This document shows, piece by piece, positions 1 to 55,863 of a stretch of 55,863 bases of DNA. The stretch's first letter is position 1, and every line of letters starts with the position of its first letter. The translations under genes were made by a program, and so were the position numbers. The notes beneath the pieces were generated by a model. It saw only the letters and a list, made by a program, of their open reading frames with translations. It did no database searches and was not told the DNA's origin. Source of the DNA: a virus; IMG/VR virus record IMGVR_UViG_3300047510_001699, positions 1 to 55,863 of that record; one strand, written 5' to 3'.

Positions 1-476
1 CCTTTGATATAGATGTGGTACTGGAAACATATGGTGTACATCCAAGTAACTTTGTATTCTACAGGTCACTTCTTGGCGATAAGAGTGATAACATTGATGG
101 AATCAAGGGAGCTGGAGAAAAGACCGTGTTGAAGTATCTTCCAGAATTGGCTGATGCAAATGTTGAGGTCAATCTGGATTTACTTGAACAAAAATATGTT
201 GATATTAAAAAGAAGCCGAAGTTAGTAGAAAACATACTAGATAATACCAGTATAGTAAATAGAAATTTGCAATTAATGAATTTGCATGACGTGGATATTA
301 ATGTTGATGCAAAGATGAAAATATTACATAAATACGAAGAAGGTTGTCCTCCGCTTCGGAAGGCAGACTTGACAAAGCTGATGTTTAAGACTAAGATTAT
401 TAGTAGTATACAAAACTACGATGAATGGATTACATTTTCCTTTGGCACTTTAGCGAGATATTATGGTAAATCATAA
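1..476 (+). CDS. 5'-3' exonuclease / RNase H-like flap nuclease, C-terminal part (5' end outside window)
   Basis: The frame is open to the left edge, so the catalytic N-terminal half is missing; a GTG at 15 is only an internal codon. The visible part begins just before a helix-3-turn-helix DNA-binding motif (LLGDKSDNIDGIKGAGEKT) that is diagnostic of FEN1/T4 RNase H/T5 exonuclease-type nucleases, which remove RNA primers and 5' flaps during lagging-strand synthesis. The rest is a helical tail as in T4 RNase H. It overlaps the helicase start by 14 nt, consistent with a shared replication operon. The family is clear from the motif; whether it is closer to RNase H or to a general 5' nuclease cannot be decided from this fragment. 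Confidence 0.8.
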   Translation, partial: FDIDVVLETYGVHPSNFVFYRSLLGDKSDNIDGIKGAGEKTVLKYLPELADANVEVNLDLLEQKYVDIKKKPKLVENILDNTSIVNRNLQLMNLHDVDINVDAKMKILHKYEEGCPPLRKADLTKLMFKTKIISSIQNYDEWITFSFGTLARYYGKS

Positions 477-1845
477 GCAATACGATAAGAATGTAGATAC
501 GCTGGCAAAGTTCGGTCCTAGCTTCCAGTCAAAGGCTGTGGCTGCGATGCTGAACTCACCAGATTTTCTTGCACAATCTTACGACATTATCAATCCAAAC
601 TTCTTTGAATTGGAAGCGAATCAATGGATTGTTGAAACGACTCTAGAGTATTTCAACGATTATAAGACGCTCCCAACGCTGGAAGTATTCAAGGTTGAAA
701 TGAATAAGGCGGTCAAGGATGATACGCTACGTACTTCTATTGTAGAATCGCTCCGTGGTATTTTCCAGAAGATGCAAGACAATGATTTGGATTATATCAA
801 GGATAGTTTCTTGGATTTCGCTAAGAATCAAACGTTGAAGTCTGCTATCATTCGTTCTGTTGACCTTCTCCAGATTGGTCAGTATGGCGAAATCAAGGTA
901 CTGGTTGATACCGCTCTTCGAAGTGGTCAACCCAAGACGGTCGGTCACGATTGGAAGAAGGACTTTGAAAAGCGGTTGACGAAGGATGCTCGTAATACAA
1001 TTCCTACTGGGTGGGACGCACTTGATACACTTATCGGCGGTGGATTGGCTGGTGGTGAATTGGGTGTCGTTATCGCTCCGTCTGGTGTGGGTAAGAGTTG
1101 GGCACTTGCCACAATTGGTGCAAACGCCCTAAAGGTTGGTAAGAACGTAGTTCACTATACTCTTGAATTAAATGAAAATTATGTCGGTCTACGATATGAT
1201 ACCATTTATACGGGCATTGAACCTGGAAAGATTCCAGAACATCCTGATATGATTCGTGACTTGGTGGAAACCATTAAGGGTGAAATTATCATCAAGTATT
1301 ATCCCGCTCGTACCATTACCTCACACACCATTCAGGCTCACGTACAGCAGATGGCTTCGTTGGGATTCAAGCCAGACCTTATCATTGTTGACTACGCTGA
1401 CTTAATGAGTGCGAATGCACGAACCGATGCCCGATATCAAGAGTTGGGTGCAGTCTATGAAGAACTTCGTGGATTGGCTGGCGAATTACAAGTTCCTATT
1501 TGGACGGCTTCGCAGACCCAAAGAAGTGCATTACAAGATGAAGTCATTCAGGCGGATAAGATTGCAGAATCATATAGTAAGATTATGACAGCCGACTTGG
1601 TACTCTCAATCTCACGGAAGCTAGAAGATAAGGTTCATAAGACTGGACGTGCCCATATCATCAAGAACCGATTTGGTGGTGATGGTCAGACTTTCCCGAT
1701 GATTATTGACGCAAGTGTAGGTAAGATAGAGATTTACGACGAATCCTCTGCTAAGGGGATTATGTTGAAGAAACAGATGGAGAATGGTGAAACGGTTACG
1801 AAACAGAATCTCGCAAAGAAATTGCTGGAGATGGATTTAGAATAA
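463..1845 (+). CDS. Replicative DNA helicase, DnaB/T4 gp41-like
   Basis: 460 aa. An N-terminal helical domain (about 1-165) precedes a RecA-type SF4 helicase core. Walker A is APSGVGKS at about 205-212, Walker B is LIIVDYAD at about 306-313, and a glutamine-switch motif (TASQTQ) lies at about 348-353. Length and motif order match T4 gp41 (475 aa), the hexameric 5'-3' helicase that unwinds the fork and recruits primase. The ATG at 463 lies inside the exonuclease gene (14 nt overlap), and no ATG immediately downstream has a better site. A separate primase gene is not visible in this window. Confidence 0.9.
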   Translation: MVNHKQYDKNVDTLAKFGPSFQSKAVAAMLNSPDFLAQSYDIINPNFFELEANQWIVETTLEYFNDYKTLPTLEVFKVEMNKAVKDDTLRTSIVESLRGIFQKMQDNDLDYIKDSFLDFAKNQTLKSAIIRSVDLLQIGQYGEIKVLVDTALRSGQPKTVGHDWKKDFEKRLTKDARNTIPTGWDALDTLIGGGLAGGELGVVIAPSGVGKSWALATIGANALKVGKNVVHYTLELNENYVGLRYDTIYTGIEPGKIPEHPDMIRDLVETIKGEIIIKYYPARTITSHTIQAHVQQMASLGFKPDLIIVDYADLMSANARTDARYQELGAVYEELRGLAGELQVPIWTASQTQRSALQDEVIQADKIAESYSKIMTADLVLSISRKLEDKVHKTGRAHIIKNRFGGDGQTFPMIIDASVGKIEIYDESSAKGIMLKKQMENGETVTKQNLAKKLLEMDLE

Positions 1846-1889
1846 AAAATATCGTTGGGTATTCACCGTATTTTTCAGAAGTAACGTAG

Positions 1890-1897
1890 TATTTATT
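1890..1897 (+). promoter_or_regulatory. TATTTATT box (putative phage late-type promoter element)
   Basis: TATTTATT lies 36 nt before the nrdJ start in an 87-nt gap. The same octamer family (TATTTATW) recurs upstream of six other genes here on both strands. A promoter role is inferred from this recurrence. No good TTGACA-type -35 is paired with it. Confidence 0.4.
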
Positions 1898-1932
1898 TAA
1901 CCACTAACCCCTAACGATTTTGGAGCAGTAGT

Positions 1933-3783
1933 ATGCAATTAGAAGCAAAAATCCTTTCTGAAATCACGACCTTTATGAAGTACTCGAAGTACATTCCGAG
2001 TAAGCAACGCCGTGAAACATGGAAGGAATTAGTTGACAGAAACAAAGAAATGCATTTAAAGAAGTTCCCACAACTTACACAAGAAATTGAAGAAGCATAT
2101 CAATTCGTTTACGATAAGAAGATTCTTCCATCCATGCGTTCACTTCAATTTGCTGGTAAGCCAATTGAAATTAATAACGCTCGGTTATACAATTGTTGCT
2201 TCCTTCCTATTGACCACACAGATGCCTTTAGTGAAGTGATGTTCTTGCTGTTGTCTGGTACCGGCGTTGGCTATTCAGTACAACGCGCTCACGTAGACAA
2301 GTTGCCAGAAATCAACAAGCCAACTAAGTCCCGCCGTTATCTAGTCGGTGACAGTATTGAAGGTTGGGCAGATGCAGTGAAGGTAATGATTGCTGCATAT
2401 ATGAAGGGTAAGGCACTTCCACTTTATGATTTTAGTGATGTTCGTCCAAAGGGCGCATTACTCTTGACCAGTGGTGGTAAGGCACCTGGTCCAGAACCGC
2501 TTAAGGATTGCTTACACAATATCCAAAAGATTTTTGACCGTAAGCAAAATGGTGAGAAGCTCACTACCCTTGAAGTACATGATATGTTGTGCTTTATCGC
2601 TGACGCAGTTCTTTCTGGTGGTATTCGTCGTTCCGCAATGATTTCATTGTTTGATTTGGATGACGATGATATGCTCACTTGTAAGTTCGGTAACTGGTGG
2701 GAAAACAATCCACAACGTGGTCGTTCAAACAATAGTGCGGTTATCGTTCGCCACAAGGTTGAACAAGAAGTATTCCTAGACCTTTGGAAGAAGATTGAAA
2801 TGAGTGGTTCAGGCGAACCAGGCTTCTTCTTCACGAATGATGCAAATTGGGGATTGAATCCTTGTGCAGAAATCTCACTTCGTCCATTCCAATTCTGTAA
2901 CTTGACCACCATTAATGCTGGTGACATTCAAGACCAAGCTGATTATAACTCTCGTGCAAAGGCAGCAGCATTTATCGGAACATTACAAGCAAGTTATACT
3001 GATTTTCACTATTTGAGAGATATATGGAAGAGAACAACGGAGAAGGAAGCACTCATCGGAGTGTCGATGACGGGTATAGCCTCTGGCACCGTCCTGAATT
3101 TAGATATGAAAGAAGCAGCGAACATGGTGAAGGAGGAGAATGCACGTGTGGCGGAAGTGATTGGAACCAACAAGGCTGCACGAACCACTACTGTCAAGCC
3201 AGAAGGCACCTCGTCACTAGTATTAGGAACTTCCTCTGGCATTCACGCTTGGCATAATGACTTCTATGTTCGTCGTGTCCGTGTTGGTAAGAACGAAAGT
3301 ATCTATCAATACTTGATTGACAACCATCCAGAAATCGTGGAAGATGAATTCTTCAAGCCAAAGCAACAAGCAGTTATCTCTGTTCCACAAAAAGCACCAA
3401 AGGGCGCAATCACTCGTCAAGAAAGTGCACTCGACTTATTGGCTCGTACCAGTAAGGTCTGGAAGGAATGGGTAAAGGCTGGTCACCGTAAGGGCGAAAA
3501 CAAGAATAATGTATCCGTGACTGTCACCATCAAGCCAGATGAATGGGTTGGTGTTGGGGAATGGATGTGGAACAATCGTGAAAACTTTACAGCATTGAGT
3601 GTGCTACCTTTCAGCGACCACAGCTACATGCAAGCACCGTTCGAAGATATCGACGAAGCACAATACAACGAAATGGTTGGTCACTTACATAAGATTGACT
3701 TGACCAAGGTAGTTGAAGTCGAAGATAATACCGACCTCGCAGGTGAAGTTGCTTGTGGTGGTGGTGGATGTGAGGTGCAATAA
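1933..3783 (+). CDS. nrdJ: Adenosylcobalamin-dependent (class II) ribonucleotide reductase
   Basis: 616 aa. It reduces ribonucleotides to deoxyribonucleotides using a cobalamin-generated thiyl radical. Visible hallmarks: Cys88/89 in an N-terminal NNARLYNCC motif; NPCAEI with Cys311 and FCNLT with Cys322, an 11-residue spacing equal to C408/C419 of Lactobacillus leichmannii RTPR; and a C-terminal CGGGGC pair (Cys608, Cys613) with the CX4C spacing of the RTPR redox tail. It is shorter than RTPR (739 aa), so an insertion domain is reduced. This is the monomeric class II type; no NrdB partner is present. The stop overlaps the next start (TAATG), and that next gene is a thioredoxin, the usual reductant. 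It makes phage dNTP supply depend on host B12. Confidence 0.92.
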   Translation: MQLEAKILSEITTFMKYSKYIPSKQRRETWKELVDRNKEMHLKKFPQLTQEIEEAYQFVYDKKILPSMRSLQFAGKPIEINNARLYNCCFLPIDHTDAFSEVMFLLLSGTGVGYSVQRAHVDKLPEINKPTKSRRYLVGDSIEGWADAVKVMIAAYMKGKALPLYDFSDVRPKGALLLTSGGKAPGPEPLKDCLHNIQKIFDRKQNGEKLTTLEVHDMLCFIADAVLSGGIRRSAMISLFDLDDDDMLTCKFGNWWENNPQRGRSNNSAVIVRHKVEQEVFLDLWKKIEMSGSGEPGFFFTNDANWGLNPCAEISLRPFQFCNLTTINAGDIQDQADYNSRAKAAAFIGTLQASYTDFHYLRDIWKRTTEKEALIGVSMTGIASGTVLNLDMKEAANMVKEENARVAEVIGTNKAARTTTVKPEGTSSLVLGTSSGIHAWHNDFYVRRVRVGKNESIYQYLIDNHPEIVEDEFFKPKQQAVISVPQKAPKGAITRQESALDLLARTSKVWKEWVKAGHRKGENKNNVSVTVTIKPDEWVGVGEWMWNNRENFTALSVLPFSDHSYMQAPFEDIDEAQYNEMVGHLHKIDLTKVVEVEDNTDLAGEVACGGGGCEVQ

Positions 3784-4088
3784 TGCAGGAGTTGACGCTA
3801 CAACAGTTTGAAGAAAAGTTGGCATCCAAGGAACCCTTTGTTGTAGATTTCTGGGCTCCTTGGTGCCCAACCTGCATCGAAATGTTACCTATGGTAGAAG
3901 AGATTGCTGGTGAGTCGGATATCCCATTCTATAAGGTGAATGTGGATGAACAACCAGAGCTGAAAGAAAAGAATCGTATTAAGGCAATTCCGATGTTGAT
4001 GTTCTACAAGGAAGGTCGAACACGGGAATTCTTATATGGGAAAAACGAGAAGTCTAAGATTGAACAGAGGTTGAATCGTATTAAGTGA
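3783..4088 (+). CDS. Thioredoxin (WCPTC active site)
   Basis: 101 aa, a full thioredoxin fold. The redox motif is Cys28-Pro-Thr-Cys31 in FWAPWCPTC, and a cis-proline lies in KAIPMLMF. The start ATG overlaps the stop of nrdJ by one base, so the two are translationally coupled. Class II reductases are re-reduced by thioredoxin through the C-terminal CX4C tail, so the placement strongly suggests that role. The CPTC rather than CGPC centre would shift its redox potential; its partner is inferred from position only. Confidence 0.9.
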   Translation: MQELTLQQFEEKLASKEPFVVDFWAPWCPTCIEMLPMVEEIAGESDIPFYKVNVDEQPELKEKNRIKAIPMLMFYKEGRTREFLYGKNEKSKIEQRLNRIK

Positions 4089-4095
4089 GGTTACT

Positions 4096-4491
4096 ATGAT
4101 AATTCAGTTAACACCTGAAACATTTTTCGAAAGTGTATTTATCGAAGGTCCATTACATGTGGTGATGCACTATGGTGAAACTTGTGGTCCGTGTAAAATG
4201 ACTATGCCACACTACGAAATTTTAGAACAACATTTTTCTGAGTATAATATCAAGAATGTTAAGTTTTATAGATTCCATCATTGGCAGCCAGAATATAAAC
4301 CATTTATTGAAGAGAACAATTTAAAAACAAATGGTGTACCAACATTCCGATATTATTATATGGGTGAAAAGTTACACGAAGTTACCGCATCATATAAAGA
4401 CCCAAACGATATGAAAAAAGTTATTATGGAAGTTATAGAAGGAATAGAACAAACAATGGGGAGTTTTGATTTATATGCCACTACAAGTTAA
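4096..4491 (+). CDS. Second thioredoxin-like protein (CGPC)
   Basis: 131 aa. The motif ETCGPCKM places Cys30 and Cys33 in the classical thioredoxin CGPC centre, although the usual Trp before the first Cys is replaced (YGETC). GVPTFR supplies the cis-proline. It follows the first thioredoxin by 7 nt and overlaps the dUTPase start. An extended C-terminal tail (about 20 residues) is atypical. It probably acts as an additional NrdJ reductant or as a general disulfide reductase; the split cannot be judged from sequence alone. Confidence 0.8.
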   Translation: MIIQLTPETFFESVFIEGPLHVVMHYGETCGPCKMTMPHYEILEQHFSEYNIKNVKFYRFHHWQPEYKPFIEENNLKTNGVPTFRYYYMGEKLHEVTASYKDPNDMKKVIMEVIEGIEQTMGSFDLYATTS

Positions 4492-4900
4492 GTTACTATC
4501 AGAATTTGCAAAGTTACCACAAAAAGCACATAGTGGGGATTTAGGATATGATTTATTTGCCGGTGAAGGTGCCGCAATATTTCCACACGAAACAAAAGTT
4601 GTTAAGACAGGCATCGCTATTCAATTTCCTGCAGGATTTGGTGGATTCATCAAAGACCGCTCCTCTGTGGCTACGAAGAAAGGATTGTTTACTGTGGCTG
4701 GGGTTATTGATAATGGGTATATTGGTGAGATTTGTATAGCATTATATAACGGAACTGACAGTCTCATCCACGTAGCTCCAGGCGAAAAGATTGCACAGTT
4801 GGTGTTGATTCCTACCGTTAACTTTGAAGTGACCGAAGTAGATGAAGTGGTATCAGCAGACCAACGTGGGGACGGAGGGTTTGGTTCAACGGGAACTTGA
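4475..4900 (+). CDS. dut: dUTP diphosphatase, trimeric type
   Basis: 141 aa from the ATG at 4475; an in-frame TTG nine bases upstream is less likely. All five trimeric dUTPase motifs are visible in order: HSGDLGYDL, DRSSVATKKG, AGVIDNGYIGEI, GEKIAQLVL and the C-terminal RGDGGFGSTG arm that closes over the nucleotide. The enzyme hydrolyses dUTP to dUMP and pyrophosphate, preventing uracil incorporation and supplying dUMP for the ThyX encoded at 41345. It overlaps the thioredoxin gene by 17 nt, so it is part of the nucleotide-metabolism operon. Confidence 0.95.
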   Translation: MPLQVKLLSEFAKLPQKAHSGDLGYDLFAGEGAAIFPHETKVVKTGIAIQFPAGFGGFIKDRSSVATKKGLFTVAGVIDNGYIGEICIALYNGTDSLIHVAPGEKIAQLVLIPTVNFEVTEVDEVVSADQRGDGGFGSTGT

Positions 4901-4942
4901 TACTTATAGGAAACCCCTAACCGAGATGTCGCATGAGAGTTT

Positions 4943-5332
4943 ATGTCACGGCGTAAGAATGGTAAGAAGGTTTCACAAAGTAATACGATAGAAACAAAGG
5001 TTGCGACAATATTAGAATCAATGAATGTCCCGTTTGAACAACAAGTAACAATTGATAGATACACCGTAGATTTTTTGGTGGACAAGAAGTATATTGTGGA
5101 GTGTTATGGTGACTTTTGGCACTGTAACCCTCATCAGTATACTTCTTCGTATTTTAATCGTGGTAAAAAGAAAACCGCAGAGGAAATCTGGGAACGAGAT
5201 AATCAGCGGAAAGAACAATTCCAAAAAATGGGTTATAAGTTCCTTTGTCTATGGGAAAGTGATATCCGTGAAAACCCCAAAATTGTGCGGTCCAAAATAA
5301 AAAAGAATATTAGACTTGACAAGCAATCGTAA
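4943..5332 (+). CDS. Vsr/DUF559-like small endonuclease
   Basis: 129 aa. An N-terminal basic stretch is followed by a restriction-fold core typical of very-short-patch-repair-like and homing-type nucleases: YTVDFLVD, then VECYGDFWHCNP, then ERDNQRKEQFQKMGYK and LWESDI. The Asp in VDFLV, the Glu in VECYG and the later WESDI match the PD-(D/E)XK layout of this superfamily. It could be a free-standing homing endonuclease or a repair nuclease. It sits between the dUTPase and polymerase genes, a common place for such insertions in T4-like phages. Function beyond nuclease is not assigned. Confidence 0.7.
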   Translation: MSRRKNGKKVSQSNTIETKVATILESMNVPFEQQVTIDRYTVDFLVDKKYIVECYGDFWHCNPHQYTSSYFNRGKKKTAEEIWERDNQRKEQFQKMGYKFLCLWESDIRENPKIVRSKIKKNIRLDKQS

Positions 5333-5344
5333 ATGATATATCTT
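5316..5344 (+). promoter_or_regulatory. Sigma70-like promoter upstream of the membrane protein/polymerase pair
   Basis: TTGACA at 5316-5321 followed after 17 nt by TATCTT (5339-5344), with an overlapping TATATC at 15 nt. It sits at the 3' end of the nuclease gene and about 20 nt before the next start, which has a GGAGG SD. The GATATATCTTT context resembles the -10 region of the promoters at 11363 and 22882. It would drive the polymerase gene. Confidence 0.55.
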
Positions 5345-5363
5345 TAAAGTCTACGGAGGAATA

Positions 5364-5645
5364 ATGGTTTTCATTTGGGTATTTATATTTCAAGTATTAT
5401 TCAATATTTTTAAAGTATTAGAAATAAGGTATACGCTACACCACCAAACACGCCAATTGATGATGAATTCAATCTGGATAAACTTGGTGTCGTTGGCGTC
5501 TACCTTTTATTCTATTGATGCCCTCTTGAAAGGGAACTTCATCGTGATTATATTCTATATAGCGGGAAGTGTGATTGGAAAGTATATCGGCATGAAGTTT
5601 GACGTAAACGGACGAGGTGAAAGTGTATCAAGCGATTTATATTGA
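5364..5645 (+). CDS. Small three-helix membrane protein
   Basis: 93 aa with three hydrophobic segments (about 2-20, 37-53, 60-80) and an SD (GGAGGA) at the proper distance. The last helix carries a GSVIGKYIGMKF motif. The same layout and a matching GSVVGSYLGIW motif occur in the larger membrane protein at 25517, so the two look like paralogues. It overlaps the polymerase start by 29 nt. No function is recognised; inner-membrane location is inferred. Confidence 0.65.
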   Translation: MVFIWVFIFQVLFNIFKVLEIRYTLHHQTRQLMMNSIWINLVSLASTFYSIDALLKGNFIVIIFYIAGSVIGKYIGMKFDVNGRGESVSSDLY

Positions 5646-8136
5646 ACGTGGGGAAGGCTTCGGAAACGATACGGTACATCTATGGGATGACCAGATGGGA
5701 TATAAGACTGTCCCGTATCGTAACTTTGACTATGCCTATAAGCCAGACCGTAGTGGTAACTTCATCAGTATGACTGGTGTGAAGTTGGCAAAGGTCAAGC
5801 GCTATAAGCGTGATGACCCAAATCTATTCGAGAGCGACCTTCCTCCAGAGACTCGCGTTCTGACAGACCTATATCTCAATGAGGACAATGTTTCCCAAGG
5901 GCATAAGACGATGTTCTTTGACATCGAAGTGTCTATGGAAAACGGTGTGCCGAATATTGAGAATCCCAACAACGAGATTACATCTATCGCCGTTTATGAT
6001 TCGGTGACCCAAGAGTATTCCGTGTTGGTATTGGATAAGGCAGGATATCAACCCAGCCGTGAATATGATAATGTCAAGGTCGTGATGTATACTTCTGAAA
6101 CCGATTTGTTATATGGGTTCTTGGACCTGTATGAGCAGATTGGTCCGACGATTATTACGGGTTGGAATACTGATAATTTTGATATTCCCTATCTCTATAA
6201 TCGTATCAAGCAGCAGTGTGGACCAAACACTGCTGGTCGCTTGAGTCCGATTGGAAAAATTAAGTATTCTCAATTCCGAGGAAGATATCAGATTGCTGGT
6301 GTATCTTCTCTTGACTATTTGACCTTATATAAAAAGTTTACCTATACCCAACAGCCCAACTATCGGCTGGATACTATTGGTCGATTGGAAGTCAATATGG
6401 GTAAGGTTGAATATGAAGGGTCATTAGATGAATTGTTTCGTACTGACTTGGAAAAGTTTATTGAATACAATCTTCAAGACGTTCGTATCATTGTGGAGAT
6501 GGACAAGAAGCTCAAGCTGATTGAGTTGGTTCGTGGTATCTGTCATTTGGGTCACGTGTCATACGAAGATTATTGGTTCAGTTCAAAGTTCTTGGAAGGA
6601 ACCATCGTAACCTATCTTCACCGTAAGGGTATTATCGTGACCAACAAACCAGCTGGCGGTCGTGAGATGATGGACAATAAGATGGAGAATGATGATGAAG
6701 GATTCGCTGGTGCCTTCGTCAAGGAACCTATACCTGGGTTGTATGAGTGGGTGTATTCTCTCGACTTACAATCGCTGTATCCGTCTATCATTATGAGTCT
6801 CAACATCAGTCCAGAAACCAAGATTGGATTCGTGACCAACTGGAATGTAGACAAGCATGTTAACGAAGAGTTAACCGAATATCTCATTCGTGGAACGACT
6901 GACGAGCAGGTTGTCAGATTGAGCCGTGAGGCATTCTTGAAGTATATGAAGCTTGAAAGTCTGATGATTAGTTCGAATGGTGTTTTGTATAATGGAAAGA
7001 CGATGGGAATTATTCCAGAAGTACTTGACCAGTGGTTTAAAGAGCGTGTCGAATACAAGGATTTGATGAAGAAGTATAAGAACGAAGGGAATACGGAGTT
7101 GGCAGAGTTTTATGATAGACGCCAACACATTCAGAAAATCTTCTTGAACTCGCTGTATGGTGTGCTTGGGCTTCCCATCTTCCGTTTCTTCGACTTGGAT
7201 AACGCTCTTGCCGTAACCGCATCTGGTCAAGATGTGATTAAGAAGTCTGCGGCATTTGCAAACAATCTCTATCAACACAAGCTACAAACCCAAGAAGATT
7301 ATTGTACCTACATTGATACAGACTCTTTGTACTTCTCTGCGACTCCGCTGGGAACTGGAAAGGAGTTTACTATTAAGTTGGCTCGTGCGATGGAAAAGAA
7401 GTTGAACGAATATTATGACTTGATGGCAAAGGATTTGTTCTTCTGTGACAAGCATCGGTTATATATCAAGGGTGAATCGGTGGCAGAGACTGCAGTGTGG
7501 ATTGCGAAGAAACGATATACGATGAATGTGGTCTATGATTTGGAATCGAACCTTGATGTCGCAAACAAGATGAAGGTCAAGGGATTGGATGTTGTTCGTT
7601 CGTCATTCCCACCAGCCTTCCGTGACTTTATGAATAAGATGATGAAGGATATCTTGAATAAGGCAACAAAGGAAGATATTGACCAGAAGGTATTAGGGTT
7701 CCGTGATTCGATGAATAGTATGTCGTATCTGGAAGTCGCCAGAAATACTGCGGTCAAGAATATTTCTGAATATGATTTGAAAACTGGTAAGCTGAACGAC
7801 TTCCGTAAGGGAACTCCAGCCCACGTGAAGGCAGCAATCACCTATAATTCGTTGTTGAAGCACTTTAAGATTGAGAATAAGTATGAACGGATTTCTGACG
7901 GGGAGAAGGTCAAGTGGCTTTATCTGAAGCAGAATCCGTGGAATCTGGAAGCTGTTGCGGTCAAAGGATATAACGACCCGCAGGAAATCGTCGAGATAGT
8001 AAATACTTATATTGACTATAATGCATTATTTGAGAACGAACTGCAGAAGAAACTGGAAGATTTTTATTCGGCACTAAAATGGGGTAATATACCCACCGAA
8101 GTTAATCAGAATGCTCAGGAATGGTTTAGTTTTTGA
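5617..8136 (+). CDS. DNA polymerase, family B, T4 gp43-like
   Basis: 839 aa, starting at a GTG (5617) preceded by a GAGG. An N-terminal domain is followed by the 3'-5' exonuclease with Exo I FFDIE (Asp102, Glu104), Exo II GWNTDNFDIPY and Exo III YNLQDVRI. The polymerase domain has motif A SLDLQSLYPS (Asp383), motif B KIFLNSLYGVLG and motif C YIDTDSLYF (Asp567 and Asp569). The length is close to T4 gp43 (898 aa) and no intein or intron interrupts the conserved sites. It is the replicative, proofreading polymerase that works with the clamp and loader encoded at 14433, 18764 and 20831. Confidence 0.95.
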   Translation: MKVYQAIYIERGEGFGNDTVHLWDDQMGYKTVPYRNFDYAYKPDRSGNFISMTGVKLAKVKRYKRDDPNLFESDLPPETRVLTDLYLNEDNVSQGHKTMFFDIEVSMENGVPNIENPNNEITSIAVYDSVTQEYSVLVLDKAGYQPSREYDNVKVVMYTSETDLLYGFLDLYEQIGPTIITGWNTDNFDIPYLYNRIKQQCGPNTAGRLSPIGKIKYSQFRGRYQIAGVSSLDYLTLYKKFTYTQQPNYRLDTIGRLEVNMGKVEYEGSLDELFRTDLEKFIEYNLQDVRIIVEMDKKLKLIELVRGICHLGHVSYEDYWFSSKFLEGTIVTYLHRKGIIVTNKPAGGREMMDNKMENDDEGFAGAFVKEPIPGLYEWVYSLDLQSLYPSIIMSLNISPETKIGFVTNWNVDKHVNEELTEYLIRGTTDEQVVRLSREAFLKYMKLESLMISSNGVLYNGKTMGIIPEVLDQWFKERVEYKDLMKKYKNEGNTELAEFYDRRQHIQKIFLNSLYGVLGLPIFRFFDLDNALAVTASGQDVIKKSAAFANNLYQHKLQTQEDYCTYIDTDSLYFSATPLGTGKEFTIKLARAMEKKLNEYYDLMAKDLFFCDKHRLYIKGESVAETAVWIAKKRYTMNVVYDLESNLDVANKMKVKGLDVVRSSFPPAFRDFMNKMMKDILNKATKEDIDQKVLGFRDSMNSMSYLEVARNTAVKNISEYDLKTGKLNDFRKGTPAHVKAAITYNSLLKHFKIENKYERISDGEKVKWLYLKQNPWNLEAVAVKGYNDPQEIVEIVNTYIDYNALFENELQKKLEDFYSALKWGNIPTEVNQNAQEWFSF

Positions 8137-8148
8137 TATTTATTTATT
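8137..8148 (+). promoter_or_regulatory. TATTTATTTATT box before the TonB-dependent receptor (putative late promoter)
   Basis: The box begins immediately after the polymerase stop codon and about 54 nt before the receptor start. It contains two overlapping TATTTATT octamers of the type found ahead of structural genes in this window. It is the main sign that the receptor gene is wired into the phage's own transcription programme. The role is inferred from recurrence. Confidence 0.4.
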
Positions 8149-8160
8149 CACCCCTTGCGT

Positions 8161-8184
8161 CGAGCCACCCACAGACGGGGCTCG
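8161..8184 (+). other. GC-rich hairpin in the leader of the receptor gene
   Basis: CGAGCC (8161-8166) pairs with GGCTCG (8179-8184) across a 12-nt loop that could add two more G-C pairs. It lies 17 nt before the receptor ATG and is not followed by a T run, so it is not a typical terminator. It could affect translation or mRNA stability; no function is proven. Confidence 0.35.
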
Positions 8185-8201
8185 GTTATAGAGACTCTCT
8201 T

Positions 8202-11200
8202 ATGAGAAAAATGTTGGAAATTCTTTTAGCAACTGCGATGTTGTGTAGTTCCGCTTATGCTCAAATCACAAGTGGTATAATCCGTGGAACTGTAAAAGAT
8301 GTTACTGGTAGCACAATTGAAAATGCAAATGTTACTGTGGTCTTTGTTCCCACTAATCAACGAATTGTTACGAAAACTACAACAGAAGGTCGGTTTACAT
8401 TATCCAACTTAAAACCAGGCGGTCCATACACAGTATCGGTGACCGCATTGGGGTTCCGTCCAAAGTCTACGGATAATCTTACAGTTCGTTTAGGTGAAGC
8501 AACAAGCACAGATATTGAGATGGAAAAGATTATTGTAGTATTAAATCAAGTATCGGTTATTGCAGACGTAGCAGCACAAGCACGTAAAGATGGTGCGGTG
8601 GCTCAACTCAATCAAGAGAAGTTACAAGTGCTTCCCACTCTGTCTCGTAGTCTCCAAGATATGACCCGTATGACCCCACAAGGCAACGGGGTTTCTTTTG
8701 CGGGTTCCAACTATCGGTATAACAACTTGACGATTGATGGAGCAGCATCGAATGATGCGTTCGGATTCAGTCAATCATCAGGTCAATCCACCGCATCTGT
8801 TCCAACTGGAACACCTGGTTCTCTTTCACGTTCACAACCCATCTCACTTGACGCCATTGAACAAGTGTCTGTGGTCATCGCACCATATGATGTGAAAATT
8901 GGTAATTTCACAGGTGGTAGTGTGAACGCAGTCACTCGTTCAGGCACCAACACCACCGAAGGTTCCATCTACTCATTCGGTCGTGTTCCACAATTTATCG
9001 GTGATGGTATCTCTGGTAAAATGCCAACCACCTTTAATGAATATCAAGCAGGTGGTCGTATCGGTGGTCCTATTATCAAGGACAAGTTGTTCTACTTTTT
9101 GAATTTTGAAATTGCACGTAGAACAGACCCTATTCTATTTGCACCTGGTAATCCAGGCGTGTTGGCCACAGAAGCAGTGGCACAACAGGTCCGTGACAGT
9201 CTCATATCATTCGCAGCAAAATCAGGTGTTCCGAACTTTGATGCAGGAACCTTTGGAGCATATGACATTGAAGCAAATAGTGAAAAGTATTTCGGTCGTG
9301 TGGATTGGAATATTGGGAACTCCATACTGACGGTTCGTAGTAATCTTGTCAATGCAGTCGCAGGAAACTTGGAACGTGGACAAGCACTCACCAAGTTAGC
9401 CTCACAAGACTTCGACCATTTCAGTAGAGCCACCAACACCGTTGCTGAATTGAAATCACAACTTGGAACAGGACTATCTAACAGTTTGTTGTTGGGATAT
9501 TCACTTGTTCGTGACCACAGAAATCCATATGGTAATATGTTCGCACCACAAATTGAAATCCAAGATATTCAGTTTGGTCAAATCAATGCAGGTAGTGACC
9601 GTGAAGGGGTGGTGTATGGCACCAAAGTTCGCACCTATGAAGTGACTAACAATCTCACGTGGTCTGTGGGGAAGCATACCCTTACCGCAGGAACTCACAA
9701 TGAGTTTTATAATATTCAATATACTTTCGTGAATGGATACGCAGGTCGTTGGCAATATGCAAACCTCGCATCATTCTTCGCAAATCGTCCTAATCGTATC
9801 AGAGCCACATTTGATTTGACGGACAATAGTTTAGATTATGTGTTGAACAATCCAGGTGCCAACTTCAACATCACTGTACCAAGTGTGTATGTTCAAGATG
9901 AAGTAGCAGTTACGGACAACTTCAAGGTGACCGCAGGTGTTCGTGCAGACTGGAATATGATGGATACACCAGTTCAAGCAGATGCGTTTACGAACATCAC
10001 TCTCACGAATGGTACCAAACCATATAGCACCATCACCAACGACTATGGCAGAAGTTTGTTGATTGGTCCTCGTTTCGGATTCAACTGGCAAACAGACAGA
10101 GTGACATATCGTGGTGGGGTTGGATATTTCCAAGGTCGCATGCCGTTCGCATGGTATGCCTATCCATTCATCCACAACGGATTGGTAGTAGGAAACATTG
10201 ATGCTCGTCCAACCAATGTGGTTCCGTTGATTGTGGACCCACTTCGTCAAAGTTCATTGAGTAGCACCACGACATATGAAATGAATGTGATTGGCAATAA
10301 TTATGTCCAACCACAGATGCGTAGAATGAACTTGGCAACAGACATCAAGTTACCATTTGATGCATTACTTGTACTGGATTGGACATTCACCAAGACATTG
10401 AACGACATCGTATTCACGAACATCGGATTACCCGCACCCGCAGGTAATCTAGCAGGTGGTGACCGTAGACCTGTGTATACTTCAACCAGATTGGCAACGA
10501 CTACAGCAAACCCATACACATCGGTATTCGCACTCAACAATACGGACAAGGGTTATCGATACAATGTCACTGCAAACTTGAGTAAGAAGTGGGACCACCT
10601 TGATGTAATGGCAGCATATAGTTATGGGGAAGCAAAGGATTTGGCAAACGGTCAACGTAACTCGTTTCAATCACACGTGGAATACAATCAATTGGTGAAG
10701 GGTAACCAATATGATTTAACGTGGTCTAACTTTGATATTCGTCATCGGTTTGTGGTGAATAGTAGTTGGAACTGGAAGAACACCACCGTATCAGCAGTAT
10801 ACACGGGTTCATCGGGTTCACCATTCTCCTATGTGTATTCTGGTGATTTGAATGGTGACGGGTCAAGTCATAATGATTTGATTTATGTTCCACGCAATAT
10901 TGATGAAATCAAGTTGGTTCCATCTGCTCGTCCTACGGGTCAAGTAGATACCAGAACAGCACAACAAATCTGGGCAGACTTGGATAAGTTTATCAGTAAC
11001 GACCCATATCTTTCCTCACATCGTGGTGAATACACCAAGCGTAATGGGGCACGTACTCCGTGGAACCATAGAACAGATGTTCGTATCATTCAATCTGTCA
11101 AGAATGTAGATATTACATTTGATATTACGAACTTTGGTAACCTGTTGAATAAGAATTGGGGTAAGTATTATTTCGTTCCAAACCTCAATAATCAAAATGT

Positions 11201-11339
11201 CTATCCACTCCAATATCGTTCAGGTCGTGGTGTGAATAGCATTCCAACATTTAGTTTCGACCCATTAAATACCACTTATCAAACAGACGATTTAATGTCT
11301 CGTTGGCAGATGCAAATGGGAATTAGAATAAACTTCTAA
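8202..11339 (+). CDS. TonB-dependent outer-membrane receptor, Oar-like
   Basis: 1045 aa from the ATG at 8202, chosen because it begins a clean signal peptide (MRKMLEILLATAMLCSSAYA, cleavage before Gln); the longer in-frame start would bury it. Domains in order: signal peptide 1-20; carboxypeptidase regulatory-like Ig domain about 23-110 (IRGTVKDVTGSTIENANV, then GFRPKS); plug about 130-240 (LPTLSRSLQDM, YNNLTIDGAASNDAFG, GSVNAVTRSGTN); and a beta-barrel to the end. It ends in MGIRINF, the aromatic-terminated last strand recognised by the BAM machinery, so the barrel appears complete. The family moves large substrates across the outer membrane using TonB energy; the substrate is unknown. Phages do not normally carry one. 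Codon use and flanking motifs look like the phage's. Confidence 0.9.
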   Translation: MRKMLEILLATAMLCSSAYAQITSGIIRGTVKDVTGSTIENANVTVVFVPTNQRIVTKTTTEGRFTLSNLKPGGPYTVSVTALGFRPKSTDNLTVRLGEATSTDIEMEKIIVVLNQVSVIADVAAQARKDGAVAQLNQEKLQVLPTLSRSLQDMTRMTPQGNGVSFAGSNYRYNNLTIDGAASNDAFGFSQSSGQSTASVPTGTPGSLSRSQPISLDAIEQVSVVIAPYDVKIGNFTGGSVNAVTRSGTNTTEGSIYSFGRVPQFIGDGISGKMPTTFNEYQAGGRIGGPIIKDKLFYFLNFEIARRTDPILFAPGNPGVLATEAVAQQVRDSLISFAAKSGVPNFDAGTFGAYDIEANSEKYFGRVDWNIGNSILTVRSNLVNAVAGNLERGQALTKLASQDFDHFSRATNTVAELKSQLGTGLSNSLLLGYSLVRDHRNPYGNMFAPQIEIQDIQFGQINAGSDREGVVYGTKVRTYEVTNNLTWSVGKHTLTAGTHNEFYNIQYTFVNGYAGRWQYANLASFFANRPNRIRATFDLTDNSLDYVLNNPGANFNITVPSVYVQDEVAVTDNFKVTAGVRADWNMMDTPVQADAFTNITLTNGTKPYSTITNDYGRSLLIGPRFGFNWQTDRVTYRGGVGYFQGRMPFAWYAYPFIHNGLVVGNIDARPTNVVPLIVDPLRQSSLSSTTTYEMNVIGNNYVQPQMRRMNLATDIKLPFDALLVLDWTFTKTLNDIVFTNIGLPAPAGNLAGGDRRPVYTSTRLATTTANPYTSVFALNNTDKGYRYNVTANLSKKWDHLDVMAAYSYGEAKDLANGQRNSFQSHVEYNQLVKGNQYDLTWSNFDIRHRFVVNSSWNWKNTTVSAVYTGSSGSPFSYVYSGDLNGDGSSHNDLIYVPRNIDEIKLVPSARPTGQVDTRTAQQIWADLDKFISNDPYLSSHRGEYTKRNGARTPWNHRTDVRIIQSVKNVDITFDITNFGNLLNKNWGKYYFVPNLNNQNVYPLQYRSGRGVNSIPTFSFDPLNTTYQTDDLMSRWQMQMGIRINF

Positions 11340-11362
11340 TTAATACATTATAATAAAAACAC

Positions 11363-11391
11363 TTGACAGAATGGGGGATGTGTGATATATT
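11363..11391 (+). promoter_or_regulatory. Sigma70 promoter with -10 inside a hairpin loop
   Basis: TTGACA (11363-11368), 17-nt spacer, TATATT (11386-11391). It lies 24 nt after the receptor stop and 30 nt before a GGAGG-led small gene. It is a near-consensus bacterial promoter and probably drives the ligase operon. Confidence 0.8.
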
Positions 11392-11402
11392 TCATACATC
11401 CC
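11375..11402 (+). terminator. Inverted repeat flanking the -10 (terminator and/or operator)
   Basis: GGGATGTGTGA (11375-11385) pairs with TCATACATCCC (11392-11402), 11 bp with one G-T pair. The 6-nt loop is exactly the TATATT -10 hexamer. The 3' side runs into TTATTCTTT, so it could terminate receptor-gene transcripts, or serve as a repressor site covering the promoter. Confidence 0.6.
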
Positions 11403-11420
11403 TTATTCTTTGGAGGTAGT

Positions 11421-11522
11421 ATGGCTGCGATTGGTATCTGGTTGAGCAGAGGAAACGCCGGATGGGTATCGGCTGCTATTGGGTTCGCTATTATGATTTA
11501 CTTGGTTTGGAAGCGGGTTTGA
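11421..11522 (+). CDS. Very small membrane protein (33 aa)
   Basis: Starts at an ATG 5 nt after a strong GGAGG SD and directly downstream of the 11363 promoter. The product is mostly one hydrophobic segment (WVSAAIGFAIMIYLVW) with a basic end (KRV). It is too short for family assignment. Its strong SD and tight spacing to the next small gene (1 nt) support it as real. Confidence 0.55.
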   Translation: MAAIGIWLSRGNAGWVSAAIGFAIMIYLVWKRV

Positions 11523-11523
11523 T

Positions 11524-11646
11524 ATGTTATTCAAGATTGGTGTCGTTCTCGTTTGTGCGTTCGCAATCTTTGTATTGATTAGTGCTATCTACGCACACAT
11601 TTCTTACACCCTTATGAAGATGGATGAGGAGCGTGATATCTCATGA
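11524..11646 (+). CDS. Very small membrane protein (40 aa)
   Basis: A single N-terminal hydrophobic segment (IGVVLVCAFAIFVLISAIYA) followed by a short acidic tail. It starts 1 nt after the preceding small gene ends and its stop overlaps the ligase start (ATGA), so it is translationally coupled on both sides. No function is recognised; membrane insertion is inferred. Confidence 0.5.
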   Translation: MLFKIGVVLVCAFAIFVLISAIYAHISYTLMKMDEERDIS

Positions 11647-12746
11647 AGATTATCAAGTCAAGTGATTGGTTGATTTCCGAAAACAAGAACGGTGGTGAGA
11701 AGTTCTGGCGTATTCATATCGTCAAGGATGGTTCTGACTATTATACACAGACTGAATGGTATCAGATTACCAAGAGTGGTCGTACATCTAAGCAGCAGAT
11801 GTCTGAACCGTATTTTGCCGAACCGACGAATGTTGGTCGGTCAAACGAGCGTAACTCTGAGCAACAGGCGGAGTTTGAGTTTGACGCTGTAATCAAGAAG
11901 CAACGGGACAAAGGGTTCCGTGCGAAGGGTGAACGGAAGAATGTTCGTCCGATGCCGATGCTTGCACACAAGTTCACGGACCATAAGAAGAAGGTGGAGT
12001 TTCCTGTGTATGTGCAGCCGAAGTTGAATGGGATGCGTATGTTGTTTGACGGAGAGAATGGATATAGTCGGGGAAACAAGGAAGTCATTCCCGAAGTCAT
12101 TCAGCACTTGAAGTTTGACACAGGTGGGTTTATTCTTGATGGTGAGTTGATGCTTCCGAACAATCAGTTGTTGCAGGAGAGCATGAAGGCAATCAAGAAG
12201 TATCGTCCAGAGTTGTCCTCGCAACTTATCTACCATGTCTATGATGTGGTGATTCCAGACCAACACTATGATAATCGTATGGAAATTCTGGATACGATTT
12301 TTATGGATGCACCGAAGAATGTGGTCAGGGTCAAGACCGTTAAGGCTACCGATGAGTCGCAAGTATCACATCTTCACCAGTTGTTCGTGCAGGATGGATA
12401 CGAGGGAACAATGATTCGTGACCCGTTGGCAAATTATGAGATTGGTAAGCGTTCCTATTCACTTTTGAAACTAAAGGACTTCGTAGATGCAGAATATCGT
12501 ATTGTTGATGTTGTTGATGGTGACGGTAGTGATGTTGGGCTCGCCATATTTGAATTGGAGACTGATTCTGGTCAGCGGTTTAATTGCCGTCCAGAGGGTT
12601 CACAAGAAAATCGTGCGGACCTATTCAAGAATCGTCGTTCGCTTATTGGCAAGTATCTAACGGTTCGCTATCAAGAGTTGAGTAAGGATGGCGTTCCTAT
12701 TTTTCCAGTTGGTGTCTCTATTCGTGATGAGGAGGATTTCAAATGA
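11643..12746 (+). CDS. ATP-dependent DNA ligase
   Basis: 367 aa. The N-terminal ~95 residues resemble a WGR-like module (YQITKSGRTSKQ, TNVGRSNERNSEQQ, KKQRDKGF). The nucleotidyltransferase core has motif I PKLNGMR with the adenylated Lys127 (KxNG variant of KxDG), motif III-like LDGELM, motif IV YEGTMIRDP and motif V LLKLKD, followed by an OB-fold domain ending near SIRDEEDF. It seals nicks between Okazaki fragments. ATGA overlap upstream and downstream places it in one operon with the small membrane proteins and a 74-aa gene. The WGR call is tentative; the ligase call is firm. Confidence 0.9.
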   Translation: MKIIKSSDWLISENKNGGEKFWRIHIVKDGSDYYTQTEWYQITKSGRTSKQQMSEPYFAEPTNVGRSNERNSEQQAEFEFDAVIKKQRDKGFRAKGERKNVRPMPMLAHKFTDHKKKVEFPVYVQPKLNGMRMLFDGENGYSRGNKEVIPEVIQHLKFDTGGFILDGELMLPNNQLLQESMKAIKKYRPELSSQLIYHVYDVVIPDQHYDNRMEILDTIFMDAPKNVVRVKTVKATDESQVSHLHQLFVQDGYEGTMIRDPLANYEIGKRSYSLLKLKDFVDAEYRIVDVVDGDGSDVGLAIFELETDSGQRFNCRPEGSQENRADLFKNRRSLIGKYLTVRYQELSKDGVPIFPVGVSIRDEEDFK

Positions 12747-12967
12747 CTAAAGTTATGGTTCCGTTAGATTGGGAAACGGTGGATAATATTGTTGTTATGC
12801 AAGTAGGTCAGATGAAAGAGGACTTGGAAAAATATCTTGTTCAAGTTAAGGAAAATAAGAAGGGAACAGTATTCGATTTGGATTACAAGAAAGATATGAA
12901 GCAAATCAAGGAACATATCGAAGCGTGTGAGAAGATTTACGCTTACTTTGGTGGAAACAACAAGTAG
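12743..12967 (+). CDS. Hypothetical protein, helical (74 aa)
   Basis: Overlaps the ligase stop by 4 nt (ATGA). The product is charged and predicted mostly helical (QMKEDLEKYLVQVKENKKG, then YKKDMKQIKEHIEACEKIYAYF), possibly a short coiled coil. No family is recognised. It is the last gene before the tRNA-like element. Confidence 0.6.
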   Translation: MTKVMVPLDWETVDNIVVMQVGQMKEDLEKYLVQVKENKKGTVFDLDYKKDMKQIKEHIEACEKIYAYFGGNNK

Positions 12968-12972
12968 TAGTC

Positions 12973-13091
12973 GGCACCGCAGTTGGTCGGGACAACGATA
13001 GTATGACACGGGCGCTACCCGAGGTTACAAGCATACTATGCTAGCCAAGGACTAGGTGAGAGCCTAGATGGGTTCGAATCCCACGGTGCCA
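12973..13091 (+). ncRNA. tRNA-like RNA with expanded anticodon region (119 nt)
   Basis: The ends form a 7-bp acceptor-like stem (GGCACCG 12973-12979 with CGGTGCC 13084-13090, then A). A T-arm TGGG-TTCGAAT-CCCA directly precedes the 3' strand and has the classic GGTTCGAATCC box. A D-arm-like hairpin is GTTG/CAAC (12982-12985, 12993-12996) with GG in its loop. Next comes an 8-bp helix ATAGTATG/CATACTAT (12998-13005, 13032-13039) enclosing 26 nt with a further CGGG/CCCG hairpin, then a variable-arm-like hairpin CTAGG/CCTAG (13052-13067). The T stem is only 4 bp, position 8 is C not T, and there is no normal 17-nt anticodon arm. It may be an odd or degenerate tRNA, an intron-bearing tRNA, or a tRNA mimic. 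CCA is not encoded. Confidence 0.55.
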
Positions 13092-13106
13092 CTTTACGAG
13101 GAAACT

Positions 13107-13472
13107 ATGGAAGATAAAAAGAATCCAAATGCGTTGACCTATGGAATCTCTCCTAGTGCTCCTGCATCAATTAAACCAGTAGAAGTGGATAAGTGGATTG
13201 GGAAAGTTGAACCCACGTTCAAGCACTATTACGAGGAACGATATAATGATTTGGTCAGACAATACGAGCAACTCGTCCACGATTACGAAATCAACAAAAT
13301 GTGCTACGAAGCCTCTCTTGGATTTGAACCGAATATGGGACAGGTGTATCATCTTTATCGTAAGGGTAATGGAGACACATTCCTCTCTATGGTAGAACCG
13401 CAGTATGCATTCTGGGGTGAACATCTTGGTAGTTATAGATTAAACGCTCAATATGCGTGGGAACAAGTCTAA
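13107..13472 (+). CDS. DUF2452-like hypothetical protein
   Basis: 121 aa from the ATG at 13107, which has GAGG 5 nt upstream. A longer in-frame start at 13068 would lie inside the tRNA-like gene and is rejected. The pattern NPNALTYGIS..AP, a central coiled region (RYNDLVRQYEQLVHDYEINK) and FEPNMGQVYHLYRKGNGDTFLSMVEP fits the DUF2452 family known from bacteria and phages, whose function is unknown. The stop overlaps the next start (TAATG). Confidence 0.6.
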   Translation: MEDKKNPNALTYGISPSAPASIKPVEVDKWIGKVEPTFKHYYEERYNDLVRQYEQLVHDYEINKMCYEASLGFEPNMGQVYHLYRKGNGDTFLSMVEPQYAFWGEHLGSYRLNAQYAWEQV

Positions 13473-14056
13473 TGGCATTACAAGGATATTGGGTCGAACA
13501 TATCTCATTTTCGGAACGGGTACGTACGTTTTTAAGTACGTGGCACTATTCTGATTATACCAAGGTTCAAGCAAAAGAAGTCTTTGGGTTGTTTCGGGAA
13601 GGTACTTTTTTACCTGAAATGGTTGGAGTGTGTATTTATACTAGGCCGGCAGGACCGACTGCGGCACAGAAGTATTATCCACAAGATCCTGATAAGTGTT
13701 TAGAACTTCGTCGGTTGTGTCTGGTAGACGATACCCCGAAGAACGCAGAAAGCTTCTTTGTCAGCCGAACATTAAAGTGGTTACGAAAATACACCGATTG
13801 GAAATTTGTTGTAAGTTATGCTGACCCCGAACAAGGACATAAGGGAATTATCTATCGAGCGGCAAACTTTAAGTATGAAGGAGTGACCGCACCTGGGTCA
13901 TCGCTCATTGTTGACGGAAAACCGTTTCATATCAGAACATTAACGATGACTGATAGACCTTATGGCGTAGAAATCAATCAACGATACAAGAACAAAGACC
14001 CGAATGTTGAAATCTTAAAAACAGAACCGAAGCATATTTATACCTATCAGCTCTAG
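13472..14056 (+). CDS. Mom-like DNA modification protein (GNAT fold), copy 1
   Basis: 194 aa from the ATG at 13472, which overlaps the upstream stop by one base; the GTG at 13457 is not needed. It carries the Mom-family signature ELRRLCL followed by SFFVSRTLKWL and VVSYADPEQGHKGIIYRAANF. Phage Mu Mom is a GNAT-fold enzyme that converts adenine in DNA to a methylcarbamoyl derivative and blocks restriction. A related protein is encoded at 20005. Chemistry on DNA is inferred from the family; a general acetyltransferase role is the alternative. Confidence 0.75.
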   Translation: MALQGYWVEHISFSERVRTFLSTWHYSDYTKVQAKEVFGLFREGTFLPEMVGVCIYTRPAGPTAAQKYYPQDPDKCLELRRLCLVDDTPKNAESFFVSRTLKWLRKYTDWKFVVSYADPEQGHKGIIYRAANFKYEGVTAPGSSLIVDGKPFHIRTLTMTDRPYGVEINQRYKNKDPNVEILKTEPKHIYTYQL

Positions 14057-14065
14057 GAGATTCAT

Positions 14066-14422
14066 ATGGGAATGTTTGATACACTAAAAGTACAATTAAA
14101 AATTCCAGGCTTTTCGGACATTCCCGACTGCGAATTTCAAACAAAATCGCTTGACTGTGCATTAGAAAATTATGTTATAACTGATAATGGTGAATTATAC
14201 AAGGAAGTCTGGGATTATGAGTGGACCGATGACCTCAGCTCCACTTTTAATGGGTATTTTAATAAAGTAGAAGGTAGTTATCGCCGTGAGTACTTGACAA
14301 ATTACCACGGGGATATTATATTTTATACAGGTGAAACGATAGATGAAAAGTGGCGTTATTACACAGCACGGTTCACCGAAGGTAGATTGTCTAGAATTTG
14401 GTACGAAGATAAACAATATTAA
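14066..14422 (+). CDS. Conserved phage hypothetical protein (118 aa)
   Basis: Begins MGMFDTLKV and has FQTKSLDCALENYVIT, a pattern I recognise from many small phage proteins of unknown function. The C-terminal half is rich in aromatic residues and likely beta (GDIIFYTGETIDEKWRYYTARF). It has a GGAG SD and lies 9 nt after the Mom-like gene. No function can be assigned. Confidence 0.6.
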   Translation: MGMFDTLKVQLKIPGFSDIPDCEFQTKSLDCALENYVITDNGELYKEVWDYEWTDDLSSTFNGYFNKVEGSYRREYLTNYHGDIIFYTGETIDEKWRYYTARFTEGRLSRIWYEDKQY

Positions 14423-14432
14423 CAGAGGTTAA

Positions 14433-15158
14433 ATGGTTATGGAAAAGTCAAAGCTGGAACGGTTCATTTCGAAGTACAACATTGGTGGAGCATGTGAGAG
14501 CGTCAAGCTTGTATCAAACGGTACAGATATGACAGTTCGCTCCATTTCTGATGACAAGAATGTACTTGCCGAAGTTACTGGTCACGATATCGGATTTCCC
14601 CAAGGTGAGTTCAGTATCTATGAAACAAAGAAGCTTCGTTCACTTCTTGGTGTACTTGGGGAAAAGCTCAAGGTCGCTGCCAACAATGTGGCTGGTAAGG
14701 TTGTCGGATTGAATCTTTCTGATTCCGATACAAAGGTTACGTTCGTTCTGGCGGATGAGTCGGTCATCCCGAAGGTTCCCGATTTGAAGAAGCTTCCGCC
14801 TACTGATATCGAAATCATTCTTGATGAGAAGTTCGTTAATACATTTGCACGTGCAAAGGGCGCTTTGTCTGAGGTGAGTACATTCACCGTGACGAGTGAC
14901 GGCACTGACGCTACTGTAGTTATTGGTTATTCCTCGTCAAATACTAACCGCGTCAATATCAAGACCACCACAAAGTCTAATGTTAAGATTGATGCTATCA
15001 GCTTCTCTGCTGACTATTTGAAGGAAGTACTTCTCTCGAACAAGGAAATCAAGGATGGTATCTTGAAGGTTAGTTCGAAGGGTATCGCTGTGGCTGAGTT
15101 CGCAGGTGAGGGGTTCACCTCGAAGTACTATCTCGTTCAGATTGACACGAAGGATTAA
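14433..15158 (+). CDS. Sliding clamp, T4 gp45-like
   Basis: 241 aa, near T4 gp45 (228 aa). It has the two-domain beta-rich clamp pattern: an N-terminal half ending with IPKVPDLKKLPP, then IEIILDEKFVNTFARAKGALSEVSTF and a terminal strand set ending SKYYLVQIDT. No enzymatic motifs are present. A trimer of such subunits encircles DNA and tethers the polymerase. Two ATGs (14433, 14439) follow an AGAGG; the second has the better spacing for a strong SD. The stop overlaps the next gene's ATG by one base. Confidence 0.75.
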   Translation: MVMEKSKLERFISKYNIGGACESVKLVSNGTDMTVRSISDDKNVLAEVTGHDIGFPQGEFSIYETKKLRSLLGVLGEKLKVAANNVAGKVVGLNLSDSDTKVTFVLADESVIPKVPDLKKLPPTDIEIILDEKFVNTFARAKGALSEVSTFTVTSDGTDATVVIGYSSSNTNRVNIKTTTKSNVKIDAISFSADYLKEVLLSNKEIKDGILKVSSKGIAVAEFAGEGFTSKYYLVQIDTKD

Positions 15159-16339
15159 TGGCCGGCTTCGACGATTTCTTTGATGCACCCAAGTTTGATT
15201 TCGACAAGGAGAAACAACTCTTTGTCGAAAACTTGGACATGCTTAAGAGTATGTCTGTTCAAGAGCAAACCTTGTACAAGAAGTATAAGGAAGTAAATGG
15301 GTATTATCAGAATTCGTTTGATAAGGCACGTATTGTCAAGGCGAAGATTTGGACGCCTACTGAACTGAACAATAAGGAACAGACTGTCAAGGAAATCCAA
15401 GCCCTCCAGCCCCGTATCCGTGTCGTGATGCCAAAGACCACGGACGAGCTCGATTGGAATATGATTCGCGTATTTTCACATACAATGGAGTTTGACCAGA
15501 ACCCCGGTAGATTTGTTCGGTTCCTCGTATATGATGAAGTGACGGGGAAGTATCTGGGTGCAACTTCGTTGGGTAGTGATGTAATCGCTATCGGATGCCG
15601 TGACCAGTGGATTGGTTGGGATAAGGATACAAAACTAAAGGGGAAGTTGAATAATTCCGCTATCGGCACGTGTATTATGGCTACCCAGCCGTTCGGTTAC
15701 AACTTCTTGGGTGGAAAGCTCGTTGCTTCGATGTTGACCACAAAGGTTGTTGCCGATGCGTGGGAGAAGATGTATAACAATGTGTTGGCTGGACTGACCA
15801 CCACTTCGTTGTATGGGTCTGAGTCTATGTACAATTCTATTCCGTTCTGGAAGAAGTTGGGTTCGAGTACTGGTGCGATTGGTATCAAGCCCGATGATGA
15901 TGTCTATGGCAAGTGGCATGACTATCTGAAGCAGAACAAGCCAGATGAATACAAGGAACGCTTCGTCAAGGATGACCCATCGAAGGGGCCAGTCACAGGT
16001 ATTAAACAGCAAATCATTTCTATGATTTTCCGTGAAGTGGGAGTCAGTGCGAGTAAGTACAAGCACGGCTTTGAACGTGGTGTATATTACGCTCCCCTTT
16101 ACGAGAATACCCGTGAGTTCCTCCGTGGGGAAATTGAGAAGGATAGGCTCATTCCCTTGACAAAGTTGAAGGATGATGTAGATTCCGTTATCAATTGGTG
16201 GAAGCCGAAGGCTATTGCCCGATACGAAAAGTTGCACGAAGAGGGTCGGACAAAGGATGGCATTCTGTATTACACCAATATGATTGGGATTAGTTGGGAT
16301 GAGGCAAAGCGTGTATATCTTCCAGAGGTCGGGCGATGA
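15158..16339 (+). CDS. DUF4338 / DruA-like protein
   Basis: 393 aa. The central part has VRFLVYDEVTGKYLGATSLG, then CRDQWIGWDKDTK, a short linker with LNNSAIG, then FLGGKLVASMLTTKVVADAWEKMY. This matches the layout I know from DUF4338, the domain of DruA in the Druantia anti-phage system (RDxxIGW box, conserved Asn segment, and helix before a DW..rY motif). The usual GTCYRAANW box is replaced by GSESMYNSIPFWKKLG. The C-terminal third (290-393) is helical. It sits between the clamp and a glycosyltransferase with one-base and 4-nt overlaps. The role is unknown; phage DUF4338 proteins may act on DNA. The family call is moderate. Confidence 0.55.
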   Translation: MAGFDDFFDAPKFDFDKEKQLFVENLDMLKSMSVQEQTLYKKYKEVNGYYQNSFDKARIVKAKIWTPTELNNKEQTVKEIQALQPRIRVVMPKTTDELDWNMIRVFSHTMEFDQNPGRFVRFLVYDEVTGKYLGATSLGSDVIAIGCRDQWIGWDKDTKLKGKLNNSAIGTCIMATQPFGYNFLGGKLVASMLTTKVVADAWEKMYNNVLAGLTTTSLYGSESMYNSIPFWKKLGSSTGAIGIKPDDDVYGKWHDYLKQNKPDEYKERFVKDDPSKGPVTGIKQQIISMIFREVGVSASKYKHGFERGVYYAPLYENTREFLRGEIEKDRLIPLTKLKDDVDSVINWWKPKAIARYEKLHEEGRTKDGILYYTNMIGISWDEAKRVYLPEVGR

Positions 16340-17445
16340 GTTTCTTTGAAACAACCGTTGACATATCAAAGTGTAGAAAAGTATTGGTGATACCTAATAT
16401 CACTAATTCTGCTAATATTGAAAAAGACTCGTTTGTGGATGTCATCTACAATCATATTCGAGCGTTGGAAAAGCTTGGAGACTACTATTGGCATATTTTG
16501 GTTCCAGAGCCAGTTGCTAAACTAAATCTTGAAAATGTCAAGCAACACATCGTAGATATTTCTGGTGATATGATTCATATGCGGGTAACCTTTCCTAGAA
16601 AGGCTATTAATCTCTTACAAGAGTTAGAATACGATGTTGTGTATTCACATTTACCAGATTGGTTTATGGTAAAGCGATATACCGATAAGGATATTATTGG
16701 ATACGCACATTGGTGGGAAATGAAATCGTGTAACGCTGAAGATAGAAAGAATCGTCAACGAAACATTGTGGCAGAATTGTTGGGTGTATTGGGGATGAAG
16801 GTCTGTTATCTCAACACCCAAGACCAAAAGAATCGTGTATTAGACGAGGCACGTCAATGGTTTAGTGACGAAAAGGTTCAAGAATTAGATAAAATTCTTC
16901 AAGTCTGGCATTTGGGTGTTCCACAAGGTAAAATCATTTCTACTCCTACTGAAAAAGAGAAGATTGTTGTATTCAATCATCGAGCGGCCGCATATAAGGG
17001 GTATCCACAATTTATTGAATTAATGAAGGAGTATCGTGAATCCAGACAAGACTTTACAGTTTGGGTGCCGCAGCTGGAAGGAAAACCAGAAGAATCGTGG
17101 ATTGACAATACAAAAGTCCCGAAGCATGAGTACTATACCAGACTTCAACGTTGCTCCGTAGGAATCCAAATGCGCCAGTCAAACTATGGTTGGAGCGTGG
17201 CAGCTACAGATTGCATGATGAATGGCACTGCCGTCATTTTCCAAGAGTCTGATTGTTATCACGAAATTGACCCTAACGGAATGTTCTTCAAGTTTAAAAA
17301 GGATTTGTTTGCGACTCTAGATAAATTCTTTGATGATGAAAACTTTAGACACGAACAAGGTGTAAGAAGTATAGCTAGAACTAAGGAATTACAGTTAAAC
17401 GAAGCTAAGATGATTAAACAATTAAACAATCAACTAACACGGTAG
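16336..17445 (+). CDS. Glycosyltransferase, GT-B fold, within the replication block
   Basis: 369 aa. An N-terminal Rossmann-like half (VLVIPNITNSANIEK, YDVVYSHLPDWFMVKRY) is followed by a GT4-like C-terminal half (IVVFNHRAAAYKGYPQFIELM, then GWSVAATDCMMNGTAVIFQESDCYHEI, which occupies the nucleotide-sugar-binding E/ES region). It lies apart from the glycan island and in the middle of DNA replication and modification genes, coupled to the DUF4338 gene by ATGA overlap. A base-glycosylating role similar in logic to T4 alpha/beta-glucosyltransferases is possible, but no sequence motif proves it. Confidence 0.65.
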   Translation: MSFFETTVDISKCRKVLVIPNITNSANIEKDSFVDVIYNHIRALEKLGDYYWHILVPEPVAKLNLENVKQHIVDISGDMIHMRVTFPRKAINLLQELEYDVVYSHLPDWFMVKRYTDKDIIGYAHWWEMKSCNAEDRKNRQRNIVAELLGVLGMKVCYLNTQDQKNRVLDEARQWFSDEKVQELDKILQVWHLGVPQGKIISTPTEKEKIVVFNHRAAAYKGYPQFIELMKEYRESRQDFTVWVPQLEGKPEESWIDNTKVPKHEYYTRLQRCSVGIQMRQSNYGWSVAATDCMMNGTAVIFQESDCYHEIDPNGMFFKFKKDLFATLDKFFDDENFRHEQGVRSIARTKELQLNEAKMIKQLNNQLTR

Positions 17446-17451
17446 GAGAAA

Positions 17452-18771
17452 ATGAATCTACTTAATTTTGCAAAGTTCCCAGCGTCCTTCAACGAAAGTG
17501 AAATCCATCTGGGAAATGCTCCTGCTCAGTATGAGTCCTATCTTTATAAGTATACACATCTAGAAACGGGGAAAATGTACATAGGAATTCACAAGGGTAG
17601 ACTTGGGGACAGGTACTGGCATTCGTCACAAAACGAGGAATTTAATCAAGCGCTTTCTACCGAGAAAAATGTTTTTAAGTTTGAGGTTCTTCGCTTCGGT
17701 AGCCATCAAGCTATGGAAGTTGCAGAAAGTAGGATGTTAAATGCGGTGGACGCCAAAAATAACCCTATGTACTATAACTTATCAAATGGTATGAAATTAA
17801 ATCACGATGCACCGCCCGACGTAGAAATGATGCAAATCTTAGTTGATAAGATTCAGTCTAGAGATGGATTGACTGTTACCATAGAATCAGTTGAAGACAT
17901 TGCAGTACTAAAACGTGTACAGGTTCGATTGGCTGAAGATGAAGCTCACAAGAGGGAAATCAAGGAACGTATTGAAGACGCCGGTGGCGATACTTCTGGA
18001 TGTTCGCCTGTGGTTATATATGAAGGCCGTGGGCCCAATGGAGAGGATCTTATTGGTGATGGTAACCACACAGTTATGGCTGCAAGTGAAGCAAAGCATT
18101 GTACTGTAATTCCTGTCATTCGTATTCCTAAGAGTGTACATAAAGAATATACCGATGCTGAATTGAAGGCTATTGGTAATCTTTTGAATAAGAAGCCGGA
18201 TACTATTAAGAAGCCCGTCAGTCCTGATGATGCTGTAAAGCACCTTGAAGATATTGTTAGTAAAGGTGTTACTTTGGAACAGTTTGCAAAAGATGAAGAC
18301 GCTCACAGGCAGTATTTACAAATCTGTGGATTTACCGGTAAGACAATAACCAAGATTATTGGTAGGGTTAAGAAGAGTATTAAAAACCAAGAGTTTCTTA
18401 AGGCTAATAAACTTTGGATTGACTATACGAAGTCTGTACATAAAAAGACTTTAGAGAGTACTACCGAAGGTTTTAGAACGGCAGATACTATGGCAGTCCA
18501 TGTAAGTTCTGCGATGTTTAAGTGGGACAATATTATAAATACGATGTTTACTCATACAGAAGAAACCAAAAAGGGTCGTGTGATGACGAAGGACAAAATG
18601 GTAGTTGTCGTATACCATGCCGATTCCGATAAAGAATTGGACTGGAAAGTGAATCTTCAGCCACAGATTTTAAATAAAATTAGTTGGTTCTTTACAAGAC
18701 TCGGATATAGTGTTAGAATACATGAGATGCCTACGACTATGACCCATAACCCGTTTTTAAACAATGAGTAA
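17452..18771 (+). CDS. GIY-YIG nuclease-like domain fused to a ParB-like domain
   Basis: 439 aa. Residues 30-100 look like a GIY-YIG nuclease: YKYTHLETGKMYIG, then Arg in KGRLGDRYW and a Glu in AESRML. A second module about 185-230 (VVIYEG, LIGDGNHTVMAASEA, IPVIRIPKSV) matches the ParB/Srx nuclease fold with its DGNHR-like box (here DGNHT). A helical tail with HTH-like LEQFAKDEDAHRQYLQICGF resembles the ParB DNA-binding part. It overlaps the clamp-loader start by 8 nt. It may be a homing-type or DNA-modification-linked nuclease; the combination is unusual. Each domain call is moderate on its own. Confidence 0.6.
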   Translation: MNLLNFAKFPASFNESEIHLGNAPAQYESYLYKYTHLETGKMYIGIHKGRLGDRYWHSSQNEEFNQALSTEKNVFKFEVLRFGSHQAMEVAESRMLNAVDAKNNPMYYNLSNGMKLNHDAPPDVEMMQILVDKIQSRDGLTVTIESVEDIAVLKRVQVRLAEDEAHKREIKERIEDAGGDTSGCSPVVIYEGRGPNGEDLIGDGNHTVMAASEAKHCTVIPVIRIPKSVHKEYTDAELKAIGNLLNKKPDTIKKPVSPDDAVKHLEDIVSKGVTLEQFAKDEDAHRQYLQICGFTGKTITKIIGRVKKSIKNQEFLKANKLWIDYTKSVHKKTLESTTEGFRTADTMAVHVSSAMFKWDNIINTMFTHTEETKKGRVMTKDKMVVVVYHADSDKELDWKVNLQPQILNKISWFFTRLGYSVRIHEMPTTMTHNPFLNNE

Positions 18772-19675
18772 TCATACAATTTGGGTAGAAAAATATCGTC
18801 CGTCTATCTTGGACAATTATATTGGAAACGAAACTCTCAAAGAGAAGTTCGCGCATTATATTGAAACCCAAGATATCCCGCATCTACTGTTCTATGGAAC
18901 GGCAGGTACAGGTAAGACAACCGCAGCAAAGATTCTTATCAAGAACATCGAATGTGATTATCTGTTTATCAACGCATCCGATGAGCGTGGTATTGATGTG
19001 ATTCGTGAGAAGATTAAGAACTTTGCTTCGACCTCTGGATTTGCTCCGTTGAAGGTGGTGGTACTGGACGAGGCTGATGCTCTGACACCAGACGCTCAGG
19101 CAGCTCTTCGTAATATGATGGAAGTGTTCAGTCAGAGAACGCGCTTCATCTTGACTTGTAATTACTTTGAACGTATTATTGCACCCATAGTCAGTCGGTG
19201 TCAGACTTCTGCGTTGACCCCTCCCTCGAAGAAGGAAGTGGCGGTTCATCTTACAAACATTCTGAATCAAGAAGGTGTTTCGTTTGAGAAGCAGGCAATC
19301 GCTACGTTGGTGAACGCCTATTATCCAGATATTCGTCGGATTATCGGAACGGCTCAGCAACAGACCCGTGATGGAAAGTTGACGGTGAATGTGAACGAAG
19401 TAATTGCTGGTGATAGTAAGCTAAAGATTATGGATTCGCTAACTAGTAATCAACCTTCAGCAAACAAGGTTCAAGAGATTCGTCAGATTGTGGTAGATGC
19501 AGGTATCCGTGACTTTACCGAACTCTATCGGTTACTTTATGATAAGGTTCAAGATTATGCCCCGAACAAGATTCCCCAGACGATTATTCATATCGCTGAA
19601 GGTCAGTATCGGGATGCATTTGTAGTAGATAAGGAAATCAATTTTATGGCAACAATGTATAACATTTTAATGTAA
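18764..19675 (+). CDS. Clamp loader ATPase subunit, T4 gp44-like
   Basis: 303 aa. AAA+ ATPase with the clamp-loader start WVEKYRPSILDNYIG, Walker A GTAGTGKT (45-52), Walker B VVVLDEAD (98-105) and the SRC box at 144-146 that supplies the arginine finger. The length is close to T4 gp44 (319 aa). Four such subunits and one gp62-like subunit open the sliding clamp onto primed DNA. The gp62-like partner is at 20831 and the clamp at 14433. Confidence 0.93.
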   Translation: MSNHTIWVEKYRPSILDNYIGNETLKEKFAHYIETQDIPHLLFYGTAGTGKTTAAKILIKNIECDYLFINASDERGIDVIREKIKNFASTSGFAPLKVVVLDEADALTPDAQAALRNMMEVFSQRTRFILTCNYFERIIAPIVSRCQTSALTPPSKKEVAVHLTNILNQEGVSFEKQAIATLVNAYYPDIRRIIGTAQQQTRDGKLTVNVNEVIAGDSKLKIMDSLTSNQPSANKVQEIRQIVVDAGIRDFTELYRLLYDKVQDYAPNKIPQTIIHIAEGQYRDAFVVDKEINFMATMYNILM

Positions 19676-19684
19676 GAGGAAATT

Positions 19685-20005
19685 ATGACCAGTAAGTTTA
19701 TTCCGCCTTCGGGCAAGCCAGACCCACGCCAGATGCAACAGCAGATGCCTGACCTTTCACAAGCCACGGATATTGTCTGTGAGAATTGTGGAAACCTCAC
19801 CTTCCAAGAAGTTCTCTTAATGAAGAAGGTGTCTGCCCTCGTATCACCAAACGGTAAGGAGGGTATTGTACCGATTCCTACCTTCTCTTGTGTCGCGTGT
19901 GGGTTCGTCAACGAGATGTTCCGTCCGTTGAAGAAGGTACAACCTGCGACCGAAGCCGAGGCACCAGCCGAACCCACCAAGCCTAAGCTTGTATTAGAGA
20001 CCTGA
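19685..20005 (+). CDS. Zinc-ribbon protein (106 aa)
   Basis: Two CxxC knuckles (VCENCG at about 32-37 and SCVACG) separated by about 35 residues suggest a treble-clef or ribbon zinc site. The N-terminus is Pro/Gln-rich and the C-terminus is a low-complexity PATEAEAPAEPTKP tail. It lies between the gp44-like gene and the second Mom-like gene, with one-base overlap to the latter. Its function is unknown. Confidence 0.6.
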   Translation: MTSKFIPPSGKPDPRQMQQQMPDLSQATDIVCENCGNLTFQEVLLMKKVSALVSPNGKEGIVPIPTFSCVACGFVNEMFRPLKKVQPATEAEAPAEPTKPKLVLET

Positions 20006-20850
20006 TGGAAACCACGTTCGTAGATAAGTCCCGTGTCACCGTCCGAGAAATCTCAAAGAATGTGGCACGGGATTTTATTGAAACCCACCATTATACGCAT
20101 AAGTTCAGCTCTACACGATATGCCCTTGGGGTATTCTATGTAGAGGATGGTGAGCATGCGTTCTTTGCTGGGGAGAACGAACGTTTGATTGGATGTATGA
20201 CCTATGGACATCCAGTAAGTAATCGTACGGTGGATTCGATTACCGAAGGGTTAGAGCTGGATGAAGTACTGGAGTTGACCAGATTGGTGTGCTTGGATGG
20301 ATACGGAAAGAATCTGGAAAGTTATGTAATCGCCCAGTCCTTTGATTGGATGAAGAAGAATGACCCGAAGGTAAAAGTCTTGGTCAGTTATGCAGACCCC
20401 GAACAAGCACATACGGGTGGTATCTACAGAGCAACGAATTGGTTATATCAAGGATGTGGGTATTCCAAGTTGATGCCAGATTATAGTATTCGTATTAATG
20501 AAGATGACCTCTGGACGCATAGCCGTACTGTAGGCGCTCGTTGGGGAAACAAGTCTGTAGAGAATCTGGCTAAGACCATCGGTGAAACCTTCTATCGCAA
20601 AGAAGAAACAGCGAAACACCGATATATCTATTTTCTCTGTGGGAAGAAGGAGCGGAAGCGGATGATGAACAATTTGAAGATTCCCGTATTTCCATATAAT
20701 GAAATCAAGCCTTATACCCAACTAATTCAGAAGGTGTATGTAAAGAATGGAGTAGTTGAACGTATTGAAATCCTGCAAGGGGTTGACAATGGCTGGTCAA
20801 ACAAACAGATTGTAATGCAGGAGGATGAAGATGGCGAAGACTCTATTTGA
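20005..20850 (+). CDS. Mom-like DNA modification protein (GNAT fold), copy 2
   Basis: 281 aa. It shares the signature of the gene at 13472: ELTRLVCLDGYGKN, SYVIAQSFDWM, VLVSYADPEQAHTGGIYRATNW. The N-terminal part (FIETHHYTHKFSSTRYALGVFY) matches the Mom-type start better than copy 1 does, and about 80 extra C-terminal residues follow the core (YFLCGKKERKRMMN and beyond). Paralogy with copy 1 is clear from the shared SYADPEQ-H-G-IYRA-N box. It probably modifies DNA against restriction enzymes. It overlaps the clamp-loader small subunit. Confidence 0.78.
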   Translation: METTFVDKSRVTVREISKNVARDFIETHHYTHKFSSTRYALGVFYVEDGEHAFFAGENERLIGCMTYGHPVSNRTVDSITEGLELDEVLELTRLVCLDGYGKNLESYVIAQSFDWMKKNDPKVKVLVSYADPEQAHTGGIYRATNWLYQGCGYSKLMPDYSIRINEDDLWTHSRTVGARWGNKSVENLAKTIGETFYRKEETAKHRYIYFLCGKKERKRMMNNLKIPVFPYNEIKPYTQLIQKVYVKNGVVERIEILQGVDNGWSNKQIVMQEDEDGEDSI

Positions 20851-21262
20851 CCATATTAATGCAATTTATCTAGAACAGAAGAAGAACTATTTCTCTGGAT
20901 TGGATGATGGGGAGAAGCGAACCTATAGTAACTATATGGTCAATCGCTTTCTTTCTATGAACATTCATCAGCTCCCGCTGGTCAATGAGATACAAAAGTA
21001 CACGCTACCTTCCGATGTTCACTATTTATTCTTTGCGACCACGATTCCTCGCGGTAAGCAATATAACAAATATGTGAAGGCTGCAAAAGAAACCAAGTAT
21101 GAAGAGTGGTTGGTGACCTTGGTTGCGAAGCATTATTGTGTATCCGAGATTGAAGCGGTCACCTATTTGGAAATTTATTACGAACAAGATAAACCCGCAC
21201 TTCGGGAACTCTGTGAAAAGTACGGGATTGATACTAAAGTATTGAAGAAGGCAAAACTATGA
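20831..21262 (+). CDS. Clamp loader small subunit, T4 gp62-like
   Basis: 143 aa from the ATG at 20831, which stands 6 nt after AGGAGG; the ATG at 20825 directly abuts that SD. The key match to T4 gp62 is YLFFATTIPRGKQYNKYVKAAKE (T4 has a VPRGKRYGKWAK box), preceded by a YMVNRFLSMN segment (T4 FMVENALSQ) and followed by LVAKHYCVSEIEAVTYL. gp62 is a diverged, ATPase-less loader subunit, and this protein lacks Walker motifs. The gene is separated from gp44 by the zinc-ribbon and Mom-like genes, which is unusual because 44 and 62 are usually adjacent. Confidence 0.82.
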   Translation: MAKTLFDHINAIYLEQKKNYFSGLDDGEKRTYSNYMVNRFLSMNIHQLPLVNEIQKYTLPSDVHYLFFATTIPRGKQYNKYVKAAKETKYEEWLVTLVAKHYCVSEIEAVTYLEIYYEQDKPALRELCEKYGIDTKVLKKAKL

Positions 21263-21771
21263 CACAGGATTTGGTTACTATGGTTAAGTTGAGTTGGTCG
21301 GAATATTTCCGAAAGATTGCACATACTGTGAAGTTAAAGTCAAAGGACAAGACCACACAGATTGGTGCGGTTATTGTCGGCTCTAATAATGAAATTCGTT
21401 CCACGGGATACAATTCATTTCCACGTGGGATTGAAGATTTCCACGAAGAACGGCAAGAACGTCCAGAGAAGTATTATTGGATGGAGCATGCGGAACGGAA
21501 CGCCATTATCAACGCCGCTCGTATTGGTGTTTCTACTGACCGATGCACTTTATTCTTGACTTGTGATATTCCGTGTGTGGATTGCACACGCGCGATTATC
21601 AACTCTGGTATCAAGGTTATCTTTTGTGAGCGTGACCAGGGTGCAAGTGGTGAACATTGGGATGGACACAGAGAACGTAGTATTCAGATGTTAAAAGAGG
21701 CACATCGCACTGTGTGGTATTATGGGGAACAGAAACCATTTATTGATATTGGGGAATTGAGAAATGGATAA
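21259..21771 (+). CDS. Deoxycytidylate (dCMP) deaminase
   Basis: 170 aa. The zinc-dependent deaminase signature is complete: HAE (His77, Glu79) and IPCVDC (Cys106, Cys109). The N-terminal SKDKTTQIGAVIVG and GYNSFPRG are typical of dCMP deaminases. It converts dCMP to dUMP, the substrate of ThyX (41345), and works with the dUTPase in balancing dTTP. ATGA overlap with the upstream gene, and 8-nt overlap with the next gene. Confidence 0.93.
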   Translation: MTQDLVTMVKLSWSEYFRKIAHTVKLKSKDKTTQIGAVIVGSNNEIRSTGYNSFPRGIEDFHEERQERPEKYYWMEHAERNAIINAARIGVSTDRCTLFLTCDIPCVDCTRAIINSGIKVIFCERDQGASGEHWDGHRERSIQMLKEAHRTVWYYGEQKPFIDIGELRNG

Positions 21772-22096
21772 TTTTACAATAACATTTTCAGAAAGTGCTT
21801 TAGTGGAAATGAAGTCTTTTGCCGAAAAGGAAGCAACCGACTATTTCCGTATTTCTGTGATGCCAGGCGGTTGCTCTGGTTTCAAATATAACTTTGAGAT
21901 AATTGATAATCCAGAAGAAGATGATGTAATCGTAGAACAACATAACGGAGTAAAGGCAGTCGTTGACCCGTTTTCCGTACCATATTTAAATAATGTTGTT
22001 GTGGATTACATATCTAATATGATGGAATCTGGATTTAGATTTAATAACCCTAACGCGTCTGGTGGTTGTGGATGTGGTACGAGTTTTGCAGTATGA
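21764..22096 (+). CDS. A-type Fe-S cluster carrier, IscA/ErpA/HesB family
   Basis: 110 aa, full length. The three cluster ligands are present: Cys37 in GGCSGF, and Cys102 and Cys104 in GGCGCGTSF. Such proteins hand [Fe-S] clusters to apo-enzymes. The window encodes at least one likely Fe-S enzyme (the Cas4-like nuclease at 22940), so a phage client is plausible. A-type carriers occur in some large aquatic phages but are not part of the T4 core. Confidence 0.92.
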   Translation: MDNFTITFSESALVEMKSFAEKEATDYFRISVMPGGCSGFKYNFEIIDNPEEDDVIVEQHNGVKAVVDPFSVPYLNNVVVDYISNMMESGFRFNNPNASGGCGCGTSFAV

Positions 22097-22326
22097 CAAA
22101 TGGAAAAGGTGATACCCCACGCCCATTGAGTGTGGATACAGAAACATATAAAAATAATTGGGAACAAACTTTTGGTAACACGCCGCAAAAAGCGCAAGCC
22201 CGTATATCGGAGTCCTTACAAGAAGTTCAAAGAGAAATTAACAGACTACGTGATATTGTAGATAACTGTGAGTATAGCGGATTACCTAACACCTCATCAT
22301 ACGAGGTTCACGGTGAATCTTTATAG
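22093..22326 (+). CDS. Conserved phage hypothetical protein (77 aa)
   Basis: Starts at the ATG at 22093, overlapping the Fe-S carrier stop; the upstream GTG start is rejected. It begins MTNGKGDTPRPLSVDTETYKNNW, a pattern seen in many phage proteins of unknown function. A short coiled segment follows (SESLQEVQREINRLRD). No function is assigned. Confidence 0.6.
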   Translation: MTNGKGDTPRPLSVDTETYKNNWEQTFGNTPQKAQARISESLQEVQREINRLRDIVDNCEYSGLPNTSSYEVHGESL

Positions 22327-22537
22327 AAATCGCAAGGTTGGTCAAACACAGAATGGGTATCGATATGTACTGTTACAAGATGCACCAAATTCCATTCATT
22401 TAACTATACAAGATAAAGATAAGGCAATGTACGATTTCCTTACCAATCTACAATCAGAAGAAGATTTAAATAACAAAATTTCTGCATTAGAAACAGAATT
22501 CACCACTTGGGTAACCACACATGAAGTCACTAACTAA
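22313..22537 (+). CDS. Hypothetical protein (74 aa)
   Basis: The likely start is the GTG at 22313, 7 nt after a CGAGG; this overlaps the upstream gene by 14 nt. A GTG at 22268 would give 15 more residues. The product has a beta-like N-terminus (NRKVGQTQNGYRYVLLQ) and a helical C-terminus (LQSEEDLNNKISALETEF). No family is recognised. Confidence 0.5.
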   Translation: MNLYRNRKVGQTQNGYRYVLLQDAPNSIHLTIQDKDKAMYDFLTNLQSEEDLNNKISALETEFTTWVTTHEVTN

Positions 22538-22850
22538 TTATCTCTCAGAAGAACAAGCAGTACAATGCGTGGGCAAGGGATGGGAAAAACTTGTTCGTAA
22601 GGTATATAATGCAAAGATAGGAATGGGGATTACCGTAGGGATAATTCAAGTAAAGGAAAAGTGGGGCGGACTCAGAATATATACTGATTATTACGATTCC
22701 CACTTAGAAGAAGTTATTATGCAGGTTAGTCGAGACAGTCTAACTATCTGCGAGGAATGCGGTGCTCCTGGTGGACTTGTAGCGAAAGGAACATGGTACC
22801 AGACCCGATGTGAAGATCATCGCGGTGAATGGGAGCCAGTACAACACTAA
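22521..22850 (+). CDS. Phage zinc-binding hypothetical protein (109 aa)
   Basis: Contains VKEKWGGLRIYTD, a motif I recognise from phage proteins of unknown function, followed by a CEECG knuckle and a second TRCEDH half-site that would complete a zinc site. It overlaps the upstream gene by 17 nt and is the last gene before a terminator at 22864. Confidence 0.6.
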   Translation: MKSLTNYLSEEQAVQCVGKGWEKLVRKVYNAKIGMGITVGIIQVKEKWGGLRIYTDYYDSHLEEVIMQVSRDSLTICEECGAPGGLVAKGTWYQTRCEDHRGEWEPVQH

Positions 22851-22863
22851 TAATACCTTATAA

Positions 22864-22883
22864 AAGACCCCGAAAGGGGTCTT
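22864..22883 (+). terminator. Perfect hairpin terminator-like element fused to a promoter
   Basis: AAGACCCC (22864-22871), GAAA tetraloop, GGGGTCTT (22876-22883), then GACTTTTT. It ends the operon that includes the clamp loader and Fe-S carrier genes. Its last bases form the first bases of the TTGACT -35 of the next promoter, so termination and re-initiation are fused. Confidence 0.75.
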
Positions 22884-22910
22884 GACTTTTTGGCCCTATT
22901 TAGATATATT
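22882..22910 (+). promoter_or_regulatory. Sigma70 promoter for the Fe-S nuclease operon
   Basis: TTGACT (22882-22887), 17-nt spacer, TATATT (22905-22910). The downstream GATATATTTCATA stretch is identical to that of the 11363 promoter. AGATATAT and ATATGTCT around the -10 form an imperfect inverted repeat. The gene start is 30 nt downstream. Confidence 0.75.
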
Positions 22911-22939
22911 TCATATGTCTAGTATCCTATGAGGAACCA

Positions 22940-23809
22940 ATGAATAAAGTTTCGTACAGTCAGTATACAACGTGGGCTAACTGCCCGCAGGCATGGAAGC
23001 TCCGTTATGTGGATGGTCACAAGTTGGATGAGGGTTCAATCCACACCATCTTCGGTACCGCCATGCACGAAGTCATCCAAGAATGGCTTGACACTCTTTT
23101 CAATAAGAGTGAATCTTTTGCAAACGGGATTGACCTTGATGACAGTTTGAAGGCAAAGTTTCACGAACACTTCAAGAATGGTATCAAGGAAGTGGATGGG
23201 GTAAAGGTATTTCCATCTGACCGTAAGACGCTTGAGGAATTCTACCATCAAGGTACAGAGATTCTTTCGTATGTTCAGGCGAACCAGAAGAAGCTCTTCC
23301 CGAACCAAAACACTACGCTCATCGGTATTGAGTTCCCGATTGATGTAGAAGTGCGTAAGGGCGTCAAGTATGTCGGGTTCGTGGATATCATCACAAAGAA
23401 TGAAAAGACGGGATTGATTACCATTTACGATTTAAAGACCAGTCGAGCTGGATGGACGCAATCTCAGAAGTCTGACAAGACCAAGATTAGTCAGTTGCTT
23501 CTGTACAAGAAGTTTATCGCTGAGCATTTCAATGTGCCGCTAGAGTCGGTTCGTGTCGAGTATGTGATTCTTAAGCGCATCATCTCCGAGAATTCACCAT
23601 ATCCGATTCCGCGTGTCAGTCCGTTCGAGCCCCCGCATGGGAAGCCGTCAATCAATCGGGCATGGACCGACTTCGAGAATTTCTTGTTTGATTGTTTCGA
23701 TGAAGATGGTCAGTATAAGACCAATACGATTAAGCATAAGGCAAGTAAGAGCGCCTGTAAGTATTGTGTATTCCGTGAGCGTAAAGACCTTTGCCAGTAC
23801 GGGGTGTAA
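22940..23809 (+). CDS. Cas4/RecB-like PD-(D/E)XK exonuclease with Fe-S cysteines
   Basis: 289 aa. It starts SYSQYTTWANCPQAWKLRY, a RecB-type start with Cys15. A conserved His43 (GTAMHEV), Asp149 (GFVDII) and Asp164-Leu-Lys166 (IYDLKTS) make the nuclease centre. Three more cysteines near the end (Cys273, Cys276, Cys285) complete the four-Cys pattern of Cas4 and AddB [4Fe-4S] nucleases. It probably trims DNA ends for recombination or helps degrade host DNA. The Fe-S carrier gene is four genes upstream. It has its own promoter and starts the next operon. Confidence 0.85.
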   Translation: MNKVSYSQYTTWANCPQAWKLRYVDGHKLDEGSIHTIFGTAMHEVIQEWLDTLFNKSESFANGIDLDDSLKAKFHEHFKNGIKEVDGVKVFPSDRKTLEEFYHQGTEILSYVQANQKKLFPNQNTTLIGIEFPIDVEVRKGVKYVGFVDIITKNEKTGLITIYDLKTSRAGWTQSQKSDKTKISQLLLYKKFIAEHFNVPLESVRVEYVILKRIISENSPYPIPRVSPFEPPHGKPSINRAWTDFENFLFDCFDEDGQYKTNTIKHKASKSACKYCVFRERKDLCQYGV

Positions 23810-23810
23810 T

Positions 23811-24422
23811 GTGGAAAATCCGATGGTCAACTATAGTAAGCTGATTGCTGAAACTGCAAGTAACCATTATAATGTGCGGGATGAATACAAGGAAAACACA
23901 TACGAACAAAATGTTGCCATCACGATGAGTGAGCAACGCAGGTTCTCCGTGGGATGCATCAATATCACGGGGGAATTGAATATCGGAATGATGATTCGTT
24001 CGGCGTGTCTTTTTGGGGCTGAGAATTTTTATATCTTTGGACGCAAGAAATTTGATAAACGTAGCACTGTAGGTGCTGAGAAATACATTAATATCGTCCA
24101 ATATACTTTTGATGACCCGATGACCGCCGACGAATCAATCAACGAACGTTTGGAATATCTCTTGAAGTGGAATAGTGTGGTGTTGTGTGAGCATGGTGGT
24201 GAGGAAATTGGTTCATACAAGACTCGCCAGTGGTATAAAGAAGAACTGGAAAATCCGTTGTTCATCTTCGGTTCGGAGAGTCACGGACTACCAGAGATGG
24301 TTGCCAAGAATCCACACTTCTACAAGGTATCCATTCCTCAGCGTGGTGTGCTTCGTTCGTTCAATGTGAGTGCGGCAATGAATATTATTTGTTGGGATTA
24401 TATTCGGGAGATGTATTTATGA
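23811..24422 (+). CDS. SpoU/TrmH-family RNA 2'-O-methyltransferase
   Basis: 203 aa from the GTG at 23811, 1 nt after the nuclease stop; an ATG at 23823 is possible. SPOUT-knot motifs are clear: GELNIGMMIRSACLFGA (motif 1), PLFIFGSESHGLPE (motif 2) and VSIPQRGVLRSFNVSAAMNII (motif 3). These enzymes methylate ribose in tRNA or rRNA with S-adenosylmethionine. It is uncommon in phages; the target may be host or phage tRNA, or rRNA. No N-terminal RNA-binding domain of the large SpoU type is evident. Confidence 0.85.
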   Translation: MENPMVNYSKLIAETASNHYNVRDEYKENTYEQNVAITMSEQRRFSVGCINITGELNIGMMIRSACLFGAENFYIFGRKKFDKRSTVGAEKYINIVQYTFDDPMTADESINERLEYLLKWNSVVLCEHGGEEIGSYKTRQWYKEELENPLFIFGSESHGLPEMVAKNPHFYKVSIPQRGVLRSFNVSAAMNIICWDYIREMYL

Positions 24423-24961
24423 ACCCAAGATTTCCTGTGAATGTACCAAATTCCCTTCAACGAGATATTATAGAGTTTGCACTAAGCATTGATAATGAAA
24501 AGTATTTTTCACTCAATCAAACATCCTCGGTACGTAAAGGATGCATTATCAGTGACTATCCAGAATTATCGCTTAGTGACGCAATACAATCATTTGCGGT
24601 TTCTGCCTATAAAAGTATAGGAGTTGATTCTTTTATACCAGAACATATATTTGGTAACTTTATAGGCGTAAATCTTGAAGGTGGATTTGTGCACGAACAC
24701 CGTGACCCAAGAAATGACAAAAACTTCATTCATACAAGATTTAATTTTCTATTGCAAAAGCCAGAAAATGGTGGTGACCCTATTATAAATGGCACTGTGT
24801 ATCCTATGAATGAAGGGCAAGGTTGGTTAAACTTGGCATCAGAATGGTCACATGGTTCGACCGAAGTTGTTGGTAAACGAGAACGAGTAGTATTAAGTTT
24901 GGGAGCATATATACATCCCGGAATGATACGGTATCTTACCGATATAATGGAGGCACAATGA
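24419..24961 (+). CDS. 2-oxoglutarate/Fe(II)-dependent oxygenase-like protein
   Basis: 180 aa from the ATG at 24419 (ATGA overlap with the SpoU gene). The double-stranded beta-helix shows the iron triad: His94-x-Asp96 in VHEHRDP and His145 in SEWSHGS, with Arg153/155 (GKRERVVLS) to bind 2-oxoglutarate. Related enzymes are frequent in aquatic T4-like phages; substrates are mostly unknown and may be protein prolyl residues, nucleic acid bases or small molecules. ATGA overlap also links it to the next gene. Confidence 0.78.
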   Translation: MNPRFPVNVPNSLQRDIIEFALSIDNEKYFSLNQTSSVRKGCIISDYPELSLSDAIQSFAVSAYKSIGVDSFIPEHIFGNFIGVNLEGGFVHEHRDPRNDKNFIHTRFNFLLQKPENGGDPIINGTVYPMNEGQGWLNLASEWSHGSTEVVGKRERVVLSLGAYIHPGMIRYLTDIMEAQ

Positions 24962-25356
24962 AAAAGCGATATAAGCAAATGATTGATACTCGTCGGGTCT
25001 ATCAACTAGAAACCGATATGTACTACGACCGTAGGTTTGCGTATATCACGAAGCAACGGTCATTGGACTATCTTGTGCGATATGCCAAGAAGATTTGGAA
25101 GGCTGAGAAAATTAAGAAGGAGATGCCTCTTATCCGATTCGGGAAAGGACTACAGAAGTATAGTTGGTGTGATGGGGAAACATTGGAACTTGCCCCAACC
25201 CAACGGGACATCTTGACTCTTGTACATGAGTTGGTTCATGCGATTGGATACGATGACCACGATAAGAACTTTGCGGCAAAAGAGTTGGTCCTACTTGCGA
25301 AATATACCTCGGTGAAGGTTGACGCACTGCATGAAATGTTTGAGGTTATGATATGA
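24958..25356 (+). CDS. SprT-like zinc metalloprotease
   Basis: 132 aa. The zincin motif HELVH (His90, Glu91, His94) is followed by a possible third ligand (GYDDHDKNF, His101), as in SprT/Spartan-type proteases. The short size suggests a bare catalytic domain. SprT-type enzymes cut DNA-protein crosslinks, but the phage substrate is unknown. It overlaps its neighbours on both sides by 4 nt. Confidence 0.72.
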   Translation: MKKRYKQMIDTRRVYQLETDMYYDRRFAYITKQRSLDYLVRYAKKIWKAEKIKKEMPLIRFGKGLQKYSWCDGETLELAPTQRDILTLVHELVHAIGYDDHDKNFAAKELVLLAKYTSVKVDALHEMFEVMI

Positions 25357-25517
25357 ACGATATAGATAGAATTAAAAAAGAAATAGAGTATTGGCAAACC
25401 GAATTTGTTCCAAGTGGTAATATGGGTAAGTGGGCCAGACAGGCTAGAATAGATTCTTTAAATAGAACTTTGAAACAGCTTGAACAAGATAATCAAAGTG
25501 AAAACGGTGAACTATAA
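25353..25517 (+). CDS. Small hypothetical protein (54 aa)
   Basis: ATGA overlap with the metalloprotease gene and TAATG overlap with the next gene support translation. The product is hydrophilic and helical (DIDRIKKEIEYWQTEF, then RIDSLNRTLKQLEQD), likely a short coiled coil. No family is recognised. Confidence 0.55.
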   Translation: MNDIDRIKKEIEYWQTEFVPSGNMGKWARQARIDSLNRTLKQLEQDNQSENGEL

Positions 25518-25966
25518 TGGCATGGTGGCATAAACCAGACCCACCAGATATGGAAGGGTATGTACCTGACAATTTCTATAATGGTCCAGACCCCGATGCA
25601 TACAAACGATATGCGGAATGGAAACATAGACAAGCACGAGAGAATAAGGTGGCGTGGGAAAAATTTCAAAAAGAAAAAAAGGAAAAGGCTATACAAATGA
25701 AAAAGAAATTAAAAGAAGCATCGGTACTGTTCTTTATCCAGATATTGAGTTATACAATCTGGTGTATTAACTTCCGAGCGGTTGCTGATACGCATTATCA
25801 CACGGCAGCGGTAAGTGATTTTATGATTGCGTCTATCAACTTCTTTGTGATTCGGAAGATTGCACATGGACAAGACCAATTCCATCAGTGGGCAGGATAT
25901 GCACTTGGGTCTGTGGTCGGGAGTTATTTAGGGATTTGGATTTCCGCAACATTCTTGGGAGGTTGA
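25517..25966 (+). CDS. Membrane protein with cytoplasmic N-terminal domain
   Basis: 149 aa. The first ~70 residues are soluble, with a Pro-rich start (PDPPDMEGYVPDNFYNGPDP) and a highly charged helix (KFQKEKKEKAIQMKKKLKEA). Three hydrophobic segments follow (about 70-88, 98-112, 123-145). The last has a GSVVGSYLGIW motif matching the GSVIGKYIGMKF of the membrane protein at 5364. Function is unknown. Confidence 0.65.
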   Translation: MAWWHKPDPPDMEGYVPDNFYNGPDPDAYKRYAEWKHRQARENKVAWEKFQKEKKEKAIQMKKKLKEASVLFFIQILSYTIWCINFRAVADTHYHTAAVSDFMIASINFFVIRKIAHGQDQFHQWAGYALGSVVGSYLGIWISATFLGG

Positions 25967-25967
25967 T

Positions 25968-26132
25968 ATGAGTGAAGTTGTATCATGTATGTTCATGGGA
26001 GAAAGACCCTACGTGATTACCGTCACCAAGGATGGGAGGGCGTTTATTGGATATGTAAGGACTGGTGATAGGCCTGCGGTTGAGTGGACGAGAGTTGCCG
26101 ATATTCCATTACACGCATCAAGCACGGAGTAA
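25968..26132 (+). CDS. Small hypothetical protein (54 aa)
   Basis: The ATG at 25968 follows a GGAGG-containing stretch of the upstream gene. The product looks beta-rich (PYVITVTKDGRAFIGYVRTGD). Tight spacing to both neighbours (1 and 2 nt) suggests a real gene. No function is recognised. Confidence 0.5.
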   Translation: MSEVVSCMFMGERPYVITVTKDGRAFIGYVRTGDRPAVEWTRVADIPLHASSTE

Positions 26133-26134
26133 TC

Positions 26135-26293
26135 ATGGATACCATTATTGTCTTTTTTGTGGTATTGGTTGCGGTGCTTACATTGGTGATGATGTTCCCG
26201 GCATACTGTAAGTGTAAGCATTGTGGATACAAGATACGTCCATATGAAATCCACAAGTGTAAAGTAAGTGGTCGTAGACATACCTGTAAATAA
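26135..26293 (+). CDS. Small membrane-anchored zinc-knuckle protein (52 aa)
   Basis: One N-terminal transmembrane helix (IIVFFVVLVAVLTLVMMF) is followed by a cysteine/histidine-rich tail (YCKCKHCGYKIRPYEIHKCK, then HTC) able to bind zinc. The ATG at 26135 lies 2 nt after the preceding stop; a GTG upstream is less likely. Function is unknown. Confidence 0.55.
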   Translation: MDTIIVFFVVLVAVLTLVMMFPAYCKCKHCGYKIRPYEIHKCKVSGRRHTCK

Positions 26294-26302
26294 GGAGACT
26301 AT

Positions 26303-26578
26303 ATGCATTTGCCCAAGAAACGGAAAAAGGAAGTAGTAGAAATGACGAAGGTAAAGAGTGATACAGTGCCACCCTCATTACGTCTTGACCTCAACGGGAA
26401 GGCACTGTTGATGTTGGATACCGATGAGTGGGGTCCGATTGAACTGCGTATTGATGATAAGGAAACTGCGGTAGAACTACTTCGGGTTATTGTAGATAAT
26501 CTGGGGAATATCTCTACTGTGGATTCATATACGAAAGCAGAGGGAAAGAAACTTAAGAAAATGGTGGAGGGGAAATGA
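26303..26578 (+). CDS. Hypothetical protein (91 aa)
   Basis: Has an AAGGAG SD. A basic N-terminus (KKRKKEVVEMTKVK) precedes a compact alpha/beta segment (LRLDLNGKALLMLDTDEWGPIELRIDDKETAVELLRVIVDNL). ATGA overlap with the cupin gene. No family is recognised. Confidence 0.55.
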   Translation: MHLPKKRKKEVVEMTKVKSDTVPPSLRLDLNGKALLMLDTDEWGPIELRIDDKETAVELLRVIVDNLGNISTVDSYTKAEGKKLKKMVEGK

Positions 26579-26934
26579 TTGAGAAGATTGAGAAGCCGTG
26601 GGGTAGTGAATTGAAGTTTGCACATACCGCCCATTATGTAGGTAAGATACTGGAAGTGAAGGGTGGTGAAGCACTGAGTGTTCAGTATCATAAGCAGAAG
26701 GTAGAGACGATGCATGTGTTGGAAGGTCAAGGTCGTATCGTATTGTATGTGATGGACGAGGACGGCGAACCACAGGTCACCAGTATTCAAAATATGAAAG
26801 TTGGTGATACATTCCATATCCCACCCAATCAAATTCACCGAATCATTGCGGATGCCGATATGAAGATTGTTGAAGTATCCACCAACCACTTGAACGATTT
26901 AGTCAGATTACAGGACCGTTACGACAGGAAGTAA
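26575..26934 (+). CDS. Cupin, type II mannose-6-phosphate isomerase-like
   Basis: 119 aa. A single cupin barrel: EKPWGSELKF, then SVQYHKQKVETMHVLEGQG, GDTFHIPPNQIHRI and VEVSTNHLNDLVRLQDRY. The ending strongly resembles the C-terminal cupin of ManC/PMI-II enzymes. Metal ligands are likely His and Glu of HKQKVETMH and the later His. It may make mannose-6-phosphate or shape GDP-mannose supply for the GMD at 29223, but no guanylyltransferase domain is attached. Confidence 0.78.
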   Translation: MIEKIEKPWGSELKFAHTAHYVGKILEVKGGEALSVQYHKQKVETMHVLEGQGRIVLYVMDEDGEPQVTSIQNMKVGDTFHIPPNQIHRIIADADMKIVEVSTNHLNDLVRLQDRYDRK

Positions 26935-26935
26935 T

Positions 26936-27601
26936 ATGATTTTACTATTAGGGGACATTCACGGAAACGCAGGAATATTTAAAGAAGCACTGGATATAGC
27001 GAAACAGTCCAGTGCTGTTGCGATTATTCAACTGGGTGACTTTGGAATGTTTCCTGAAAATGAGGAATGGTTCCGACTTAATTTAGAATATGCACATATT
27101 CCTGTTTACTTTATTGACGGGAACCACGATGATTGCACCAGGTGGGATGCCTATGACGAAGTTATCCGTGTTTGGGATGACCGTAATTTGTATTATATCC
27201 CGCGGGGTACTGTGATGGAACTGGACGGACACACTATTGCCTTTATGGGTGGTGCGGCGAGTATTGATAAGAAGATGCGAATAGAAACTAATATGCATTG
27301 GGACAGTAATGAAAACATTTCACCTACACAGGTCGAACGACTATACAGAAATGTTTTAGGAAAGAAAATTGATATGTTTCTTACGCATTGTCCACCACAT
27401 TCCGTTATCGAAAAGAACTTTGACCCAACAAATAAATTGTGGTTTGGTGTAGGAATAGATTGGATTGACCCAAATCAACATATCATAGAAGACGCATGGG
27501 ATAAGTTAAACTATCCACCTATCTATTCTGGGCATATGCATAAGCGTATTCAAGGATCAGACTATAGAATTTTAAATATAAATGAATTGTTGGCCGTGTA
27601 A
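26936..27601 (+). CDS. Calcineurin-like metallophosphoesterase
   Basis: 221 aa. All five metallophosphatase motifs are visible: GDIHGN, QLGDFGMF, DGNHDD, LTHCPPH and SGHMHKR. Two metal ions would bind these Asp/His/Asn residues. Substrates in the superfamily range from phosphoproteins to nucleic acid ends and cyclic nucleotides, so the role is open. It is the last gene before a 55-nt gap. A weak promoter-like pair (TTGTTG, 18 nt, TATACT) overlaps its end. Confidence 0.85.
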   Translation: MILLLGDIHGNAGIFKEALDIAKQSSAVAIIQLGDFGMFPENEEWFRLNLEYAHIPVYFIDGNHDDCTRWDAYDEVIRVWDDRNLYYIPRGTVMELDGHTIAFMGGAASIDKKMRIETNMHWDSNENISPTQVERLYRNVLGKKIDMFLTHCPPHSVIEKNFDPTNKLWFGVGIDWIDPNQHIIEDAWDKLNYPPIYSGHMHKRIQGSDYRILNINELLAV

Positions 27602-27656
27602 CCCACTACTTATACTAGACGGGTATAGAAGGTTATAGACAGACAAGGGTTACATT

Positions 27657-27827
27657 ATGAGAAAAGACAAACACAAATATACTACCATTCAAATTAGTAA
27701 AGAAATAAACAAGCATATACGTGAATTCTGTAATAAGAATTTCGTAAATGCTGGACCATTGACAGAACACCTCTGGTCCAATTATATTTCTTCTAGTGTG
27801 AGTGGTAGTATTTCTTTACAGGGTTAA
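27657..27827 (+). CDS. Small RHH-like protein (56 aa)
   Basis: The pattern YTTIQISKEINKHIREFCNKN, a beta strand followed by helices, resembles ribbon-helix-helix DNA-binding proteins. It begins after the 55-nt gap that separates the small-gene operon from the glycan island and ends 4 nt before the first glycosyltransferase, so it might regulate that island. The domain call is tentative. Confidence 0.45.
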   Translation: MRKDKHKYTTIQISKEINKHIREFCNKNFVNAGPLTEHLWSNYISSSVSGSISLQG

Positions 27828-27831
27828 TATT

Positions 27832-29226
27832 ATGAAAACTGGTTACATTCCGAAGGACCAACGCAAAAAGATTCTCCTTCTCTCCGACGATATGCGAGTG
27901 ACCTCTGGTATCGGAGTTATGTCACGGGAAATCGTTGAAGGAACCGCACATCATTTTAATTGGGTGCAAGTGGGAGCTGGTGTCAATCATCCAGAGATGG
28001 GGAAGACAATTGATATTTCTGCTGCATTAAATAAAGAAATAGGTATAGACGATTCGTATGTTCGTATCTATCCATATAATGGATATGGTGATAGCAGATT
28101 GATTCGTCAACTTCTTGAAATCGAAAAGCCAGATGCCATTCTCCATTTCACCGACCCACGGTATTGGATTTGGTTATATCAGATGGAGCATGAACTCCGT
28201 CAGAAGATGCCAATTCTTTATTATAATATTTGGGACGACCTTCCATTCCCGATGTATAATAAAGAATATTATATGTCATGCGACTCGTTGTTCTCTATCA
28301 GTAAGCAAACATATAACATTAACAAGCATGTTCTTGGACCAGAGAACCCACGGCATCTTGCATACATTCCGCATGGTATCAATACTAAGCGATATCACCC
28401 ACTTCCAGCAGATGATGCAGCAATGCTTGAAACTCGAAAGAAACTATTTGGTGACGCCGAAGTGGATTATGTAATTTTCTACAATAGTCGGAACATTCGT
28501 CGTAAGCAAACATCAGATATCATTTACGCCTTCAAGGTGTTTATGATGAAGTTAACGCCAGAACAGCGTGAACGGGTTCGTTTGGTAATGCACACACAAC
28601 CTGTTGATGATAACGGTACAGATTTACCAGCGGTTATCCGTGATGTCACACCAGAAGTACAAAAGTATATTGTGTTTTCTGCTGACCGTGTTGAGGCTGG
28701 ATTCTTAAATCACCTCTACAACATCGCTGATGTAACTATTAATATGTCCAGTAACGAAGGATTCGGATTAGGTACTTGTGAAAGTATGGTCGCTGGCACT
28801 CCAATCATCGTCAATGTCACTGGCGGTCTTCAAGACCAATGTGGATTTATGGATGATGACTACAATTATCTTGACCCAGATGTACACTTTACATATGATT
28901 GGGGTAGTAATCACGATGGTAAGTATAAGAAGCACGGTAATTGGGCGTTCCCAATGTTCCCAACCAATCGTTCAATTCAAGGGTCACCAATGACCCCATA
29001 CATCTTTGATGACCGTGCGTCATTTGAAGATGCAGCAGACCGAATGATGGAAGTGTATGGATTGTCCCGTGAGGAACGGAAGCTCCGTGGAGAGCTTGGT
29101 CGTCAGTACGCTTTAGGTCACGGTAAGTTTACAGCAGAACATATGTGTAACTCTTTCATTGAGCACATCAACAAAGGATTTACCAATTGGACACCACGGA
29201 AGCGATTCACATTGGAGAAAGCATGA
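27832..29226 (+). CDS. Glycosyltransferase, GT4-like
   Basis: 464 aa from the ATG at 27832, 4 nt after the preceding stop. It starts with a Rossmann half (KKILLLSDDMRVTSGIGVMSR) and has the GT4 donor-binding half: IFYNSRNIRRKQTSDIIYAF, then NMSSNEGFGLGTCESMVAGTPIIV with the E-x7-E-like box. Proteins of this kind are frequent in aquatic T4-like phages. Cytoplasmic, no membrane segment. First gene of a 10.7-kb glycan island, overlapped with gmd. Confidence 0.85.
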   Translation: MKTGYIPKDQRKKILLLSDDMRVTSGIGVMSREIVEGTAHHFNWVQVGAGVNHPEMGKTIDISAALNKEIGIDDSYVRIYPYNGYGDSRLIRQLLEIEKPDAILHFTDPRYWIWLYQMEHELRQKMPILYYNIWDDLPFPMYNKEYYMSCDSLFSISKQTYNINKHVLGPENPRHLAYIPHGINTKRYHPLPADDAAMLETRKKLFGDAEVDYVIFYNSRNIRRKQTSDIIYAFKVFMMKLTPEQRERVRLVMHTQPVDDNGTDLPAVIRDVTPEVQKYIVFSADRVEAGFLNHLYNIADVTINMSSNEGFGLGTCESMVAGTPIIVNVTGGLQDQCGFMDDDYNYLDPDVHFTYDWGSNHDGKYKKHGNWAFPMFPTNRSIQGSPMTPYIFDDRASFEDAADRMMEVYGLSREERKLRGELGRQYALGHGKFTAEHMCNSFIEHINKGFTNWTPRKRFTLEKA

Positions 29227-30239
29227 GCTACGAATTCGAGGTCGATATGCAACTAGGAATTGCAAAATCTAGGAAAACCGCACTAGTTACTGGTATCAAC
29301 GGACAAGATGGTTCCTACATGGCTGACTTCCTACTTGACAAAGGATATAAAGTCTATGGAATGGAACGACGAGCTTCTGTAAAGAATCGTGAAAATACGA
29401 AGCATCTTACTAATAATCCAAATTTTGAATTCATTATCGGTGATCTCGCTGACCAGAACTCACTTCTTCGGTGTTTGAAAACTGCGAATCCCTCTGAAGT
29501 TTATAACTTCGCAGCCCAATCGTTTGTTGGTGAAAGCTGGAACACTCCAGAACAAACCAGTGATATTACTGGACTCGGTGTTCTTCGGATGCTGGAAGCA
29601 ATTCGTGAGTATGGTGAACCTATTAAGTTCTACCAAGCATCTTCGTCTGAAATGTTTGGTCGTATGGTGGAGAATCCATCAAAAGAATCCACACCATTCT
29701 ATCCACGTTCTCCATATGGCGTAGCGAAGCTGTACGGGCACTGGATTACTAAGAACTATCGTGAAAGTTATGGAATGTTCAATGTTTCTGGTATCTTATT
29801 CAATCACGAAAGTGAACGCCGTGGGATTGAGTTTGTTACTCGTAAGATTACTGATGGTGTTGCTCGTATTGCATTAGGACTCCAAGATACTATTGAATTG
29901 GGTAATCTTGATGCGGGTCGTGATTGGGGATATGCGCCTGATTATGTGGAAGCTGCGTGGTTAATGATGCAACAAGATACACCTGATGATTATGTTATTG
30001 CAACTGGTGTTACTAAGACTATTAAACATTTCTTACAAGCAGCATTTTATCAAGTTAATATCTTGGATTGGGAAAAGTATGTAGTGGTCAACCCCAAATT
30101 CTTCCGTCCGGCGGAAGTCGAGGTTCTTCGTGGTGATGCAACAAAGGCAAAGGAAGTATTAGGATGGGAACCCAGAACCTCATTTGAGCAGTGGGTAGGA
30201 AAGATGGTTCACAACGATTTTACAAAGTTACAAGGATAA
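29223..30239 (+). CDS. gmd: GDP-mannose 4,6-dehydratase
   Basis: 338 aa from the ATG at 29223 (ATGA overlap). Extended SDR fold with NAD(P) motif TGINGQDGSYMADFLL, then SSSEMFG, the catalytic YGVAK (Tyr/Lys), and the GMD-specific NHESERRGIEFVTRKI and GNLDAGRDWGYA. It converts GDP-mannose to GDP-4-keto-6-deoxymannose, precursor of fucose, rhamnose, perosamine or 6-deoxytalose. No GDP-fucose synthase is obvious in the window; the epimerase at 36007 or the host may finish the sugar. Confidence 0.95.
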   Translation: MSYEFEVDMQLGIAKSRKTALVTGINGQDGSYMADFLLDKGYKVYGMERRASVKNRENTKHLTNNPNFEFIIGDLADQNSLLRCLKTANPSEVYNFAAQSFVGESWNTPEQTSDITGLGVLRMLEAIREYGEPIKFYQASSSEMFGRMVENPSKESTPFYPRSPYGVAKLYGHWITKNYRESYGMFNVSGILFNHESERRGIEFVTRKITDGVARIALGLQDTIELGNLDAGRDWGYAPDYVEAAWLMMQQDTPDDYVIATGVTKTIKHFLQAAFYQVNILDWEKYVVVNPKFFRPAEVEVLRGDATKAKEVLGWEPRTSFEQWVGKMVHNDFTKLQG

Positions 30240-30242
30240 TAT

Positions 30243-31577
30243 ATGAATATAGAAACTAAACCGTTATGTGTTGTTCGGGCACCATGCGCTACTCGTTCTG
30301 GATATGGAGATATGAGCCGTGACATCATTCGTCATATTATTGAATATGATAAGTTTGATGTTAAGGTTGTATCCGTAAATTGGGGTGAAACTCCAATGAA
30401 CGCTTTGGATGAAAACAATCCAAAAGACAAGATGATATTGGACCGAATACTCACTGGTCCTCTTACGAGACAACCAGATTTGTTTGTGACTATCACAATC
30501 CCATCAGAGTTTGAAACGATTGGAAAGTATAATATTGGTATTACAGCTGGAATTGAAACTAGTATCGCATCTGCTCAATGGGTCGAGGCATGTAACAGAA
30601 TGGATGCGGTTTTCACTATCTCAGAACATTCAAAGAATGTATTCTTAGCATCTCAGTTTGGTCGTAGAGGCCCTAACGGAGAAGATTTGGGTACCCTTAA
30701 GCTTGAGAAGCCAGTCGAAGTATTACACAATTGCATTGACCAAGCTATCTTTAAGAAGCTCGAATACGAATCTGATGTTCAAAAGACGGTCAAAGAGGTA
30801 TTAGCAGAAGTTCCAGAGAAGTTTTGCTATCTTTTTGTTGGTCACTGGTTGCGTGGAGACTTTGGTGAAGATAGAAAGAATGTTGGTTTGTTGGTTCGTA
30901 TATTCCTTGAAACCTTTAAGCAAACAAAGAGTTCTCCACCAGCATTAATTCTAAAAACCAGCGGTGGCAATTTCTCCATCTTGGATAAACGAGAAATTCT
31001 AAAGAAAATAAATGATATTCGTAATACTGTACAATTGGAAGCAGGTCAAACCATGCCCAATATTTATGTATTACATGGTGAGTTGACCGACAGTGAAATG
31101 AATTCATTATATAATCACCCAAAGATTAAAGCACACGTTTCGTTTACAAAGGGTGAAGGGTTTGGACGGCCATTACTTGAAGCATCGGTTAGTGGGAAGC
31201 CAGTGATTGCCTCGGGTTGGTCTGGTCATATGGATTTCTTGAACCCAGAAGAAGCTGTATTGGTCGGTGGTGAGTTGGCACAGATACATCCAAGCTCTGT
31301 TTGGGATAATATTCTTATCAAGGAATCTTCCTGGTTCCGACCAGATATTCAACAGGCAGCCAATGCACTTGCTGGTGTATTTATGGATTATGAAACCTTC
31401 CGTAAGAGGTCTGCAAAGCTGGGTAAGGAGAATTTTAAGAAGTTCTCCTATAATGCAATACAACAAAGAACGTGGGAACTTCTTGACAAGTATGTACCAG
31501 AGTTTCCAAAACAGGTTCCTATTAAGTTACCTACTTTAAAGAAGGTTGATTTACCTAAACTTAAAAAGGTTGAATAA
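30243..31577 (+). CDS. Glycosyltransferase, GT4-like
   Basis: 444 aa. N-terminal half: VVRAPCATRSGYGDMSRDII, TAGIETSIASAQWVEACN, DAVFTISEHSKNVF. The donor half has VSFTKGEGFGRPLLEASVSGKPVIASGWSGH, a textbook GT4 box. The C-terminus ends in a Lys/Pro/Leu repeat (KLPTLKKVDLPKLKKVE). It lies 3 nt after gmd and overlaps the next start by one base. The substrate is unknown. Confidence 0.85.
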   Translation: MNIETKPLCVVRAPCATRSGYGDMSRDIIRHIIEYDKFDVKVVSVNWGETPMNALDENNPKDKMILDRILTGPLTRQPDLFVTITIPSEFETIGKYNIGITAGIETSIASAQWVEACNRMDAVFTISEHSKNVFLASQFGRRGPNGEDLGTLKLEKPVEVLHNCIDQAIFKKLEYESDVQKTVKEVLAEVPEKFCYLFVGHWLRGDFGEDRKNVGLLVRIFLETFKQTKSSPPALILKTSGGNFSILDKREILKKINDIRNTVQLEAGQTMPNIYVLHGELTDSEMNSLYNHPKIKAHVSFTKGEGFGRPLLEASVSGKPVIASGWSGHMDFLNPEEAVLVGGELAQIHPSSVWDNILIKESSWFRPDIQQAANALAGVFMDYETFRKRSAKLGKENFKKFSYNAIQQRTWELLDKYVPEFPKQVPIKLPTLKKVDLPKLKKVE

Positions 31578-31978
31578 TGCCTCTACGTAGTGAACGCAGA
31601 TTTATTAGCCTAAGTAATGTAAAGTCTGGTATGATGATTCAGTTTAGCTATCAGAAAAAATCTGGTGGTGCTGGGTCGTATACTGTGTTGGTTATAGACC
31701 CGAATCGTAAAAGTGAACGGGCAACAGAACCACAGTTACATGGATTTGTAATTGAAGAACTTACCGATGCACAATTGATTGAATTTTTCGCTTCGTTCGG
31801 CACAAGTATTAATATGGACTATGACGACAGACGGGCAAGTGTAGTGGAGAATTTAAATACAGACGAAGCTTATAAAACATTTTCAACATCACCGTATGTA
31901 AAGGGCCGTTCATATCGTACATTTAATCTGAGCGGAATGTCGCAAGTTCGTCAAATCTTACTTGGCTCAGTAGACTAG
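31577..31978 (+). CDS. Hypothetical protein (133 aa)
   Basis: A beta-rich N-terminus (ISLSNVKSGMMIQFSYQKK, SYTVLVIDPN) is followed by a helical middle and FNLSGMSQVRQILL at the end. It may be an SH3-like small fold. It sits inside the glycan island with TAATG coupling but has no glycan-enzyme motif. No family is recognised. Confidence 0.55.
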   Translation: MPLRSERRFISLSNVKSGMMIQFSYQKKSGGAGSYTVLVIDPNRKSERATEPQLHGFVIEELTDAQLIEFFASFGTSINMDYDDRRASVVENLNTDEAYKTFSTSPYVKGRSYRTFNLSGMSQVRQILLGSVD

Positions 31979-31986
31979 GAGTGAAT

Positions 31987-32265
31987 ATGTCAGAAGAAAT
32001 TTGTCCACAAGAAGATTGTGTCCCTAAAGAGGACTTACCAAGTGCTATGGAAATGGCAAAGAATCTAATGCGAGATGGTACTAAAATTATTAAGAACGCT
32101 GTAGATGGTAACAAAACACTCGTTGAACAATTTGTAAGAGACAACAGGTGGTCTATTTGTGCTGAATGCCCGCGGCTGCAAAATGACAGATGTTTAGAAT
32201 GTGGATGTTTTATGAAGGTAAAAGTAGCATTTCAAACATCGGTATGTCCTTTAGGAAAATGGTAA
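31987..32265 (+). CDS. Small zinc-finger phage protein (92 aa)
   Basis: The ATG at 31987 follows AGGAG. The C-terminal half has CAECPRLQNDRCLECGCFMKVK and CPLGKW, a cysteine array known in many T4-like phages; function unknown. The N-terminal half is helical and charged and has its own CPQEDC pair. It precedes the FkbM-like gene by 1 nt. Confidence 0.65.
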   Translation: MSEEICPQEDCVPKEDLPSAMEMAKNLMRDGTKIIKNAVDGNKTLVEQFVRDNRWSICAECPRLQNDRCLECGCFMKVKVAFQTSVCPLGKW

Positions 32266-32266
32266 A

Positions 32267-32875
32267 ATGAATTTAGTACCCGTAACGAAGTATTTTTATC
32301 CGCACAGAATTTTAGATATCGGTGCGAACATCGGTCAGTTCCATCAAATAGCAAGAGCGTTGTTTCCAGATAGTTATATATTTTCTATTGAAGCTTCTGC
32401 GGCATGTGAACCAGCCTTACGACAAATCACCGACCAGTATCTTATTGGTCTTTTGGCAAAAGATGATTCAGTGTATAATTACTACACAAGAAAAGACACC
32501 GATACTTGTACAGGCAATTCTATTTATCGGGAGTTGACAGAATGGTTCTCTGATAGTAATTTAAAAGTAGTGCCCAAGCAAGGTAGACGATTGGATGATG
32601 TATTTAGCGATGACTCCGAATTTGACCTAATTAAAATTGATACACAAGGGTCAGAGCTTGATATCATAAGTGGTGGTAGGAATTTGTGTAGTAAGGCAAA
32701 AGGTATTCTACTAGAAGTGTCGTTAACACAATACAACGAGAACTCTCCATTAATATCAGAAGTACATGAATTTATGCAAAACTTTGGATATATGCCAAAA
32801 GAAATATTAGGTGAAAGTCGTAATATGCAAACTGGAGAAGTATTTCAGCACGATATCTTATACATTAAACAATAA
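32267..32875 (+). CDS. FkbM-family methyltransferase
   Basis: 202 aa. SAM-binding motif ILDIGANIGQFHQI, then acidic IEASAACEP, and the FkbM hallmark FDLIKIDTQGSELDIISGG. These enzymes O-methylate sugars in natural products and surface glycans. Its place in the glycan island suggests it caps or decorates a glycan residue. Confidence 0.85.
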   Translation: MNLVPVTKYFYPHRILDIGANIGQFHQIARALFPDSYIFSIEASAACEPALRQITDQYLIGLLAKDDSVYNYYTRKDTDTCTGNSIYRELTEWFSDSNLKVVPKQGRRLDDVFSDDSEFDLIKIDTQGSELDIISGGRNLCSKAKGILLEVSLTQYNENSPLISEVHEFMQNFGYMPKEILGESRNMQTGEVFQHDILYIKQ

Positions 32876-32882
32876 AGGAAAT

Positions 32883-33725
32883 ATGAAAGACTTAATAATA
32901 GGTGCAGCAGATAATTACGAATGGCAGCACGTTCGGATATGGGCAACATCAATCAAGCAATCTGGCTTCGAGGGAGATGTTGTTTTGTTAGCTTATAGAG
33001 TTACGGAAGAGCTTGTACGGAAGTGTCAAGAACTTGGCATATATGTCGTCCAAGTTGACCACGATGAAACTGGTGCTCCTATAAACCATAGATTGGGTAA
33101 TATTAATACACAATCACATAAGATTCGTAACTTCCATATCTGGCAATATCTATCCGATAATGACCCGTATCGTATGGTTGCTATCACAGATACTCGGGAC
33201 ATTTATTTTCAATCAAACCCCAGAATCTTCTTTGACAACCACCAAGAACACGATATCTATTTCCCAAGTGAATGTATTGAAATACGACACGAAGCGTGGA
33301 TATCAAGTATGATTAGTCATCTATTTGGTCCATTCATCCTAGATGCAATCAAACATAGCACCACCTGTAACAGTGGGACATTGTTTGGTAAGGGTGATGC
33401 AATTAAGCAATTGATGTTGAATATGTACTTAATCGCTAAGAACTTTTCTGCAACTGGGTCAGACCAACCAACGATGAATGTAATCAAAGAACTATTCCCA
33501 CCACAGAACTGTAAAGTACTTGGAATGGATGCTGGTTGGGCATGTCAATCTGGTGTTGTACTAGACCCAGAGAAGACGCACTACGTTCCGTTGCTGTTGG
33601 AACCACAACCAGTTATCAAAGACAAAATGGTATATAACAACGAAGGAACCTTATTTTGTATTGTCCATCAATGGGATAGAATTCCAGAACTAAAGTCTAT
33701 CGTGGCAGAGCGGTATGCAGTATAG
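32883..33725 (+). CDS. GT-A-type glycosyltransferase-like protein
   Basis: 280 aa from the ATG at 32883, 5 nt after AAGGA. It starts KDLIIGAADNYEWQHVRIWATSI and has ITDTRDIYFQSNP with a DxD-like metal site, then CNSGTLFGKGD, GSDQPTMN and VHQWDR, a layout seen in GT-A enzymes that act on processive or surface glycans. It overlaps the next gene by 11 nt. The donor is unknown. Confidence 0.7.
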   Translation: MKDLIIGAADNYEWQHVRIWATSIKQSGFEGDVVLLAYRVTEELVRKCQELGIYVVQVDHDETGAPINHRLGNINTQSHKIRNFHIWQYLSDNDPYRMVAITDTRDIYFQSNPRIFFDNHQEHDIYFPSECIEIRHEAWISSMISHLFGPFILDAIKHSTTCNSGTLFGKGDAIKQLMLNMYLIAKNFSATGSDQPTMNVIKELFPPQNCKVLGMDAGWACQSGVVLDPEKTHYVPLLLEPQPVIKDKMVYNNEGTLFCIVHQWDRIPELKSIVAERYAV

Positions 33726-34446
33726 TATTGTAATCTCATATCGTAACCGTGAAAACCATCTAGCTATCAACATCCCTAGACTTTACCAATATTTTACAAA
33801 GTTAAATGTTGACTTTGAAATTATCGTAGTTGAACAAAATGATTCCGAGCCATTCTGCCGTGGTCAATTGTTCAACGAAGGTGTAAAGATTGCCAAAGGT
33901 GATGTAATAATCATCCACGACATAGACCATTATCCTACCGACGGAACCAACTATACAGAGTTTACCACGGATGTGTTTCTTCCAATCGCAAAAGTAATCT
34001 ATGTTGATAACAATCTACAACCGAAACCATTGGACAAAGTTCCAAGTGGTTATCGGCATTTTAGAGAAGGCGTAGATTCCGATTTCTTTGGAGGCGTGTT
34101 GATTATTAAGAAAGATAAATTCCTTGACATCAATGGATTCTCGAATGTGTATGTGGGGTGGGGATTGGAAGATGCGGATATCAGAGAACGTATATTACAC
34201 TATGGATTGAGTATCAAGCGTTCTGACGCCAATACATTCTTTGCACTCGACCACCCAGATTCCGCACCAACACCAGGTGACGTTAACTTCTTAAACAATA
34301 GCCAGGCCTTTATGTATCGTGGACAATTATTGAAGTACGGAATAAAGTCACAACTAGCCGAAGTTGAAGAAGTAGTACCACCAATGAAAGAAATTAGTCG
34401 GTGGATAAAGGTTACAAATTTTGCTGCAAATGAGGATATGTTATGA
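33715..34446 (+). CDS. GT7-like (beta-1,4-galactosyltransferase-type) glycosyltransferase
   Basis: 243 aa. YSIVISYRNRENHLAINIPRL, EQNDSEPFCRGQLFNEG, IIHDIDHYP (DxD), and NGFSNVYVGWGLEDADIRERI. This order (R-N-R start, FNRG-like box, D-x-D, WGWGxEDxD) is that of animal-type B4GALT family 7. It likely transfers a hexose in a glycan built by the island. ATGA overlap with the next gene. Confidence 0.82.
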   Translation: MQYSIVISYRNRENHLAINIPRLYQYFTKLNVDFEIIVVEQNDSEPFCRGQLFNEGVKIAKGDVIIIHDIDHYPTDGTNYTEFTTDVFLPIAKVIYVDNNLQPKPLDKVPSGYRHFREGVDSDFFGGVLIIKKDKFLDINGFSNVYVGWGLEDADIRERILHYGLSIKRSDANTFFALDHPDSAPTPGDVNFLNNSQAFMYRGQLLKYGIKSQLAEVEEVVPPMKEISRWIKVTNFAANEDML

Positions 34447-35135
34447 AAATTTTATATAGAATCTCTGATGGTTCGTACAAGAAAGAACGATTTCAACATG
34501 CTACCAAACAGAATTGTATCGCAAACTTCTTGACACACTTTCCAAAAGAAGAAGTGACTATATATGCCGATAACGTTCGGGATGAAACACTCGAATGGAT
34601 TACCGCATTAGGATGTGAAACTATCCGTACAAATGGTGGAAGTAGTGCAGCGGGGTTCCGCATCGTCATGGACGCTGCATTAGAATTGGCTGATGATGAA
34701 TCCGTATACTTTGTAGAAGATGATTATTTCCATTTACAGAATTCCAGAAAAGTATTATTGGAAGGACTGGAGCGGTCACACTATGTTTCGTTATATGACC
34801 ACAGAGATAAATACATTCCAGCCAGTATGGGCGGTAATCCTTTTATCGAAGATGATGCAGCAGAACTCACTAAAGTTTTCGTTACCGATTCAGTTCATTG
34901 GAAACTTACCAATAGCACAACGATGACCTTTGCGACTAAGGTAGTAACATTAAAAGAAGATGCTGAGATTTGGAAGAAGTATACATCAGGCACCTATCCA
35001 CATGATTTCAAGTGTTTCCTTGAATTACGTGAGAATGGACGTACACTCGCCACACCACTACCAGGCTACAGTACTCACTGTGAACCAATGTGGGCATCAC
35101 CATTAATTGATTGGGAATCATGCGTACCTGCTTAA
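34443..35135 (+). CDS. GT-A-type glycosyltransferase-like protein
   Basis: 230 aa. KILYRISDGSYKKERFQHATK, then VTIYADNV, GCETIRTNGGSSAAGFRIVMD, and an acidic VYFVEDDYFH motif that fits the DxD nucleotide-sugar site. The later HDFKCFLELRENGRTL and a final CVPA complete it. It is similar in layout to GT2-like phage enzymes, although the exact family is not certain. It overlaps the next gene by 16 nt. Confidence 0.65.
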   Translation: MKILYRISDGSYKKERFQHATKQNCIANFLTHFPKEEVTIYADNVRDETLEWITALGCETIRTNGGSSAAGFRIVMDAALELADDESVYFVEDDYFHLQNSRKVLLEGLERSHYVSLYDHRDKYIPASMGGNPFIEDDAAELTKVFVTDSVHWKLTNSTTMTFATKVVTLKEDAEIWKKYTSGTYPHDFKCFLELRENGRTLATPLPGYSTHCEPMWASPLIDWESCVPA

Positions 35136-36010
35136 TAATATGTTATGGATACTTCGGTGACCATTTACATGCAAATGCTATTGCGGAACGTTTAATTACA
35201 GAAGGTCAATATGATGCGGTGGATTATGTAATAGGATTCCCACAAGTATATCCGTTCTTTGAGCGAAACACATATGTACGAAATGTATATATCGATGGAG
35301 TGGGACCAGCTCCACGCGTACGATCAAATGCAAATACTTATGATAAGGTGTTTCAGTTGGGGTCAATCAAACGAGTGGTACCACCACCGGTTGAAATGCA
35401 ATTATTGTGTGGTGTAAAAAATCCATCACCAACGTTTTATGTACATACCAATCCAGAACTAGATCAACTTGTTCGTGAATCTTATGGCGAAAAGACTGGA
35501 TTGGTTATTGGCATAATGAGTAACTGGAAAGAAAGGTCATTCCGTTTTACTAGGGAACAATACGACAGAGCCATCAATATACCCGACCTTGGATATGGTG
35601 GGGCACGTAGAGATACAGACTGGATTGTACAACAACTTGAATCGAAGTATAATACAATAGTTGTTGGTACATCGAGTAATGTAAACCAATTTACAGTAAA
35701 CCACGAAGGACCATCATTGGATTTGACAGCATCTATTTTGAAGTACTGTGATGTGTTCGTTGGTGCGGAAGGCGGTTTGGCAAACTTGGCATTTGCTGTG
35801 GGCACGGATACGATATTAACTTCTGATTTTATACATCAATTATACGGACCAAAGGGTGTAATACAACAAGTAGAGAAGCCTATGTGCGAACCAATACATT
35901 ATGGTGGTTCAAACACACATATAAACTTGGACCCATATCTTACAGATGAAGAAGCACTTTTACAGATTGTACAACATTTAGATAATAAAAGAACGGAGAT
36001 TGGAAAATGA
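35120..36010 (+). CDS. GT9/heptosyltransferase-like glycosyltransferase
   Basis: 296 aa; ATG at 35120 chosen over TTG at 35111. The start CLIICYGYFGDHLHANAIAERL and the late FVGAEGGLANLAFAVGTDTIL resemble ADP-heptose:LPS heptosyltransferase-type GT-B enzymes (D-x-L-x-x-t-P and G-x-x-x-G-x-x-H-x-A boxes), though the second box is diverged. ATGA overlap with the epimerase gene. A heptose donor is not proven. Confidence 0.65.
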   Translation: MRTCLIICYGYFGDHLHANAIAERLITEGQYDAVDYVIGFPQVYPFFERNTYVRNVYIDGVGPAPRVRSNANTYDKVFQLGSIKRVVPPPVEMQLLCGVKNPSPTFYVHTNPELDQLVRESYGEKTGLVIGIMSNWKERSFRFTREQYDRAINIPDLGYGGARRDTDWIVQQLESKYNTIVVGTSSNVNQFTVNHEGPSLDLTASILKYCDVFVGAEGGLANLAFAVGTDTILTSDFIHQLYGPKGVIQQVEKPMCEPIHYGGSNTHINLDPYLTDEEALLQIVQHLDNKRTEIGK

Positions 36011-37041
36011 AAGTATTAATTACTGGGGTGGCTGGATTACTTGGGTCACGAATGGCTGACTGGATTATTGAAAATCATCCAGAAGCTACAGTTATCGGTA
36101 TTGACGATTTAAGTGGCGGATACATAGAAAATGTTAATCCAAAAGTTATTTTCTATAATTTAGACTTGGGTAAAGAATCCTCTAATTTTATTTTCGAGCA
36201 TCACCGACCAGATATTGTATATCATTTTGCTGCATATGCAGCAGAAGCGCTATCTCCGTTTATTCGTCAATACAACTACACGAATAACCTTGTAGCTACC
36301 GCAGGTATTGTTAATAACTGCATTACCTATGGTGTCAAAAGATTGGTCTTTACTTCATCTATGGCAGTATATGGCAATGGAGTTCCTCCATTTGGTGAAG
36401 ACGCACCACGTAATCCAATCGATTCATATGGTATTGCGAAAATGGGGTGTGAGATGGATATTGAAATTGCAGGTGAACAACACGGTCTAGATTGGTGTAT
36501 TATTCGTCCTCACAATGTATATGGTGCCAAGCAGAATATCTGGGATAGTTACCGTAACGTATTAGGTATCTGGATGTATAAGCATTTAACTGGACAACCT
36601 CTTACTATCTTTGGTGACGGGCAACAAACCCGTGCATTCAGTTGTATAGACGATTCTATTGAACCATTATGGAGAGCGGCTACTGACCCGAAAGCATCCA
36701 AACAAATCATCAACTTGGGTGGTATCCACGAATATAGTATCAATGAAGCAGCAAATACGTTGATTGAGGTAATGGGTGGTGGTGAAATCAAATATCTTCC
36801 ACCTCGTCACGAAGTAAAATATGCATTCCCAACTTGGCAGAAGTCGGTAGATGTTCTTGGATTTGAACACAAGACTAATCTATTTGATGGGTTGACAAAG
36901 ATGTGGGAATGGGTTAAACTACAACCTAGTAGACCTCGCCAAGTGTGGGGTGAATACGAATTAAATAAAGGTATTTATTCATATTGGCAACAAGAAACAC
37001 TTAGGTCCGAAGCTCAGTCTTTTACAACATTAACTAAATAA
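36007..37041 (+). CDS. NAD-dependent sugar epimerase/dehydratase
   Basis: 344 aa. Extended SDR: MKVLITGVAGLLGSRM, DDLSGGY, HFAAYAAEA, TSSMAVYG, catalytic DSYGIAK, and IRPHNVYGAKQN with RAFSCIDDSI. It is like UDP-glucose/UDP-GlcNAc 4-epimerases (GalE/WbpP-type) but the substrate is not determined. Last nucleotide-sugar enzyme of the island; it may produce UDP-galactose-type donors for the GT7-like enzyme. Confidence 0.88.
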   Translation: MKVLITGVAGLLGSRMADWIIENHPEATVIGIDDLSGGYIENVNPKVIFYNLDLGKESSNFIFEHHRPDIVYHFAAYAAEALSPFIRQYNYTNNLVATAGIVNNCITYGVKRLVFTSSMAVYGNGVPPFGEDAPRNPIDSYGIAKMGCEMDIEIAGEQHGLDWCIIRPHNVYGAKQNIWDSYRNVLGIWMYKHLTGQPLTIFGDGQQTRAFSCIDDSIEPLWRAATDPKASKQIINLGGIHEYSINEAANTLIEVMGGGEIKYLPPRHEVKYAFPTWQKSVDVLGFEHKTNLFDGLTKMWEWVKLQPSRPRQVWGEYELNKGIYSYWQQETLRSEAQSFTTLTK

Positions 37042-37045
37042 AATT

Positions 37046-37762
37046 ATGTTATCTACACATGAAATTGTAAACGAAGCACGCAGGGTGTATGGTGTGCTAC
37101 ATCAGCAAGATGAAATGAATCAAACCTTAGACTTCTTGCGTACCAAGAATCTACGTGGATTTGTGGAAGTTGGTTCTGCGAATGGAGCATCGTTCCATTG
37201 TTGGGCATCGGTTATTTCTGAGGGAGTTAAGGTATCTGTAGATATGAACTTGGGGTTTGGTATGGGACCAAGTACGAATTCACCAGAATGGGATGAGGCA
37301 GAAAAAGGTATGGGAGACTTTGGTTGGAATCCAGAACTCGCTCAGATGGATTTTCCTGTAGCGAACGAAGCTAACTTCCCAACGGTTCAGACCCGTAACA
37401 ATAAGTGGAGAGAGCGGTTTAGCGATGTTCGTACCGTCGAAGGAAACTGTATGTCTCCCAATACCGTAGAAAAGTTACGCACTGTATTAGATGGAACATT
37501 AGTTGATTGGGTGTTTATTGATGCATGGCATAATATCGGTGGTATGATTACTGATTTCAATAACTACAATCAGTTCTTGACACCAAATGGCTATATGGGA
37601 TTCCACGATATTTACCAAACAAAGTCCACCACTCAGTTCTGGGAACTTATTAAAAAGACTTTCCCCAATACAATTGAGTTTACTGCGGGTACTGGTATCG
37701 GTGTACTTCCTGCGGAATCCATATCATCTACTGGCATTTATAAGTTACCATTACCAGTATGA
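37046..37762 (+). CDS. Class I methyltransferase, CmcI/cephalosporin hydroxylase-like
   Basis: 238 aa. GFVEVGSANGASFHCWASV binds SAM, SVDMNLGFG follows, and DWVFIDAWHNIGGMITDFNNYNQFLTPNGYMGFHDI is typical of the CmcI/TylF-like class. It likely O-methylates a sugar or a small metabolite. It is in the glycan island, overlapped with the next GT2 gene (ATGA). Confidence 0.78.
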   Translation: MLSTHEIVNEARRVYGVLHQQDEMNQTLDFLRTKNLRGFVEVGSANGASFHCWASVISEGVKVSVDMNLGFGMGPSTNSPEWDEAEKGMGDFGWNPELAQMDFPVANEANFPTVQTRNNKWRERFSDVRTVEGNCMSPNTVEKLRTVLDGTLVDWVFIDAWHNIGGMITDFNNYNQFLTPNGYMGFHDIYQTKSTTQFWELIKKTFPNTIEFTAGTGIGVLPAESISSTGIYKLPLPV

Positions 37763-38565
37763 TATCAGTTATAATTCCTACCTATAGGAATCCAAAGTAT
37801 TTAGATTTGTGCTTAAAGTCGGTTACCGAAAACAAGGTTCTGGATTCTACACAAGTTATCGTAGTAGTTGATGGGTACGTAGAAGAAAGCCAAGAAGTGA
37901 TGGCAAAGTATCCAACCGTTGGGTTTCTACCATTTGAACAGAATATGGGAATGCAGTATGCCATCAATGCGGGCGTGATGCAGACTGACACCGAATACGT
38001 ATTGGTCATCAACGACGATAATGTATTTCCTACCCGATGGGATGAACGATTGCTTGGTGTAATCGATTCGATGAAAGATAAAAACGTAGTGTTTACAGTC
38101 AGTCAAATAGAACCCACTGGGCCTGGAATGTTTAACTTTCCTGTAATGAATGTGGGACAATCAATTGACACATTTCAATACGAATTGTATCTTGAAAAAG
38201 AACCAATGTTCACCAGCGATATGATTACGCCGGACGGCCATATTTTTCCGTTCTTGATTAGCAAGAAACATTTTATGGCTATCGGGGGACTGGATACATT
38301 TTATAATAGTCCTAACATCTGTGATTGGGATTTCTTTTTGAAACTAGAGTTATTGGGATTTGAATTCCCACGGACACACCAATTACATTTATATCATTTC
38401 GGTTCAGTATCTACAAAGAAGAACGCCGAAAGTGCTACCTTCCGAGCCAAAGAACAGGCGGCAATAGAACAATATATGTGGAAGTGGGGAGCTCCGCCAC
38501 ACAATCAACCAGGCGTGAACAGTAAAGTCCCACCGACTAAACAATTTAGAGGGTTTCGTGTATGA
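37759..38565 (+). CDS. Glycosyltransferase, GT2
   Basis: 268 aa. Classic GT-A/GT2 start VIIPTYRNPKYLDLCLKSV, then VVVDGYVEE, EQNMGMQYAINAG, LVINDDNVFP (DxD-type) and the C-terminal CDWDFFLKLELLGFEF (E/D-x-D catalytic region). No membrane helices, so it is cytosolic. It ends the glycan island; ATGA overlap with the following Nmad1-like gene. Confidence 0.88.
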   Translation: MISVIIPTYRNPKYLDLCLKSVTENKVLDSTQVIVVVDGYVEESQEVMAKYPTVGFLPFEQNMGMQYAINAGVMQTDTEYVLVINDDNVFPTRWDERLLGVIDSMKDKNVVFTVSQIEPTGPGMFNFPVMNVGQSIDTFQYELYLEKEPMFTSDMITPDGHIFPFLISKKHFMAIGGLDTFYNSPNICDWDFFLKLELLGFEFPRTHQLHLYHFGSVSTKKNAESATFRAKEQAAIEQYMWKWGAPPHNQPGVNSKVPPTKQFRGFRV

Positions 38566-38912
38566 CATTTAAAAATCCAGAAGTGGTGAAGCAAATAGAA
38601 GAGCAATATCCACAGATGATGGATGAGTATAAAAAGATTATGTGGGAACAGTATGAAACGTTCTGCTTGAAACAGTCGAACTATGGTCCGGGCAATATCT
38701 CCGTGGGTACCTCTTTGGCAACCCAAGAGGACATCAAGTTATCGTTGACTGGATTGTGGTTCAGGATGAACGATAAGATACAGCGACTGAAGCAGTTGAT
38801 TGTATTGGGTAAGCAGGACAATGTGGGTGAAGCAGTGGAAGATACTTTCCAAGACCTGTCGGTGTATGCGGTCATCTGCCAGTTGGTCAATCGTGGGAAG
38901 TGGGCAAAATAA
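38562..38912 (+). CDS. Nmad1/DUF1599-like nucleotide-modification-associated protein
   Basis: 116 aa. FCLKQSNYGPGNISVGT, LWFRMNDKIQRLKQLIVLGK, then AVEDTFQDLSVYAVICQLV. This is the pattern of the DUF1599 family, named nucleotide modification associated domain 1 because of its gene neighbourhoods; an all-helical MazG-like pyrophosphatase fold is expected. It could sanitise or supply modified nucleotides. Its neighbours here are glycan genes, not the Mom-like genes. Confidence 0.75.
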   Translation: MTFKNPEVVKQIEEQYPQMMDEYKKIMWEQYETFCLKQSNYGPGNISVGTSLATQEDIKLSLTGLWFRMNDKIQRLKQLIVLGKQDNVGEAVEDTFQDLSVYAVICQLVNRGKWAK

Positions 38913-38935
38913 CTTTATAATAGGAGTAACCAGTA

Positions 38936-39121
38936 ATGCCGAAGTGGAGTTTTAATGGACGTATTGATGAAGATGACTTTGAATTCGAGGATGATTTCAA
39001 CGTGGACGAACAATACACAGGATTTCAGAAGATTGGACGCCGAAAGAAGGGCGAGGAAGAAGTCAAAGGTGCTAAGAAAAAGTCCAGTATAAAACACCAG
39101 AAACGTCCAGATAAGGAATAA
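38936..39121 (+). CDS. Small acidic/basic hypothetical protein (61 aa)
   Basis: The N-terminal half is acidic (DEDDFEFEDDFNVDE) and the C-terminal half basic (GRRKKGEEEVKGAKKKSS). It is likely disordered. AGGAG SD. No function is recognised. Confidence 0.5.
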   Translation: MPKWSFNGRIDEDDFEFEDDFNVDEQYTGFQKIGRRKKGEEEVKGAKKKSSIKHQKRPDKE

Positions 39122-39127
39122 ATAACC

Positions 39128-39135
39128 TATTTATA
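39128..39135 (+). promoter_or_regulatory. TATTTATA box (putative late promoter)
   Basis: TATTTATA, 25 nt before the ATG at 39160, in the only gap of this region. The same box occurs before structural genes at 54341, 48755(-) and 51928(-). Confidence 0.4.
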
Positions 39136-39159
39136 TTAGTATCCTTTTGTGGGAAAACT

Positions 39160-41088
39160 ATGAAGAAACTAGTAAATCAGTTGTTATCTTTTATAAATGA
39201 AGACGCTGCGGCGATGCAGGCAAAGAAGGCGGGATACCTATCTTTGGGTGGTGGATATTACTCAAAGACTGGAGAAGCACCTGCCACAGCCACTACCCGT
39301 GGGGGTACATTCCGTCTTTTAACTAAAAAAGAAAGAGAGGCAAGAGCTAGGTTCCCACTACCAGGTCGGTCTACAATGGGTTATTCTGCAAGAGAAGGCC
39401 CTCCTCGTACTAGAGGTACGGAAGCCGATGTAGTTACCCAAGTAGCCAAAGATTCTGCGTCTGATTCGAGAACCGATAAATTATTTGCATATCTTTCCAG
39501 ACCATCTAGCCGTATTAGTAGAATGATGGCACTGTCTGCGTTCGAAACAACTATATCCGACCGACTAACTTCAGACCAACAAGAACGTGCGAACCTTCTT
39601 AAGTCTGGTATTGAATCTCTATTGGAAGCTCATGCTAAAGGTCAAACCAAGTTGGCTACTGATTTAGCAAAAGAACTTCACAAAGAATTTAAATTTTATT
39701 CTAATACATCAGGCACTTCTTTTAAGACTCAAGCGTTCGGTATGGCAGAACGTCATTTCTTAGGGAAAACTGCATTAGCAAGAGATTTAGTAAAAATATT
39801 TGAAGACGCTGGTATCGATATTAAGGGCGCAGAGGACCAAGACAGAGCATTTAAAAAAACCCTTTCTGGTAGTTCTAAACCAGATTTAGGTGAGAAGTTT
39901 TATGCGGAAAACAGTACAAGAGTTAAACAAATACTTTCTGGATTTTCACAGGTTCCAGATATGTTTAAACAGCTGTTTGGTCCACGTGGAAAAGACGGAG
40001 ACTTATTAGATAATTCCGGCGGTAAGAACAGTCGAGTATATTTTGAACACTCCATAAATAATAACAATGCGTTAGAAAAGACAGAGAAGTTATTACGCTC
40101 TCGCGGTATGAATAGTATGGCTGACTCTATGTCGAAACATCGGCAACGTATGTTACAAATCGCAAAAAATTGGGACAAATATTCATCTAAAGAGCGTGAA
40201 CAAGCCGTGGGTGATTCTTACGCAAGTATGGCGGTTGAACTCAACTCAACCAAATTGGGCGGAGATTCTGAACTATGTGGCGCTATTATGAAAAACTTAG
40301 CAGAAGTAAATCTTTACGACCAAGAGTTAGCTGGTGGTAAGGAAGTATATATGCCTTCACATGGTTCGTTCCCGGCAGCCGATAAACTTGTTCGTGTTAA
40401 GGCTGGTACAAAGGCAGAGCGCATAGATAAGATTAGTGTCAAGTATGGAAAGACTGGTAAGATTTATGGGATGCCGGCACAATCTAGTACTATTTGCTTG
40501 TTACATCCAGACAGTTATTATCACAAACTTACCGGCGGCAAGGTTGGTTTGCCGGGCTATGAAACAGGTGTTAGGTCTGATGTGGTGTTGACTGATAAGG
40601 GATGGGAACGTATGATGAAAGAATCTGGTTATTCAAAATACATTCCACAAAAACAACAAAAACAATTATTAGCTCAATACAAAAAACTACAAAGTGTCAT
40701 TGAACAAGAACGTAATAGTTTAAAGAGAAAGAATATTAAAGATATCGTTCTTATGATGAAAAGTAATCCTAAAATAGAACAAGAACGTAAAAAGTTGGGA
40801 GAACTTACCAATCAAGTAGCCGACACTTTAGAACAACACGTGGGACCAAATAATGCATCGGTAATGAGAAATCAACCTATGTCGTTTGCATCATTGATGA
40901 CCACCCACGCATCTATTCGTACAGCGAAAGGATTCCCAGACTTACTTCATTGCCACCAAGAATTAGAGATGAACAAATTCAATATGGGTATCGATGAAGG
41001 TGATGACGAACTTAGACACTGGTTCCCGCTCTGGAGAGAGGTTGACGAGCGCGGTGGTGGATTATTAATTGGATTCAGCAAAGAGTAA
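39160..41088 (+). CDS. Large protein of unknown function, possibly virion-associated
   Basis: 642 aa. It begins with a short amphipathic helix, then QAKKAGYLSLGGGYYSKTGEAPATATT, a small module I associate with phage virion-internal or structural proteins. The middle is helical and lysine-rich (several 'AKELHKEF', 'KTALARDLVKIFEDAG' stretches). The C-terminal third contains LGGDSELCGAIMKNL, GKTGKIYGMPAQSSTICLLHPD, and ends with RHWFPLWREVDERGGG. No enzyme motif is convincing. The upstream TATTTATA box suggests late expression. Confidence 0.6.
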   Translation: MKKLVNQLLSFINEDAAAMQAKKAGYLSLGGGYYSKTGEAPATATTRGGTFRLLTKKEREARARFPLPGRSTMGYSAREGPPRTRGTEADVVTQVAKDSASDSRTDKLFAYLSRPSSRISRMMALSAFETTISDRLTSDQQERANLLKSGIESLLEAHAKGQTKLATDLAKELHKEFKFYSNTSGTSFKTQAFGMAERHFLGKTALARDLVKIFEDAGIDIKGAEDQDRAFKKTLSGSSKPDLGEKFYAENSTRVKQILSGFSQVPDMFKQLFGPRGKDGDLLDNSGGKNSRVYFEHSINNNNALEKTEKLLRSRGMNSMADSMSKHRQRMLQIAKNWDKYSSKEREQAVGDSYASMAVELNSTKLGGDSELCGAIMKNLAEVNLYDQELAGGKEVYMPSHGSFPAADKLVRVKAGTKAERIDKISVKYGKTGKIYGMPAQSSTICLLHPDSYYHKLTGGKVGLPGYETGVRSDVVLTDKGWERMMKESGYSKYIPQKQQKQLLAQYKKLQSVIEQERNSLKRKNIKDIVLMMKSNPKIEQERKKLGELTNQVADTLEQHVGPNNASVMRNQPMSFASLMTTHASIRTAKGFPDLLHCHQELEMNKFNMGIDEGDDELRHWFPLWREVDERGGGLLIGFSKE

Positions 41089-41090
41089 TT

Positions 41091-41336
41091 ATGGAAATTA
41101 AAAAAGAAATATTCAAGAGGCTTCCGCCTGGTGACCGTTGGGTAGAAGTTGACAAACCAGACGAACGGGTATATACTCCATTAACAGAGGCGTTGGAATA
41201 TTATTTTCAAGAACACGGAACCCGTCAGTATTATATTGATGCTGGGGCTGGTATCATATACAAAGTAGAAACGGCACCAGAGCCAACGCCGCCAATCAAA
41301 CAGTTCTCCATTTACGGGGACTATATTAAACAATAA
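41091..41336 (+). CDS. Hypothetical protein (81 aa)
   Basis: Lies 2 nt after the 642-aa gene. The sequence is a small alpha/beta mix (GDRWVEVDKPDERVYTPLTEALEYYFQEHG, then YYIDAGAGIIYKVETAPEP) with a Pro-rich tail. No family is recognised. Confidence 0.5.
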   Translation: MEIKKEIFKRLPPGDRWVEVDKPDERVYTPLTEALEYYFQEHGTRQYYIDAGAGIIYKVETAPEPTPPIKQFSIYGDYIKQ

Positions 41337-41344
41337 GAGGTTAT

Positions 41345-42028
41345 ATGAACGTCAAATTGGTTTCATTTACAGTACCATGCACCGATGACCTTCCTTTAGA
41401 TTCGGATGTATTGGATTTAATTGCATACTGCGCTCGGGTCAGTAATCCCAGCAACCAACAGAATACGGATACATCAGATAAGTTGATTAAGTATCTGGTC
41501 AAGCATAAGCACTGGTCACCTTTTGAGATGGCAAACGCCATGCTTGAAATCGAAACGACCCGTGATATCGCTCGTCAGATACTTCGCCATCGTTCGTTTA
41601 CCTTCCAAGAGTTCAGTCAGCGATACGCTGACCCCGTGAAGGATTTGTCGTTCGAGTATCGGGAAGCCCGACTTCAAGACACGAAGAATCGTCAGAATTC
41701 TATTGAGACTGATGACCGTGAATTGCAAAAGGAATGGCTACGGATTCAGCAGGATGTTATTCGGGAATCAAAGAACGCATACAATTGGGCAATCAATAAT
41801 GGTATCGCCAAGGAAGTTGCACGTGCAGTTCTTCCAGAAGGTCTTACGATGTCCCGTATGTATGTGAACGGTACCATCCGTAGCTGGTTGCATTATATTG
41901 ACATCCGTAGTGATGTCGCTACCCAAAAGGAACATCGGGAGATTGCGATGGCTTGTGCAAAGGCGATTGCCGAAATCTTCCCAATGGTCACGGAGTTTAC
42001 CCATGCCGAAGAAAATCGGAGCGAATAA
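41345..42028 (+). CDS. thyX: FAD-dependent thymidylate synthase
   Basis: 227 aa. The ThyX signature RHRSFTFQEFSQRY (RHRxxSxxxxSxR type with Thr in place of the first Ser) lies at about residues 80-95, with NPSNQ upstream and the active-site region YVNGTIRSWLHYIDIR downstream. It converts dUMP to dTMP using methylenetetrahydrofolate and NADPH through FAD. With the dUTPase (4475) and dCMP deaminase (21259) it completes a dTTP route. The HNH gene start lies within its 3' end. Confidence 0.95.
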   Translation: MNVKLVSFTVPCTDDLPLDSDVLDLIAYCARVSNPSNQQNTDTSDKLIKYLVKHKHWSPFEMANAMLEIETTRDIARQILRHRSFTFQEFSQRYADPVKDLSFEYREARLQDTKNRQNSIETDDRELQKEWLRIQQDVIRESKNAYNWAINNGIAKEVARAVLPEGLTMSRMYVNGTIRSWLHYIDIRSDVATQKEHREIAMACAKAIAEIFPMVTEFTHAEENRSE

Positions 42029-42656
42029 TAATTCACGGTTTATTCCCATATCGAAAGCAGATATTGAATACGCCCAGTCCCAAACCAAAAGTAACATGGA
42101 AGCCGCACGGTTTCTTGGGGTTGGATATATGCGGTATCGTCGGTATGCAAAGATATATAATCTGTTTGACAAACACCTCAATCAAACGGGTATTGGTACA
42201 GCCAAAGGATATGCAGCTAAAGCCAGTACAATTCCACTAAAGGATGTATTCGCCAATAAACATCCTGGGTATAGTTTGATTCGTTTAAAGCACAGAATAA
42301 TTGCCCGTAACTTGATGTTGGAAGAGTGTGACCTTTGTGGGTTCAACGAGAAGCGAATCACCGACAGTAAGACGCCACTCCTATTGACCTTCAGAAATGG
42401 GGAAAAGGATTTCACCCAAGACAATCTCCAATTATTATGTTATAATTGTTTGTTCTTGACCACCGGCGCTCCCACGGTTGCTCATAGAGGATATATTGAG
42501 AAATCGTTTGAGAAACCCGATAAGATACCTAAGAACTGGCAGGTAGACCATAGGGCAGTTGATGCGGTTGATATTGGGGAAACCGAACCTGACAATAATG
42601 TGAATGACTTTGCGAGTATGCAGGAAGAAATCTTAAAAGAGTTAGGACGAGACTAA
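42003..42656 (+). CDS. HNH-type endonuclease with zinc ribbon
   Basis: 217 aa from the ATG at 42003 (26-nt overlap with thyX). An N-terminal helix-turn-helix-like part (AAARFLGVGYMRYRRYAKIYNLF) precedes a CDLCGFNEKR / LLCYNC zinc-ribbon region with KTPLLLTFRNGEKDFTQDNLQLL between, an HNH-like core in which the first His is not obvious. It resembles homing-type endonucleases found near phage nucleotide genes. Whether it is active is uncertain. Confidence 0.65.
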   Translation: MPKKIGANNNSRFIPISKADIEYAQSQTKSNMEAARFLGVGYMRYRRYAKIYNLFDKHLNQTGIGTAKGYAAKASTIPLKDVFANKHPGYSLIRLKHRIIARNLMLEECDLCGFNEKRITDSKTPLLLTFRNGEKDFTQDNLQLLCYNCLFLTTGAPTVAHRGYIEKSFEKPDKIPKNWQVDHRAVDAVDIGETEPDNNVNDFASMQEEILKELGRD

Positions 42657-42694
42657 TTAATAGTTTATAATAAATATCCAAATTAAATAGGGTG

Positions 42695-42723
42695 TTGACA
42701 ATAGGCCTCCATAGGGGTATACT
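42695..42723 (+). promoter_or_regulatory. Sigma70 promoter with inverted repeat around the -10
   Basis: TTGACA (42695-42700), 17-nt spacer, TATACT (42718-42723). CCTCCATA (42706-42713) in the spacer and TATGGAGG (42738-42745) downstream form an 8-bp inverted repeat with the -10 between them; the right arm holds the GGAGG SD of the next gene. Confidence 0.75.
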
Positions 42724-42753
42724 TAATGTATAACTCTTATGGAGGTTTATCTA

Positions 42754-43095
42754 ATGGCGAAGGCCAAGGTAGTTCGTAATAAGTCTACATCTAGAATCAC
42801 CATGAGTTGTTTCTTTTGCGGTTCGTCCGTGTCCGCAGATGCAGATACACGGGCAGTTCTTTGTTCACGGTGCACTTCCCGACTCGCGGGAACACCAACA
42901 GAGATAAACAAATTTCCCAAAAGGGAGGTTAGTATGACTGACATTGTTGCTAAGCAGACCAAGGCCCCGAAGGCCGCGAAGACCACCAAGCCGACCGCCG
43001 GTTTCGGTCGTGGGTGGCATCTTCGGAAGGAGTTTACCGCTCCGAATGGTGACCGCTATAGCTTCGGTAAGCTCATCACTGTCGAGCAGAAGTAA
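42754..43095 (+). CDS. Zinc-ribbon protein with basic AT-hook-like tail (113 aa)
   Basis: The ATG at 42754 is 8 nt after GGAGG; the ATG at 42739 overlaps that SD and is unlikely. SCFFCG and LCSRC make a zinc ribbon in the first 45 residues. An Ala/Lys/Pro stretch (KQTKAPKAAKTTKPTAGFGRG) resembles basic DNA-binding tails, followed by a small beta segment (HLRKEFTAPNGDRYSFG). An internal ATG at 42934 has its own GGGAGG SD and could yield a 53-aa second product without the zinc ribbon. Confidence 0.65.
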   Translation: MAKAKVVRNKSTSRITMSCFFCGSSVSADADTRAVLCSRCTSRLAGTPTEINKFPKREVSMTDIVAKQTKAPKAAKTTKPTAGFGRGWHLRKEFTAPNGDRYSFGKLITVEQK

Positions 43096-43098
43096 CAC

Positions 43099-43126
43099 TT
43101 GACATTTTGAAAAACTCCGTTATATT
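43099..43126 (+). promoter_or_regulatory. Sigma70 promoter embedded in a terminator-like inverted repeat
   Basis: TTGACA (43099-43104), 16-nt spacer, TATATT (43121-43126), 40 nt before the next gene. The -10 lies within the left arm of a long inverted repeat (43109-43161), so it may serve as both terminator and promoter. Confidence 0.7.
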
Positions 43127-43163
43127 TATGGTACCCAACCCTCTAAATATAGCGGAGTTTTTT
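43109..43163 (+). terminator. 19-bp inverted repeat with T tract (terminator/operator)
   Basis: AAAAACTCCGTTATATTTA and TAAATATAGCGGAGTTTTT are complementary except at one position, separated by about 15 nt. The A and T tracts at the ends fit a rho-independent terminator for the zinc-ribbon gene. The repeat overlaps the promoter -10. Confidence 0.6.
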
Positions 43164-43165
43164 CA

Positions 43166-43330
43166 ATGGAATTCGTACAAGAGATAGTCGGTGAACTACC
43201 TCTTTCAGAATTCCGGTCTGTGGCTCAGAAGGTCTTTTTAGGAAACTGGAATGTTGAGTTGTACTACGAAGCGATGGGACTTGATTGGGATGATGAAGTG
43301 GTGGAAAACGAAAACGACAACCTGGATTAA
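43166..43330 (+). CDS. Small acidic hypothetical protein (54 aa)
   Basis: An ATG 2 nt after the terminator T tract, with CGGAG upstream as a possible SD within the repeat. The product is acidic (DWDDEVVENENDNLD end) with a hydrophobic middle (QKVFLGNWNVELYYEAMG). It is the last plus-strand gene before the convergent cassette. Confidence 0.55.
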   Translation: MEFVQEIVGELPLSEFRSVAQKVFLGNWNVELYYEAMGLDWDDEVVENENDNLD

Positions 43331-43347
43331 GGTTGTCGTTTTTCTTT
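43313..43347. terminator. Bidirectional terminator between convergent genes
   Basis: AACGACAACC (43313-43322) pairs perfectly with GGTTGTCGTT (43331-43340) across an 8-nt loop, with TTTCTTT on the plus side and A-rich sequence before it (T-rich on the minus strand). It would stop transcription from both the 54-aa gene and the minus-strand glycosyltransferase. Confidence 0.8.
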
Positions 43348-45448
43348 ATAGTATCTTTTCTAGTTCTTTGATGACCATATCTGCGGTAATCTCACGGGAA
43401 CATTCGAATTGTCTCAGAGTTCCTTTGTGATCTGGGCACCAGTTCCAATCTCCGGCATCTAATCTGTGTCTATTAAAACATCCCGAACACTTACCTTCTG
43501 GTGCTGTTATACGAATGCAATCTTTCATTTCTGCCCAGTCGTATGAGAATCCACTGATGAGAACTGTAGGAACATTTAATGACCAACTTAACCAACTCAA
43601 TCCACTACCTAATCCAATAAATGCTTTTGAATTACGTAATTCTTGCATAACTGACTCTATAGGACCAGCGGGATGGCTAATTACTCCGGTCGGTACTTTG
43701 TTTCCCATATAGTCATTTCCTTCTTGGGAAAGTAATCGTACTGTGTATCCTTTTTTATTTAACCAATCCACCACTTGTTGCCATCCATCGGGATTGTTCC
43801 AATATTTAGCCTGTGAGGTAGAGTGTACAGCTATGCATACTTGTTTAGAATCAGTTATAGTTGCTTCTGGTGCTACTAATTTTGGTCGGATTTCTTCAAA
43901 CTCTAATCCTAAAATATCGGATGCGATTTGTTGTAATGGAATCTGGATAGGGTTTTGTGGATGCTTACTGTATTCTATTTGATTATTTGTATAGAATAGT
44001 CCGAATCTATATAGTGCGGTTAAGTTATTCACAGTCTGCCCAGGTTTTACGAATTCTATATCTGGATACTTGTTTTCAAATAGTTGATTCCAAAACGTAG
44101 AACACACCACTTTACATTCATGCTTCTTTCGGAATTCTTCTACGTATGGCATCCATGCTAATGTATCACCCAACGACTTTGATTCAAATCCGATTAGTAC
44201 ACGTTGGTGTTTTAAGTTCAAGTGGCATTCTGTCACTTCGTTAGTAGATAGATTTCGTATAACTACTTTCCAATCTACATAATATTTTTTAGATGTACGA
44301 GCCCAAGAATTATTTCCCATTTCTAGACTGTATACACTAGTGTTTGTTTTCTTATCTATAAAATCTACGTGATATTTTACGGACTTCTCCCCTAGTATTT
44401 CTAAAAATGCCCCATCTATTGCATGGAATGTTATTTTCGCATCATCCTTCATTACAAAATTTTTATGTTGTTTTGTAATTTTAGTATTAGAATAATGTTT
44501 TAATAGTTTGTCTTTCATAGAAGTACCACTCTCATATAGTTTTAATAATTCTTTTGTTCTGTTATACCACGATAACTCTTCTGCTTGGCGTTGTGCATCA
44601 AGATTGTATTGGGTGTAATCAGTAATTACCTCTTGAATGGCGGTAACTATGTCTGTCGTATTTCGTGTTATCTTTCTTACGCCTTTCAAATGATTGTTAT
44701 CTTCTAGTGTACCTACTACCGGTAATCCACATGACAATGCTTCTAACATTGTTAGATTCGGATGTCCTGCCTCCAATTCTGATGCATGTATGAATATGTT
44801 ATGATTTTGATATAAAGTCAATAGTTCTTCTTCTGACAAATCATAGAGAATTGTTAACTTATCATATGTTGGCGGATTCTTTTCGAAATAGTTTTTATTA
44901 TTGGATGGGCCGGCTATTGTAATTGGAAGATTTAATTCTTTCGCTACTTTTATTGCAATACCAAACCCCTTTCTATCTATAGATTGATTTCCAGCATATC
45001 CATTGTTGGCTACACACAATAATTTATGAGTATCGATTTGTTGTACATTTGGTGTAAAATATTCGGTGTTGACACCATGAGAAAAATACTCTGGAACTCC
45101 TTCAAAGTAATCCACTAAGTATTTTGCGGGGACAAATGATTTTATCGCTCCTTTCATTGCATTTATATTTTCTTGATATATCCACGAATCTTTTCCGTTT
45201 AAATAAGCATGGTGGTCATGCGTAGTAAAATAATAGGGAATCCCCCTCTCCTTTGCCATAAGAGCTAGATTTGCAACGTGAATGTGCACAATATCAGCAT
45301 CAGACGGAACGTCATCTAAATATGTTATGTGTGAATCATATCCCAACTTCTGTAGATTGAGATGCGTTTCCCATATTATTTTTTCGACAGCACCCCACCC
45401 ATTTGGAGGAATGGGAATTAGTCCTGGAGTTACATTAACTATTTTCAT
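43346..45448 (-). CDS. Two-domain glycosyltransferase: GT4 plus TibC/BAHT-like O-heptosyltransferase
   Basis: 700 aa. The N-terminal GT4 domain (1-310) starts KIVNVTPGLIPIPPNGWGAVEKII and has the donor box EAGHPNLTMLEALSCGLPVV. A small beta linker (about 325-420) follows. The C-terminal domain starts VLIGFESKSLGDTLAWMPYVEEF and has VCSTFWNQLF, DILGLEFEEIRPKL, FIGLGSGLSWLSW and a four-Cys finger (Cys654, Cys657, Cys671, Cys683; GDWNWCPDH). That matches bacterial autotransporter heptosyltransferases of the TibC/BAHT type, which O-glycosylate Ser/Thr on surface adhesins and bind iron in the finger. It is the last gene of the minus-strand cassette; the 14-nt overlap links it to the preceding GT gene. 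Confidence 0.85.
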   Translation of the reverse strand: MKIVNVTPGLIPIPPNGWGAVEKIIWETHLNLQKLGYDSHITYLDDVPSDADIVHIHVANLALMAKERGIPYYFTTHDHHAYLNGKDSWIYQENINAMKGAIKSFVPAKYLVDYFEGVPEYFSHGVNTEYFTPNVQQIDTHKLLCVANNGYAGNQSIDRKGFGIAIKVAKELNLPITIAGPSNNKNYFEKNPPTYDKLTILYDLSEEELLTLYQNHNIFIHASELEAGHPNLTMLEALSCGLPVVGTLEDNNHLKGVRKITRNTTDIVTAIQEVITDYTQYNLDAQRQAEELSWYNRTKELLKLYESGTSMKDKLLKHYSNTKITKQHKNFVMKDDAKITFHAIDGAFLEILGEKSVKYHVDFIDKKTNTSVYSLEMGNNSWARTSKKYYVDWKVVIRNLSTNEVTECHLNLKHQRVLIGFESKSLGDTLAWMPYVEEFRKKHECKVVCSTFWNQLFENKYPDIEFVKPGQTVNNLTALYRFGLFYTNNQIEYSKHPQNPIQIPLQQIASDILGLEFEEIRPKLVAPEATITDSKQVCIAVHSTSQAKYWNNPDGWQQVVDWLNKKGYTVRLLSQEGNDYMGNKVPTGVISHPAGPIESVMQELRNSKAFIGLGSGLSWLSWSLNVPTVLISGFSYDWAEMKDCIRITAPEGKCSGCFNRHRLDAGDWNWCPDHKGTLRQFECSREITADMVIKELEKIL

Positions 45449-47414
45449 ATCGGAATATTCCGTTATTCTTTAGTTTATGCTTAATATATTCCTCGTCTAT
45501 CAGTATAGTTTTTGTAGACAATATATCAACACTATCACGATTTTTCATTTCAAATCGTATTTCTTTTGTCGTGTGTAAATTGAATGGCCGGTGATATCGT
45601 GATATACCGTCAATTTGTATGGTATCTACTAAATCTCCGTTTACATATACCGATAAAATTCTACTATCTTTTTCGTTGCTCGAAGAATACCAAATCATAC
45701 CTTCTGTTTCGTTATTTTCAATAGGTAACACGGTAAAATATTCAATCATAGAACAAAGTTCTTCACTGGTCTTATTTATCTTATCGTATTCTTCATCGGA
45801 AAGGAATCGGATATCATGCGAAACATTCTTTAACGCGTGATACCACATATTTTCTATTCCGTTAGATTCGGAACCTACCTTATTCATCCACTCGGTATAC
45901 TCTTGTTCGTTATTGATTAAGGGAAAGTGTTCTAAGAAAAATTGTGTATTCAACCCAACACGTACAGTTAATATTGTATTACCTTCTTGATTTTTAACCT
46001 GTCGTGCCACTGCCTTTTTTTCACTTAGTCCCCGACGAAACATATTAATTTGCGTATCATCATTTAACAAGACATCATAGTTCCAACAATGTGCGTTTTC
46101 AAATCCCAATGAATGTGCTAGAGCTATCGCATTATAATATGCAGTATATACGGCAGGACCGTGGTATGTATTATTATTTTCTGCCGCAATATTTAGTTCT
46201 GCAAAATAATTTGGTGCCGTATACCATGCCCGTTGATAAAAAGTATGAGTAGTTAAGATATTGTTACTATCAAATATACAATAATCTACCAATTCCTGTA
46301 ATTCCGTTGGGATTGGAAAATGCGAACTTAGTATGATTGGAATATTTAGATGCTTGACTCGTAATATACAATCTTTAGTTATTTTTGTTGCTGCAGCAGT
46401 ATTAGGATATGCCGCAATTACAATACAGTCATTATATTTAATTTGATGATTACATAACTTTTCTGCGATTCTATATGCGTTTTGTTGTAAATCTTCTGTG
46501 AGATATTCAATCGTATCATATTTGTCGAAGTATCCCATATATACTGGAAGATTATAAATCAACGAGGGAATTTTCCATCCCAATGATTCACGGATGACCA
46601 GCGGCATTGTTTCTTTGTCGGTGTCGTTTCCGCGAGAAGTAAATAAGAATAGGTCGGCTGCTTCATAAAAACTATCAACGTCAGACCGCTCATTCCACCA
46701 TTTACAATTTGATGGAAAGTTCTGCATTAATGGTTCCCAATAACCTTTGAAGTTGTCGGCTTGATTTCCAATAAAATGAAATTGGATAGGATAATTTTGT
46801 AACTGTCTAGCGTATTCAATGATTTCCGCTTGATTCTTTCTTGGAGTAAACAATCCGACATTGATTACATGCTTGAGATTGGGGTCAAGACCTAAATCAT
46901 GTAATGCCTGCTCTCTAGTTTTGGTTCGTACTTTATTTTCTATCGGATACTCAACCAACTCTGTCGGAACTCCCAAGTGTTTATACATTTCTACTTGAAA
47001 ATTACTGACCATCAAGAACTTATCTGGAATGTACCGTTTATTGTTTATATTAAATGACGAATCATGTGAAGTTTCTATGAGAGAATATGACCGTTCGTTT
47101 TGATAGTACAATTTATGAGCAATATCTTCCTGCATGAATAGTTCAGGAATTTCTTCTAGATGAATAATATCTGGTTGGATTTGGTTGATTGTATCAAATA
47201 ACTTATGTTTATTTTCACCAAGTGTAATAACTTTTTCGCCCAACAATTTGACAATTTTGTTCCGTTGAACAACAAGAACCCCACCTGTCACATTATCCCA
47301 TTCAATACAATAGACCTCAACATCATCCTTAATGAGTTCTATTTTTTTGACGAGATATTGGGGCATTCCGCCCGTTGACAGATGGGGTGCGATAAAGACT
47401 ATTGTTTTTTTCAT
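45435..47414 (-). CDS. Multi-domain glycosyltransferase (GT4 plus a second domain)
   Basis: 659 aa. N-terminal GT4: TIVFIAPHLSTGGMPQYLVKKI, SNFQVEMYKHLGVP, INVGLFTPRKNQAEII, LFTSRGNDTDKETMPLVIRESLGWKIPSL. From about 345 a second domain (CIVIAAYPNTAAATKITKDCI, IPIILSSHFPIP, YNAIALAHSLGFENAHCWNYD) resembles a GT-A-type transferase, with a beta-rich C-terminal part (about 565-659). It lies between the structural genes and the TibC-like gene in one minus-strand unit, so it likely acts on the same target. Donors unknown. Confidence 0.78.
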   Translation of the reverse strand: MKKTIVFIAPHLSTGGMPQYLVKKIELIKDDVEVYCIEWDNVTGGVLVVQRNKIVKLLGEKVITLGENKHKLFDTINQIQPDIIHLEEIPELFMQEDIAHKLYYQNERSYSLIETSHDSSFNINNKRYIPDKFLMVSNFQVEMYKHLGVPTELVEYPIENKVRTKTREQALHDLGLDPNLKHVINVGLFTPRKNQAEIIEYARQLQNYPIQFHFIGNQADNFKGYWEPLMQNFPSNCKWWNERSDVDSFYEAADLFLFTSRGNDTDKETMPLVIRESLGWKIPSLIYNLPVYMGYFDKYDTIEYLTEDLQQNAYRIAEKLCNHQIKYNDCIVIAAYPNTAAATKITKDCILRVKHLNIPIILSSHFPIPTELQELVDYCIFDSNNILTTHTFYQRAWYTAPNYFAELNIAAENNNTYHGPAVYTAYYNAIALAHSLGFENAHCWNYDVLLNDDTQINMFRRGLSEKKAVARQVKNQEGNTILTVRVGLNTQFFLEHFPLINNEQEYTEWMNKVGSESNGIENMWYHALKNVSHDIRFLSDEEYDKINKTSEELCSMIEYFTVLPIENNETEGMIWYSSSNEKDSRILSVYVNGDLVDTIQIDGISRYHRPFNLHTTKEIRFEMKNRDSVDILSTKTILIDEEYIKHKLKNNGIFRYENS

Positions 47415-47441
47415 ATATTATAAAACCATTTAAATTAAAAG

Positions 47442-48755
47442 TTAGCAGTTTACTGTTCCTGTATTGTCTAGGTCGCCGCCGTCAGAACTCCACCACGTAT
47501 AATTGGATGGGCTGTTAGGTACATTTCCTCCAATATAATATCCAGCACCCACAGAAGTGCCTGATGTTTTTGAGGAAAATACTCTATATGCCCCAACTGC
47601 TAGTGTATATTGGTCGAGGATATAATTTGAATAATATGTAGCGGCGGTTACGTTATTTGTACAAAAATAATTAGACCCAATACCACCACCGGCGGCGATA
47701 AACTTTAGATTTTTTTGTTGAACTCGAAGTACTGTAGCCACCTGGGTCGATGAAATATCAGCTTGTATACCAGTGTGTGCAGGAATGACTGCATCTTTAA
47801 ACTTAACATCAGAATTACCTAATGTAAGCGCTCTTCCAGGTGCTGTCGGAGATGATAGGTCGGAGGTGTTTCCTAAATCCCAATCATATTGTAGTACTCC
47901 TTGCCCTGGATTATAATTGGTCAGTGTACGAGTACTACCGCCGGCCGGAGTTGCGGTCGCATTTAATATACTATCTCCTGCTAAGTCTGAAAGATATTCA
48001 TTAGTCCAATCAAATCTGACAAACACGCTATCAACCCCACTTTCTACCATCAATCCATCAGTTACGCTTCCTGCATTAAAATCAAGAGTAAATACACCAG
48101 CACCATTTGCTCTTGGAGCCGCAGTAAACGATTGAACTTGTCCTGGTGTGAAGTCATCCCACGCAAAATAATTTAAATCCACATCATGCCAAAGACCGTG
48201 TAGTGTGCGACCCGGGTTCGTTCCCAATCGTGTAAATGGACTACCATCTTCAGTATATGGTGGGGCTATAGGTGTTAGTCCACTTTTAGTTTTTTTAATA
48301 GAGTTTAGAACCGTATTAAGTGCATCACCTGCATCAGTATATAAAGTATCACTAATGGTGCCGCCGTCGGCGGGTGAAGCTGCGGTTAAGTTACCATCAT
48401 CAGTAAAGATTGATGAGGTTGGTCTTGTTCTAAAATCCGCAGGATACGCTACTCCTGGAATTGCCGTAGTTTTGTATACATTCGTCCACGACAAGTTTCC
48501 ACCACTTCTTGTAATATTGTTTACATTACCGGCAGTATTTGATTGTGGAATGATTGGACCTTGTGTCGGGTCTTTATTAACACCGTCGAGTTGTGCTTGC
48601 ATGGCATTTGACAAAGCTTCTCGTGCTGCTGCTAACACCGCATTCGAGGATGTAGTAGACCCAATAACTCTTCTTTCAAAAAAGTTTTCCGTTCCGCTAG
48701 TACCACCTAATGTAGCTTCGAATCCGTGGTTAAATCGTGCATAAAATCTAGCCAT
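47442..48755 (-). CDS. Virion structural / tail-fibre-like protein (437 aa)
   Basis: A Gly/Ser/Thr/Asn-rich, beta-type sequence with no enzyme motif: MARFYARFNHGFEATLGGT start, repeated short beta segments, and SNYTWWSSDGGDLDNTGTVNC at the end. Located between a small fibre-tip-like gene and glycosyltransferases. A consensus promoter and a TATTTATA box lie just upstream. The structural call rests on composition and context. Confidence 0.6.
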   Translation of the reverse strand: MARFYARFNHGFEATLGGTSGTENFFERRVIGSTTSSNAVLAAAREALSNAMQAQLDGVNKDPTQGPIIPQSNTAGNVNNITRSGGNLSWTNVYKTTAIPGVAYPADFRTRPTSSIFTDDGNLTAASPADGGTISDTLYTDAGDALNTVLNSIKKTKSGLTPIAPPYTEDGSPFTRLGTNPGRTLHGLWHDVDLNYFAWDDFTPGQVQSFTAAPRANGAGVFTLDFNAGSVTDGLMVESGVDSVFVRFDWTNEYLSDLAGDSILNATATPAGGSTRTLTNYNPGQGVLQYDWDLGNTSDLSSPTAPGRALTLGNSDVKFKDAVIPAHTGIQADISSTQVATVLRVQQKNLKFIAAGGGIGSNYFCTNNVTAATYYSNYILDQYTLAVGAYRVFSSKTSGTSVGAGYYIGGNVPNSPSNYTWWSSDGGDLDNTGTVNC

Positions 48756-48779
48756 AGTAATACTCTCAATTAATTATTA

Positions 48780-48808
48780 ATTATAACACTTCTATAAATA
48801 TCTGTCAA
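48780..48808 (-). promoter_or_regulatory. Perfect sigma70 consensus promoter (minus strand) containing a TATTTATA box
   Basis: Read on the minus strand: TTGACA (48803-48808), exactly 17 nt, TATAAT (48780-48785). It is a full consensus match. The spacer contains the TATTTATA box (48793-48800) within CAGATATTTATAG, shared with the element before the collagen-like fibre. It drives the 437-aa structural gene and the two glycosyltransferases. Confidence 0.82.
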
Positions 48809-48826
48809 GTAGACGTTTATGTTTAT

Positions 48827-49273
48827 TTAACACGTTCCATTACAGGTGCATGTTGAAATAAGAGTTCCCGAAGTTACTGTATAGCAATATACACGGTTTA
48901 TGTCTGCGTAATATGTGGTACCAGCATTCGCTGCTAACGTATTGCAAGTACTATCCGTGAATAATGTAGTTTGTCCTTGATTGTAATACAGAATAACGTC
49001 ACCGTCTTGAAGTTCTGCGCATGCATCAACGCATGACGTTGGGTTACTATCCATAAGTCCCAATTCTGTTGATGTTGCGTTATTATCGTAACTCCACCAT
49101 TCACTAATTGATGCAGGATTAGTCGCACTTGGTACTGGAACTGCACATTTATTAAGTGCGACATATCCACCATTTTCTGCGGTTTCTATAGAAAATGGAG
49201 ATTGTGACGATATACCCAATTCTATTCTGATATCATTGAAACTGATTGTATTTCCTGTACTCGGTAATACCAT
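48827..49273 (-). CDS. Small virion tip/fibre protein (148 aa)
   Basis: Begins with STGNTISFNDIRIELG and ISEWWSYDN, a start I recognise from phage tail-fibre and minor tail proteins. The C-terminal half is Cys-rich (SCVDACAEL, STCNTL, CYTV, CTCNGTC), unusual for a cytoplasmic protein, which suggests a disulfide- or metal-stabilised tip. It lies 3 nt after the collagen-like fibre gene. Confidence 0.65.
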   Translation of the reverse strand: MVLPSTGNTISFNDIRIELGISSQSPFSIETAENGGYVALNKCAVPVPSATNPASISEWWSYDNNATSTELGLMDSNPTSCVDACAELQDGDVILYYNQGQTTLFTDSTCNTLAANAGTTYYADINRVYCYTVTSGTLISTCTCNGTC

Positions 49274-49276
49274 AAC

Positions 49277-51928
49277 CTATTCCGTCCCTAATTTCTTTTT
49301 TAGTTCATCAATTTGTCGTTGTTGTTCCTTAATAGCTTCTATAAGTAACCCAACCATATTTCCATAGGCTACGGCGTATTGGTCGTTATTTTCTGCATAA
49401 CTTACAGCTTCTGGGACAATTTCTAGTACTTCTTGTGCGATTACACCCACGTTTCTCTTTTTAGTATCATCATCTTTTCTTGTGTAGTATACACCACGTA
49501 GCTGTAATACCTTTTTCAGTGCTTCATCTATCGTCACTACGTTTTCCTTGGAACGGGCGTCAGAATAACCAATGACGTTAGCAGTCGCGTAAATGTCACC
49601 AGTCACATGCAACTTATAACTTGGAGCAATGTTACCAATACCAACTCCTGTGCTGTCACTGTATATGGTTTGTCCACCACTTCCTAACTTAATTGCTCCC
49701 ACCGCACTATTTTGTGCGCCATATATTCCAAGAGTATTTGCTACGTTCACATCGTATAACGCTACGTCATCACCACCTTGGAAATATTTTGCACCATTCG
49801 TAGTTACGGATAATACCGACCCATCATATAACAATGATGAGTAACTGGTTAATGTGGTAGCTCCAGAGAATACTGCTACTCTTCCAGACGCACCACTACT
49901 AATAGTTCCTGCGCCGGAAGTTCCACTGGTACCATTGCCACCGTTTGCTCCAGATGTACCGGACGTTCCTGAAGTTCCGTTATTACCATTACCACCATTT
50001 GCTCCAGACGTTCCACTAGTTCCACTAGTACCATTTCCGCCATTAGCACCTGATGTTCCACTAGTACCATTTCCGCCATTAGCACCTGATGTTCCACTAG
50101 TACCATTTCCGCCATTAGCACCCGATGTACCAGACGTTCCACTAGTGCCACTTACACCGCTGGTACCATTACCACCATTTGCTCCAGACGTTCCACTGGT
50201 ACCATTGCCACCGTTTGCTCCAGATGTACCGGACGTTCCCGGCGAACCTACTCCACTTGTACCCGATGTACCAGCGGTTCCTTGTACACCAGGAAGCCCC
50301 ATCGCACCATCACGTCCACTGGTTCCACTTGTTCCTGGTGCACCGCCTGCTCCTGAAGTACCCGAAGTACCATTCTCTCCTGAGCTACCTGAGCTACCGC
50401 TTGTACCAGTAGAACCTGATGTGCCTGAAGTTCCAGAAGTACCAGAACTACCCGATTCTCCGCTTGAACCAGAACTGCCTGATGTACCGCTTGTTCCAGA
50501 AGTGCCTGAAATTCCTGATGTACCGCTCACTCCAGAAGTTCCATTTTCACCAGAAGTACCCGAGGTGCCACTTACTCCAGAAGTTCCATTTTCACCAGAA
50601 GTACCTGAGGTGCCGCTTATTCCTGATGTGCCACTAGCTCCCGATGATCCACTAGTACCTGACACGCCAGGCAACCCCATAGCACCATCTCTTCCTGATG
50701 AGCCTGAACTACCAGATGATCCTGTATTTCCTGAACTGCCCGATGACCCTGCACTTCCAGAACTACCACTACTACCAGCAGTACCAGAGGTACCCATTGG
50801 TAATTGGGCAACAATTAATAAAATATTTTCATCATTTGAGAATGAATATGTTGATTGAACTAATACTATTGGGAATGTCCAATATGCATTAGGTCCAGTT
50901 TCTACACCAGTCCCCACCGTCCATTTTTGAAAATTACTTGAATTATCTGCATCTTGTATTATTATCAACGACCCTGATGGAATAATAGCTAAGAAAATAT
51001 CTATATCTTCATTATTTTGGTCTAAATGACTTATGACAAGTTCTGTAGCTGATGCTTGTGTAGCGTTGTTCCAGAGGATATGACCACTACCAGGATTACC
51101 TGATGTTGCATTTGTGTTTGCTTGATATGGGAACAAGTCATTAGATTGACCATCTTTGCCAGAGCTGCCAGAGGAACCAGAAGAGCCATTTGCGCCTGAT
51201 GAGCCAGACGATCCCGATGAACCAGCGCTTCCGCCGCCGCCGGTTGGGCCTGGAAGGCCCATTGCGCCATCTCTGCCAGATGAACCCGATGACCCACTAG
51301 TGCCAGCTGTTCCACTGTTACCAGATGAACCGGATGACCCAGAAGTACCTGGATTTCCTTGTAGACCTTGTATACCTGGTAGTCCCATGGCGCCGTCTCT
51401 TCCTGAACTGCCTGATGATCCTGTAGTACCAGATGTTCCTGAACTTCCACTACTACCAGAAGAACCTGATGAGCCTGGGTCACCTTGTACACCTTGTATA
51501 CCAGGAAGACCCATTGCACCATCTCTTCCGCTTGAGCCTGAACTTCCTGAAGTGCCTGAGGTGCCGGTTCCACCAGAAGAGCCTGAAGTTCCTGCATTAC
51601 CCTGCGAACCTTGTACGCCGGGTAACCCCATCACACCATCACGACCACTACTTCCACTAGAACCAGCCGCACCATTTGTACCACTCGTGCCACTGGTACC
51701 GTATGTTTGTCCACTGGTTCCACTTGAACCCGCACTAGATGAACCTCCAACACCAGCGATTAGATATCCGCCAGGCCGTGTACCATCGTGTAATCTGAGA
51801 ACACCAAATCCACTTGATGTCGTAGATTCCATATCCGCAGTAAGAACGCCAGGCAATCCAACATACGCAGCGTTAGACCCTGACGTTCCTCGTAATATCT
51901 GAAATTCTGTGATATTATTATTTGGCAT
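49277..51928 (-). CDS. Collagen-like, Ser/Thr-rich tail fibre with S74 chaperone domain
   Basis: 883 aa. N-terminal attachment domain (about 1-60: FQILRGTSGSNAAYVG, VLRLHDGTRPGGYLI). Collagen-type Gly-x-y repeats (about 62-260 and 376-680) use mainly GSS/GTS triplets and hold six copies of GRDG(A/V)MGLPG. A globular insert breaks the helix at about 262-375 (VISHLDQNNEDIDIFLAII, FQKWTVGTGVETGPN). A beta domain leads to a C-terminal Peptidase_S74 intramolecular chaperone (about 788-883: YSDARSKENV with the Ser/Lys dyad, RNVGVIAQEV, and a final trimeric coil EQQRQIDELKKKL). S74 domains trimerise fibres and then cut themselves off. The dense Ser/Thr in the y position offers many O-glycosylation sites. 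Confidence 0.92.
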   Translation of the reverse strand: MPNNNITEFQILRGTSGSNAAYVGLPGVLTADMESTTSSGFGVLRLHDGTRPGGYLIAGVGGSSSAGSSGTSGQTYGTSGTSGTNGAAGSSGSSGRDGVMGLPGVQGSQGNAGTSGSSGGTGTSGTSGSSGSSGRDGAMGLPGIQGVQGDPGSSGSSGSSGSSGTSGTTGSSGSSGRDGAMGLPGIQGLQGNPGTSGSSGSSGNSGTAGTSGSSGSSGRDGAMGLPGPTGGGGSAGSSGSSGSSGANGSSGSSGSSGKDGQSNDLFPYQANTNATSGNPGSGHILWNNATQASATELVISHLDQNNEDIDIFLAIIPSGSLIIIQDADNSSNFQKWTVGTGVETGPNAYWTFPIVLVQSTYSFSNDENILLIVAQLPMGTSGTAGSSGSSGSAGSSGSSGNTGSSGSSGSSGRDGAMGLPGVSGTSGSSGASGTSGISGTSGTSGENGTSGVSGTSGTSGENGTSGVSGTSGISGTSGTSGTSGSSGSSGESGSSGTSGTSGTSGSTGTSGSSGSSGENGTSGTSGAGGAPGTSGTSGRDGAMGLPGVQGTAGTSGTSGVGSPGTSGTSGANGGNGTSGTSGANGGNGTSGVSGTSGTSGTSGANGGNGTSGTSGANGGNGTSGTSGANGGNGTSGTSGTSGANGGNGNNGTSGTSGTSGANGGNGTSGTSGAGTISSGASGRVAVFSGATTLTSYSSLLYDGSVLSVTTNGAKYFQGGDDVALYDVNVANTLGIYGAQNSAVGAIKLGSGGQTIYSDSTGVGIGNIAPSYKLHVTGDIYATANVIGYSDARSKENVVTIDEALKKVLQLRGVYYTRKDDDTKKRNVGVIAQEVLEIVPEAVSYAENNDQYAVAYGNMVGLLIEAIKEQQRQIDELKKKLGTE
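50039..50131 (-). repeat. 36-bp tandem repeat inside the collagen-like gene
   Basis: Two exact adjacent 36-bp units (50039-50074, 50075-50110) and a partial third, each coding for 12 residues of the form GANGGNGTSGTS. Similar near-copies lie at 49930-50030 and 50160-50230. Such runs are prone to slippage or recombination and can change fibre length in whole triplets. Confidence 0.75.
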
Positions 51929-51962
51929 AGATTCCTAATAAATCGTTATAAAATACACTCCC

Positions 51963-51970
51963 TATAAATA
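51963..51970 (-). promoter_or_regulatory. TATTTATA box before the collagen-like fibre (minus strand)
   Basis: On the minus strand CAGATATTTATAGGGAGTGT, about 35 nt before the start codon. It matches CAGATATTTATAGAAGTGT before the 437-aa structural gene. No consensus -35 is found, so a phage-specific promoter is likely. Confidence 0.5.
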
Positions 51971-52015
51971 TCTGATTATAACGGGTTTATCCAATTATTA
52001 CCCTATTACGGACCA

Positions 52016-52037
52016 AAATCTTAATGAAATCTTAATG
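52016..52037. repeat. Tandem 11-bp repeat, Pho-box-like
   Basis: AAATCTTAATG occurs twice head to tail (52016-52026, 52027-52037), giving CTTAATG-AAAT-CTTAATG: two 7-bp direct repeats 11 bp apart, the geometry of PhoB-type boxes. It lies in the 175-bp divergent gap between the fibre gene (minus) and the VWA gene (plus). Regulation by a host response regulator is inferred, not shown. Confidence 0.4.
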
Positions 52038-52103
52038 TTCATGCACTTTACTTTTTCTTCTATTATAGTAGATTTATAGTATACCTCTTAACCACGGGAT
52101 TTT

Positions 52104-54248
52104 ATGACCAAGCACAAAGCACACAGTTCCTATTGGGTTGACGATACTTCCGTCTTTGATTTCGATACGGAGGATGTCAATAAGGATGAGCTTGACGTTT
52201 CTGCGGGTATTGACCGTATCGTGAAGCTTGCTACGATTCGTCGAGCTGTTGCCAACTTCGTTCGTATTCTCACGAATGATTCTTCTATTCATGTTAAGTA
52301 TTCGTCAGGTCGGGATTCATACACCGATGGTAAGACGGTGGTGATTTCGGCTGACCACAATACTTCAAACTTTGACCCGATGGTTGGTCTTGCTTTGCAT
52401 GAAGGGTCGCACTGTCTCCTTTCTGATTTCGGTTTCCTTCGTGCGATTAATCAACATCACGAAGTGTTCTACTCTGCGCTTCATCCCGACCTTCGGAAGT
52501 TGGTGAAGGTGAAGGCGGTTCGTGACGGTAATTATGATGTTTATGACAACATGCGTGAGAATCAGGCTATTCTCAATACACTTCGTCGGTATATTCAGCA
52601 GTTGATGAATATCATTGAGGACCGCCGTATTGATTCGTATGTGTATCGTTCGGCTCCTGGTTATCGTCCGTATTATGATGCGATGTATAAGAAGTATTTC
52701 TTTAATTCTGATGTGGAAAAGAATCTCCAGTTCAATCCCGACTGGCGTAAGCCGACTGTGGAGAATTATGTGAATTGGCTTCTTATGATTTTCTCTCCGC
52801 ACTTTGACAAGAAGGCGTTGCCTGGTCTATCTAAGATGGTAGATATGATTGACCTCCAGAACATTCGTCGCTTTGATGAAAAGCATATGCCGGATTCTAT
52901 CCGATGGAAGAAGTCTGGTATGGTTGTATCCAATCCTGTTGCTGATAATGAACTTGTTGTTTACCATTATGACCAGTTCCCGCTTCTGTGGAAGACTGCG
53001 AACGAACTGATGGTCCAGATTCTCAAGCGTGCGAAGTTCCACGCTGATATTGAGGATGAGAATAATTCTGGTGATGATGGGTTGGATGGTATTCCTATTG
53101 AGATGGAAGATGATGGCAAGGAGCTGGAAGGCGAGGGGATGCCGAATTATGACCTTCCACAGAAGAAGTTTAATGCGGGGAAGGGTAAGAAGGCAATGGA
53201 GAAGATGAAGGATGTTCAGAATCAGACTGCTCGTAAGAAGAAGATTAAGAAGAATGAGCAGACGCAGATTGAGTCTATGGAATCTGCGGCGGCTGAAATG
53301 TCGGAGAATTCTGACCCGATTTATGGAAAGGTTCCGTGCCTCGTTACGAAGAAGCTCACGAAGGAAATTATGAAGTCGGATTGGTTCCCATTTGCGAATG
53401 TGTGGGCGTTTAGTGGTGATGGTACGTGGCGCGACTCTGACCGTAACCAGACCTATCGTGGATTCCTTGCTGGGATTCGTATGGGACAGGTTCTCGCTCA
53501 TAAGTTGCAGGTTCGTAACGAGCCGCAGATTACACACTTTACTCGTCAAGAGCATGGGAAGATTGACCGCCGTATCCTCTCTCAGCTGGGGATGGATATT
53601 GAGAATGTGTTCAAGCGGACTACGGTTGATTCGTACAATCCGGCTCTTCTCTATCTGTCGGTGGATGCCTCTGGTTCGATGTGGGGTGGCAAATGGGAGC
53701 GTGTGATGACGGTGATGACGGCTCTTGCCTTCGCCGCTGATAAGATTCGTAATCTTGATGTGGTGATTTCGCTCCGTGGAAATGTCGGTAGTGGGATTCC
53801 GACTGTGGCGGTTGTGTATGATAGCCGTGTAGATACGTTCGTCAAGGCGAAGGCACTGTTCCCATACCTTGCGTCTAACGGTTCTACTCCTGAGGGATTG
53901 TGCTACCACAGCACGATTGAGTTGATGCAGGAGTGTGTCAAGACGCACACGGTATACTTCATCAACTTCTCTGATGGTGAGCCGGGGTGCTCGTTCAGCC
54001 ACAATGGGAAGCGGTTTGACTACGGTGGTGAGCAGGCGATGAAGCAGACGAAGAACACCGTTCGTATCATGCGTGAGATGGGGATTCGTATTATGAGCTA
54101 CTTCATTAGTGACTATCATTCTCACAATGAGTCCTACACGACGAAGTTCTTCCGCAATATGTATGGGCAGGAGGCGGAGTTCGTGGATGTAAAGAATGTA
54201 GTGAATGTTCTTAAGACCTTGAACAAGCTCCTACTGATTAAGGAATAA
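52104..54248 (+). CDS. VWA-domain protein with HExxH zinc site (CobT/metallopeptidase-like)
   Basis: 714 aa. The N-terminal half has LALHEGSHCLLSDF, an HExxH motif (His99-Glu100, His103), and a later IIEDRRIDSYVYR that is typical of this VWA-linked peptidase class. An acidic, low-complexity linker (about 315-400) leads to a C-terminal von Willebrand A domain with the MIDAS motif LSVDASGSMWGG (DxSxS near 521) and FSDGEPG. VWA proteins of this layout work with MoxR/CobS-type AAA ATPases; a partner is not in the window. Roles in T4-like phages are unproven; a CobT-like name would be by analogy. Confidence 0.7.
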   Translation: MTKHKAHSSYWVDDTSVFDFDTEDVNKDELDVSAGIDRIVKLATIRRAVANFVRILTNDSSIHVKYSSGRDSYTDGKTVVISADHNTSNFDPMVGLALHEGSHCLLSDFGFLRAINQHHEVFYSALHPDLRKLVKVKAVRDGNYDVYDNMRENQAILNTLRRYIQQLMNIIEDRRIDSYVYRSAPGYRPYYDAMYKKYFFNSDVEKNLQFNPDWRKPTVENYVNWLLMIFSPHFDKKALPGLSKMVDMIDLQNIRRFDEKHMPDSIRWKKSGMVVSNPVADNELVVYHYDQFPLLWKTANELMVQILKRAKFHADIEDENNSGDDGLDGIPIEMEDDGKELEGEGMPNYDLPQKKFNAGKGKKAMEKMKDVQNQTARKKKIKKNEQTQIESMESAAAEMSENSDPIYGKVPCLVTKKLTKEIMKSDWFPFANVWAFSGDGTWRDSDRNQTYRGFLAGIRMGQVLAHKLQVRNEPQITHFTRQEHGKIDRRILSQLGMDIENVFKRTTVDSYNPALLYLSVDASGSMWGGKWERVMTVMTALAFAADKIRNLDVVISLRGNVGSGIPTVAVVYDSRVDTFVKAKALFPYLASNGSTPEGLCYHSTIELMQECVKTHTVYFINFSDGEPGCSFSHNGKRFDYGGEQAMKQTKNTVRIMREMGIRIMSYFISDYHSHNESYTTKFFRNMYGQEAEFVDVKNVVNVLKTLNKLLLIKE

Positions 54249-54270
54249 AAGAATAAATCGGAAATAGGAA

Positions 54271-54300
54271 ACCTCCACAGAAATGTGGGGGTTTTCTGTT
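54271..54300 (+). terminator. Rho-independent terminator after the VWA gene
   Basis: CCTCCACA, a short loop GAAA, TGTGGGGG (8 bp with one G-T), then TTTTCTGTTATT. It is 23 nt after the stop codon and is followed by the TATTTATA box of the next transcription unit. Confidence 0.8.
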
Positions 54301-54309
54301 ATTATATCC

Positions 54310-54317
54310 TATTTATA
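54310..54317 (+). promoter_or_regulatory. TATTTATA box (putative late promoter)
   Basis: TATTTATA, 24 nt before the ATG at 54341, immediately after a terminator. It is the clearest position for a promoter role of this box, because the downstream structural gene has no other visible promoter. Confidence 0.45.
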
Positions 54318-54340
54318 TATTGACCTCTTTAGGTGATTAT

Positions 54341-55720
54341 ATGACACAGCACAAGATTGTAAAAATACCAGATTGGGTAACGCCAGAATCTCAAGATTAC
54401 TTGACTGAGGTTGGTAAAGAAGGTTGGGAATTGGTCCATGTGTACAATCAGCACGCATATATGAAAGCTAGTACTGCGGGAACTCTTGCCAGTGGTACTC
54501 TTTCAACAGACGTAGATGCATTTGGAAGACTTCGCACTTCCGATACATATACACTTGGTGACTACAAACATTTATACGCAATTGATTATAATTTCTTGGA
54601 CCTTAAGACAAGTGGTTCGTCAGTAACATTTGATGTCAATCGTTCATCAGTCACTCTTCAAACAAGTGCAAGTGCCGCAAGTCGAGCAGTCCATCAAACC
54701 AAGATGTATCACAACTATATGCCGGGAAAGGGTCAATACATACTGTCCAGTTTCAAATTTGGTGCAGCAGAACCAAATGTCATCAAACGCACTGGATATT
54801 TTGATGATTATAATGGTATCTTTTTTGAACAAGACCAAACAGGTAGTCTACAATTTATTATTCGTTCTGCCACCAATGGTACTGCGTCCATTCAAGAAGA
54901 ACGTGTCAAACAAGCAGATTGGAATGTGAATACGTTATTGAGTGGTGATACGGTACTTGATATGTCAAAGGTACAACTATTCTTTACAGATTTCCAATGG
55001 TTAGCAGTTGGCCGTGTTCGGTGTGGGTTTGTTATTAATGGTGTAAATATTTTATGTCATGTGTTTGACCATTCTAATAAGACCGATGTTGCATATATGT
55101 CCAATCCAAATCTTCCTGTTCGGTGTGAAATCCGTAACACCACAACGGCAACGGGAAGTATGGAACAAATTTGTGCCACAGTGATGAGTGAAGGTGGGTA
55201 TGATGAAAGTGGAACTACATTCGCCCACACATCAGATAAGTTACGTCCACTCTCGGGTAGTGAGTCAGCATTGGTATTTGCCATTCGTTTGAAGAATAGT
55301 TATAACGGATTACCAAATCGTGCATTCGTTCGGTTGGAAGATATGAGTATCTTTACCGAAGACCAACCTGTTAAATATACCATCGTAAAATTACCCTCTG
55401 GTTCGGTATCTGGTGGTACGTGGTTCTCGGAAAATATCAACTCCGTAGTAGAATGGAATTCTGGGTCTATGTCGTATAATACTGCATCTGTCACCGAAAT
55501 GTTAAATGGGTTCGCTGCGGCAGGAACGGCAGGCGGTGGTGGTGGTCCTGGTACGGGGTTCTCTACTACAAGTCAACGACAGGGTAGTAAAAATAAAATC
55601 AATTATATCGCACAAAATTACGATAGTACCAATAGTGAAATGTATGGTATCGTGGTAACTAATCTCGTTGGTACTGCTACTGATGTTATTGCAAGTATGG
55701 TGTGGAAAGAAGTTTACTAA
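54341..55720 (+). CDS. Phage virion structural protein (459 aa)
   Basis: ATG at 54341 after AGGTGA; the TTG at 54320 is rejected. The first ~45 residues form a DUF4177-like module (IVKIPDWVTPESQDYLTEVGKEGWELVHVY). The rest begins with DVDAFGRLRTSDTYTLGDYKHLY, a start known in structural proteins of many large aquatic phages, and continues as a long beta-rich body with a Gly-rich linker near the end. It is likely a tail or capsid-surface protein. The same start module is repeated in the next gene. Confidence 0.7.
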   Translation: MTQHKIVKIPDWVTPESQDYLTEVGKEGWELVHVYNQHAYMKASTAGTLASGTLSTDVDAFGRLRTSDTYTLGDYKHLYAIDYNFLDLKTSGSSVTFDVNRSSVTLQTSASAASRAVHQTKMYHNYMPGKGQYILSSFKFGAAEPNVIKRTGYFDDYNGIFFEQDQTGSLQFIIRSATNGTASIQEERVKQADWNVNTLLSGDTVLDMSKVQLFFTDFQWLAVGRVRCGFVINGVNILCHVFDHSNKTDVAYMSNPNLPVRCEIRNTTTATGSMEQICATVMSEGGYDESGTTFAHTSDKLRPLSGSESALVFAIRLKNSYNGLPNRAFVRLEDMSIFTEDQPVKYTIVKLPSGSVSGGTWFSENINSVVEWNSGSMSYNTASVTEMLNGFAAAGTAGGGGGPGTGFSTTSQRQGSKNKINYIAQNYDSTNSEMYGIVVTNLVGTATDVIASMVWKEVY

Positions 55721-55722
55721 GA

Positions 55723-55730
55723 TATTTATT
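55723..55730 (+). promoter_or_regulatory. TATTTATT box (putative late promoter)
   Basis: TATTTATT, 23 nt before the ATG of the final partial gene and 2 nt after the preceding stop. It is part of the recurrent set. Confidence 0.4.
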
Positions 55731-55753
55731 TAAAACCTTAACTGAGTAATAAT

Positions 55754-55863
55754 ATGGCCGGATTCTGGTATAAAGTCGAAGTCATGCCTTCTGGGTCTGC
55801 TAACCTCACTTCGTGGTTAGATACCCAAGGAGCAAGTAAATGGCAATTAGTTCAAGTAGTCCC
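55754..55863 (+). CDS. Virion structural protein, 5' part (cut by window edge)
   Basis: Starts MAGFWYKVEVMPSG and reads open to the edge (36 codons). The segment LDTQGASKWQLVQVV matches the GKEGWELVHVY module at the start of the preceding protein, so it is probably a related structural protein in a tandem set. The remainder is outside the window. Confidence 0.55.
   Translation, partial: MAGFWYKVEVMPSGSANLTSWLDTQGASKWQLVQVV

Follow-up and report, generated by a model that had tools for sequence, protein, structure and literature searches.

A phage locus pairing a TibC-type glycosyltransferase with a Ser/Thr-rich collagen-like tail fiber points to phage-encoded fiber O-glycosylation

Bacteria attach sugars to their adhesins with enzymes of the BAHT family (bacterial autotransporter heptosyltransferases, TibC/AAH; TIGR04414, hepto_Aah_TibC), which are encoded next to a large Ser-rich surface protein, a beta-helix autotransporter. 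The study of TibC assigned roles to Asp110, Thr226, Lys230, Arg286, Trp305 and the iron-finger cysteines, found that loss of the adenine-contacting Arg286 abolishes or largely diminishes activity, and identified Ser but not Thr as modified (PMC4358343). Phages also glycosylate proteins of their own: mycobacteriophage capsid and tail-tube proteins carry glycans (Freeman et al. 2023, cited in PMC12619734), and PMC12619734 describes virion proteins glycosylated during infection, with shielding as the proposed role, at capsid and tail-tube C-termini and not on collagen-like fibers, and mentions no TibC-type enzyme. Glycosyltransferases found among the fiber genes in tail-fiber hypervariable regions of T4-like marine phages have been explained as modifying the host O-chain, with no pairing to a fiber repeat type in the accessible part of that report (PMC7029224), and a huge-phage ‘heptosyltransferase I’ has been interpreted as LPS-directed (PMC10747093). 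A further parallel comes from Riftia, a vent worm whose cuticle collagen, according to two papers that cite the work, has a triple helix stabilized by sugars on Thr and not by hydroxyproline (PMC6953826, PMC10141479); that collagen is, however, an animal extracellular protein, whereas the phage repeats described below have a Ser-dominated Y position and Thr mostly at X. In the open literature that we searched, TibC papers do not treat phages and phage papers do not treat TibC. As far as this search shows, phage-encoded virion glycosylation and BAHT enzymes are known and their combination is new, in agreement with an earlier note on this DNA, which had supposed that a TibC-type enzyme serving a phage fiber was not an established system.

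Such a combination occurs in the window, the whole stretch of 55,863 bases that we analyzed, which is a viral record carrying a block of five minus-strand ORFs (Table 1). By its gene content the source phage is T4-like, since it encodes a DnaB-type helicase, a family B polymerase, ribonucleotide reductase and a virion structural protein. All five genes lie where the earlier note had placed them, separated by gaps of 4, 72 and 28 nt, with the last two overlapping by 14 nt, and plus-strand genes border the block in convergent or divergent orientation. The note had read them as one block; they are indeed contiguous, but a single transcription unit is doubtful. The 72-nt gap contains a perfect promoter match, on the strand of the 437-aa gene and with its end 25 bases upstream of that gene, and because a related locus (L003) has the match in the corresponding position, the block probably comprises two transcription units; the match is absent from the enzyme-less relatives G173 and G181 described below. 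The T4 late-promoter motif TATAAATA gave no informative pattern at the five-gene block. Just past the fusion gene, a hairpin with a T-tail may terminate transcription in both directions, because its 14-bp stem is palindromic. Searches of Pfam, NCBIfam and PHROGs gave no family match for the 148-aa Cys-rich protein or the 437-aa protein, which makes the label ‘structural’ for the latter a guess. The 437-aa protein is also rich in Ser, Thr and Gly. Homologs of the Cys-rich protein adjoin the fiber in L003, in L004 and in the TibC-less G173 and G181, and the 437-aa protein shares 60% identity with its homolog in L003 and 32-36% with those that G173 and G181 encode at this locus. We considered and rejected misassembly as the origin of the Oar/TonB gene, which has 87-98% identical copies in eight viral contigs.

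Table 1. Positions of the genes, domains and signals discussed in the text, numbered from the first base of the window
Feature	Position	Strand	Basis or remark
Separate sugar gene block	26575..38565	+	genes named in the text
thyX	41345-42028	+	flanks block
HNH-like gene	41898-42656	+	flanks block
Small gene	42739-43095	+	flanks block
14-bp hairpin with T-tail	43310..43343	+	just past fusion gene
Five-gene block	43346-51928	-	ORFs
GT4 + TibC fusion gene, 700 aa	43346-45448	-	Pfam, TIGR04414, PDB matches
TibC/BAHT domain, residues 333-699	43352..44452	-	TIGR04414 (hepto_Aah_TibC)
Iron finger, Cys654, Cys657, Cys671, Cys683	43400..43489	-	equivalent to TibC Cys339/342/358/370
659-aa glycosyltransferase gene	45435-47414	-	N-terminal GT4 (GT-B) domain
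437-aa protein gene	47442-48755	-	ORF
Sigma-70-type promoter match, perfect	48780..48808	-	TTGACA-17-TATAAT; gap between Cys-rich and 437-aa genes
Cys-rich protein gene, 148 aa	48827-49273	-	ORF
Fiber gene, 883 aa	49277-51928	-	ORF, Pfam, PHROG tail fiber families
Peptidase_S74 chaperone domain, residues 789-842	49403..49564	-	Pfam
Collagen-like region 2, residues ~375-690	49859..50806	-	sequence; residue numbers approximate
Collagen-like region 1, residues ~60-270	51119..51751	-	sequence; GRDGAMGLPG blocks; residue numbers approximate
cobT-like gene	52104-54248		divergent from block

The first gene of the block encodes what the note had called a Gly-Ser/Thr collagen-type S74 fiber, and the protein is a collagen-like S74 tail fiber, combining collagen repeats (Pfam Collagen, E 1.8e-58 in 8 stretches) with a Peptidase_S74 domain (E 3e-15) and matching PHROG tail fiber families. 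An anchor-like N-terminus is followed by two Gly-(Thr/Ser)-Ser regions, split by a non-collagen insert, and, at the C-terminus, by the intramolecular S74 chaperone. Among its 161 Gly-X-Y triplets the X and Y positions are 61% Ser/Thr and 3% Pro, with X mostly Thr or Ser, Y mostly Ser, and recurring GRDGAMGLPG blocks. The TibC-linked collagens summed show the same bias, with Ser at 74% of Y, Thr mostly at X and Pro nearly absent. Being so poor in proline, the Gly-Ser/Thr repeat might adopt another glycine-rich fold instead.

The fusion enzyme joins an N-terminal GT4 half (PF00534 and PF13692 above cut-off) to a domain that scores 291.2 bits against TIGR04414 (curated cut-off 200), as against 31 bits for the LPS family heptsyl_trn_I (cut-off 185) and 20 for RfaC (cut-off 437), and we accordingly rejected an LPS heptosyltransferase (WaaC/RfaC) identity. 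A phmmer search of the PDB with the fusion matched only TibC (best 4rap, E 7e-57). Its AlphaFold model (mean pLDDT 86.8) contains the N-terminal beta-barrel of the TibC fold in strands 338-421, and Foldseek ranks 21 TibC chains ahead of every other PDB match, those to 4rap/4rb4 having E 1e-26 to 5e-31 and a TM-score of 0.83-0.87 by target; the Pfam TibC_1st match is weak (14 bits, cut-off 27). All four cysteines of the iron finger are present, as are the catalytic Asp110, the phosphate-contacting Thr226 and Lys230 and the sugar-contacting Trp305 (TibC numbering). In our alignment, Asp110 occurs in 90/90 viral-type members and each finger Cys in 89/90, and Thr226, Lys230 and Trp305 are near-invariant among phage members. 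Because of the TIGR04414 score, the TibC-only PDB matches and these kept residues, the fusion is, by predicted fold and conserved chemistry, a BAHT-type protein glycosyltransferase, and the earlier note's proposal of a GT4 plus TibC/BAHT-like fusion held for domain family, finger cysteines and predicted structure alike. It differs from TibC at Arg286, which is Val in the window; this position is Arg in 23/23 cellular members versus 17/90 viral ones, the phage members having V in 50, R in 17, T in 12, L in 6 and I in 5. As the adenine-contacting residue is thus replaced in the window and variable among phages, the sugar donor may differ from ADP-heptose. No ADP-heptose pathway genes were recognized among the genes scanned, on a contig that is possibly incomplete. 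The neighboring 659-aa protein, noted earlier as a two-domain glycosyltransferase, does have an N-terminal GT4 domain (PF00534, E 6e-11); its C-terminal half carries no named domain and lacks a Pfam match, although the AlphaFold model of the protein (pLDDT 83.7) folds at moderate confidence, and its Foldseek matches to GT4 enzymes cover mainly the GT4 part.

Glycosyltransferases beside fiber genes could alternatively act on the host surface, altering LPS or another glycan in the course of infection to exclude competing phages, with their proximity to the fiber reflecting a shared hypervariable host-recognition region. This is the published reading for the marine phage enzymes (PMC7029224) and for the huge-phage ‘heptosyltransferase I’ (PMC10747093), and it is in keeping with the many other sugar genes of this phage, among them a separate block that encodes a cupin isomerase, GT4, GDP-mannose dehydratase (GMD), a second GT4, FkbM methyltransferase, GT7-type, GT2-type, epimerase and other proteins. 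The fusion, however, belongs to the protein-modifying TibC branch with its iron finger and not to WaaC/WaaF. The separate block may or may not feed a fiber glycan, since phages that lack TibC have related sugar genes too.

The enzyme and the repeat recur together across viruses. We searched for a collagen gene within 10 kb of 68 viral TibC loci and, as controls, of 80 GMD-anchored and 80 GT4-anchored loci, both anchors being sugar genes of the same phage. A collagen gene lay within this distance in 29/68 TibC loci (within 3 kb in 24 of the 29), and in 26/68 the adjoining collagen has at least 60% Ser/Thr at X/Y, as compared with 0/80 GMD-anchored and 0/80 GT4-anchored loci having a collagen gene within 10 kb (Fisher test against the 160 controls, 3e-18 on raw loci). 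Collapsed at 70% identity, the pairing extends to 10/19 viral lineages, and two or three further TibC lineages have a collagen elsewhere in the record. The reverse test began from 50 records with Ser/Thr-rich collagen, 50 with other collagen and 50 with GMD, the collagen records being a non-random sample from among the matches listed. TIGR04414 exceeded its cut-off in 17/50 Ser/Thr-rich collagen records among the matches listed, versus 1/50 other-collagen and 0/50 GMD records (Fisher tests, 3e-5 and 3e-6), and the Ser/Thr collagen lay within 5 kb of TibC in 14/18 positives among those matches. Restricted to records of at least 50 kb (E <= 0.001), TibC was found in 14/20 with Ser/Thr collagen, 1/21 with other collagen and 0/26 with GMD, the collagen records again being those among the matches listed (Fisher tests, 1e-5 and 2e-7). 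The co-occurrence with Ser/Thr-rich fibers that the earlier note had asked about is thereby borne out, and its specificity for Ser/Thr-rich collagen, as opposed to collagen or sugar genes generally, weighs against a host-surface role. GDP-mannose dehydratase had been a candidate member of the cassette, which the absence of TibC from the 50 GMD records leaves unsupported.

The pairing is not universal. About one third of the long Ser/Thr-collagen records among the matches listed have no TIGR04414 match, two long contigs have TibC and no collagen match (G151, 76 kb; G164, 161 kb), and in G116 TibC lies near a Pro-rich collagen. The pair is likewise found in two ‘cellular’ matches from metagenome bins (L513 and L530), which probably represent contigs of phages. 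The cellular members L514, L515 and L518 adjoin large Ser/Thr-rich adhesin-like genes, as expected for the BAHT family. The pair is also present in an isolate, Microcystis phage Mel-JY01 (PP395634.1), in which a Gly-Thr/Ser-Ser fiber gene lies 1.7 kb from a TibC fusion; the fiber gene, largely unannotated, occupies at least 1016 codons from the beginning of the record and seems to be the continuation of a 771-codon frame at its end, and the fusion is annotated only as ‘methyltransferase FkbM’, leaving the pair unrecognized there. A 735-kb huge phage carries both TibC and Ser/Thr collagen; in a third GenBank phage record, the 10 kb on either side of the TibC domain contain no such collagen.

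The survey records come from metagenomes, some of them are fragments and they are not wholly independent of each other, which raises the question of whether hitchhiking or sampling could have produced the pairing, if Ser/Thr collagen and TibC were simply both common in one large freshwater T4-like group. In favor of this explanation, the collagen samples came from among the matches listed, and many loci are interrelated. Yet the adjacency is tight in contigs of up to 299 kb and occurs in both relative orientations, the paired TibC domains are as little as 36-41% identical to that of the window, and the domain is near-absent from the long control records counted above, collagen controls from the matches listed included. 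With the same-locus swap inside one phage lineage described next, an artefact of this kind becomes extremely improbable.

This swap lies between the thyX/HNH genes and cobT, a locus that we compared in the window, L003, G173 and G181. The last two are close relatives of the window phage, the TonB-type gene being 97% identical in G173, thyX 84% and cobT 73%. In the window and L003 the locus holds a collagen with a Ser/Thr fraction of 0.61-0.69 and a Pro fraction of 0.03-0.04, together with both glycosyltransferases. In G173 and G181 it holds an orthologous fiber that keeps the window-type N-terminus MPxNNITxFQILRG and the GLPG blocks and has Gly-Pro-Gln repeats (Ser/Thr 0.12-0.14, Pro 0.22), and no ORF of the syntenic locus matches the 659-aa glycosyltransferase or the TibC fusion. 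Since G173 and G181 are nearly the same phage, this clean contrast is effectively one evolutionary event; a cobT-anchored scan for others yielded four loci only, L003, G173, G181 and L589, the last with no fiber at the locus. That the fiber repeat itself shifts with the presence of the enzyme is hard to reconcile with modification of the host surface, which we now regard as an unlikely function. The cellular enzymes group in a single clade (100/100 support) of a 47-row tree, the window enzyme lying outside it, and collagen-associated lineages are scattered among deeply diverse viral TibC branches; because cellular sampling was limited to 31 pattern-scan hits, a ‘virus-specific branch’ is provisional. 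The phage enzymes further differ from BAHT in being fused to GT4, GT2, FkbM or other methyltransferase modules and in their collagen-like partner, the five-gene block containing no autotransporter gene.

Gene adjacency alone does not prove a substrate, and the enzyme might modify another phage or host protein, for which the 437-aa protein and a second tail protein are candidates, with the Ser/Thr collagen a mere neighbor. The composition of the 437-aa protein and its place in a promoter-led unit with both enzymes fit this idea, as do TibC loci that lack Ser/Thr collagen and have other large Ser/Thr-rich proteins (L015, with a 2319-aa Ser/Thr-rich ORF). The recurring partner across lineages is nevertheless the Gly-Ser/Thr repeat, and homologs of the 437-aa protein persist in the enzyme-less relatives whereas the repeat type changes. 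We therefore give a different acceptor little credence.

We consider it very probable that the phage encodes O-glycosylation of Ser, perhaps also Thr, on its collagen-like tail fiber. This reading, proposed in the earlier note, is supported by the alignment of the domain to TibC and by a Ser/Thr-fiber pairing that is strong and, when set beside three controls, specific. An infected cell would make the fiber as an almost proline-free Gly-(Thr/Ser)-Ser repeat; the TibC-family domain, probably a ring-shaped iron-finger oligomer like TibC, would bind this repeat as its acceptor and move a sugar from a nucleotide-sugar donor onto Ser hydroxyls, possibly onto Thr as well. Ser would be the main site, because TibC modifies Ser and not Thr and because Ser dominates Y; on the same precedent we set Thr aside as an unproven acceptor. 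The fused GT4 domain and the 659-aa enzyme would then lengthen the sugar, as the varied GT2, FkbM and other methyltransferase fusions suggest, and in other phages these modules would make the glycan more diverse. The S74 domain would trimerize and mature the fiber, and the sugar-coated rod would enter the virion. By analogy with Riftia cuticle collagen, the glycan may stabilize the rod in place of proline, and it may also or instead shield the fiber or tune its receptor binding. More tentatively, and with doubt prevailing, we suggest that phages evolved an additional means of making a collagen rod, in which glycosylated Ser/Thr replaces proline, a virus-specific TibC branch has a donor pocket shifted from ADP-heptose, and the locus toggles between Gly-Pro-Gln without enzymes and Gly-Thr/Ser-Ser with the cassette.

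The recurrence of this pair in many phages that are not related to each other, and its absence from controls, point to a widespread and apparently undescribed form of fiber self-O-glycosylation in phages, an idea that is testable because the isolated Mel-JY01 carries the pair. Many phage glycosyltransferases near tail fibers bear annotations as modifiers of LPS or DNA, and the TibC-fiber pairing offers a concrete alternative, that such enzymes decorate the phage's own fibers. If this is true, the protein O-glycosyltransferases gain a viral branch whose acceptor is of the repeat type, and there would be a reason why many phage collagens lack proline, with a bearing on phage-host recognition, virion durability and the immune recognition of phages.

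The Oar/TonB-type gene of the window is flanked by DNA polymerase and ligase genes, and GC skew dips across it. As copies at 87-98% identity are carried by eight viral contigs, it is a genuine phage gene and an unusual cargo. The same phage genome also carries a homologue of DruA from the Druantia system.

Features of the window and of Microcystis phage Mel-JY01
Feature	Source	Position	Strand	Evidence
Outer-membrane beta-barrel protein, Oar/TonB-dependent receptor type, 1068 aa	window	8133-11339	+	signal peptide, carboxypeptidase-regulatory domain
DruA homologue (Druantia defence system)	window	15158-16339	+	PF14236, E 3e-35
Mom-family DNA-modification protein	window	20005-20850	+	PF25680, E 2e-46
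Single block of ~12 sugar genes	window	26575-38565	+	
Small protein in sugar block	window	35111-36010	+	weak, short TibC/GT9-like match
Long Gly-Thr/Ser-Ser fibre ORF	Mel-JY01 (PP395634.1)	2-3049		

In the Mel-JY01 record, the fibre ORF is mostly without annotation, with hypothetical proteins annotated on the minus strand across part of it, and the TibC fusion is labelled "methyltransferase FkbM". TibC also adjoins a Gly-Ser/Thr collagen gene in two contigs binned as cellular in metagenomes, L513 (Candidatus Nitrosotalea bin) and L530 (uncultured bacterium bin), which are probably phage contigs placed in the wrong bins.

Position 286 of TibC, where arginine contacts adenine, is Arg in every aligned cellular member and mostly hydrophobic in phages. 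This replacement of Arg286 suggests, from the alignment, that phage TibC domains may use a changed nucleotide-sugar donor.
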